36,909 nt of DNA from Acidobacteriota bacterium (GTDB lineage: Bacteria > Acidobacteriota > Terriglobia > Acidiferrales > UBA7541). A program made the translations under genes and the position numbers. Numbering within the stretch: the first letter of the stretch is position 1; every line of letters begins with the position of its first letter. The stretch spans positions 1 to 36,909 of the forward strand of contig JAKASX010000028.1 in NCBI GenBank assembly GCA_021818865.1, in the 5' to 3' direction. This document shows positions 1 through 36,909 of the stretch, in pieces. A model generated the notes under the pieces. That model saw only the letters and a program-made list of their open reading frames with translations, had not been told where the DNA came from and searched no databases.

Positions 1-438
1 TATCTGGAATATCTGCGCGGCGAGCGGGACCTGATGTGCACGGCGTGGGGCAATCCGACCTACAATCCGCGCGGGTGGAAGGGTCCCTGCTACCTGATGA
101 CTGATTCGCACTCGAAGTCATACAAGGAATTTCTCGAGAAGACGCCGTGGGAGAATTACGGCTACGGACGCGATCCCCGCTGCCAGGACTGCATGGTGCA
201 TGTGGGCTACGAGCCATCGGCGGTGTTGGGCGGGAATCCGCGGCTGGGCGACAGCTGGAAGCTGCTGAAATGGCAGATGGTGCGCGGAACGCGGAAACCG
301 CTGCGGTCGGCGCAGCTGCATCCGTCGAACGGCAACGGAAACGGCAAGGGAAACGGCCACGGCGCAGGTCCTGCCGCGGGCGCGGCGAATGGAACGGGCG
401 AAAAAGCCGACCGGAGCGTGTTGCCGATCCTTCAATGA
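1..438 (+). CDS. hpnH: HpnH, adenosyl-hopane synthase (3' end only)
   Basis: Partial gene, open from the first base and ending in TGA at 436-438; only the last 145 residues are visible. HpnH is a radical SAM enzyme that joins a 5'-deoxyadenosyl radical to diploptene to give adenosylhopane, the first step of C35 hopanoid side-chain synthesis. The visible part lacks the radical SAM Cys cluster but has the characteristic C-terminal region: CTAWGNPTYNPRGW, then GPCYL, and later the Cys pair in CQDCMVHVGYE (about residues 55-65). The extreme C-terminus is a low-complexity Gly/Asn/Lys tail typical of poorly conserved ends. The stop overlaps the next start (ATGA), so it is translationally coupled to hpnA. 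The identity is supported by this C-terminal signature and by the hopanoid genes that follow. Confidence 0.9.
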   Translation, partial: YLEYLRGERDLMCTAWGNPTYNPRGWKGPCYLMTDSHSKSYKEFLEKTPWENYGYGRDPRCQDCMVHVGYEPSAVLGGNPRLGDSWKLLKWQMVRGTRKPLRSAQLHPSNGNGNGKGNGHGAGPAAGAANGTGEKADRSVLPILQ

Positions 439-1457
439 GCAGAATCACACTGGTGACGGGAGCGACGGGCTTCGTTGGCAGCCACGTGGCGCGCCAACTG
501 GCCGAGCGGGGAGAGTGCGTGCGCGCGCTGGCGCGGCCCGGCAGCCGGCGCGACCTGCTGGCCGGCGTCGCCGTAGAGTTTTTCGCCGGAGATCTGCGCG
601 ACCGGGAATCGCTCGAACAGGCGTGCCACGGCGCGAGCCGCGTCTACCACGTGGCGGCCGATTACCGACTGTGGGCCGCGGATCCGAAGGAAATTTACGA
701 GAGCAACGTTGCGGGAACGCGGCACCTGCTGGACGCCGCGCGCCACGCGGGCGTCGAGCGGTTCGTCTACACGAGCACGGTGGCGACGATCGCGGTGCCG
801 CGGCCGGGAGGGTTGCCGGACGAGCGGACGATCGCTTCGCTCGACGAGATGATCGGGCATTACAAACGGTCGAAGCTGCAGGCGGAAGAGGAAGCGATGA
901 AAGCCGCCGAGCGGGGCTTGCCTGTGGTGATCGTCAACCCGACGACGCCGGTGGGACCGGGCGACGCAAAACCGACACCCACGGGACGGATTCTGCTGGA
1001 TTTTCTGCGCGGACGGATGCCGGCGTACGTGGATACGGGACTGAATCTGGTGGCCGTCGAGGACGTGGCGAAGGGACACCTGCTGGCGGCCGAACGCGGC
1101 AAGGTGGGCGAGCGGTACATCTTGGGCAACCGGAACATGACGCTGAAGGAAATTCTGGACGTGCTCGCGCGGATCACGGGACGGCCGGCGCCGCGGCTGC
1201 GGCTGCCACACGCGGTGGCGTACGCGGCGGGGTTGGCGGACGAATGGCGAGCGCGAGTGACGGGCCGCGAGCCGCGAATCCCGCTCGAAGGTGTGCGGAT
1301 GTCGCGGCACAAGATGTTCGTGGATTGTTCGCGGGCAGTGCGGGAACTGGGATTCGCGCCGGAACCGGTGGAAGCGGCGCTCGAACGCGCGGTGGGGTGG
1401 TATCGCGAGCACGGATACGCGTCGCGCGTGGCGGCGGCGAACGGCGTGGCCGCCTGA
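435..1457 (+). CDS. hpnA: HpnA, hopanoid-associated NAD-dependent epimerase/dehydratase
   Basis: A 340-residue extended short-chain dehydrogenase. The Rossmann motif GATGFVG is at residues 9-15, the YTSTVAT strand near 112-118, and the catalytic Tyr-x3-Lys is YKRSK (Tyr143, Lys147). The ATG at 435 overlaps the hpnH stop by ATGA; upstream in-frame starts would lie deep inside hpnH and are not needed. HpnA is found in many hopanoid operons and is thought to modify the sugar-derived side chain, but its reaction is not firmly established. The length is normal for the family. The position directly after hpnH and before hpnG fits a side-chain role. Confidence 0.92.
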   Translation: MSRITLVTGATGFVGSHVARQLAERGECVRALARPGSRRDLLAGVAVEFFAGDLRDRESLEQACHGASRVYHVAADYRLWAADPKEIYESNVAGTRHLLDAARHAGVERFVYTSTVATIAVPRPGGLPDERTIASLDEMIGHYKRSKLQAEEEAMKAAERGLPVVIVNPTTPVGPGDAKPTPTGRILLDFLRGRMPAYVDTGLNLVAVEDVAKGHLLAAERGKVGERYILGNRNMTLKEILDVLARITGRPAPRLRLPHAVAYAAGLADEWRARVTGREPRIPLEGVRMSRHKMFVDCSRAVRELGFAPEPVEAALERAVGWYREHGYASRVAAANGVAA

Positions 1458-1462
1458 AGAAC

Positions 1463-2173
1463 GTGCGCGTTTTGGCGACGTTCGCTCTGGCGGCGGAATT
1501 TGCGCCCTGGCGGAAGCTTGGCGGATTCGAGGCCGAGCGATGGGGCGACACGCCGGTGCACCGGAAGCGCCGAGATTGCATCGAATGGATTGTGGCGCTG
1601 ACCGGCGCGGGCCCGGAGAACGCCGGGCGCGCGGCGACGCAGGCGCTCGAGCGGGAAACGTTCGACCTGGTGATTTCGACCGGGCTCGTCGGCGCGCTGC
1701 GCGGCGAGGACCGGCCGGGAGCGGTGCTGGTGGCGCGGCGGGTGATCCGGATGGAAGACGGCCGGGAAATCGTGCCGGCCGGCGAATGGATCGAACGCGC
1801 CGTGGAGCAAGGGGCGCGGGAAGCGGTTTTCGGGACTTCGCGGCGCGTAGCGGTAACGGCGGCCGAGAAACGGAAGCTGGCGGCGACGGCCGACGCGATC
1901 GAGATGGAATCGTTCGCCGTGCTCGAAGCGGCGTGGACGCGAGGCGTCGCGGCGACGGCGATTCGAGCGGTGAGCGACGCGGCGGAAACGGATTTGCCGG
2001 TTGATTTCAACCGGGCGTTCGACGCGAGCGGGCGGTTGCGGAGCGGGAGACTGGCCGCGGAAGTGGCTCGGCGGCCGACGGCCTTGGGCGGATTGCTGCG
2101 GCTAGAGCGGGAAAGCCGGCGCGCAGCAGGGATTCTGGCGGAGTTTCTGGAGCGTTACGTTCGCGCGGCGTAG
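1463..2173 (+). CDS. hpnG: HpnG-type adenosylhopane nucleosidase
   Basis: A 236-residue protein of the purine nucleoside phosphorylase/MTA-SAH nucleosidase fold. HpnG removes adenine from adenosylhopane, leaving (phospho)ribosylhopane. Recognisable family points are the ISTGLVGALR strand-loop (about residues 72-81) and DAIEMESFAV (about 150-160), equivalent to the nucleoside-binding Met-Glu-Ser segment of this fold. The chosen start is GTG at 1463, six bases after the hpnA stop, giving VRVLATFALAAEF, which matches the usual first strand. An open frame extends upstream through hpnA but is a shadow. The Shine-Dalgarno sequence is weak (GAAG), so translation probably depends on coupling with hpnA. 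Confidence 0.85.
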   Translation: MRVLATFALAAEFAPWRKLGGFEAERWGDTPVHRKRRDCIEWIVALTGAGPENAGRAATQALERETFDLVISTGLVGALRGEDRPGAVLVARRVIRMEDGREIVPAGEWIERAVEQGAREAVFGTSRRVAVTAAEKRKLAATADAIEMESFAVLEAAWTRGVAATAIRAVSDAAETDLPVDFNRAFDASGRLRSGRLAAEVARRPTALGGLLRLERESRRAAGILAEFLERYVRAA

Positions 2174-2214
2174 CAGACGCGCCGCGGGGAAAAAATGGGA
2201 AACGGGAATCCGGG

Positions 2215-3312
2215 ATGAGCGTTTTGGGAGTTTCGGTGGAAAACGGAACGGTGCCGGCGACGCGGGAAATGCGCGCGGCGGTCTATCGCGGACGCGGACG
2301 CGTGGTGGTGGAGCGGGTGCCGGTGCCGGAAATCGGCGCGGGAGAAGTGCTGGTCCGCGTGGGCGCGTGCGGCATCTGCGGGACCGACATCAAGAAAATC
2401 GAGCATGGATTCATCGCGCCGCCGCTGATTTTGGGACACGAAGTGGCGGGAACGGTGGCGGCGGTGGGCGAAGGCGTCGAGCGCTGGCGCGTGGGCGACC
2501 GGGTGGTCAGTTTCCACCACATTCCGTGCGGCGAGTGCTTTTATTGCCAGCGACGGCTCTTTTCGCAGTGCAAGAAGTACAAGCAGGTGGGCCTGACGGC
2601 GGGATTTCAGCCGAGCGGAGGAGGGTTCGCGGAATACGTGCGGGCGATGCCGTGGATCGCCGAGCGGGGAATGATGCGGATTCCCGACGGCGTGACGCTG
2701 GAGGAAGCGACGTTCATCGAGCCGCTGAACACGTGCATCAAGGCGGTGGAAAAAGCGCGCGTTGCGGCCGGCGAACAGGTGGCGGTGCTGGGACAAGGGC
2801 CGATCGGGATGCTGCTGATGATGCTGTCGCGGCTGGCGGGCGCCGAGGTGGTGACGACCGATCCGCTGCCGGCGCGGCGCGCGGCGAGCGAGCGGCTGGG
2901 CGCGGCGATTGCGTTCGAGCCGGGCGCGGCGGAACTGGACGCGGAAGTGCGGCGAAGGACCGAGGGACGGGGCGCGGACGCGGTGCTGGTGGCGGCGGCG
3001 CATCCGTCACTGGTGGAGCAGGCGCTCTCGCTCGCGCGGCCCGGAGGGCGCGTGTTACTCTTCGCGCATAACGACCCTGTGCTGCGGCTGGAATTTCCCG
3101 CCGCGGCGGTTGGCATCGAAGAAAAGGAAATCCTGGGAAGCTACAGCGCGGCGGTGGATCGAATGGAGGAAGCGGCGCGGCTGGTTTTCGAACGGATTTT
3201 GCCGGTGCGGGAGATCATTTCGCACCGTTTGCCCCTGGACGAAATGACACGAGCGCTGGACCTGGCGGCTCGGCCGCGGGGCGAATCCATGAAAGTGATG
3301 GTCATACCTTGA
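2215..3312 (+). CDS. Zinc-dependent alcohol/polyol dehydrogenase (MDR family) in hopanoid operon
   Basis: A 365-residue medium-chain dehydrogenase/reductase resembling sorbitol or threonine dehydrogenases. The catalytic zinc ligands are Cys55 in CGICGTD and His75-Glu76 in GHE. The structural zinc site is complete (Cys105, 108, 111, 119), and a GQGPIG nucleotide-binding loop lies near 194-199. It reversibly oxidises an alcohol or polyol with NAD(P)+; the true substrate is unknown. ATG at 2215 is listed, but Met19 (base 2269, MRAAVYRG) matches the usual family start and is a serious alternative. It is 41 bases after hpnG and overlaps the next dehydrogenase by one base, so it is part of the operon. 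The location suggests action on the ribosyl or aldehyde side chain of hopanoids (inference). Confidence 0.85.
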   Translation: MSVLGVSVENGTVPATREMRAAVYRGRGRVVVERVPVPEIGAGEVLVRVGACGICGTDIKKIEHGFIAPPLILGHEVAGTVAAVGEGVERWRVGDRVVSFHHIPCGECFYCQRRLFSQCKKYKQVGLTAGFQPSGGGFAEYVRAMPWIAERGMMRIPDGVTLEEATFIEPLNTCIKAVEKARVAAGEQVAVLGQGPIGMLLMMLSRLAGAEVVTTDPLPARRAASERLGAAIAFEPGAAELDAEVRRRTEGRGADAVLVAAAHPSLVEQALSLARPGGRVLLFAHNDPVLRLEFPAAAVGIEEKEILGSYSAAVDRMEEAARLVFERILPVREIISHRLPLDEMTRALDLAARPRGESMKVMVIP

Positions 3313-4373
3313 TGCGAACTGCGATTTTGAACGGCCAGATGACGGCGGCGGTGCTCTACGGGCCGGAAACGCTGCGCGTGGAGCAGGTGGAAATTCCGAC
3401 GATCGCGCCGGACGAAGTGCTGCTGGAAGTGAAAGTGGCGCTGACGTGCGGCACCGACCTGAAAGTGTGGAAACAAGGGTCGCACCCGCGGATGATCGTG
3501 CCGCCCTCGGTTTTCGGGCACGAGCTGGCGGGGGTGGTTTGCGAGGTTGGCGAAGCGGCTCCGGACGGGATCCGAGTGGGAATGCGGGCGGTGCCGTCGA
3601 ATTCGGCTCCATGCGATGAATGCTTTTTCTGCCGGCGCGGACAGCAGAACCTGTGCGAAGACCTGCTGTTCAACAACGGCGCTTACGCGCAATACATCCG
3701 GATTCCCGGGCGAATCGTGCGGAAGAACCTGCTGGAGCTTCCCGACCACGTTTCGTTCGCCGACGCGGCGCTGGTCGAGCCGCTGGCGTGCGTTTTGCGC
3801 GGGATCGACGAGATGGAAGTGGCACCGGGCGACACGGCGGTGGTGATCGGCTGCGGGCCGATCGGGTTGATGTTCGTGCGTATGCTGGCGGCGCGCGGCG
3901 CGCGGGTGCTGGCGATCGGCAAGCGCAAGAGCCAGAAGAAAGCGGCCGAGCGAATGGGCGCGCGAGCGGCTTTCGACGTGAACGAGGAACCGGACCCGGT
4001 GCGCGTGGTGAAGCAACTGACCGAAGGCGGGCGCGGCGCCGACGCGGTGATCGAAGCGGTGGGCAAGCCGGCGACCTGGCAGTGGGCGGTGGGAATGGCG
4101 CGGCGCGGCGCGACGGTGAACCTGTTCGGCGGGTGCCCGAAGGGATCGGAAGTGCGGCTGGACCCGGCGGCGCTGCACTACTCGGAAATCACGTTGAAAT
4201 CCACGTTTCATCACAGCCCGCGCTTCATTCGGGAGTCGCTGGACGCGGTGGCACGCGGCGAAATTTCCGCGGCCGATTTCGTGACCGGCGAGATCGCGCT
4301 GGCCGATCTGCCGAGCGCGTTCGAGCACATGAAGAACCGCAACGGCGAATTGAAGACCGCGGTGATCCCCTAA
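3312..4373 (+). CDS. Second zinc-dependent alcohol/polyol dehydrogenase (MDR family)
   Basis: A 353-residue paralogue of the preceding dehydrogenase. The catalytic zinc ligands are Cys46 in TCGTD and His70-Glu71 in GHE; the structural cysteines are at 101, 104, 107 and 115; a GCGPIG loop binds the dinucleotide near residues 178-183. The ATG at 3312 shares its A with the TGA of the upstream gene (TGATG), a strong sign of coupled translation and possibly of a two-subunit enzyme. A TTG one codon earlier is possible but unlikely. The two proteins are divergent rather than a recent duplication. Substrate unknown; a role in reducing the hopanoid side-chain aldehyde or sugar is proposed from context only. 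Confidence 0.85.
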   Translation: MRTAILNGQMTAAVLYGPETLRVEQVEIPTIAPDEVLLEVKVALTCGTDLKVWKQGSHPRMIVPPSVFGHELAGVVCEVGEAAPDGIRVGMRAVPSNSAPCDECFFCRRGQQNLCEDLLFNNGAYAQYIRIPGRIVRKNLLELPDHVSFADAALVEPLACVLRGIDEMEVAPGDTAVVIGCGPIGLMFVRMLAARGARVLAIGKRKSQKKAAERMGARAAFDVNEEPDPVRVVKQLTEGGRGADAVIEAVGKPATWQWAVGMARRGATVNLFGGCPKGSEVRLDPAALHYSEITLKSTFHHSPRFIRESLDAVARGEISAADFVTGEIALADLPSAFEHMKNRNGELKTAVIP

Positions 4374-4441
4374 CGTTCTTTGACGGCCGCGCGCAAGGCG
4401 AGGCGTGCAGCTTGGTTGCCCCGACGAGGTCTTTTCGAAGC

Positions 4442-5416
4442 GTGACCACCCCTACCGAATCTCCGGAGCGGACCGGCTCGGCTGCGGAGCAGGCGCGACG
4501 GCTCGCCATCGCGGAACACCTGCCGGCCGACGGCTGCTCGCTCGAAACGGCGCGGGCCTACACGAGCTGGCTGGCGCGAAACCATTACGAAAATTTCCGC
4601 GTGGCGACGTGGCTGCTGCCGCGGCGGTTGCATCAGGCGTTTTATGACGTGTATGCGTATTGCCGGTGGTCGGACGATCTGGGCGACGAAGTGGAGGATC
4701 CGAGCGCGGCGCTGGCGCTGCTCGATTGGTGGGAGGGGGAATTCGAGCGGGGACTCGAAGGACGGGCGCGGCATCCGGCGATCGTTGCACTGGCGCGCAC
4801 GATCCGCGAACACGATTTGCCGGCGCAGCCGTTTCGCGACCTGCTGCGGGCGTTCCGGCAGGACCAGAGCGTGACGCGGTATCCGGATTGGGAAAGCCTG
4901 CTGGACTATTGCCGGTATTCGGCGAATCCGGTGGGGCGATTGGTACTGGCGCTGGGCAGCTACCGCGACGAGGAACGGCAACGGCTTTCCGATTTCATTT
5001 GCAGCGGACTGCAGCTGGCGAATTTCTGGCAGGACGTTTCGCTGGACTGGCGGAAAGGGCGGATTTACATTCCGCTCGACCGGCTGGCGGCGCACGGGCT
5101 GGGCGAAGCGGACATCGCGCGCGGGCGATTCGACGAGCGGTATGCGGCGCTGATGCGGGAGTTGGTGGGACGGACGCGGAAGCTATTCGAGCAAGGCAAG
5201 CCGCTCGCGGGGATGGTTTCGCCGGGATTGCGCGTGGATATCGAACTCTTCGGCGCGGGAGGGGTGGCAGTGCTGGACGCGATCGAGCGAATCGGGTTCA
5301 ATACGCTCGAACGCAGACCGGTGGTGGGAAAAGCGACGCAGATGCGGTTGCTGGCGAAGGCGCTGGCCGGGCGCTGGCTGGGCGGCGGAGACGCCCGAGC
5401 CGGACGCGTGGCGTGA
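4442..5416 (+). CDS. hpnC: HpnC, hydroxysqualene synthase
   Basis: A squalene/phytoene synthase-fold protein of 324 residues from GTG 4442. HpnC converts presqualene diphosphate to hydroxysqualene. The first Asp-rich motif is SDDLGDE (Asp78, 79, 82) and the second is QDVSLDW (Asp198, Asp202), followed by KGRIYIP, all typical of trans-isoprenyl head-to-head synthases. The family core begins around residue 35 (LETARAYTSWLARNHYENF), so the exact start does not affect function. An in-frame TTG 30 bases upstream is an alternative, and neither start has a strong ribosome-binding site. It is followed three bases later by hpnD. Confidence 0.92.
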   Translation: MTTPTESPERTGSAAEQARRLAIAEHLPADGCSLETARAYTSWLARNHYENFRVATWLLPRRLHQAFYDVYAYCRWSDDLGDEVEDPSAALALLDWWEGEFERGLEGRARHPAIVALARTIREHDLPAQPFRDLLRAFRQDQSVTRYPDWESLLDYCRYSANPVGRLVLALGSYRDEERQRLSDFICSGLQLANFWQDVSLDWRKGRIYIPLDRLAAHGLGEADIARGRFDERYAALMRELVGRTRKLFEQGKPLAGMVSPGLRVDIELFGAGGVAVLDAIERIGFNTLERRPVVGKATQMRLLAKALAGRWLGGGDARAGRVA

Positions 5417-5419
5417 GCG

Positions 5420-6391
5420 ATGGCCGCGCCGCTCGAAAGTTCCTACGAATATTGCCGGGACGTGGCGCGGCGCGAAGCGCGGAATTTTTACTACGGATTC
5501 TTGCTGCTGCCGCGAGAGAAGCGTCTGGCGATGTGTGCGCTGTACGCGTACATGCGGCGCGTGGACGATCTGGCTGACACGCCGGGTGAAACGGTGATGA
5601 AACGGCGGCGCCTGGCGGAATGGCGCGAGCAAACCGAGCGGCGATTGGGCGGCGGCGCGGGCGAGAAGGCGAGTTCGCGGGAAGACGCGGACGATTCGGG
5701 AGCGGGACGGCTGTGGCCGGCGCTGCTCGATACGATGGCGCGCTACCGGATTCCGCCACGCTACCTGTTAGACGTGGTGACGGGCGCGGAAATGGATTTG
5801 GAAGGGCGCGTCTACCGCGATTTTGACGAGTTGCGCGAGTATTGCTATCACGTGGCCGGAGCGGTGGGACTGGTGACGGTGCACGTTTTCGGTTTTCGCG
5901 ACGAGCGAGCGCCGGAACTGGCCGAGCGGATGGGCATCGCCTTTCAGCTCACCAACATTTTGCGGGATCTGGGGCAGGATTATGGAGACGGGCGCGTGTA
6001 CCTGCCGACGGAGGATTTCGAGCGCTTCGGCTGCCGTAGCGGGGAACTGGGGCGGAAGGCGGCGCCGGTGGGCGCTCTGCTCGAGATGCTGCGATTCGAG
6101 GCGCGACGAGCGTGGGAATTTTACGAGCAGGCGTGGGGGCTGGTCGGGCTGGTGAACGAAGACAGCCGGCGGGCGCTGTGGGCGCTGGCGCGGATTTACA
6201 GCGGGCTGCTCGAGGAGATCGAGCGGCGCGGATTCGACGTCTTTTCGTCGCGGGTGCGGCTGCGGGCGACGGAAAAGGCAGCGATATTTCTTTGGGCGAA
6301 AGTCGGCCCGGCGGGAGCGTATGAGTTCGAGCAGCGCGATCGTAGTTGGCGGGGGCTTGGCGGGGCTCTCCTGCGGCATCGCGCTCGCTGA
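5420..6391 (+). CDS. hpnD: HpnD, presqualene diphosphate synthase
   Basis: A 323-residue squalene/phytoene synthase family enzyme that condenses two farnesyl diphosphates into presqualene diphosphate. The first motif is RVDDLAD (Asp49, 50, 53), and the second is NILRDLGQD (Asp183, Asp187) followed by GDGRVYLP. A hydrophilic insert of about 18 residues (near 78-97, rich in Gly, Glu, Asp, Ser) separates helices. The C-terminus runs about 25 residues past the usual family end because the frame continues through the start of hpnE, giving a 71-base overlap. ATG 5420 lies three bases after the hpnC stop. Together HpnD, HpnC and HpnE make squalene. Confidence 0.93.
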   Translation: MAAPLESSYEYCRDVARREARNFYYGFLLLPREKRLAMCALYAYMRRVDDLADTPGETVMKRRRLAEWREQTERRLGGGAGEKASSREDADDSGAGRLWPALLDTMARYRIPPRYLLDVVTGAEMDLEGRVYRDFDELREYCYHVAGAVGLVTVHVFGFRDERAPELAERMGIAFQLTNILRDLGQDYGDGRVYLPTEDFERFGCRSGELGRKAAPVGALLEMLRFEARRAWEFYEQAWGLVGLVNEDSRRALWALARIYSGLLEEIERRGFDVFSSRVRLRATEKAAIFLWAKVGPAGAYEFEQRDRSWRGLGGALLRHRAR

Positions 6392-7733
6392 AGCGGGCTG
6401 GCGCGTGCGGCTGTATGAGAAGCGGCCGCATCTGGGCGGGAGGGCGGCTTCGTACACGCTGCCTGACGGCACGGAAATTGACAATTGCCAGCACGTGACG
6501 CTGGGTTGCTGCACGAACCTGGACGATTTCTACGGTCGGGTGGGTGCGCGGGAGAAGATCCGGTTTTTCGACTATTTGGCGTTTGCCGACGCGAGCGGGC
6601 GGATTTCACGGATGCGCGCGGCGGCTTTGCCGGCTCCGCTGCATCTGGCGCTGGCTTTCGTGCGACTGGGCGGCTTGCGGGCGGGAGAGAAATGGGCGAT
6701 CGCGCGAGCGCTGAATGAAATTCTGCGAAGCGGCGGGCGGCCGAGCGACGCGCGTGGGATCACGATGCTCGAATGGCTCGAGCGGCGACGGCAGCCTGCG
6801 GGGGCAATCGCGAATTTCTGGCGGCTGGTGCTGGTGAGCGCGCTCGACGAGGAACTGGACCGCGCCGAGGCGCAATACGGCATCGACGTTTTCTGGAAAT
6901 CGTTTCTGGTAAATCGCGCGGGATTCCGGATGGGCGTGCCGGCGGCGCCATTGGGAGAACTTTACGAAGGCTGCCGCAAGGCGCTCGAACGGCGGGGAGG
7001 GGAAATCCGGACGCGGGCGCGGGTGGCGAGGTTTCGCATCGAACAGGAGCGCGTTGGGGCGCTGGCGTTCGAGGACGGAAACGAGGAGATTGCAGACGCG
7101 TACGTGGCGGCGGTGCCGCACGGGGCGCTGCTGGAGATGCTGCCGGCGGAACTGGTGGAACGAGAGCCGGTGTTTGGGAACTTGCGGCGATTGCAAGCTT
7201 CGCCGATTACCGGCGTGCATCTGTGGTACGACAGGACGGTGACGGAGGAGCCGTTTCTGGCGCTGATGGGCCTCGAGAGCCAGTGGATTTTCAATAAAAC
7301 GGCGCTGCTGAATCCGGCGCCCGCGCCGCCAAACGAATCGGCGAAACAGTACCTGCAAGTGGTGATCAGCGCGTCCTACGACCTGGTGAGCGAGTCGCGG
7401 CAGGAGATCATCGAGCGGGCGCGGAAAGAAATGGAGTTGGTGCTGCCGGCGGCGCGGGAGGCGCAGGTGGTGAAGGCGACGGTGGTGAAGGAGACGGCGG
7501 CGACGTTTTCGCCGGCGCCGGGCGTGGACCAGTGGCGGCCCGAAAGCCAGAGCCCGATTGGACAACTTTTCCTCGCCGGGGACTGGACGCGGACGGGCTG
7601 GCCTGCCACAATGGAGGGTGCTGTCCGGAGCGGATATCTGGCCGCCCAGGCTGTTTTGAATCTTGCGGGTCAGCACCGCACTTTCCTCCAGCCCGACTTG
7701 CCAGCCGAGGGATTTGTGCATTTGTGGAGTTGA
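6321..7733 (+). CDS. hpnE: HpnE, FAD-dependent hydroxysqualene reductase (squalene-forming)
   Basis: A 470-residue flavoprotein of the phytoene desaturase/amine oxidase superfamily. The FAD-binding GGGLAG is at residues 10-15, followed by the LGGRAAS signature around 38-44. The C-terminal FAD motif is LFLAGDWTRTGWPATMEGAVRSG (start near residue 418). HpnE reduces hydroxysqualene to squalene, completing the HpnCDE route to the cyclase substrate. The ATG at 6321 lies inside the hpnD end, so translation is probably coupled. It is the last gene of the operon; a GC-rich stem-loop lies 21 bases after its stop. Confidence 0.93.
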   Translation: MSSSSAIVVGGGLAGLSCGIALAEAGWRVRLYEKRPHLGGRAASYTLPDGTEIDNCQHVTLGCCTNLDDFYGRVGAREKIRFFDYLAFADASGRISRMRAAALPAPLHLALAFVRLGGLRAGEKWAIARALNEILRSGGRPSDARGITMLEWLERRRQPAGAIANFWRLVLVSALDEELDRAEAQYGIDVFWKSFLVNRAGFRMGVPAAPLGELYEGCRKALERRGGEIRTRARVARFRIEQERVGALAFEDGNEEIADAYVAAVPHGALLEMLPAELVEREPVFGNLRRLQASPITGVHLWYDRTVTEEPFLALMGLESQWIFNKTALLNPAPAPPNESAKQYLQVVISASYDLVSESRQEIIERARKEMELVLPAAREAQVVKATVVKETAATFSPAPGVDQWRPESQSPIGQLFLAGDWTRTGWPATMEGAVRSGYLAAQAVLNLAGQHRTFLQPDLPAEGFVHLWS

Positions 7734-7754
7734 TTGCGGCTGGAAAAGAGGGGA

Positions 7755-7774
7755 TTCGGGGCGGAAGCCCCGAA
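7755..7774. terminator. Stem-loop downstream of the hopanoid operon
   Basis: Perfect 8-bp inverted repeat TTCGGGGC-GGAA-GCCCCGAA with a GNRA-like tetraloop, 21 bases after the hpnE stop. There is no T tract, so it is not a classic intrinsic terminator; it could protect the mRNA 3' end or be a small intergenic repeat. A second, weaker stem (TCGCCGG at 7854-7860 with CCGGCGA at 7871-7877) follows in the same gap. Confidence 0.4.
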
Positions 7775-7987
7775 AGTGAAGCACGGCAGAGCGGGGACGA
7801 GAATTCCCGAAGCCGCGATCCAAGGAATTTCAGAGGATTTTTCAAGCAGGTTGTCGCCGGCCGCTGGCGACCGGCGAAAAACAGAACAGACAGATGGGTG
7901 GGACCGCTGGCTGTGAGTCCACGTAGACACGGAACACATTCCGAAACGCGCCAAACGCTATGATGAGTCGTCCCTCGGAGGTTACGG

Positions 7988-8452
7988 ATGGAGCGGAAGT
8001 ATAAACACAGGGGCTACATGAGCAACGAGCAGGAGGAAGGGCGGCCGCGCGAGCAGCGTCCGCAGGAGCCGCGTCCGGCGCGGATGGACCGGATGGGCCC
8101 GAAGACGCCGCGGATGGTCGGCACGGTGTTGCGCGCGCGGTGCTCGAACTGCGGTGCGGTGCTGGGGGCGGGTTTCGACCCGAACGGCAAATGCCCGCGT
8201 TGCCAGACGGAACTGCACTGCTGCAAGCAGTGCGTCCATTTCGATACCGGAGCCCGGTTCGAGTGCACGCAGCCGATTCCGGAGCGAATCGGGAGGAAAG
8301 ACGCGCGGAACGAATGCTCGTTTTTCGAGTTCCGCATGACGGTGGAAAAAGACACTTCGCCGGTCGCGACGGCGACGGTTACGGCGCCGGTGCATTCGCC
8401 GGCGGGACCGACCGACGCGCGAAAAGCCTTCGAAGACCTATTCAAGAAGTAA
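7988..8452 (+). CDS. Small Cys-rich zinc-ribbon protein, function unknown
   Basis: A 154-residue soluble protein with a disordered basic/Pro-rich N-terminus (residues 1-45), then a cysteine-rich core. CSNC (52, 55) and CPRC (69, 72) form a standard four-Cys zinc ribbon; a second set follows (Cys78, 79, 82, 93, 110). The tail ends in ARKAFEDLFKK. A strong GGAGG lies seven bases before ATG 7988, which fixes the start. Zinc ribbons like this can bind nucleic acid or protein; nothing here decides which. It is separated from hpnE by 254 bases and is probably its own transcription unit. Confidence 0.75.
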   Translation: MERKYKHRGYMSNEQEEGRPREQRPQEPRPARMDRMGPKTPRMVGTVLRARCSNCGAVLGAGFDPNGKCPRCQTELHCCKQCVHFDTGARFECTQPIPERIGRKDARNECSFFEFRMTVEKDTSPVATATVTAPVHSPAGPTDARKAFEDLFKK

Positions 8453-8463
8453 CGCCTACCGTG

Positions 8464-8485
8464 GCGCGGGCGGTTTTGCCCGCGC
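8464..8485. terminator. GC-rich hairpin after the zinc-ribbon gene
   Basis: Perfect 8-bp stem GCGCGGGC / GCCCGCGC with loop GGTTTT, 11 bases after the stop at 8452. It has no following U-run, so termination would have to be Rho-dependent or inefficient; it could also be a dispersed intergenic repeat. Confidence 0.35.
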
Positions 8486-8583
8486 GTCTCCGCTGCCGCT
8501 GTCCGTTCCACCCTCACTGCTGCGTTCCTGCTCGGTGTGCGGTTTCGCCGCCAGCCGCAAAGACTCCCGCCGAGCGTTTGACC

Positions 8584-8613
8584 TTTACACATAAATGTGA
8601 AAACTTTACACAT
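8584..8613 (+). promoter_or_regulatory. Likely VapBC operator/promoter region
   Basis: Two direct copies of TTTACACAT (8584-8592 and 8605-8613), 21 bases apart. The first also forms an inverted repeat CACAT-AA-ATGTG (8588-8599). The spacing of two helical turns and the location 20-50 bases before vapB fit a site bound by the VapB-VapC complex, which commonly represses its own operon. The base composition is sharply AT-rich relative to the surroundings. No protection data; inferred from layout. Confidence 0.5.
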
Positions 8614-8633
8614 TAGAGTTGGAGGCATACACC

Positions 8634-8846
8634 ATGCGGACCAACGTCGAGATTGATGACAGGTTGATGCGCCGGGCGATGCGGGCCAGCGGACGCCGCA
8701 CCAAGAGGGCGACGGCCGAGGCCGGGCTAGAGCTGCTCGTACAGGTTCGCTCGCAAGGCAGGATTCGCCGGCTCAAAGGGAAGGTTCAATGGGCCGGCGA
8801 CCTTGAAGTTTCGCGCCGGGGGCGGCTCGCGCGGCGGGCCGGATGA
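8634..8846 (+). CDS. vapB: VapB-family antitoxin
   Basis: A 70-residue antitoxin. The N-terminus MRTNVEIDDRLMRRAM is the ribbon-helix-helix-like DNA-binding region of this VapB subgroup, and the tail from GKVQWAGDLE onward is the usual toxin-wrapping segment. ATG 8634 has GGAGG eight bases upstream; an earlier in-frame TTG at 8619 overlaps that site and is rejected. The stop overlaps the toxin start (ATGA), the classic coupled arrangement. It neutralises the downstream RNase and probably autorepresses through the repeats just upstream. Confidence 0.88.
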   Translation: MRTNVEIDDRLMRRAMRASGRRTKRATAEAGLELLVQVRSQGRIRRLKGKVQWAGDLEVSRRGRLARRAG

Positions 8847-9235
8847 TTATCATCGATATAACCGTGTGGGGGGATTACCTGCGGGGGACGGAGAACGCGG
8901 AAATGCTTTGGCTGGACCGCGAAATTGACCGCCAGCGCCTGGGATTGACCGACATCGTTCTATGCGAGGTGCTGCAAGGGATCGGCGACGAGAAGACCGC
9001 GGCGCGGGTCCAGCGGAACCTTCTTCGTTTCGAAGTCTTTTCCACCGGCGGGATCGGGCTTGCGGTCGCCGCGCTAAACTTCCGGCTGTTGCGCGAGCGG
9101 GGCCGCACGGTGCGGAAGACAATTGATTGCCTGATTGCCACGTTTTGCATGGAACGCGGCCACAGCTCGCTCCACCGCGACCGTGATTTTGATCCCTTCG
9201 AACGAATCCTGGGGCTTTCCGTCTTCCACTGCTGA
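8843..9235 (+). CDS. vapC: VapC-family PIN-domain RNase toxin
   Basis: A 130-residue PIN-domain protein, a Mg2+-dependent endoribonuclease that typically cuts tRNA or rRNA. The acidic active-site residues are recognisable: Asp5 (IIIDITVW), Glu42 (LCEVLQG), Asp95 (TIDCLIA) and Asp113/115 (HRDRDFDPF). The usual first motif DTSVW reads DITVW, so the Thr normally after Asp5 is Ile. It overlaps vapB by four bases. Length and the remaining motifs are normal, so the toxin is probably functional. Confidence 0.88.
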   Translation: MIIIDITVWGDYLRGTENAEMLWLDREIDRQRLGLTDIVLCEVLQGIGDEKTAARVQRNLLRFEVFSTGGIGLAVAALNFRLLRERGRTVRKTIDCLIATFCMERGHSSLHRDRDFDPFERILGLSVFHC

Positions 9236-9285
9236 GCGCAAGAACACGCCGCACTGCCGACGATTTTCTCCTGTCGGGGCTTGCC

Positions 9286-10215
9286 TTACATTTCGGGGAA
9301 AAGGGTGGGTTCGCGTTCGGGCTCGCTGGCGATTTTGTTCAGCTCGGGATAATGGTGGCGCAAAGGTTCGGGGACTTCGACTTTGGCGCCGGTGAGGAGA
9401 AAAATCAATTCGAGGGCGTTGACGACGGCTTTGCCCTGGAAATGATTGTTGGTGATGACGAACGTGGATCGGGTGTGTGCGGCGACCTGTCGAGCGCGGT
9501 CGGCCCACGGCTCGAGTTCAGAGACGGAATAGAGGTAGTTGTAGCGCTCCTCGGGCGGCGTGGCGGGATCGTCGCTGAACCAGGTGTCGTAGCGGCGGCC
9601 GTGGAGGCGGATGTAGCCGACGGGAGCCGTGGCGCGGCCGGAGGGTTTCATCGAGCGGCCGATGACCGGCTGATCGATGTTGCAGAAGCCGACGCCTCGC
9701 TCGTGGAGCATGTGAAAAAATTCGCGATCGTTCCAGGTGGCGTGGCGGACCTCGACGACGAGCGGATAATCGGCGAATTCGCGAATCAAGGCATCGAGGC
9801 GGGAGCGATTTTCGGGTGTGTTGTGGAAGGAAAACGGGAATTGGAGGAGCAAGGCGCCGAGACGGCCTCCCTCGGCGAGCGGATCGAGGCCGGCGCGGAA
9901 AGCGCGGCGTTCGTCTTCGGTGGCGCCAGTTTCGTGGGTGAAGCGCTGCCAGAGTTTCGCGGTGAACAGAAAATCGGGATTCGAGGCGACGCGATCGAGC
10001 CAGCGACGGGAGGTTTCCGGGCGAAGCGGCTGATAGAACGAGGTGTTGATTTCAATGGTGTCGAAAAATTGGGCGAGATACGTGGCTTCGTGGAAATCGG
10101 AGCCATGATGCGTGGGGTAGACGACACCGTTCCAATCGGCGTAAGACCAGCCGGCTGGGCCGACGCGGATGCGGCCGGAAGCGTTGGCGTGTTTTGGCTG
10201 AGGCGCAGTGGGCAT
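9286..10215 (-). CDS. DUF72 (YecE-like) TIM-barrel family protein
   Basis: A 309-residue member of the DUF72 family, whose biochemical role is unknown. Features visible: an N-terminal IRVGPAGWSYADWNGVVYP (near residue 16), FDTIEINTSFYQPLRPET (near 50), LLQFPFSFHNTPEN (near 123), VVEVRHATWND (near 152) and a late VITNNHFQGKAVVNA (near 255), all conserved landmarks of the family. ATG 10215 is the only reasonable start, although no clear Shine-Dalgarno precedes it. It is convergent with vapC and has no operon partners. Confidence 0.88.
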   Translation of the reverse strand: MPTAPQPKHANASGRIRVGPAGWSYADWNGVVYPTHHGSDFHEATYLAQFFDTIEINTSFYQPLRPETSRRWLDRVASNPDFLFTAKLWQRFTHETGATEDERRAFRAGLDPLAEGGRLGALLLQFPFSFHNTPENRSRLDALIREFADYPLVVEVRHATWNDREFFHMLHERGVGFCNIDQPVIGRSMKPSGRATAPVGYIRLHGRRYDTWFSDDPATPPEERYNYLYSVSELEPWADRARQVAAHTRSTFVITNNHFQGKAVVNALELIFLLTGAKVEVPEPLRHHYPELNKIASEPEREPTLFPEM

Positions 10216-10373
10216 GGGTGATGTGAATTGAGGCTAAGCGGGGGAGCGGGGGGCTGTCAATTCGGCGGCTTGGGACCAGGAGGGCCGAAAATCGAGAGCC
10301 TCAGCCGCTAAAGTGGCATTTGTGGCGTGCGGTGTGTAGGACCGGTTAAAACCGCGCCCTTTCAGAGCGCCGG

Positions 10374-12041
10374 TCAGGCGCGGCGCACGCGCGGGAGATC
10401 GCGCAAGGAGATGCGATCCCAGGGGCCGCACCATTCGCAAGGACGGCCTTTGGTGCGGAAAGAGGCGAGATCCTGCGCGATAGACAGGCTGACGTAGGTG
10501 TCGACACCTTTGAACGTGTCGACTCCCGCCGGGCCCGAACTGTGCCAGCAGAGCGTGGCGGCGCGAGGAACGAGATTCGAGGGAATGCGGCGGCCGGCGA
10601 CTTCGATGGTGTCGTGGCGCGTGCCGGAGCGGTCGTAGATGAAGTGGGACCGGCGCCAGGATTGGACCATGGCGACGTCAATTTTTCCGTAGTGGTTTGC
10701 GATCAGCCACATGAAGGTCCAGAAGCGCATGCCGGTGTTGTTGAGGCCGAAATAGGTGGGATTCTGGCTGCCGCTCCCGTGCTGGCGCATGGGGTGGTGG
10801 GGTTCGTAGACATTCTGTTCGTTGTAGCTGTCTTTCGCTTCGACGTTGTTGGTGGAAACGATATAGCTGCGGTTGCGCTCGCCCATTTCGCCGGGCGTGC
10901 GAATGGCGTAGCGGGCGATGCCGTGCCGATCGGCGGGAATGCTTTCGACGACGAAGGCTTCGTTGGCGTCGGAAATGACCCAGTTCACGCCCATCGCGCA
11001 TTTACCGATGACGATTTTGTAGCCGGATTTGGCGCGATATTCTGGACGGCCGACGGTGAGAAGCTCGACGGCGTGGCGTGCGGAATCGGCGAAAGCGGCG
11101 GCGTAGAAATCGCCAACTTGCCAATCTAGGCCGGGGCGGCGATAGCCGGAAAAGGGATAGGCGAGCGTGGGGCCGAGAATGCCGAGCGAGCCGCCAGCGT
11201 AGCCGCTGACAGTGACGCCGCGATCGTTTTGTGCGTGCTCGCTGCCGATTTCGCCGGCGGAATCGGTGATGGTGTAGCGGTGGGTGCGCTTGTCGCTGGG
11301 ATTGGCGACGAACGCGACGAGATATTCCTGCGGGAAAAAGTGCTGATCCTCGGAACTGCAATGGATGGTTTTGCCGTCGCGCGTGGCCGAGCCGAAAATG
11401 ACGGCGCCGCTGCAGGTGTGGACGAAATCGTCGGCGGGCGCGAGTTCGGCGGTATGCGAAGTGGGCGGCTTCGTCATCAGGCCGAAATAGCTGTTGATCA
11501 TCAGGATTTTGTGGAAATGGCTGAGCTCGCGCGGGAAGGCGGAATGAGCGAGTTCGGTCGAGGCGCCATCGGCGATGCCATGCATCAGTTCGAGCGCTTC
11601 GGGGACGAGAAATTCGTAATAGCGATTCTGCTCGCGCAAATAGGCGGCCATGACTTCCGGAGTCCCTTGTACCGGAATCAACTCGCGATACCAGCCTTCG
11701 TAGACCATGCGGATCAAGTCGCCGGCGCGATCGCCGTACTGCTTACCAATTTCGTACCAGGAGCCGGAGAGTTCGCCGAGATAGCGGGGATGGGGATCGT
11801 AGGCGGGATAGCCCTTGGCGAGAAAATATTTGCTCAGATTGGCGTTGTGGCCGGTCCATTCCTCGGGAACGCCTGGCGCGGAGGGACGCGAGGAAGCTGC
11901 GGGCGAGAGCAGATCGGCCGGAACGCCCATGGCTTTCATGGCGTCGGCGGAAACCAGGGCGGAAGCGCCGGCGGAAGCGGCGATTTTCATCCATTCGCGG
12001 CGGGTGAGTTTCGTTTTGCCGTGCGGTTCTTTTGGCTTCAT
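10374..12041 (-). CDS. Tat-exported C45-type hydrolase/acyltransferase (NTN fold)
   Basis: A 555-residue protein with a twin-arginine leader (TRREWMKIAASAGASALVSA, residues about 13-32), so it is probably folded in the cytoplasm and exported. The body resembles C45 / acyl-CoA:6-aminopenicillanate acyltransferase-like and phospholipase B-like NTN hydrolases. The segment HTCSGAVIFGSATRDGKTIH (start near 208) places a candidate nucleophile at Cys210, which in this superfamily becomes N-terminal after self-cleavage. Later motifs include MGVNWVISDANEAFVVES and STNNV. ATG 12041 has GGAGGG about nine bases upstream. The substrate (an amide or acyl compound) cannot be told. Confidence 0.7.
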   Translation of the reverse strand: MKPKEPHGKTKLTRREWMKIAASAGASALVSADAMKAMGVPADLLSPAASSRPSAPGVPEEWTGHNANLSKYFLAKGYPAYDPHPRYLGELSGSWYEIGKQYGDRAGDLIRMVYEGWYRELIPVQGTPEVMAAYLREQNRYYEFLVPEALELMHGIADGASTELAHSAFPRELSHFHKILMINSYFGLMTKPPTSHTAELAPADDFVHTCSGAVIFGSATRDGKTIHCSSEDQHFFPQEYLVAFVANPSDKRTHRYTITDSAGEIGSEHAQNDRGVTVSGYAGGSLGILGPTLAYPFSGYRRPGLDWQVGDFYAAAFADSARHAVELLTVGRPEYRAKSGYKIVIGKCAMGVNWVISDANEAFVVESIPADRHGIARYAIRTPGEMGERNRSYIVSTNNVEAKDSYNEQNVYEPHHPMRQHGSGSQNPTYFGLNNTGMRFWTFMWLIANHYGKIDVAMVQSWRRSHFIYDRSGTRHDTIEVAGRRIPSNLVPRAATLCWHSSGPAGVDTFKGVDTYVSLSIAQDLASFRTKGRPCEWCGPWDRISLRDLPRVRRA

Positions 12042-12084
12042 GGTGTTTGGCCCTCCTTCTTCGCTTGCGGCGCGATTTCTCTGG

Positions 12085-12744
12085 CTACGCGCTGCGATCG
12101 CCCAAAACCGGAGGGCGAACCGTGGCCGGAACGGGTTCGCGCGGGATCAGGCGGACCTGAAAATCGCCGAATTCCTCTTCGAGGATTTTCGAATAGATGA
12201 TGTACATGCCGATGGCGCCCGCGAGCGCCGTTTGGAGAACCAATCGCGCAATCGCTCCGCCGTCGGGTCCGAGCAGGCCCAGAATCGCGATGACCCAGCT
12301 CAGCGGGAACATGACGATGAGCCACGCCACGACGGAATAAACCACAGTGCGCCAGGTAAAAGCCCACCAGACTCGAAAGGTCCGGCCGAGCGTTCGCGGA
12401 AAGCGAGTGGACGCTGCGGCGGCTCCGCGCGGAACGAGCGCCACCTGAAAATGGCGGAAACGCTTGCCCAGCACGTAATGAAACACGACGAAGCCGATGG
12501 GAAACGCGACAAGGAACAGAGCGGCGCGAGCGGCTATCGCGGGGTCTCCGGGCGAAACGGTGACGCCCCCGATGCGCACGGCCGCGAGCAGAACGACGTC
12601 CAAGAGGAAACTCAGGGCCGACGTGGGCCAGTAATACGCCCACCAGACGCGCAAGGCGTTCGGGAAAGTTGCCTGGACGTAGGCGTTCGCATCGTGCGCG
12701 CCCGCGCTGACAGCGTTATCGAAGATGCCCGATCTGCTCAGCAT
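12085..12744 (-). CDS. Membrane protein made of two tandem repeats
   Basis: A 219-residue integral membrane protein with about four hydrophobic spans. It is internally duplicated: the first half has TFPNALRVWWAYYW ... GKRFRHFQVALVPR and the second TLGRTFRVWWAFTW ... EEEFGDFQVRLIPRE, each with two membrane segments between. Function unknown; no active-site motif is evident. It is 43 bases upstream of the Tat hydrolase on the same strand and may be cotranscribed with it. The start at 12744 is the longest; no strong ribosome-binding site decides it. Confidence 0.7.
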   Translation of the reverse strand: MLSRSGIFDNAVSAGAHDANAYVQATFPNALRVWWAYYWPTSALSFLLDVVLLAAVRIGGVTVSPGDPAIAARAALFLVAFPIGFVVFHYVLGKRFRHFQVALVPRGAAAASTRFPRTLGRTFRVWWAFTWRTVVYSVVAWLIVMFPLSWVIAILGLLGPDGGAIARLVLQTALAGAIGMYIIYSKILEEEFGDFQVRLIPREPVPATVRPPVLGDRSA

Positions 12745-12906
12745 GGCAAACGGGCATCATCGTACAGCAGCGCGGGTGAAAGTCAATTGGCGAGCGGGAC
12801 CGCCCAGCGGCCTGCGGTCTCCCCCGGGCGCTTCACGCAGGGAGCTTTCCCCGGGGCTTTTCTCGTGCAGTGACGGCGGAATACAAGGAGGCTGGGGCTG
12901 CCGCCT

Positions 12907-13302
12907 TCATTCCTTCGCTGCGAGCAGGTACACGTAGCCCAGCACGGCGAGACCTATGAACAGTGGGATCAGGCCGAGCGTGTAAATGTTCAGCGATCCG
13001 CCAGATCTGTTCCCTAGAACAAACAAGAAAATGGCAATGCCGAGACCGACCGAAATCATCCCTCCCAGTTTTTGGCCCTCGCGACGCCTGTGCACCGCGT
13101 TCTTCTCGCTTTCGCGAAGAAACTCGATGGCGGAATTTCCGCCTCCGCCTTGTGATTCCGCGATTTTCTTGAGCGTCTCGCTCCTGTAGAAAGCTTCTCG
13201 TTCCAGGCGGCGGTGCTTCATCCATACCCACACCGCCAAGTATGAAAAGAGACATGTTCCCAGAATGCTCACGGTGAGTCCCACAATCACATCCTGACTC
13301 AT
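12907..13302 (-). CDS. Small membrane protein, DUF6249-like
   Basis: A 131-residue membrane protein: one N-terminal span (about residues 6-27, preceded by MSQDV), a charged linker with a Glu/Arg-rich helix and GGGG (28-76), then two further spans (about 80-96 and 107-127). The layout resembles small proteins often found next to ECF sigma factors. ATG 13302 has GGAGG six bases upstream. It is divergent from the sigma factor, and the shared 143-base intergenic region carries a long inverted repeat, suggesting common control. Exact function unknown. Confidence 0.65.
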   Translation of the reverse strand: MSQDVIVGLTVSILGTCLFSYLAVWVWMKHRRLEREAFYRSETLKKIAESQGGGGNSAIEFLRESEKNAVHRRREGQKLGGMISVGLGIAIFLFVLGNRSGGSLNIYTLGLIPLFIGLAVLGYVYLLAAKE

Positions 13303-13361
13303 AGGCGCCTCCCTATGCGTTTCTTCGTCTTCGGTTGGTATGGCGAGAGCAGGGCCTCACA

Positions 13362-13406
13362 GGTTGCATTTTCTTCGGCTTGACCGGCCCATGAGAAAAT
13401 GCAACC
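13362..13406. promoter_or_regulatory. 13-bp inverted repeat between divergent genes
   Basis: Arms GGTTGCATTTTCT (13362-13374) and AGAAAATGCAACC (13394-13406) are perfectly complementary and separated by 19 bases. The repeat lies 60 bases before the minus-strand membrane gene and 40 bases before the sigma-factor start. It could be a double operator site or an mRNA hairpin in the sigma-factor leader. There is no T tract of terminator type after the second arm. Confidence 0.55.
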
Positions 13407-13445
13407 GGGTTGCTTGGCTTGTGGTCGTACATCGAGAGAAGACCC

Positions 13446-14015
13446 GTGAGCGCCGACGAAGACCGGGCGTACGTGGAGAGAGTGCTTGGTGGCGATTTAT
13501 CGGCGTTCGAAGGGATTGTTCGTCGCTGGCAAGGTCCTCTTGTGAACCTGGCATACAGGTTTTGCCGTGACCGGGGACGCGCGGAAGAAATGGCTCAGGA
13601 GGCGTTTTTGCGCGCCTACCGCTCGCTTCGCCAATGGCGCGGAGAAGCCGCCTTTTCGACTTGGCTCTTTGCGCTGGCCACGCATCTTTACTGCAGCGAA
13701 ATTCGCCGCATGCCGCCGATAAGCATCTCGGTCGACGACATCCGCGAACCGCCCGATCTGCACACGGGGGATTTCGGTCTTGAGGAAGAAGAGAGGGGTC
13801 GCATCGTGAGACGCGCCGTCCTCTCACTTCCGGCAAAATACCGCGAGGCGATGATCCTCGTCTACTTTCACGACATGGATATTTCGGCCGCCGCGCGGAG
13901 TCTCGGTTTGCCGGAGGGAACCGTCAAGGCTAGGCTTTCCCGTGGAAGACAGATTCTGCGCGGGAAGCTTTCCGGGCGCGTCTTCGCTCCGCTGGTTGGA
14001 AAGGAGGCATCGTGA
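13446..14015 (+). CDS. ECF RNA polymerase sigma factor
   Basis: A 189-residue sigma-70 family factor with only regions 2 and 4. Region 2 covers about residues 18-88 (FEGIVRRWQGPLVNLAYRFCRD, AEEMAQEAFLRAYRSL, FSTWLFALATHL). Region 4 covers about 125-175 (LPAKYREAMILVYFHDM, then the helix-turn-helix SLGLPEGTVKARLSRGRQIL). GTG 13446 is preferred because GAGAGAAGA precedes it; an upstream TTG at 13410 would add twelve residues. It directs RNA polymerase to alternative promoters, usually under control of a membrane anti-sigma factor. The next gene overlaps by four bases and is a good candidate for that partner. Confidence 0.9.
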   Translation: MSADEDRAYVERVLGGDLSAFEGIVRRWQGPLVNLAYRFCRDRGRAEEMAQEAFLRAYRSLRQWRGEAAFSTWLFALATHLYCSEIRRMPPISISVDDIREPPDLHTGDFGLEEEERGRIVRRAVLSLPAKYREAMILVYFHDMDISAAARSLGLPEGTVKARLSRGRQILRGKLSGRVFAPLVGKEAS

Positions 14016-14386
14016 GCCGCGACGGTCTGGACCGCATCCTGGTGAATGAGCGGGAGATCGCCCCGTCCTCCGGCTTCGTCGATTCGGTAATGGATTCCGT
14101 GCGGCATGAGGCGTCGGCGCCCCCACCGCTGCCGTTTCCCTGGAAACACGCGCTGCCAGGAGTGGTCGCAGCGATTCTGGCCCTGGCCCTCCTGTGGGTA
14201 TCCGCTCCCGCTCTCCCTGCTAGGCACCTTGTCTTCCGGTCCGGGCTTTCAGTCTTTTCTCCCGCATTCTCGCATGCTCTCCAGTCAGAGAAATGGGTCG
14301 GCGCCGCTTGGGCCGGCCTGGCGCTGATTCTCAGCCTTGTTGTAATCGAGCTTTCAGCTCACTTTGTCGAACGGGGCACCCGATAG
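14012..14386 (+). CDS. Probable membrane-bound anti-sigma factor
   Basis: A 124-residue protein starting at GTG 14012, overlapping the sigma stop (GTGA) with AAGGAGG just upstream. The N-terminal 45 residues are cytoplasmic, including SGFVDSVMDSVRHEA, a segment frequently seen in short anti-sigma proteins of this phylum. Two transmembrane segments follow (about 47-66 and 97-114). No zinc-binding HxxxCxxC is present, so it is not a ZAS-type anti-sigma. The assignment rests mainly on the coupled position after an ECF sigma gene. Confidence 0.6.
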   Translation: MSRDGLDRILVNEREIAPSSGFVDSVMDSVRHEASAPPPLPFPWKHALPGVVAAILALALLWVSAPALPARHLVFRSGLSVFSPAFSHALQSEKWVGAAWAGLALILSLVVIELSAHFVERGTR

Positions 14387-14455
14387 TCCTCAGGCTCCGT
14401 CTTAGTAACATCGTGAACGCCCTCAGAGTGGCGCTCGCAGCCCAGTGCGGCGGGG

Positions 14456-16927
14456 CTATTCGGCGCGGAGGGCGACTACGGGATCGACGGCGTTGGCGCG
14501 GCGGGAGGGGATGTAGCTGGCGAGGAATGCGGCGGCGATGAGGCCGAAGGCGACGGCGATGTAGGTGAGCGGATCGGCGGGACTGACGTGGAAGAGCAAA
14601 GAGGACATGAGGCGCATGACGGCGAGCGCGGCGGCGAGGCCGCAGACGATGCCGATGCCAGCGAGCAAAAGGCCCTGGCGGACGAACATGGCGACGAGGT
14701 CGCGGCGACCGGCGCCGAGCGCCATGCGAATGCCGATTTCTCGCGTACGCTGCGTGACGGAATAGGCGATCACGCCGTAGAGGCCGACGACTCCGAGCAG
14801 AAGTCCCATGGCTCCGGCGATGCCGAGCATGACGAGCGTGAACGAAGTGCGAGCGAGCGACCGCTGGTAGAAATAGGCGGCGGTGTGGAGGCTGGAAAGC
14901 GGAAGATTGGAATCGACGGACCAGACGGCGCGGCGGACTTCACCGAGGAGAGCTTCGGAACCGGCGCGAGGAGTGCGAAGGGAAAAGGTGACGCTGCGGC
15001 GGACCTCGATCGGATCGCTTTCGAAATTCGCCACGAGAATGGGCCAGTAGACCTCGGTGGGGGAACGATGGCTCATGCCGTCGCTGTGAACGTTGCCAAC
15101 TACGCCAATGATTTCGCGCCAGTCGTCTTTCGTGCTGATGCGAATCCGTTTGCCGAGCGCGGCGGCCGGGCTGCCCCACAATTCGCGGGCCATGTTGGCG
15201 GAAACGAGGGCGACGGGGAGCTTGTCGATGGTATCGGTCCAGGTGAGGTCGCGGCCGGCAATGATGGGGATGCCCATCGCGTGGAAGTAGCCGGGAGAAA
15301 CAAAATTGAACTGGCGCAAAGGCGGCAAAGCGCCGGCGGCGTATCGTCCATCGCCGGTGAAGACTGGATCGTTCCACTGATTTCCGTTCATTGGAATCCC
15401 GACGGAAAAGGCCGCCGACGCGACGCCAGGAATGGCGCGGAGTTTGCGGAGCATTTCGCGCTCCATGGACACGACGTCCTCGGGTTTCGAGACCTGGGTT
15501 CCGGGAATCGAGACGCGGAACGTCTGAATGCGGCCGGGCTCGGCGTAGCCGGGGTTCATCCCGGTGAGCGCGTGGAAGGTGCGAATCATCAAACCGGCGC
15601 AAACCAGGAGAACGAAGGCAAGCGCGACCTGAATGGCGACGAGGACGCTGCGCGCGCGATGGCGCTGGCGGCTGTGGCCGAGCGTGCGGCCGCCCTCGCG
15701 CAGGCCCGCGACCATGCGCGCGCCGGCGTATTTGAGCGCGGGGATCGAGCCGAAGAGAAGGCTGGCGAAAAGCGAAATACCGAGCGTGAAAACGAGCACG
15801 ACGGCATCAATGTGAATATCGCCGAGGCGCGGCAAGCCGGAGGGCGCCATCGCGACGAGCAGATGCAAGGCTCCCCAGGCCAAGGCGAGACCGAGAATGC
15901 CGCCCATGAGGCCGAGCGCGAGGCTTTCCAGGAGGAATTCGGCGGCGATGCGGCCGCGCGTGGCGCCCAGCGCGGTGCGAATCGCCATTTCCTGCTGGCG
16001 GCCTTCGGCGCGAACGAGCAGGAGATTGGCGACGTTGGCGCAGGCGACGAGCAGAACCAGGCCGATGCTTCCCATCAGCACCCAAAGCAGTTTGCCGACG
16101 TCGCCGACGACGGCTTGCTTCAACGGGCGCACGTCGGCGGAGATTTGCGCTTTCTTGAAGAGATCGAGGCTGAAACCCGGCGGAGCGGGAAACGAGCGCA
16201 GAACGATCGGGAGCATGCGGGCTTCGTCGGCGTTGGCCTGGGCGATGGTGACGCCGGGCTTGAGGCGGGCGATTGCCTGGAAGCCGAATTCGCCCAGGTA
16301 GGTTTTGTTGCGGTCGAACTGCATCGGCAGAATCAGCGCGGGATTCTGGAAATCGAGAAAGTGGAAATTTTCCGGCAGGACGCCGATGATTTCGCGCGGT
16401 TTGCCGTCGCCGACGAGCGTGCGGCCAAGGACGGAGGGATCGCCGCCGAATTTCGATTCCCAGTAGCCGTAGCTGAGGATGACGGTTTCGGGCGCGTTGG
16501 GCGCGACGTCGGCGGGCGTGAAGGTGCGGCCGAGGATGGGCGATACACCGAGGAGCGGGAGCGTGGCGTCGGTGACGTCGAGAGCGCGGACCTGCTCCGG
16601 CTGGCCGACACCGGTGACGCTGAGAGAATCTCCCTGGTAGAGGCCGAGAGCCTGAAACGTGCGGCTCCGATCGCGAAAAATGAAATAATCCGAGGGCCCG
16701 AGCCCGACGTTCGTGAAGTTGACGCCGGGAGCGTTGATCTGGACGCTGACGAGTTGGGAGGTGTGCGGATAGGGAAGCGGCTTGAGAAGAACGCCTTCGA
16801 TGACGCTGAAGACGGCGGTGTTGGCTCCGATGGCAGCTGCGAGGGTGAAGATTGCGATAGCGGTGAAGAGCGGCGCGCGGCGGAAGCGACGAAAGACCTG
16901 TTTGATCTGGGAGGATGAAAAATCCAC
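14456..16927 (-). CDS. ADOP-type MacB/FtsX-like ABC permease
   Basis: An 823-residue permease with two MacB-type units. The first transmembrane helix (residues about 18-38, PLFTAIAIFTLAAAIGANTA) is followed by VFSVIEGVLLKPLPYP, then a periplasmic domain and three spans; the pattern repeats after about residue 420, ending in VDPVVALRAE. This is the arrangement of the 'Acidobacterial duplicated orphan permease' family, found without an adjacent ATPase. The substrate is unknown; relatives export peptides or macrolides or move lipoproteins. The start is GTG 16927 with GAGG upstream. No ATP-binding gene is next to it. Confidence 0.85.
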   Translation of the reverse strand: MDFSSSQIKQVFRRFRRAPLFTAIAIFTLAAAIGANTAVFSVIEGVLLKPLPYPHTSQLVSVQINAPGVNFTNVGLGPSDYFIFRDRSRTFQALGLYQGDSLSVTGVGQPEQVRALDVTDATLPLLGVSPILGRTFTPADVAPNAPETVILSYGYWESKFGGDPSVLGRTLVGDGKPREIIGVLPENFHFLDFQNPALILPMQFDRNKTYLGEFGFQAIARLKPGVTIAQANADEARMLPIVLRSFPAPPGFSLDLFKKAQISADVRPLKQAVVGDVGKLLWVLMGSIGLVLLVACANVANLLLVRAEGRQQEMAIRTALGATRGRIAAEFLLESLALGLMGGILGLALAWGALHLLVAMAPSGLPRLGDIHIDAVVLVFTLGISLFASLLFGSIPALKYAGARMVAGLREGGRTLGHSRQRHRARSVLVAIQVALAFVLLVCAGLMIRTFHALTGMNPGYAEPGRIQTFRVSIPGTQVSKPEDVVSMEREMLRKLRAIPGVASAAFSVGIPMNGNQWNDPVFTGDGRYAAGALPPLRQFNFVSPGYFHAMGIPIIAGRDLTWTDTIDKLPVALVSANMARELWGSPAAALGKRIRISTKDDWREIIGVVGNVHSDGMSHRSPTEVYWPILVANFESDPIEVRRSVTFSLRTPRAGSEALLGEVRRAVWSVDSNLPLSSLHTAAYFYQRSLARTSFTLVMLGIAGAMGLLLGVVGLYGVIAYSVTQRTREIGIRMALGAGRRDLVAMFVRQGLLLAGIGIVCGLAAALAVMRLMSSLLFHVSPADPLTYIAVAFGLIAAAFLASYIPSRRANAVDPVVALRAE

Positions 16928-17287
16928 GGATTCGCCTCGTTTCGCGGCGGGTCCGCCCGGAGCCGCAGCCGGGTCGCATGTCGCGCCCGCGGCGACCCGA
17001 GTATTTTAACGCGTCTGAGGGCGTGGAAGTTCCCGCGGGAGCGGGCAAAAGATACCGGAGAGAGGGGTGGTCAAAATGGCGGAAGGGGGTCCCTACGGGC
17101 GGCGCGCCGGAAAAACTGGCGAGAGTGAAGGGATTGCGGCGGGGAAAATCGGGTGATTTTCGAGTTTGCCGAAACTGTTGATTCCCTGGCGACGTGGAGC
17201 TATGCTGAAAGCGCCGGTAACGTTCTGTCATGCCTATGCCGGTCCACGCATTCGGTCCTTTAACCATCCTGCCGGAAGGAGTTCGCT
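16928..17287 (+). promoter_or_regulatory. 360-base gap holding the promoter of the hibernation-factor gene
   Basis: No gene is supported here. A reasonable sigma-70-like promoter is seen on the + strand: -35 TTGATT (17178-17183), 17-base spacer, -10 TATGCT (17201-17206). It would start transcription near 17213, about 75 bases before the ATG at 17288. The rest is GC-rich sequence upstream of the permease without clear repeats. Confidence 0.45.
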
Positions 17288-17641
17288 ATGAATGTGAGCG
17301 TTCAGTACAAGTGCGACGACTTTCGCGGTCAGATCGAGCAGGACATCGCAAAATACGCGGCCAAGCTGGGGAGATGGCTGGAGCATTTTGACGACGACCT
17401 GGTGTCGTTGCACGCGAGTTACGATAAGCATTCACGGAAGCGAACTTACATCGTCACGCTGAATCTGGTGCTGCCCTCGGCCAAGCTGCATGCTTCGGCG
17501 ACGAACGGCGAAGCGCGATTCGCGTTGCGCCACGCGTTCGACGAAATGGAGATGCAGGTGAGCAAACAGCTTCGACTGGCGCGCCGCGATTACGAATGGA
17601 AGCGGAAACGCGAACGGCGCGCGGTATGGGCCGAAGCGTGA
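17288..17641 (+). CDS. raiA: Ribosome hibernation factor, HPF/RaiA (YfiA) family
   Basis: A 117-residue protein of the short HPF/RaiA type, which binds the 30S decoding region in stationary phase and stops translation. It has the beta-alpha-beta layout: MNVSVQYKCDDF, a helix DIAKYAAKLGRWLEHF, strands SLHASYDKH and YIVTLNLVLP, then a helix AFDEMEMQVSKQLRLARRDYEWKRKR. There is no C-terminal extension for 100S dimerisation as in long HPF. AAGGAG lies seven bases before ATG 17288. It lies just upstream of tRNA-Lys but is probably a separate unit. Confidence 0.75.
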   Translation: MNVSVQYKCDDFRGQIEQDIAKYAAKLGRWLEHFDDDLVSLHASYDKHSRKRTYIVTLNLVLPSAKLHASATNGEARFALRHAFDEMEMQVSKQLRLARRDYEWKRKRERRAVWAEA

Positions 17642-17843
17642 AGTAGCGCCGATCTCCGGCGCGGCCGGCAAAACCTGAGAATCACCGCGGGAAAACGAAG
17701 AACGGAGTTTTCAGCTCCGCGAGGCGGGTGAATCGCGCTTGGGCGCCGGGCGGAGGGATCTCGGGCGGTCTGCCGCGCGATTTTTGCGCGCTTGGGCGCA
17801 TGTGCGGCGAAACATTTTCGGGTAAGATGAAGGGACGCAATTT

Positions 17844-17918
17844 AGGGGCGTAGCTCAGTGGTAGAGCAGCGGCCTTTTAAGCCGAAGGTCGTGGGTTCGA
17901 TCCCCACCGCCCCTACCA
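17844..17918 (+). tRNA. tRNA-Lys (anticodon UUU)
   Basis: A 75-base cloverleaf with CCA encoded. The acceptor stem AGGGGCG pairs with CGCCCCT; the D arm is GCTC/GAGC; the anticodon loop is CTTTTAA, giving anticodon TTT; the T arm GTGGG-TTCGATC-CCCAC is perfect. The top pair of the anticodon stem is a G-A mismatch. The integrase gene on the opposite strand ends only 13 bases after the CCA, so the 3' half of this tRNA is the probable attachment site of the island. Confidence 0.95.
17887..17918. other. Probable attachment site (attL) at the tRNA-Lys 3' end
   Basis: Tyrosine integrases usually recombine at the anticodon or T arm and 3' end of a tRNA, regenerating the gene. The integrase at 17931-19094 abuts this tRNA, so the crossover should lie in the T arm/acceptor segment. 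I found no second copy of the T-arm plus acceptor sequence by eye in the rest of the window, so attR is probably to the right of 36909 or has been lost. Exact core limits are unknown. Confidence 0.5.
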
Positions 17919-17930
17919 TCCCAACTCCTT

Positions 17931-19094
17931 TTACATCACGCGATTGTGAGGCCCCTTCTCGCTGCGTACCTGATACGTACCCTTCGTTTCGGCCAAGGCG
18001 ATTGGGTCGAGCGCCCAGGCACGGGCAAGTTGGGCTTCCAATTGTTGCTGCCGCTCGCCCACCCACGGCGCATAATGCCGCTCGGTGATTCGAAGACTGG
18101 AATGGCCTAAAAGCACTGACAATTGCTCGAGCGTTCCGCCGGCCAGCAGAAATTCAACCGCGAACGTGTCGCGAAAGCGGTGAGCGTGCCCTTTGGGGAC
18201 GCCAGCCAATTGGAAGAGCCTCGCGAGTCGGCGCTGCCATTTGCCTATGACGCTATGGACAGTTGAACGCCCAGTCCAGAAAAAGTGTCGGTCGCTTCCA
18301 CGCGGGCAGGCGTCGAGTGCTTCCGCGACAAATTTTGGGAGCAGAACGTTGACCGGCTGACCCGTCTTTTGAGTGTAGAGAAACAGGCGGTCTCCGACGA
18401 TCCGCTCCGTTGTCAACTGCGCCGCATCCCCGATACGCATCCCGCTGTAGCGTAGCAACAGAACGAAGGCTCGAAGGCGCTGGCCGTTTCGCGCTCCCGC
18501 ACTTGCGGAATACGTTTCAAGGGCTTCGAGGATTTGCCGCATCTCGTCGCGCGTGAAAGGCAGTGTCGGGGAGGGCGGAATCTTGGGAGCTTTCAGGTCG
18601 GCAGCGGGATTGTCGGCAATCCACTTGCGTTTCTGCGCGAATCGAAAAAATGCCCGCAGCCGCTCCAACTGCTTGAGCCCAGTTCGTGGCCCGCACTTCC
18701 ACTGGGATCGGAAATCGCTCAACACGTCCAGATCGAATTGATCCATGAACGCGAGCCCGCCGTGCTGCTCGGCAAAGGCCTCCATCTTCCGGCGCAGCAA
18801 TTTGTATTTTTCGACCGTGGCGGGTTGAAGCTTTCGAGCCTCGGCGTCGGCCAGGAACCGCTCCCAAGCTTCCTTCACCGTCATACGTCGAGGTTGATCG
18901 TCCCGTTGTCCTGCCGCTTCCCACTGCCTGACCAAATCTTGCGCCCTCTGCCAATCGCGCATGTCGAGCGACTGCCTGATTTCCCTCCCGTTCAGCGTGC
19001 CGTCCACCCAGATGGGACACTGGCAGCGCCGGTAGTGGCGGCCCTCATCCCGGTGCTCGCAGCGTTTCAAGTGACGGCGATAGACGGTTAACAT
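17931..19094 (-). CDS. Tyrosine recombinase / integrase
   Basis: A 387-residue phage-type integrase. The catalytic set is complete: Arg220 (YSGMRIGD), Lys243 (QKTGQP), His305-x-x-Arg308 (HRFRDTFA), His331 (LLGHSS) and the nucleophile Tyr341 (RHYAPW). A SAM-like core-binding domain covers about 70-165. The first 45 residues carry Cys12, Cys24 and Cys26 with CQCPIWVDG, an arm-binding region common in acidobacterial integrases. The ATG at 19094 is used. It lies at the tRNA-Lys junction and ends a minus-strand series with an excisionase-like gene, an unknown gene and an XRE repressor, so it is the integrase of the island. Confidence 0.93.
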   Translation of the reverse strand: MLTVYRRHLKRCEHRDEGRHYRRCQCPIWVDGTLNGREIRQSLDMRDWQRAQDLVRQWEAAGQRDDQPRRMTVKEAWERFLADAEARKLQPATVEKYKLLRRKMEAFAEQHGGLAFMDQFDLDVLSDFRSQWKCGPRTGLKQLERLRAFFRFAQKRKWIADNPAADLKAPKIPPSPTLPFTRDEMRQILEALETYSASAGARNGQRLRAFVLLLRYSGMRIGDAAQLTTERIVGDRLFLYTQKTGQPVNVLLPKFVAEALDACPRGSDRHFFWTGRSTVHSVIGKWQRRLARLFQLAGVPKGHAHRFRDTFAVEFLLAGGTLEQLSVLLGHSSLRITERHYAPWVGERQQQLEAQLARAWALDPIALAETKGTYQVRSEKGPHNRVM

Positions 19095-19124
19095 AACGCA
19101 GCAAGCCTATAGCTAACAGTCATA

Positions 19125-19382
19125 CTAAGTAAAGGACAGCCTTCCATGCACCCGTAAGAGCACGCTTTCGGGGATTCGCAACGTTCGGTGGCGGCGCTTG
19201 CCGCGTTTCCGGTTCTCGATGACCAACACATCAGGCTCTTTCTCGAAAATCCTGCGGATGGCGTCCTCGCTCAGATTCCACATGGAAGCAACCTCGGGGA
19301 CGCTGTAATGGCGCTCGAAGGTGGGCGAAGACGGGCGCGCTGTTTCCCGGCTTGGCTTTTCTTGGCTGCGGATTGCTTCCAT
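19125..19382 (-). CDS. Excisionase-like helix-turn-helix protein
   Basis: A small basic protein, 85 residues from ATG 19382; GTG 19424 would add 14 residues. The core FERHYSVPEVASMWNLSEDAIRRIFEKEPDVLVI is a winged helix-turn-helix of the MerR/excisionase type, followed by a basic KRGKRRHRTLRIP wing. It ends 30 bases before the integrase start on the same strand. The position and size suggest it is the recombination directionality factor (Xis) that favours excision. Neither start has a convincing ribosome-binding site. Confidence 0.65.
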   Translation of the reverse strand: MEAIRSQEKPSRETARPSSPTFERHYSVPEVASMWNLSEDAIRRIFEKEPDVLVIENRKRGKRRHRTLRIPESVLLRVHGRLSFT

Positions 19383-19526
19383 CGCGCCATCTCTTCGCCG
19401 TGAGGTATTTTTCTCGCTTCTCACGCTAAGTATCAGCCCGCGCAGCGCTAGGGACGGAACCAGGTTGACGCGAAGAGGGCTAAGTCATTGGTGCTGAGGG
19501 AGTTTGGAGCGCTGAAAAAAAGTCAA

Positions 19527-20261
19527 CTAGACTTTTGGAGCTTTACCACGGGACGCCTGGAGTGCCAAGTAATCCTGATATTTGCGCTTCACACTGCTTT
19601 TCATTGCGGCGAACCGGTGGGGATCCTCTCTTTGCATCTCTACATAGCATTTGAAATTCTCGTTGTCTGGCGTCAATTTCTCGGCGTCTAGCTCCCCGGC
19701 AATCCGCTGGTTGGAGTACTTCTGGACAATTCCCGTGATGACGATTTCTTCTCGCAAGCTTCTCGGCTTTTTTGGTGCCGAGGCAGCACGAATGTTGCTC
19801 ACATCGCGAGGCAGATTCAAGATGCTACGAAGGCTCTTTTGGCGGTTGACCACGTCAAGCAACAGGGTCTTTATCACCGGCAGAAAGGGTTTCACTGTAG
19901 TTTGCAACTGTTGTTCCCCGTCGTCGTTCACTTTGGCGGGGTAAGGGCGGACGCGGGAACGCAAAAATCTTTTGATCGCCTCACCCAGCACCGCGTCATC
20001 AACCTGTATTCTGGCACGAATATCTTTGATTAAAGGTAGGATTTCGGCTGCCAGCCAAGCTTCTGGTGGTGTGGTTTCCAATACGGGATTGGCTTTTCTG
20101 TCTTCCTGGTATCTTTCTTCAAGCGCCTCGGCCTCGGTCACCAGGTTATAAACGAGAATCGCATAGTGCGTTGGATTCGATCGTGCCAGGATTTCCCGCT
20201 TCCCGAGCACCTCAAGGAACTCCGGGTCAAATTCCTCGTCGTAGAACTTGCGTCTCGCCAT
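19527..20261 (-). CDS. Unknown island protein
   Basis: A 244-residue soluble, highly charged protein that I do not recognise. It starts MARRKFYDEEFDPEFLEVLG at ATG 20261; a longer frame reaches into the XRE gene and is less likely. It appears mostly helical, with a Lys/Arg-rich C-terminus (SVKRKYQDYLALQASRGKAPKV). No catalytic motif or membrane segment is seen. It lies 37 bases downstream of the XRE regulator on the same strand and upstream of the excisionase-like gene, so it may be part of the integration/regulation module. Confidence 0.55.
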   Translation of the reverse strand: MARRKFYDEEFDPEFLEVLGKREILARSNPTHYAILVYNLVTEAEALEERYQEDRKANPVLETTPPEAWLAAEILPLIKDIRARIQVDDAVLGEAIKRFLRSRVRPYPAKVNDDGEQQLQTTVKPFLPVIKTLLLDVVNRQKSLRSILNLPRDVSNIRAASAPKKPRSLREEIVITGIVQKYSNQRIAGELDAEKLTPDNENFKCYVEMQREDPHRFAAMKSSVKRKYQDYLALQASRGKAPKV

Positions 20262-20298
20262 CTCGGCTTTCGAAAGGCTCAGAGTCTCTCGGTGGGGC

Positions 20299-20562
20299 TT
20301 AATCCCTCTTGCGAAAGTCCGACTCTGCGGGCCTGTAAATCCCCCGGTCCAGCCCGCGCACCAGCCGTTCCGCAGAGGTTTCAAACACGTCGCAAATCCT
20401 CAGCAGCGTCCGCATCGTGATCGGCCGTCCCACCTCGATCTGTTGCCAGTGACGGGCCGAGAACCCGTGCGTGATCATGTCTTCCTGAGTCAACCCATGC
20501 CGCTTGCGGAGCGCCCGCACGCGCTGGCCCAGCGCCTTGAAGAATTTCGGCTCGTCCACCAC
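20299..20562 (-). CDS. XRE-family helix-turn-helix regulator
   Basis: An 87-residue Cro/C1-type DNA-binding protein. The helix-turn-helix covers about residues 11-68: LGQRVRALRKRHGLTQEDMITHGFSARHWQQIEVGRPITMRTLLRICDVF. The start is GTG 20562 or the adjacent GTG 20559, with GGAG close upstream. It is divergent from the GIY-YIG gene and heads the minus-strand run toward the integrase, a position typical of the repressor of a mobile element. Confidence 0.85.
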   Translation of the reverse strand: MVDEPKFFKALGQRVRALRKRHGLTQEDMITHGFSARHWQQIEVGRPITMRTLLRICDVFETSAERLVRGLDRGIYRPAESDFRKRD

Positions 20563-20697
20563 GCTCCGGTTTGTACTGTTGCACGAGCAGAAACACCACG
20601 AGCAGATTAGCTGGACGACCGTTCCGGCTTTCCGTTACGCTGGCCGTATCCCTCTCTCGGCAGTAAATCCGTTGGACCGTAGGCGAACGGGAATGCA

Positions 20698-21108
20698 ATG
20701 CGCGTTGTGTCGCGATACGGAATCCGCTGGGCTCGGACGCCGGCGAACATCAGCAATCTTCGGGGCGACAAGATCGCCGATCCTCATGGTGTGTACATCC
20801 TCTGCGACGGTTCGTTGCCCGTCTACGTAGGCAGGGGACGAATCTGGGAGCGGATTCGCCAACATGAGCAAGGGAGAAAAGGGCGGTATTGGGATCACTT
20901 CACCTGGTTTGCCATAGATGATCTTCAGCAGGAAGGGGAAATCGAGGCACTCCTGCTGCGAATGCTGCCCGTCTCGTTGCGGATTTTGAACAAGCAACGT
21001 GCCAGTTTCATCAAGGCCATGCGCTACAGGGAACCTGACACCCAGACTCGGCCGCCACGGGTCAAATCCGACAAATATCCAGGCCGAAAGAGGAAGCCGC
21101 GAAAATAG
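20698..21108 (+). CDS. Stand-alone GIY-YIG endonuclease-like protein
   Basis: A 136-residue protein with a GIY-YIG nuclease core: GVYIL (31-35, replacing GIY), PVYVGRG (41-47, replacing YIG), then RIWERIRQHE (48-57) with Arg and His, WFAID and the metal-binding Glu in EIEALLLRML (81-90), followed by LN. The C-terminus is strongly basic (VKSDKYPGRKRKPRK). Such small proteins include repair, homing and mobile-element nucleases; there is no second domain to choose among them. ATG 20698 is used. It is divergent from the XRE regulator, which may control both. Confidence 0.75.
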   Translation: MRVVSRYGIRWARTPANISNLRGDKIADPHGVYILCDGSLPVYVGRGRIWERIRQHEQGRKGRYWDHFTWFAIDDLQQEGEIEALLLRMLPVSLRILNKQRASFIKAMRYREPDTQTRPPRVKSDKYPGRKRKPRK

Positions 21109-21684
21109 CTGACGGAATCGCGTTTGAACGAAATGTGCGGAAAACCTGACTGAGGGAGCGCCCTTTAGCGGTGCAAAACGCGTCTCGATTCGTGAGGCGC
21201 TATTTCTGGCCCGCCTACCGTACGTACCCTGATATTTGCGTTCCGCCACGGACCTGCAAACGTCCGCAGCGGACGTCCTGGGGGCCGAAATACCGGGGCC
21301 GGGCCGGTCCAAACCGGACGCAAAAGCGGTCCCCGGCGGGCCTTCCGCGAAATTTTACCGAAAAATTGTCCGCCTGCGTGGGCCAGGGAGGACGCGGCGG
21401 GTCCTCCTCTCGCTCGCGGTAAAACGGCGGGCCCTCAACGGCGCTCTCGATCCGCAACGTGGTTTCGGTATCTTAGGTTGCGGTCCAAACCCAGTCAACG
21501 CGCTGAAGGGTTAGGAAACAGAGAGCCCCAAAGTTGCACCCCCCTACATGTTGTGGTTGGCGCGGAACGGGGCGGACGAAGCGGGCACAAGGGCAAAGGG
21601 AGGGGGAATGGGCGTATAATTCGCGGCGTTGTTGAAGACAAAAAGGGAATTGCCGTTCATGTGTATTCCTACAGGGGATGGCGG
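21109..21684 (+). promoter_or_regulatory. GC-rich palindromic gap with a consensus -10 upstream of the repeat protein
   Basis: No gene is supported in these 576 bases. From about 21230 to 21450 the sequence is unusually GC-rich and palindromic: GTCCGC-A-GCGGAC (21262-21274), GGACGTCC (21271-21278), and CCGGT-CCAA-ACCGG just after 21300. Near the right end there is a perfect -10 TATAAT (21615-21620) without a good -35. It would start transcription near 21627, supporting ATG 21685 as the start of the next gene. A minus-strand open frame here (21215-21457) has only a TTG start and no ribosome-binding site. Confidence 0.4.
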
Positions 21685-24600
21685 ATGAACTCCGGCGACA
21701 GTGGGCGGCGCGCGTTGCACTTTGTTCTTGGACTCGCCGTGGCTCTGTTGATACTTGTGCCCGCCCTGGCACAACCGAAATCAGAAGGGTCTGCCAGAGT
21801 TGAGGGGGCGGTAAGAGGAGTTGTGGGAGTACCTGTCACGGTTCGCCTGCTGCCCGTTGGTGGCAGCCCTGTGCGCTATTACGACGGCTACCAGGTCGTA
21901 GCGCAACAAAATGGCAAGTTTGACTTCACGAACATTAAGCCGGGAGCTTATCGGCTGGCGGCGAAAGCGGACGGCTTTATGCTTGCCACGCCAGGCAAAG
22001 GGGCTGACATAATCATCACGTTGCGCGCTCATCAGAAGCTTCGAAGGGTCACAATCAGGATGGTCCCCCGTCCCTCGCTCTGTGGGCGCGTGAGGGGAAG
22101 GTTTAGGCACACCTGGGTGGACGCTTTCCGCTACAGTAAAAAGTTCGGTACGCTCATCGACACTTTCCTCCCCGCCACAAACGCAGATGGCAGTTTCTGT
22201 TTTGCAAACCTTCCTTTCGGGACTTACTACCTTCAAGCCTATACGACCTGGTATCCAGGTTCGTTTAGCTTCAGTGGCGCAAAGCCGTTGGTAGTAAAAC
22301 CAGGCAGGACGCAGCGCACTCTCGACATTCCGCTCCAGCCGAGTGACTGCTGGACATCCAAAGTGAGCGGGCGCATCGCGCCCTCACCGACCAACGATCA
22401 TCAGGAATACTATGTGGATTTTCTCCAAACCAATGCGAATGGCGGCAGCGTGTTTGACCCCGAGCCAACCATCAGACTTGCGCCGGGAGACAGATTTACT
22501 GCTTCCCTATGCCCCGGCGACTATGATGTGGTGCTAAGCGACCGGGATAGGATCTCAGCGTGGCGAGGGCATCCTTCGCATAAGGTAGTTTTTGACTCTC
22601 AGCATGTCACAGTTGGACAAAGGGATATTACCGGTGTCGCATTGACGCCCCACTCTATGGCGTCGATTACAGGTGAAGTTCACTTCGAGGATATTACGCG
22701 AGCTGCGAGTTGCCCTGGCATTGGCGGCCAGCACGTGAGCATTCTTCGGGAAGGCGATGGCCAATATCAGACCGCGCCCCTGGACGACAAAGACCATTTT
22801 GAGTTTCACAATGTGGCGCCGGGGATTTATCGGATTTATCTCGCTCCCTTCCTGCGCGAAGCCGTCTACGTAAAATCCATCCTGGTGGATGGAAAAGCCG
22901 CCGAAGGCCGCCGTTTTGCGATAACGCGGGCGAAGCCGGTAAGGATCGACATAACGCTGAGCGGCGACCTGGCGGAAGCCGCAGGCCATATCTCGCCCGA
23001 CCTGCGCCGCGTGCATCGCTGGGCGGTTGCGTGGACCCGGCCCAAAGGCAGCGTCAGCGGGAAGGTTGAGGGCGATACAGTCGGTGTCTCGATTGAGCTT
23101 CGTTCGGCGCGCTACAACTCACAGAATTCTGCCGAATACACAACCGATCTCGGCCCCAAAGGCAGTTTTCGTTTCAATGACGTCGATCCCGGCGTGTACA
23201 CATTGCGAGCAGAAGGCAAGGACTCGTTCGAGTATGAATACGGTGCCAAGGGTCTGGATAAAAAGGGTACGCCGATTGTCGTCGCGCGTGGTGCGCACAT
23301 AAAGGGAGTTCGCCTGAAGCTGCCGAAGCTGAGCTCGATCTGCGGCGAAGTTACCGACGCGAATGGCTCTCCGAAGGCTGGAACACCCGTCTATATTGAG
23401 ACTTCCTATTACGGATACCTGCAGGCACGCCAAGAGACGGGTGAGGCGAGGACCGATGCCGAGGGCCGATTCCGCGTGAACGGGCTTTTGCCGGGCGACT
23501 ACTACCTGGCATTTCCCTTCGGACATCGCCTGGTCTTTTTTTCCAGCGATGGCAGCCTGGATGCAGCCCGGCCGGTCCGTCTGCATATAAACGAGGATGT
23601 TGGCTGCCGGCCGCAAGCCATCCTAAGGCTTCGCGTACCCCCGGGAATCAAAGAGACCTACACGATTTCCGGCCAAGTGGTGGGGGAGTTGGCGTCGAAG
23701 CTTGGAGACCGCTTCTGGGTTTCCCTGTGGTGGGATGTCCCGCATACGGAGGCGTATGTTGCCTCTGCCAACCTTGACAAAGAAAACCGTTTTTTCTTCG
23801 ATAAAGTGCCGAACGGCCGATTCATGCTTCAGCTTCACAGTGGATACGGGCCCAAACCGATGGTCTGGTCGGGCCAATACGGCCCGCTGTCTCACCTTTT
23901 GGCAACGCGAACTGTCGAGGTGCGAGGCAGGGACGTTGTCGGGGTCAAAGTCAAGTCCATGGAACTGCCCACCATAACGGGCAGCGTGCGCTTCCTGCAC
24001 GTACCCGCCGATTGGAAGCACTTTGATGTGAGCGCGTACCACATTAGGTTGCTTCGGCGCAACAATCAGCAACCTCTTTCCGCGAGGCTCTCCGCAAACG
24101 GCAGCTTCAGTATCGGCCCGGAGGATATCGGCAACTACGAAGTCAACCTGTATCCTCCACCGCGTGTGCCGTTATACATCCGCTCTGTCCGGCTGAACGG
24201 GCAGGAGATTCAAGGGCGTTATTTCCATTTGTCGGCGCAAGCAACCGCCCTGCTTGAGGTGGAAGTCGACGACGATTCCGGACGCGTGGATGCAACGCTG
24301 CTTCCCGACCCATCGATGCCCCGTCCGGAGCCGCCGGTGGGGGAACCCTGCGGGGGTCTTTCACTGGTCAAAAACCGCCTTCTTTTGGCTTTGCCGGAGC
24401 CCCAGATCGTACTCTTTCCGGAGCCCCTCTTCCCGACAAGGACCACCCCGGCTTCGTCGGTCGAGCCAAGGCTGTTCTTTAGCTATCGTGTGAGTGACGG
24501 CCACCGTACCTGGCTGCAGATAAGCCGCGTGCCGCCTGGACGCTATCGGGTACTAGGGGCGGAGCATCTGACGTCTTTCATTGTTGGACGGACACGCGAT

Positions 24601-24786
24601 CTGACCGTCGATGAGCGCAGGCTCTGGAGTGCTCTTGCTGCGCTCGGCCAACCGCTGACTGTGCGGCCCGGGGCAAAACTCCAGATCGCTCTGCAGGACA
24701 AGAGCGCGGAGGTAGCGCGTCTCGCCGCGAGATTTGGCGTGCGGATTGGTAGTGGGGTACTTAAGGTGAGAGAGGGTTCCATGTGA
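21685..24786 (+). CDS. Large secreted protein with many carboxypeptidase-regulatory-like repeats
   Basis: A 1033-residue exported protein. The N-terminus MNSGDSGRRALHFVLGLAVALLILVPALAQ is a signal peptide cleaved after about residue 30. The rest is a chain of at least seven beta-sandwich repeats of the CarboxypepD_reg/SdrD-B type, each with the pattern 'G-x-F-x-F-x-N/D-x-x-P-G-x-Y-x-L', for example GKFDFTNIKPGAYRLAAK, GSFRFNDVDPGVYTLRAE and GRFRVNGLLPGDYYLAF. There is no TonB-dependent barrel or anchor at the C-terminus. Proteins like this are common in acidobacteria and are thought to be surface or extracellular, perhaps binding carbohydrates. The start at 21685 has AGGGGA upstream and follows a TATAAT; the frame is open further 5'. 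Its presence inside the island is unusual cargo. Confidence 0.8.
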   Translation: MNSGDSGRRALHFVLGLAVALLILVPALAQPKSEGSARVEGAVRGVVGVPVTVRLLPVGGSPVRYYDGYQVVAQQNGKFDFTNIKPGAYRLAAKADGFMLATPGKGADIIITLRAHQKLRRVTIRMVPRPSLCGRVRGRFRHTWVDAFRYSKKFGTLIDTFLPATNADGSFCFANLPFGTYYLQAYTTWYPGSFSFSGAKPLVVKPGRTQRTLDIPLQPSDCWTSKVSGRIAPSPTNDHQEYYVDFLQTNANGGSVFDPEPTIRLAPGDRFTASLCPGDYDVVLSDRDRISAWRGHPSHKVVFDSQHVTVGQRDITGVALTPHSMASITGEVHFEDITRAASCPGIGGQHVSILREGDGQYQTAPLDDKDHFEFHNVAPGIYRIYLAPFLREAVYVKSILVDGKAAEGRRFAITRAKPVRIDITLSGDLAEAAGHISPDLRRVHRWAVAWTRPKGSVSGKVEGDTVGVSIELRSARYNSQNSAEYTTDLGPKGSFRFNDVDPGVYTLRAEGKDSFEYEYGAKGLDKKGTPIVVARGAHIKGVRLKLPKLSSICGEVTDANGSPKAGTPVYIETSYYGYLQARQETGEARTDAEGRFRVNGLLPGDYYLAFPFGHRLVFFSSDGSLDAARPVRLHINEDVGCRPQAILRLRVPPGIKETYTISGQVVGELASKLGDRFWVSLWWDVPHTEAYVASANLDKENRFFFDKVPNGRFMLQLHSGYGPKPMVWSGQYGPLSHLLATRTVEVRGRDVVGVKVKSMELPTITGSVRFLHVPADWKHFDVSAYHIRLLRRNNQQPLSARLSANGSFSIGPEDIGNYEVNLYPPPRVPLYIRSVRLNGQEIQGRYFHLSAQATALLEVEVDDDSGRVDATLLPDPSMPRPEPPVGEPCGGLSLVKNRLLLALPEPQIVLFPEPLFPTRTTPASSVEPRLFFSYRVSDGHRTWLQISRVPPGRYRVLGAEHLTSFIVGRTRDLTVDERRLWSALAALGQPLTVRPGAKLQIALQDKSAEVARLAARFGVRIGSGVLKVREGSM

Positions 24787-25376
24787 TCTGCTTCGCGGTC
24801 GATTGCATTACAGCCATCCGCCCGGAAATAACTCGTTAATCCCTCCCCCAATGGAAAAATACTGCGCTTGGATTCCTGGATGCGTCGGTCGTATACGGGG
24901 CTGGAAAACGGCAACGTCATTCGGCCGAGCGTTTCGAACGTCATACCCCACTGGACTATTGAGAGTCGCTGAAAAATCCTGAAAGATTATTACGCAAGAA
25001 TTTCCGACATCGATCTGTAGCTGAGCCGACCGAGTTTTTGTACCAGTGCGGGCGAGGGAGTTTATATCACTTGAAGGTTCCCATATTTTAGGTCCACCTA
25101 GGGAGTGACAATTCTGGGCTCGAACGCGGCAAGTGGAAGAAGGAAATTCACTGACATACCGCGCAGGGCTAACCGACACCACAATGGCAGCGCGGATTTG
25201 CTCGTGGTTAGCTGCCGTTTTTGGCGTTGGTATCACCTACCAAATTTCCCAGCGCCAGCCAATGCCTCGGGTGTGGGAGCTGCCGTCCAGCGCGAATCTC
25301 TGCGTCGTAGGGCTGGGACGAACCAAGAGCGGACGCGATGGCGAGAGGTGATTTGAGGAATGACTGCTTCCCCGAA
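24787..25376. other. 590-base gap without a supported gene
   Basis: Several overlapping small frames exist on both strands (for example 24808-25236 minus and 25133-25351 plus), but none has a ribosome-binding site or a recognisable sequence, and none stands out in composition. No clear terminator, repeat or tRNA is visible. The gap separates the secreted repeat protein from the oppositely oriented recombinase cassette and may hold degraded sequence. Confidence 0.4.
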
Positions 25377-25811
25377 CTATGCCTTGCGATTGCCCAAAAA
25401 ACGTTCGCCGGATTCCCGATAGGCTCTGACGACCCGTGCTGAAGACCGCGCCTGAAGGACAAGAGCCACAGCCTTCCGTGGCCCCGCTCCGGAAACACGC
25501 AAGAGGAAATATACCATCGAGGGGCTGCGGCACAATCCGTGGTGGCACATCACGAAAACTCTCGAGCCGGGCTTCTTCATCGCCTTCCGGTAGAACTTCC
25601 GGGCCTTCCGATAAAACCACTTCGGGCGGGGCTTCGCGTCGTCGTGGAACGGCAGCCAGAGCGCCTTGAATTGCCGCACCTTCCTGCTGTGCGTGCTGTA
25701 CCGCAGGTTGAGGACGTGCGTGATGCCGAGCGCCCGAAGCCGCTCGACGTGCCGCCAACTCGTAATGGCGCTGCCAAAGGCAAGCCGCCGCGTAACGAAA
25801 AAGGCTTTCAC
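25377..25811 (-). CDS. Dual-specificity phosphatase-like protein
   Basis: A 144-residue Cys-based phosphatase. The P-loop VFVMCHHGLCRSPSM provides the Cys-x5-Arg signature (Cys89, Arg95), and Asp57/Asp58 in LPFHDDA is a plausible general acid. The residue before the Cys, almost always His, is Met here, which may change the pKa of the nucleophile. Substrates could be phosphoproteins, RNA ends or phosphoinositides; context gives no clue. The start is GTG 25811 with a GGGGG-rich site upstream. It is the last gene of a minus-strand cassette after the serine recombinase. Confidence 0.7.
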   Translation of the reverse strand: MKAFFVTRRLAFGSAITSWRHVERLRALGITHVLNLRYSTHSRKVRQFKALWLPFHDDAKPRPKWFYRKARKFYRKAMKKPGSRVFVMCHHGLCRSPSMVYFLLRVSGAGPRKAVALVLQARSSARVVRAYRESGERFLGNRKA

Positions 25812-25870
25812 CGCTCGCCCCCCTGCCGTGCCGGTAGCCAGTAGCCCGGCGGCAGGCCCGGCCTAGACGC

Positions 25871-25885
25871 ACGTTTGAAAAACGT
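25871..25885. promoter_or_regulatory. Inverted repeat upstream of the phosphatase gene
   Basis: ACGTTT-GAA-AAACGT (25871-25885) is a perfect 6-bp inverted repeat in a short AT-rich stretch otherwise embedded in GC-rich DNA, between the serine recombinase stop and the phosphatase start (both minus strand). It overlaps TATACG on the minus strand and could be an operator for the phosphatase gene or a recombinase-related site. Confidence 0.35.
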
Positions 25886-25928
25886 ATATTTGCTAAACGC
25901 CCCAAAGGCCTCGGTTTGCCCTTGCTGG

Positions 25929-26552
25929 TCAGTCACTTGCGGCCTCCCCGCCGGGGGAGATTTTTAAACGCCCCTTGCGGGCTGCGTAAAGGGCCGTGGC
26001 GGGGCTTACGCCTAGGGCCGCCCCTACCGCCCGCCAGGACGCCCCCTGCGCCCGTAGGCGGCCTATTTCGGCCGGGTCCACGCCGCTAGCCGGGCGGCCT
26101 AGCCGCTTGCCCTTGGCGCGGGCGTTGCGTAGCCCGGCCCGTACCCGCTCAGCAATCAGGTTGCGTTCAAGCTCGGCCACGGCCCCAAGGACAGTGAAAA
26201 TCATCTTGCCCGTGGGCGTGGTGGTATCCACCTGCTCCGTAAGGCTGACGAATTCGATTCCAAGCGAGCGGAAGGTTTCCAAGGCGCGCAGCAGGTGCGA
26301 CACCGAGCGGGCGAAGCGATCGAAGCGCCAGACGATGACGGCATCGAATTCCCGCCGGTGCGCATCGGCAATCAGGCGATTCAACTCCGGCCGCGAGTCC
26401 TTCGCGCCTGATATGCCCGCGTCCACGTATTCGCCGGCAATGCGCCAGCCTCGCCGCTGGCAGTATTCCCGCAACTCGCGGATCTGCATTTCGGGATTCT
26501 GGCCGTTCGCCGTGCTGACCCGCGCGTAAATGGCCGCCGTCAGAATGGGCAT
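25929..26552 (-). CDS. Serine recombinase, resolvase/invertase type
   Basis: A 207-residue small serine recombinase. The nucleophile is Ser13 in YARVSTANGQNP, and the active-site arginines are in VWRFDRFARS (Arg76, Arg79, Arg82). The long E helix covers AVAELERNLIAERVRAGLRNARAKGKRLGRP, and the C-terminal helix-turn-helix (about 155-192, with EIGRLRAQGASWRAVGAALGVSPATALYAAR) binds the site. It may resolve or invert DNA of its own element. ATG 26552 has a GGGGGG site upstream. It is not the tRNA integrase, so it points to a second, nested mobile unit. Confidence 0.92.
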   Translation of the reverse strand: MPILTAAIYARVSTANGQNPEMQIRELREYCQRRGWRIAGEYVDAGISGAKDSRPELNRLIADAHRREFDAVIVWRFDRFARSVSHLLRALETFRSLGIEFVSLTEQVDTTTPTGKMIFTVLGAVAELERNLIAERVRAGLRNARAKGKRLGRPASGVDPAEIGRLRAQGASWRAVGAALGVSPATALYAARKGRLKISPGGEAASD

Positions 26553-26607
26553 GGCGTATCCCCCCTGTTTTCGCCATAGGCGAAATTCTGGAATGCGCGG
26601 GGCTTTG

Positions 26608-26814
26608 TCATTCGCGCCCCCGAACGTTCCAAAGCAGCGCGCAGATTTTCAGGGCGATGCGGCGCAGTTCACTGGGCGTGACGGGCTCGGGATGCTGCGC
26701 CCACGTGGTCAGACAAGCGGTCTCTTCCGCAACGATGCGGTCCAGAGCGCGTGCCAGTTGTGCGGGGGTGAGTTGCCGGGGCGGGCCGATTGGTGATGAA
26801 ATATCCGAAGCCAT
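26608..26814 (-). CDS. Small unknown protein in the recombinase cassette
   Basis: A 68-residue acidic-to-neutral, helical protein (MASDISSPIGPPRQLTPAQLARALDR...) that I do not recognise. An excellent GGAGG six bases before ATG 26814 and its co-orientation with the recombinase (54-base gap) support it as a real gene. It has no motif or membrane segment. Confidence 0.6.
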   Translation of the reverse strand: MASDISSPIGPPRQLTPAQLARALDRIVAEETACLTTWAQHPEPVTPSELRRIALKICALLWNVRGRE

Positions 26815-26887
26815 TGTTGCCTCCTATGTAGGCGACTTTGGTTAGGGGCGCGTTCGGTGTTTCCGCACCGGGCGCGTCCCGCTCCTT

Positions 26888-27109
26888 TCAACGTTTCCGC
26901 TTCTTCCTCCCCCGGCCCCGGCAGTACGTTGCCTGCTTTACCTGCCGCAGCCGTTCGAGGTCTTGCACGGTCCAAAGCCGCACCGCCCGCCCGTGGCGAA
27001 TCCGCAGGGCGGGGGCCTTTACGCGGCGCGCGGCAATCCACCGCTGCAAGGTGATAGGCGAAATACCCGCCTTACGGGCCGCCATGGCGGTAGGCACGGC
27101 TTTAACCAT
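26888..27109 (-). CDS. MerR/excisionase-like helix-turn-helix protein
   Basis: A 73-residue basic protein with an N-terminal winged helix-turn-helix (AMAARKAGISPITLQRWIAARRVKAPALRIRHGRAVRLW, about residues 8-46), then a helix and a highly basic tail (GRGRKKRKR). This is the HTH_17 / Xis type used by mobile elements. There is no Shine-Dalgarno before ATG 27109, but a good promoter lies just upstream, so the mRNA may be leaderless. It heads the minus-strand cassette with the small protein, the recombinase and the phosphatase. Confidence 0.75.
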   Translation of the reverse strand: MVKAVPTAMAARKAGISPITLQRWIAARRVKAPALRIRHGRAVRLWTVQDLERLRQVKQATYCRGRGRKKRKR

Positions 27110-27118
27110 AACGATACA

Positions 27119-27147
27119 TATATAGCGTATTTAAGGCGCGATGTAAA
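27119..27147 (-). promoter_or_regulatory. Sigma-70-like promoter of the helix-turn-helix gene
   Basis: On the minus strand: -35 TTTACA (27147-27142), 17-base spacer, -10 TATATA (27124-27119). The expected start is near 27112, only a few bases before ATG 27109. This would give a leaderless or almost leaderless transcript, matching the missing ribosome-binding site. Confidence 0.5.
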
Positions 27148-27317
27148 GGGTTATTTTCCGTTACGGCGCTAAAGGGCTAACCCCGAGGCCCTGCCAAGCC
27201 CCGAGACCCCTGACCTTCAAGACAGATTACAGCTAGACTTATTAGCTAGACGCGCGAGCAAGGCAAACAAACACGGTAGCCAATTGCGCACACAATCTGT
27301 TTGTCTAAGCATAACCT

Positions 27318-29771
27318 TCAGGATGATTCCGGCTGCTCGTCCGTGCTACCTTCACCGTGTGCTGAGCGCCCTTCAAGCGTCTTGATTGCCCCCTCACGAA
27401 CTTCTAGTAATTCCGATTTCATTTCCTCGATAACTTGCACCCTCAAGTGATCAATCCTGCCCGAAAGGCCATTACAGATTCTTCTAGCGGTATCGCGTTC
27501 CCCTCTAGTTGACACTCGGACCTGATCCGTCAGAAAACACCCCAAATGTATACCCAATAGAAGGCGTAGATCAGAAGGTTTGAATTTCCGGAGCACACGC
27601 TCTGCAGTATCCAAGGCCCCGCTCTCAATGAGGCCGACGATTACCCAAAATGTCCTGATGTCCTTTGCATCCGACGGCAGGTCAGTTCTATCCCACTTGT
27701 CTAAGACCTCTTGAAGACGGCTTTCCAACACGGCGAGAGCGGCCGAATCCCGCCCGAGCAGGTAATATAGAAGAAAAGGCATTATCTGAAGCCGCCCTTC
27801 TTTCGCATGCCCCGCCAGGAATTCATCTTTGGCATTCGCCATACCGTCCACAATCCACCCATAAATATCTATCTTGTCCTTTACCTCAGCAAGGTAACAG
27901 GCCTGTAAGCTCAGCCCCAATGTCAGTGCTGCATTGAAGTTATCTACGACCGCCATTCCCTGAAGTGCACCAATAGCAGATCGCAAGGCCTCGGTCCCGT
28001 CAGGATGCTCTCCAAAATAGAATACAATCGCTCTCCGCCACCATGGGTCGCTAATGACAGTATGGAGGTAATCAGCGGATGGAATACCTCGCCCGGCGAA
28101 AAATTCCTGCATCATTAGATGGCGAAACTCAATGGTGGAACCCACCACCATGAACAGACCGGACCGATTGAGTATTTCATCGTGCAACTGCTCCCTTTCT
28201 GCAGTGAGGCCCCGATTCTCAAGCTCACTCTTGAGAATCTCGTCAAACCGTTGTATTGGTATTGTCGTCGCTCTCCCCTTGTGCATCTCGAACGCTACCC
28301 TGGTTAAGAGGAAATCCTTCAAAGGGGCGTGATACTGGTGTTTGAAACCCTTTGTCGCGTCCCAACGTCCAAGCATCATTTCCGTGAATTTCTTAAACAA
28401 CTCAGTGATATTTGCGGGAATGTCCTGCCTAGAGTACTCGCTTGTTGCAGCAAATATGGTTACAAGTAATGGGTTCAGTTCCATCCCGTGAACTTCCTCT
28501 AGCCGACGGACAAGTTCCTGACTCCTTTCAGGGGACAGGTTTCTACCCTTTTGAAGGGTCCTGATTATTTGTTGTGCTTGTTTGTAGTTAATCGGGCTCA
28601 GAGTGTATTTCTCAAAGTCTCTCAAAGTGCTGAGGCTTTGACCCGAGTCATACTCACGAGAGGTAACCACAACCGTGCACCCTGGATATGTTCTGTGGAA
28701 CTGACCGATTAGAGAAAGCACCGACAGGCGGCCATCACTTGACGGCACTTCGTCCAAAGCATCCACAAAGATGAACACCCTACCCGCAACAAGGTCTTCG
28801 CTAGAGAAGGCGCTCTTCGACGAGTTCGTTAGCCTCTTCGTCGCGGCATCGCATGCCGCCACTAAAGAACGAGTCGGGTCGGCTGCGATTTCTGGCGCTC
28901 TAAGCAAAACGGGAATCGCGGGCCTCTCTTCCGACTCAAATTTGAGACCCTTTGTTGCAAGCAGATAAGCAAGGTGCTTAAGAGCTGTGGACTTCCCGGA
29001 CCCGGCACTGCCAAACATGACAACAAGCCTACCATGCTTTCCAAGTATTCCTGTTATAGGCATCTGCTCGAAATGAGGGATTTTGGCAACTTGGCCCTTT
29101 TGTTTCTTGAGCTTCAGTGCCATGCGGTAGAGTTGAAGCATTACAAATCCTTGGTCGGTTGCTACACCAACCTGCGAATCGCGAGGTAAGAGGTCGGCCA
29201 TCGCTAAAGTGTCATCCGAATTCTCGATCATCCGTTTGAGCGCGCGGAAGTAAGGAGCAATATCTGCATCTATACCGAGCCAGAGCTCTGGGAAGAGCTC
29301 GTCAATCTTAGGAATCAACTCGTCTGAATCCAGAAACACTAGTCGAGGGTCATGAAGCTCTTGGGCGATGTGGTGTCGGGCTGCTTCGTTTATCTTGCCG
29401 CTGACACAGAGGATAACCTTGGCGGGCAGTTGCTTCTTCTTAGACTTGATAAGGGTGATTTTTGTTTCCGCGGCCGTCCTAAGCTGAGTCACGGCTTCCA
29501 GGAGGTTGGCGTGTGCCTTCCTTGCGAGGTTGATATTGCCTTTCTTGGTCTGAAGAACGTAGATGTCTTCTATCCCTAGCTTGTCAGGCGAAATGAATAG
29601 AGCATCCTTGCCTTTCTCGTCGGGACCGCATAGGTCTCTACCGTCGGTCAGTCCCTGCCGGAGGAAAAGAGGACGAACTACTTCATCGCGAAAGCAGTCT
29701 TCGGACATCTGCAAAAGAAAGCGATATTTCTTGAATCGGGAGATAGTTTCGGGTCTAGAAATCTCACCCAT
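27318..29771 (-). CDS. NACHT-type STAND NTPase with N-terminal PD-(D/E)xK nuclease-like domain (probable phage defence)
   Basis: An 817-residue protein. Residues about 15-155 look like a restriction-endonuclease fold: CFRDEVVRPLFLRQGL, a GKDALF Asp (about residue 56) and a VLQTKKG strand with the Q-x-K pair (about 74-76), followed by KVILCVSG. The NACHT ATPase follows: Walker A FGSAGSGKST (Lys about 260), Walker B FIFVDALDE (Asp about 337) and the sensor VVVTSRE (about 368-374). The last 350 residues are helical and probably sense the trigger. Known bacterial NACHT/Avs-type proteins use this design for anti-phage defence: sensing, oligomerisation, then nuclease activity. ATG 29771 is preferred, with GGAGG 10 bases upstream; GTG 29780 lies too close to it. 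Composition is more AT-rich than the chromosome. No partner gene is adjacent. Confidence 0.85.
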   Translation of the reverse strand: MGEISRPETISRFKKYRFLLQMSEDCFRDEVVRPLFLRQGLTDGRDLCGPDEKGKDALFISPDKLGIEDIYVLQTKKGNINLARKAHANLLEAVTQLRTAAETKITLIKSKKKQLPAKVILCVSGKINEAARHHIAQELHDPRLVFLDSDELIPKIDELFPELWLGIDADIAPYFRALKRMIENSDDTLAMADLLPRDSQVGVATDQGFVMLQLYRMALKLKKQKGQVAKIPHFEQMPITGILGKHGRLVVMFGSAGSGKSTALKHLAYLLATKGLKFESEERPAIPVLLRAPEIAADPTRSLVAACDAATKRLTNSSKSAFSSEDLVAGRVFIFVDALDEVPSSDGRLSVLSLIGQFHRTYPGCTVVVTSREYDSGQSLSTLRDFEKYTLSPINYKQAQQIIRTLQKGRNLSPERSQELVRRLEEVHGMELNPLLVTIFAATSEYSRQDIPANITELFKKFTEMMLGRWDATKGFKHQYHAPLKDFLLTRVAFEMHKGRATTIPIQRFDEILKSELENRGLTAEREQLHDEILNRSGLFMVVGSTIEFRHLMMQEFFAGRGIPSADYLHTVISDPWWRRAIVFYFGEHPDGTEALRSAIGALQGMAVVDNFNAALTLGLSLQACYLAEVKDKIDIYGWIVDGMANAKDEFLAGHAKEGRLQIMPFLLYYLLGRDSAALAVLESRLQEVLDKWDRTDLPSDAKDIRTFWVIVGLIESGALDTAERVLRKFKPSDLRLLLGIHLGCFLTDQVRVSTRGERDTARRICNGLSGRIDHLRVQVIEEMKSELLEVREGAIKTLEGRSAHGEGSTDEQPESS

Positions 29772-29867
29772 TTGGGCCACGCCTCCTGAAAGGCGGATTG
29801 CCAGGCATTCTTACTACCGCCATGTGCCTGTGCTGGAACATACGCCTGTTGACATGGAAGTGCAAGA

Positions 29868-29885
29868 AGTGTCCACATGGACACT
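29868..29885. promoter_or_regulatory. Perfect palindrome upstream of the NACHT gene
   Basis: AGTGTCC-ACAT-GGACACT is a 7-bp perfect inverted repeat about 95 bases before the NACHT start. On the minus strand a weak promoter lies just downstream: TTGCAC, a 17-base spacer and TATGTT. This placement fits an operator for a repressor or activator of the defence gene. No regulator gene is adjacent. Confidence 0.45.
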
Positions 29886-29998
29886 GTCTGGTCCGTCTCG
29901 GCTATGCCAGACTTTCCTCTGCCTCCTACATGTTCTGCTGGATCAATTGCCTATGAGCGCCAGTGCAACAATCTTGCGACCGGGGTGTACCCGCACGG

Positions 29999-30226
29999 CT
30001 ACCCCGCACTTTTCTGCTTCCGCATCTTTGCCCAACGTGCCCGCTGTGCTGCCGCGATCTTGCGCCGTGCGGCGGCTGACATTTTCCGTCGAGGACGCGA
30101 CGCACTGGCATTGTCTCTAGCCACGGTCTGCAAGGCACGAATTGCTGCCTCAATCCGCATCAGTTCCTTTCGGGTACGGTCCCGCGTTGTTCTCAACGCT
30201 GCAATGGCCTGATTGATGGTTGACAT
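29999..30226 (-). CDS. Small basic coiled-coil protein
   Basis: A 75-residue, strongly basic protein. The N-terminal half (INQAIAALRTTRDRTRKELMRIEAAIRAL) is a likely coiled-coil helix; the C-terminal half (PRRKMSAAARRKIAAAQRARWAKMRKQ) is an Ala/Arg/Lys segment seen in many small acidobacterial proteins and probably binds nucleic acid. GGGAG four to five bases before ATG 30226 supports the start. It lies 227 bases upstream of the NACHT gene on the same strand but has its own spacing and is probably independent. Function unknown. Confidence 0.65.
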   Translation of the reverse strand: MSTINQAIAALRTTRDRTRKELMRIEAAIRALQTVARDNASASRPRRKMSAAARRKIAAAQRARWAKMRKQKSAG

Positions 30227-30305
30227 TGGTCTCCCTTCGGCGGACTCAGCCTAGGAATGTTGCCGATTCAAAACGCCACGGCGCACAGAGTAACACAACT
30301 TTCGC

Positions 30306-30433
30306 TAGCTCGGAATGGCCTTGGCATGTAAGACAATCGTCTTGAAGGCAATGCTCTTCCGTCGTAATCTTCTGGCCATCTGACGCTGTTCATCAAGGGG
30401 GCACATGGCCTGCGGCTTGTGCCCCCTTTGTTT
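30306..30433 (+). ncRNA. Candidate small RNA or leader ending in an intrinsic terminator
   Basis: A clear Rho-independent terminator lies at 30397-30433: GGGGGCACA paired with TGTGCCCCC (9 bp, 12-base loop), then TTTGTTT. There is no + strand gene upstream within 400 bases that needs it. Just before it is a nested hairpin: GCCTT/AAGGC enclosing AAGAC-AATC-GTCTT. Together they suggest a short structured RNA of roughly 130 bases. The 5' end is a guess; no promoter was identified with confidence. It may also be an attenuator ahead of the gene at 30637. Confidence 0.35.
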
Positions 30434-30543
30434 ATCACCGCTCGAAGAGAGCCGCTCTTTCGAGCCCTCGCGTTCGCTTGTATCCCTGCCTTTCGAGCGG
30501 CGGAGTTCGTGTGCCTCGTAGTGAAAACTTCGTCCTGCCTGAT

Positions 30544-30606
30544 TCTGGTCGCAATGACGACCGTCTTGCCTGATTTTTCCCTTGCGCACCGCCTTTGCCG
30601 CAGACT
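30544..30606 (+). promoter_or_regulatory. Conserved leader, copy A, with GGTCG/CGACC hairpin
   Basis: This stretch shares an ungapped pattern with 31061-31123: TCTGGTCG, six unlike bases, CGACCGT, TTG, CTGATTTTTCC, 19 poorly matching bases, then GCAGACT. GGTCG (30547-30551) and CGACC (30558-30562) form a hairpin whose stem is conserved between copies while all six loop bases differ. It lies 30 bases before the start of the small gene at 30637. An open frame also runs through it and ends in a GTGA overlap with that gene, so a coding origin is possible. Confidence 0.5.
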
Positions 30607-30636
30607 CTCTTCAGGCTGGATGGGGAGGGAGAAATT

Positions 30637-30960
30637 GTGAAAGAGAAGTTGAAAGCCGCGCGAAGCGCCAAGATCGAAAGCGACTCAGCGATCCCGGAAG
30701 AGGGCGACGAGATAAACCCACGCCTAAAGCAGCATTATGACCGATTGCGCAAGAAGTATTCCGAAGTCCGTGGCAGGCGTGTTGACTGGATTGACTACAG
30801 TTTTGCCGGGGGCGATTTGTACGTTGGAGTTCGTTTCATGGACGGCACCTACTTCTCTCTGGTGTTCGCGCCCCAAATTGTGCCCGACCTCATCGAATTC
30901 TCCGATACCAGCACAGAGGACGACGAAGTCCTTAAGACATATTTCCTTAGAAAGCAGTGA
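30637..30960 (+). CDS. Small unknown protein, paralogue A
   Basis: A 107-residue protein from GTG 30637, chosen because GGGGAGGGAG precedes it. The N-terminus is basic; the core RLKQHYDRLRKKYSEVRGRRVDWIDYSFAGGDLYVGVRFMDGTYFSLVFAPQIV is a helix followed by a small beta-sheet domain. I do not recognise a named family, although the 'D-W-I-D ... Y-V-G-V-R-F-M-D-G-T-x-F' pattern recalls small proteins of unknown function seen on mobile elements. It has a paralogue 212 bases downstream. Confidence 0.7.
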   Translation: MKEKLKAARSAKIESDSAIPEEGDEINPRLKQHYDRLRKKYSEVRGRRVDWIDYSFAGGDLYVGVRFMDGTYFSLVFAPQIVPDLIEFSDTSTEDDEVLKTYFLRKQ

Positions 30961-31060
30961 TGGCCCGTGAGCGCGGGTGCTCATCGAATCAAATGTGACA
31001 ACTTCCCATGTACGGTTGAATGCACGTGTCTCTGTGGCCGGACTCTCGTTTCGCCGGGGG

Positions 31061-31123
31061 TCTGGTCGAGTGTGCGACCGTGTTGGCTGATTTTTCCTTT
31101 AACCGTGTGTTTGTGGGCAGACT
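31061..31123 (+). promoter_or_regulatory. Conserved leader, copy B, with GGTCG/CGACC hairpin
   Basis: The second copy of the leader pattern at 30544-30606, with the same block spacing. GGTCG is at 31064-31068, CGACC at 31075-31079, CTGATTTTTCC at 31087-31097 and GCAGACT at 31117-31123. It lies 49 bases before ATG 31173. Here the frame through the leader is in phase with the downstream gene, so it could encode an N-terminal extension rather than act as RNA or an operator. Confidence 0.5.
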
Positions 31124-31172
31124 GCCTCAGGGAGCACTTTCTAGCTCATCTCGGGAAGGATGTGGTAGGGGT

Positions 31173-31505
31173 ATGAAGAAGAAGCGGAAGAGGCGGGTCG
31201 GCACTGTGGAAATCACACCCGGGGAACGCAAAAGGATAAAGAAGCGCATCAAGAAGCACTTCGATCAGCTTCGGAAGAAATACGCTGAAATCCGTGGTAA
31301 GCGCATAGACTGGATTGACCACCGCGTGGTAGAGGACAACGTGCTCTATGTCGGCGTGAAATTTATGGACGGCACGTATTTCACTTTGGTCTTCACGCCG
31401 CAGGTGGTGACGAACCGTGCCGAGCTAGCGGACGTAAGCAGCGGAGACGAGATTATTCTACGAACGTACTACCAGGGAAAACACCTGACTGCCTCACAGT
31501 TTTAG
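31173..31505 (+). CDS. Small unknown protein, paralogue B
   Basis: A 110-residue protein from ATG 31173 (MKKKRKRRVGTVEITPGERK). The core RIKKHFDQLRKKYAEIRGKRIDWIDHRVVEDNVLYVGVKFMDGTYFTLVFTPQVV is clearly homologous to the preceding gene, so the pair is a tandem duplication. The N-terminal basic stretch differs. The open frame extends upstream to 31020, so a longer 161-residue form is possible. Function unknown; the basic N-termini suggest nucleic acid or partner binding (inference). Confidence 0.7.
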   Translation: MKKKRKRRVGTVEITPGERKRIKKRIKKHFDQLRKKYAEIRGKRIDWIDHRVVEDNVLYVGVKFMDGTYFTLVFTPQVVTNRAELADVSSGDEIILRTYYQGKHLTASQF

Positions 31506-31526
31506 GGTGATATCGGTAACGATCCT

Positions 31527-31560
31527 CCGGCAAAGCCGGGGAACTCCTAACTGAATTAGG
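31527..31560. terminator. Two small hairpins between convergent genes
   Basis: CCGGC-AAA-GCCGG (31527-31539) and CCTAA-CTGAA-TTAGG (31546-31560) lie between the stops of paralogue B (+) and the following minus-strand gene. The location fits bidirectional termination; neither has a good T tract. Confidence 0.35.
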
Positions 31561-31565
31561 GCCAA

Positions 31566-31847
31566 CTACTGAATCCGGCGCTTGGCTACGTTACCTTCCG
31601 CGCGGTCGAGCGCTTTCCCGATCACCTGCCGCATCATCTTGCGTGCAGTCGAATTCACCCACTCGCTTTGCTTCGACTCGGCTGCGATCTTTTCGAAATA
31701 GAGGAAGAGAGCCGCTTCTACGTCCGGTCGAGGAAATCCATCCAGTAGCAAGGTCAAGCCGAGTTCGTAGGCATTCGCCTCGACGTGACTGACGCCTTTC
31801 CTTACCCTTTCGAGCGCCTGTCTCAGCCTGTCGGCGGATTCCGGCAT
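31566..31847 (-). CDS. Small unknown soluble protein
   Basis: A 93-residue helical protein (MPESADRLRQALERVRKGVSHVEANAYELGLTLLLDGFPRPDVEAALFLYFEKIAAESKQSEW...). No family recognised and no membrane segment. GAGGGAG about five bases before ATG 31847 supports translation. It is convergent with paralogue B. Confidence 0.6.
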   Translation of the reverse strand: MPESADRLRQALERVRKGVSHVEANAYELGLTLLLDGFPRPDVEAALFLYFEKIAAESKQSEWVNSTARKMMRQVIGKALDRAEGNVAKRRIQ

Positions 31848-32079
31848 TTACACTCCCTCGCAAGCCGTAGGATTTTGCCACGAGTGGAGACGAACCGCAA
31901 TTATTTCTGTGGGCGTACTGATTGGGTAAGACAGGTGTTTAGAGAGCGTTAGAATGCCCCGGTGTGTTGTAGACAAAGCCGTGATCGGCCAAGAACAGCA
32001 AGGTCTGGAACAATCGACCCATCGCTGCAATCAGAACGGGATCGCGTTATGTCGGAGGCACAGTTCGGTGGTTCTCCGG

Positions 32080-33759
32080 TCAGAAAGGCCGGGGGATTGG
32101 ATTAATACCAGCGTTGCGAGCCTTCTGAATGTCGATCATCATGTATCGCGGATTTCTTCCGAGGTTCGGGCCGACCTCCTGGTTGAATTCCTGATTTCCT
32201 ACTTGCACGGCATACAGGAATTCCTTCCACGATGCAGTCGCGCCTATCTGGTAAAGCGGGCCGAACGGCAAGTTGAGAGGCATCGGTCCTTGGCCAACCA
32301 AAGTCGTTTCGAGAAATCGAGGCTCCCGGTGCTGGGGGTCGAGATAATAGCCTACGAATGCATGGTCCGGCAGGATTACCAGTAGAGGATCGATGCCAAT
32401 CTTGTAGAGTGCAGAAGCGAAGAGAACGGCCCCGTCGATGCAATTGGCCTGTTGATCGCTGATGCTCTGGTCTAGAAATCTAACAGTTTGCGATAGGACG
32501 CGCCCATCCGGCTTCCCAACGGATACCCATCCCCAGGGCGATTCCGCCGAGGCCGTCGCGGTACTTGAATAATGGATGCGGCGTCGTTGCAGGACGTTCC
32601 AGATGGCGAAGACTTGGGCTTCTACACCCTGCGGCCCGCCCTGATAGCCGTCGAATTGATTTACAGCATGGACGGAGAGCGCTTGCTGGAGCAGGGACTG
32701 GATGAATGGATCGTTCTCATCCACGAACCCCGCAAAGAGTTCGCTAATATTATCGACTTGCCCTGAGCGGAACTGGATTGCAAAGGGGACATCGTTGACA
32801 GAGTGGACCTGGATTGAGATTGTCTTTTGCTCTTCGCCCTGTCCGTCCACCGCCACTGAGTATTCAACGGTTGTCGGATAGGATTCGGGTATCCTCGCCA
32901 GCTTGCCCGTTTCGTACCGAATTGTAGGGTAGACGTAATAGTGTTGCCCCGGTTGATCGAGGGTCGCGCTCAGCGTGCTCATGCGCGACAGTCCATCAAT
33001 CCGTATTCCCACCTTCACTTGCTCGCCAGCGGTTTCACACAGTACTGTGACCCCGGCCATGCCTATTGGGTCCCCGAAATAGTTGGCCGGGGTGTTTTGA
33101 GCGAGTCGGGCTGCATTCCCTTCGAGTTCCAAAACGACCGAGGGGTAGAACTGTCCATCGAAGTCGAAGACCGGGTGCCAAGGTGTTTCTTCACTCTGGC
33201 CAGGGGAAATTTCGCCAGAGCCTATTGCAGTCGGTCTCTGGGGACTGTGAACGAAGGTAGGCCCCTGAGCTGGTTGTAGGCTCGGTCCGGTGGGCGAGGA
33301 AGGAGCGGTCACTTGAGTAGGTTCAGGGGTCGGTATACTCATTGCTCCGGCCGTGCCCGTAGTATGATTGTTGCCGGTTGCAGCGTGGGTGGCGCGTACA
33401 TTTGTTTCTGTAGCCACCCAACGAGCTATCCGCGAAGGGGAAACACGGGGGCTGGGTGTTGGCGTGGTTTTTCTTATCGGCTTTGCTTCTACCATTGTCA
33501 TGATCACAGCGTCTGATACACGTGCGTCCTTCAAGGCGACGAGAGCTTGAGGGCTGGTATCAAAGTCGCTCGGCGAGCGCTTTATCTTGGCGATGATGAC
33601 ATTCGTGGGAATGCCCGCTTTAGACATCAGAACGATGTCAGCATTGGTGAGGACAGTGTGCTTGGGTTTTTGTGCGGCGGCATTACAAGGGAGGAAGAAC
33701 AGGACAGCCATCAACGTGCCGAAAATCGCAAGTTGCCGCTTAAACGAAGTGTGGTGCAT
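32080..33759 (-). CDS. Secreted protein with transglutaminase-like Cys-His-Asp domain
   Basis: A 559-residue exported protein. The signal peptide covers about residues 1-29 (LAIFGTLMAVLFFLPCNAAAQ). Residues 36-90 (LTNADIVLMSKAGIPTNVIIAKI...FDTSPQALVALKDARVSDAVIMTM) form a helical motif repeated in many acidobacterial secreted proteins. A Pro/Thr/Ser-rich linker follows (95-195). The C-terminal part (about 430-480) has the triad of a transglutaminase-like fold: Cys440 in NCIDGAVLFASALYKIGI, His466 in PDHAFVGYY and Asp474. It may be a protease or cross-linking enzyme in the periplasm. ATG 33759 has GAGGA five bases upstream. Confidence 0.7.
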   Translation of the reverse strand: MHHTSFKRQLAIFGTLMAVLFFLPCNAAAQKPKHTVLTNADIVLMSKAGIPTNVIIAKIKRSPSDFDTSPQALVALKDARVSDAVIMTMVEAKPIRKTTPTPSPRVSPSRIARWVATETNVRATHAATGNNHTTGTAGAMSIPTPEPTQVTAPSSPTGPSLQPAQGPTFVHSPQRPTAIGSGEISPGQSEETPWHPVFDFDGQFYPSVVLELEGNAARLAQNTPANYFGDPIGMAGVTVLCETAGEQVKVGIRIDGLSRMSTLSATLDQPGQHYYVYPTIRYETGKLARIPESYPTTVEYSVAVDGQGEEQKTISIQVHSVNDVPFAIQFRSGQVDNISELFAGFVDENDPFIQSLLQQALSVHAVNQFDGYQGGPQGVEAQVFAIWNVLQRRRIHYSSTATASAESPWGWVSVGKPDGRVLSQTVRFLDQSISDQQANCIDGAVLFASALYKIGIDPLLVILPDHAFVGYYLDPQHREPRFLETTLVGQGPMPLNLPFGPLYQIGATASWKEFLYAVQVGNQEFNQEVGPNLGRNPRYMMIDIQKARNAGINPIPRPF

Positions 33760-34126
33760 GGCGTTCCTCGGTTCAGGCGTCGCCTCTTAGGACCCCACCC
33801 AAGAGGCTACGCGGGGAGCGCGATCAAAGCAATAGGGCACGCCCTCACGTTGTCCCTCCAATGCAATACCGAGCAGATGTCCTCGACTCGCTCAGTTCGC
33901 CTTGCATTACCTCCCTGCGGCAACACCAATGTGTCGCTGACTCTCAATGGCAGGCCAACAGGTCCGTTGCGATTCAGCTTGCGGAAAATCCAGAAGATTA
34001 CGGAAAAATTCCACAGTTGCAAATGCGGGCAAGAAGGCGGGGGAGTCCTCATCCTGTCGCGAAAAAAACGGTCACACCCCTCCATCAGCAGCCGCTGTTG
34101 CAGCTTGAGAATGGCATCTCTACGTG
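33760..34126. other. 367-base gap without a supported gene
   Basis: A minus-strand frame (33807-34151) and a plus-strand frame (33861-34181) overlap here, but neither has a ribosome-binding site or familiar sequence. No terminator, palindrome or promoter of quality was found. Part of it must carry the promoter of the secreted transglutaminase-like gene (minus strand). Confidence 0.4.
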
Positions 34127-34489
34127 TCACGCTCTCCAGCGGGGTGGCCATTTGATGTGTGAATGTCCAGCCTCGTTGTGATCGAGGCGACGCATGGCTT
34201 CTAGGAATATTTCGGGATCGTCCTCCGGACTAGGTGTGATCGTCGGCACGACATGCCTTCCTTTATGCTTTTCTTGGCAGTCATTCCTGGTCCTCTGAAT
34301 CTGCCACATCATCTCTTTGATGGCACGTTCTCTGTCGGCACTGACTTGGTCCTTCACCGCATCCTGCAATTCTATTTTGGCCTTATCCGCCTTGTGCTTT
34401 GCCTCTGCCGTCTCGTACCACTCCCTGAGGACCTTCAAGGCGTACTCAGGCCAGTTCCAGAATTTCCACCAGGGATTCGCGGGGAGCAT
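34127..34489 (-). CDS. Small unknown protein with charged helix
   Basis: A 120-residue soluble protein. The N-terminus is Trp-rich (MLPANPWWKFWNWPEYALKVL), followed by a long charged helix (about 20-75, AEAKHKADKAKIELQDAVKDQVSADRERAIKEM) that may be a coiled coil, and a disordered Pro/Asp-rich tail. AGGAGGTG six bases before ATG 34489 is a near-perfect ribosome-binding site, so this is a real gene. Family unknown. Confidence 0.65.
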   Translation of the reverse strand: MLPANPWWKFWNWPEYALKVLREWYETAEAKHKADKAKIELQDAVKDQVSADRERAIKEMMWQIQRTRNDCQEKHKGRHVVPTITPSPEDDPEIFLEAMRRLDHNEAGHSHIKWPPRWRA

Positions 34490-34820
34490 ATTTCACCTCC
34501 TCACGGCAATGCGACTATGCTACACCAGAGGACAGGAATCCACGACCAACGAATTTGCAGCAGATTCCTGATGTTCTGTCCGCCGAAATGTCCCAAGCTA
34601 AGGGGTCACGGCCCGGCAAAGGGCCGAACTCGATACCGGATCGCAATGTCCAAAATCATCCATTTTCGGCCATCCGTTGACCGTTTCGAGAAACCTGAAA
34701 ATCGGCAGTTTGTGACTGTGCTGTCATAGAAAGTGGGGTGCGCGGGTGGGAATGCCTTGCTGGCCGCATGGCAAATGGCCGTGATGACACCTCTCCCAGC
34801 AAGCCAGCCTGGATTTGCAC
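34490..34820. other. 331-base gap downstream of the Rep-like gene
   Basis: No gene supported. A 6-bp hairpin CGGCCC-GGCAAA-GGGCCG lies at 34609-34626; it could be a terminator for the rep-like gene (minus strand) or part of a replication or transfer origin. The rest is mixed sequence that must include the promoter of the small gene ending at 34127. Confidence 0.35.
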
Positions 34821-35687
34821 TCAGGCTGCTTCGTCCTCTTCGGCCCTCCCCCGGGGGAAGCGGATACGACCTGCGAGCCAATCGCCGACGCTGCGTTGAA
34901 CGATTTTCTTGAGTGGTGGAATGTCGGCGTCTTTCATCGGCGTCAAGAAGGTTTTCTCGATATATGCGCGCTCTTGCGCTGCGAACTGTTTCAACGTGTC
35001 CTGCAACCCGTACTGCTGCACACTCTGTCTGAGCCCCATCGCTTTCAATACTTCGCCAGCTGTTAGCCCCATCGTCTGGATGTGAAGCTCCTTGAACAGC
35101 AATTCCTTAAATGGATCAAAGTCGGCGTAACGGCGTATATGGTTAAGTCTTGTGAACGGCACTTCTGCCCCGCTGAGTTGCGCCTCAATCCTAGTCAGAC
35201 AGTCTCCCGGCAAGTAAATCGTGGCCATGGGCTCTGCGTCCTTACGCATCTTCGCCAAACGGTCGTAGACCACGAGTTTCTTGAGCCGCGAAAATACTGG
35301 GTAGAAACTGTAATTTCCACGGGACCGATACAAGGCGATGTTTTGTCGGCGAGGAACTCGGCAGTTCCTGATGAAAAAGTCTACATCAGTGCCCAGCAAA
35401 TCAACTGCTAGGTCGATCCTATAAATTCTGAGGATATCAAGATTAGAAAATATCTCCTGTAGAACTTCCCGAGTGCGGGGCCACCCCAGTCGTGCGACGC
35501 CGATCATTTCGACTTTATGAATGCGAGTCCGTCGGCCGCGATAATACAGTCTTGCAGGAAGTGCGGTATCGGTAGAGCGCAGGTCGAGAACTTTTTCATA
35601 TCCTGCTTTCGGCGTTCCCTGGTCAATCGCCAAATCGGCAAAGTGGTCTTGGATGGAAGAGCTTAGCACTGTCAACTTATCGATCAT
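34821..35687 (-). CDS. Rolling-circle Rep_trans-like replication initiator (putative)
   Basis: A 288-residue protein from ATG 35687, where AAGGA gives the best start; an ATG 27 bases upstream lacks one. Landmarks recall the replication initiation factor (Rep_trans/MobT-like) family: RIYRIDLAVDLLG, a central beta segment with YRSRGNYSFYP, KKLVVYDRLAKM (matching the family's 'YDK' motif) and TRIEAQLSG. The C-terminal third is helical and charged. Such proteins nick an origin to start rolling-circle replication or mobilisation of excised elements. The catalytic Tyr cannot be assigned from sequence alone. It fits an island that can replicate after excision. Confidence 0.55.
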   Translation of the reverse strand: MIDKLTVLSSSIQDHFADLAIDQGTPKAGYEKVLDLRSTDTALPARLYYRGRRTRIHKVEMIGVARLGWPRTREVLQEIFSNLDILRIYRIDLAVDLLGTDVDFFIRNCRVPRRQNIALYRSRGNYSFYPVFSRLKKLVVYDRLAKMRKDAEPMATIYLPGDCLTRIEAQLSGAEVPFTRLNHIRRYADFDPFKELLFKELHIQTMGLTAGEVLKAMGLRQSVQQYGLQDTLKQFAAQERAYIEKTFLTPMKDADIPPLKKIVQRSVGDWLAGRIRFPRGRAEEDEAA

Positions 35688-35823
35688 CGCCTTTCCTTGC
35701 GGTCTGCCGACCATGTATCTGTGAGTGGGCAGGCCAGAGGATAATGTCCATCATCAACTGGCAGGCGGCACAACGATGAAAGTCTGGCAGATGGCGTAAT
35801 CGAAAAGAAGACTGAGGAAAGTA

Positions 35824-36666
35824 CTAACTGCTTGGTGTTACGGTTGCGCCAGAGGTGCGTTCGCCGGACAATGCAGCGATCAGTCTATTGCCGAGTCGTA
35901 TGTGCGACCCTATTGAGACACGGCCAAGATCGGCCCCTTCGTCCTCGAGTGTGCAGGCAACGTATTTTTCTGCAATCTGGGTGGGCGGCAGTCCTGGAGC
36001 GAGCAATCGCCAAGGGCTATTGTGATCGTCTGTGCCAAGGAGTGTGTCGAGGGCTCGCTGCAGAACCTCGCAGGGGAGACGGTTTCCGATTATGGTCCGC
36101 GCTTCTTTGGTGCTGAGGCCGTGCTTCGCTTTTCCTCTTTTTCGTAGAGTGCGGAGCGCTACTTTTAACTCCTTTACTTGTCTAAGCACTTCCGGATAAC
36201 GTCTAGCCGCTCTAAGGGCAATCGCATAATTTGGCTGAGGACCACGAGTGCAGTGAGCCTTCTTCTTGAAAATCTGACGCTCGGCGTCGCCTTTCTGAGC
36301 CGCCCGCACTAATTCGTAGGATTCTTTTATCCAGATGTCCAGAGCTTGCTCGAGGATTCGATGCAGGCATAGCGAAATCCACCGCCCGACGGTCTTTTTG
36401 CCATATGGCATGTTCCAATCCAGCCTCGACAGCGTTTCTTCCCAGCACTTCGGGCTGTCGTCGCACAGTAGGCGTAACGGGACTGATTCCCGCCGTATTT
36501 CGATTGGCACAGGAATACGAAAGACAAATTCGATGGCACTCCCGTCTTCCGCCACCCGCACAGAGCGCTGGGGGTCCTGTCGAAGAAGCAATGATGAAGC
36601 CCCCGCCTCTTCCCCTGTGACGAGCCGCGGAAATCGTTTCTTGGGCACTGGTGGACTCTGCGTCAT
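35824..36666 (-). CDS. Unknown island protein upstream of the Rep-like gene
   Basis: A 280-residue protein from ATG 36666, where GGAGGG lies eight bases upstream; a longer frame to 36756 has no ribosome-binding site. It starts MTQSPPVPKKRFPRLVTG, has a charged middle with a Lys/Arg-rich helix (VLRQVKELKVALRTLRKRGKAKHGLSTKEART) and no membrane segment. I do not recognise a family. It is 136 bases upstream of the Rep-like gene on the same strand, so it may work with it as an accessory initiator or relaxase partner (inference). A TTGACA hexamer on the minus strand at 36747-36742 may be its -35. Confidence 0.55.
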   Translation of the reverse strand: MTQSPPVPKKRFPRLVTGEEAGASSLLLRQDPQRSVRVAEDGSAIEFVFRIPVPIEIRRESVPLRLLCDDSPKCWEETLSRLDWNMPYGKKTVGRWISLCLHRILEQALDIWIKESYELVRAAQKGDAERQIFKKKAHCTRGPQPNYAIALRAARRYPEVLRQVKELKVALRTLRKRGKAKHGLSTKEARTIIGNRLPCEVLQRALDTLLGTDDHNSPWRLLAPGLPPTQIAEKYVACTLEDEGADLGRVSIGSHIRLGNRLIAALSGERTSGATVTPSS

Positions 36667-36783
36667 CTGTCCAACCCTCCGAATTCGACGATGTGACAGT
36701 ACGACACCGCACGGTGGAGGAAAATGGTACTGGTGAGCGATTGTCAAGAAGGGCATAGGGTGCCGCGTGACTGCCAGAGGGGC

Positions 36784-36909
36784 CTAGCAGGTTGCGGAAA
36801 AATCGCTTTGCGCGGGCAATTTCTTTTTCTTCGGGCTGATTTTGGGATTCTGAGCGAGTCTTACCGCGATGGTTCCTTGCCGCTGCCAGTTTAAAGTGGC
36901 TTCGCAGCG
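36784..36909 (-). mobile_element. Possible insertion-sequence end with transposase C-terminus (partial)
   Basis: The segment from about 36784 contains AGCAGGTTGCGGAAAAA, which looks like the terminal repeat of insertion sequences frequently seen in soil bacteria. A minus-strand frame enters from the right edge and stops at 36784-36786 (41 residues, Lys-rich, ending SATC); another open frame reads AKRFFRNLL at the same place, like a transposase tail. The element itself would lie beyond the window. The identification is by resemblance only. Confidence 0.25.

Follow-up and report, generated by a model that had tools for sequence, protein, structure and literature searches.

A candidate bNACHT25-like nuclease–NACHT receptor on a mobile island of an Acidobacteriota genome

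The best-described counterparts of the protein reported here are Escherichia coli bNACHT25 (WP_001702659.1; PMC12169576) and bNACHT32 (WP_057688292), members of clade 6 of the bacterial NACHT proteins, in which a PD-(D/E)xK nuclease is followed by a NACHT module and a helical C-terminus. Both proteins protect against phages, and the D48A substitution abolishes both their defence and MS2-induced DNA degradation; bNACHT25 additionally requires the host protein DnaJ (PMC12169576). Two other known systems share part of this design. Avs4 has in common the principle of a nuclease, a STAND ATPase and a helical sensor, and DS-8 (NF053861) has a NACHT module but bears a metallophosphatase instead of a PD-(D/E)xK nuclease (PMC13092281).

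The window, which is the whole contig of 36,909 bases analysed here from a 3.97-Mb genome, encodes a protein of the same order of domains and of similar length to bNACHT25 and bNACHT32. The nearest characterised protein is bNACHT25, collinear at ~23% identity; this assignment was anchored by an E. coli homologue whose DNA is 100% identical to the gene annotated WP_001702659.1. D59 of the window protein aligns with D48 of bNACHT25, and thus both the architecture and the key mutant have already been published for relatives of this protein (PMC12169576). The features of the gene are as follows, with residues in the 820-aa numbering.

27318..29771, minus strand: nuclease–NACHT protein gene, 817 aa from the ATG, or 820 aa if read from a GTG at 29780
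29782..29787, minus strand: Shine-Dalgarno-like AGGAGG; 10 nt separate it from the ATG at 29771, but just 1 nt from the GTG at 29780
29271..29723, minus strand: N-terminal Mrr-like PD-(D/E)xK nuclease domain, residues 20-170, from the Mrr_cat match and invariant columns
28557..29030, minus strand: NACHT ATPase domain, residues 251-408 (Pfam NACHT E 4.5e-11, 43.3 bits against a cut-off of 26.7)
28989..29012, minus strand: Walker A, GSAGSGKS (K263), with G260, G262 and K263 invariant
28749..28778, minus strand: Walker B, VFIFVDALDE (D340, D343, E344), conserved in relatives
28656..28664, minus strand: TSR sensor motif, with R375 invariant
27996..28550, minus strand: helical/winged-helix part of the NACHT module, residues 411-595, where LGRWD and EFF motifs occur
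27318..27995, minus strand: all-helical putative sensor, probably diverged NCH1-like, from residue 596, by predicted helices and a profile-profile match
29868..29885, no strand: inverted repeat AGTGTCCA-CA-TGGACACT, 8-bp arms around 2 bp, 96 nt before the ATG

ORF calling gave a single long minus-strand reading frame, 27318-29780, within the interval 27318-29885 that an earlier note had flagged with the strand left unstated; the interval contains the gene and extends upstream to a palindrome. The ATG at 29771 is the likely start, giving 817 residues, because of the spacing of the AGGAGG from it and from the GTG. The 820-aa numbering exceeds that from the ATG by 3, so that D59, K79 and K263 correspond to D56, K76 and K260, and the latter numbers, used in the earlier note, are correct for the ATG start. 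What had been described there as a perfect 7-bp palindromic site is the 8-bp inverted repeat listed above. Such repeats occur in the window at chance level (5 observed, 3.5 expected from shuffling), this one is the sole copy in the genome at up to 1 mismatch, and inspection by eye of the DNA ahead of the Nitrospirales homologue L015 revealed nothing comparable. An operator or recombination site is therefore not supported.

The complete Walker A, Walker B and TSR motifs reported previously are confirmed, and relatives conserve them: across 13 family proteins there is no variation in the Walker A residues, D340 or R375. The helical/winged-helix part is 61-64% identical to that of the Nitrospirota homologues, with L470, G471, W473 and D474 invariant. 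In an AlphaFold2 model of the window protein built from 12 sequences (mean pLDDT 72.5, pTM 0.63), the NACHT part resembles NLRP3, NOD2 and NLRC4 (Z ~24-26, 388-438 residues aligned, rmsd 3.0-4.1), and a model of bNACHT25 found the same structural neighbours at Z ~20-22. Most matches of the PDB fold search were animal NLRs aligned along the NACHT module, and the absence of a nuclease among them therefore says nothing about the nuclease domain.

Full-length, collinear homologues with 49-50% identity were found in two Nitrospirota genomes (L015 and L035), and in a NACHT tree these group with the window protein at 100/100 support. No close homologue was found among 396 genomes of the window's own phylum, 399 of its class or four congeners. 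The protein of L017, a distant relative, also turned up in a genome of that class, which would thus include a Bryobacterales MAG; this suggests that the window's genome belongs to the Acidobacteriota. More distant collinear relatives (~19-24% identity) occur in Enterobacteriaceae, Providencia, Pseudomonas, Gallionellaceae, Bryobacterales, Deinococcus and viral contigs; the search of viral contigs with alignment A1 retrieved 14 relatives, and searches with the two-row alignment A3 or a single protein retrieved none. Between the two Nitrospirota homologues dN is 0.14 and dS is 1.12, with similar restraint across every domain including the C-terminus, indicating that the gene is maintained. Between the window protein and L015, identity is 60% for the nuclease and 64% for the helical/winged-helix part, as against 40% each for the NACHT domain and the C-terminus.

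The relationship to clade 6 is close in design and distant in sequence. The catalytic Asp of the nuclease and the central NACHT module are shared, as is the occurrence of relatives on mobile elements. In contrast to bNACHT25 and bNACHT32, the window protein shows only ~23% identity, carries QxK at the nuclease site where they have V/I-x-K, has no detectable NCH1 domain (PF22728) and lies in a separate clade: its group is the sister of the NCH1 clade (support 84/81), which is itself supported at 100/99. Since the NCH1 profile is not matched and the tree places the group outside, we do not file the window protein as a clade 6 member. The earlier note named Avs, but bNACHT25 and bNACHT32 are much closer known relatives; the Foldseek match to Avs4 (E 4e-7) has a TMq of only 0.21, the solved Avs4 chain is much longer (~1,540 residues), and no Avs profile matched the window protein in a PADLOC scan at E up to 1. 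Similarly, the DS-8 model in NCBIfam scored 17.6 bits with the window protein and 54.4 with L015 against a curated cut-off of 790, and Pfam gave no metallophosphatase match in the window protein, which places it outside DS-8.

The earlier note had described a helical C-terminus and suggested that it may represent a new type of sensor. The C-terminus is indeed all-helical in the AlphaFold2 model, at low to moderate confidence. NCH1 gave no match in the window protein by hmmscan at E up to 1, no candidate passed in a search of the genome at E up to 10, and the domain was likewise undetected in L015 and in L012, the Deinococcus protein, at permissive thresholds; it is present in five relatives, including bNACHT25, at E 1e-36 to 1e-41. 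Using hhalign, we aligned a profile built from the C-termini of the window group (4 sequences) to one of 12 NCH1-type proteins, and obtained a score of 24.1 (P 0.0078) over 153 columns, with positions 2-162 on 5-163. Among 300 column-shuffled controls, a single profile reached this score (at 30.4) and no alignment extended over 120 columns or more; the reversed profile scored 12, and the C-termini of 14 other NACHT proteins reached at most 18.6 and 40 columns. The C-terminal helices of the window and bNACHT25 models, compared on the sequence alignment, coincide in the same order, an agreement that is not fully independent because both models were built from alignments sharing the same proteins. 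Collinearity at the profile level and the order of helices suggest that the C-terminus is probably a strongly diverged NCH1-like domain, and the trigger may therefore differ from that of bNACHT25. A new type of sensor is thus, if anything, weakly contradicted: the lack of an NCH1 match speaks for novelty, and the collinearity and helix order speak against it.

A less likely reading, to which we still give some weight, is that a module swap has joined the same effector and switch to a C-terminal sensor of unrelated origin. It would account for the sharp division between the proteins with no NCH1 match (the window protein, L015 and L012) and the five with strong ones, and for a profile-profile score far under the 175-254 that single divergent NCH1 members reach against the remaining NCH1 proteins; the modest confidence of the model in this region also leaves room for it. 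However, an unrelated domain would not be expected to match NCH1 over 153 columns at nearly zero offset, at a score that the shuffled profiles and the other NACHT C-termini so rarely or never reach and a number of columns that none of them reaches, nor to keep an identical order of helices, with the caveat on shared alignments given above. We therefore favour the diverged NCH1-like domain.

The gene was proposed to lie on a mobile island, and the surrounding DNA agrees with this. The relevant features of the window are listed below.

17844..17918, plus strand: tRNA-Lys(TTT), left island boundary, conserved within the genus
17931..19094, minus strand: tyrosine integrase, separated from the 3' end of the tRNA by 13 bp (Pfam Phage_integrase E 1.7e-15, phrog_1 E 3e-44)
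25929..26552, minus strand: serine recombinase/resolvase (Pfam Resolvase E 2.3e-50)
26888..27109, minus strand: small MerR/HTH protein (Pfam MerR_1, 22.2 bits, cut-off 21.6), possibly an excisionase

The island is well supported because the integrase adjoins tRNA-Lys, GC content falls from ~0.65 to 0.50-0.55 across the NACHT gene, and in a congener the genes ahead of tRNA-Lys are conserved and the DNA beyond it is different. The congener DNA downstream of tRNA-Lys has no convincing counterpart in the window's genome. The right end of the island is not within the contig, which ends at 36909, and the 3' end of the tRNA is not repeated anywhere in the window; an Rfam scan of the window returned the tRNA only. 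No known defence operon lies next to the NACHT gene in the window. Among other island genes, 21478-24786 (plus strand) encodes a 1102-aa protein with repeated carboxypeptidase-regulatory/Ig-like domains, regarded as cargo. The 559-aa product of 32080-33759 (minus strand) has an apparent signal peptide and a C-terminal half that aligns with positions 41-314 of antiphage_ProA, an NCBIfam model, at E 3.5e-29, far under the model cut-off, and also with DUF3320 proteins on plasmids; a literature search on EruA/ProA returned nothing relevant. Genes at 34821-35714 and 35824-36756 (both minus strand) gave no Pfam, PHROG, NCBIfam or PADLOC match. By the look of its sequence the product of the former resembles a putative rolling-circle initiator, for which there was no convincing match among solved structures and none in phages. 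Outside the island, at 3620-7733 (plus strand), two squalene/phytoene synthase genes precede an amine-oxidase-type flavoprotein gene, an arrangement we take to be that known from hopanoid synthesis.

The relatives, too, occur on conjugative plasmids, in a Rac-like prophage and next to restriction genes. In E. coli LC-1302-2020 the bNACHT25 gene sits among the Rac-like prophage genes recE, racC, ydaE, kilR and sieB, and at megablast sensitivity bNACHT25 is found in 18 of 5,426 complete E. coli genomes. In L019 (7373-9677) a relative lies near GmrSD_N and AAA/DUF3696 genes, and in L017 (10490-13618) another lies near a type I restriction HsdR gene. These locations, and the Mrr-type nuclease, would fit competition between mobile elements. 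The protein might accordingly keep out plasmids and similar elements instead of phages, with a nuclease that acts on foreign DNA as it enters or replicates. We consider this improbable, since the sole tested relatives in the lineage are anti-phage; the proven activity of bNACHT25 and bNACHT32 likewise supports the anti-phage link drawn in the earlier note.

In Nitrospirota the homologues differ from the window copy in belonging to a cassette, found in the same order of neighbours in three genomes, in which the NACHT gene is accompanied by a gene of 311-319 aa without family assignment and by an adjoining N6 DNA methyltransferase gene (N6_Mtase E 9e-24).

L015, 5639-12452: cassette of these three genes
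L061, 3828-10690: cassette of these three genes
L043 (genome G596): cassette with a decayed NACHT gene

The cassette is flanked by two copies of the first ~240 bp of ychF, which are ~95% identical in L015 and 99.6% identical in L061. The downstream ychF copy is a full-length ORF, a truncated copy is also present in G596, and no recombinase was seen inside the flanked cassette. In G596 (L037/L043), the third Nitrospirota genome, the NACHT gene has suffered a 1.5-kb internal deletion that removed residues ~134-640, leaving two pieces in different frames, and the neighbouring gene is retained. The constant pairing with a methyltransferase gene and a second conserved gene raises the idea that the NACHT protein works with or guards a restriction-modification system, but the window copy has no such adjoining genes and defence genes cluster without working together, which makes this clearly improbable. 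We think it somewhat less so, though still doubtful, that the C-terminus is unrelated to NCH1, has its own trigger and was swapped onto a bNACHT25 chassis, with cooperation with the neighbouring methyltransferase system in Nitrospirota.

An N-terminal PD-(D/E)xK region had been proposed from the letters, and this is borne out by the profile search. When the N-terminal 170 residues were scanned alone, Pfam Mrr_cat scored 22.7 bits and so passed its cut-off of 21; on the whole protein it matched residues 25-156 at 17.9 bits, under that cut-off. Scanned in the same way, 10 of 14 family N-termini match, the best at 1.8e-07. E55, G57, D59, K79 and Q99 are invariant across the 13 family proteins, with QxK at residues 77-79. 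In the predicted alpha/beta N-terminus, D59 immediately precedes strand 60-65 and K79 closes strand 71-79 (AlphaFold2). A PDB sequence search with the nuclease alignment gave no match to solved structures. With its profile score above the curated cut-off and its catalytic residues conserved, the domain belongs with the Mrr-type PD-(D/E)xK nucleases, and the occurrence of Mrr_cat and Pfam NACHT in a single ORF supports the nuclease–NACHT fusion suggested before. That the domain is catalytically dead and regulatory, as in the NACHT-associated inactive REase domains (NA-iREase), is very hard to credit: the NA-iREase1 profile weakly matches the N-termini of 3 of 14 relatives (best 6e-05), but the catalytic E55, D59, QxK79 and Q99 are all kept under constraint and the window protein's own domain exceeds the Mrr_cat cut-off.

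The domain architecture, the intact catalytic and ATPase residues, the collinearity with bNACHT25, the purifying selection on close relatives and the island location are all in evidence here, and by analogy the window protein is probably an anti-phage receptor that, like bNACHT25, consists of a single protein. Against this stand the identity of only ~23% to any tested protein, the undetected NCH1 and the lack of a known defence operon beside the gene. For its activity, trigger, oligomerisation and DNA cutting, we infer the following from the relatives. At rest, the NACHT module would keep the protein inactive. The C-terminal helical domain would sense a sign of infection, directly or via a host protein, and in response the NACHT module would open and oligomerise in a nucleotide-dependent manner. 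Oligomerisation would gather the N-terminal Mrr-type domains, which would then cut cellular DNA, phage DNA or both, so that the cell is killed or arrested and the infection is stopped.

New here are a separate, mobile and selected lineage, a sensor missed by profiles and, in Nitrospirota, the association of the gene with a methyltransferase cassette. The nuclease receptors of the bNACHT25 type would thereby extend to a lineage of Acidobacteriota and Nitrospirota whose sensor escapes current models. The same effector and switch combined with differing sensors could reveal which part of the C-terminus sets the trigger, for example the dependence on DnaJ.
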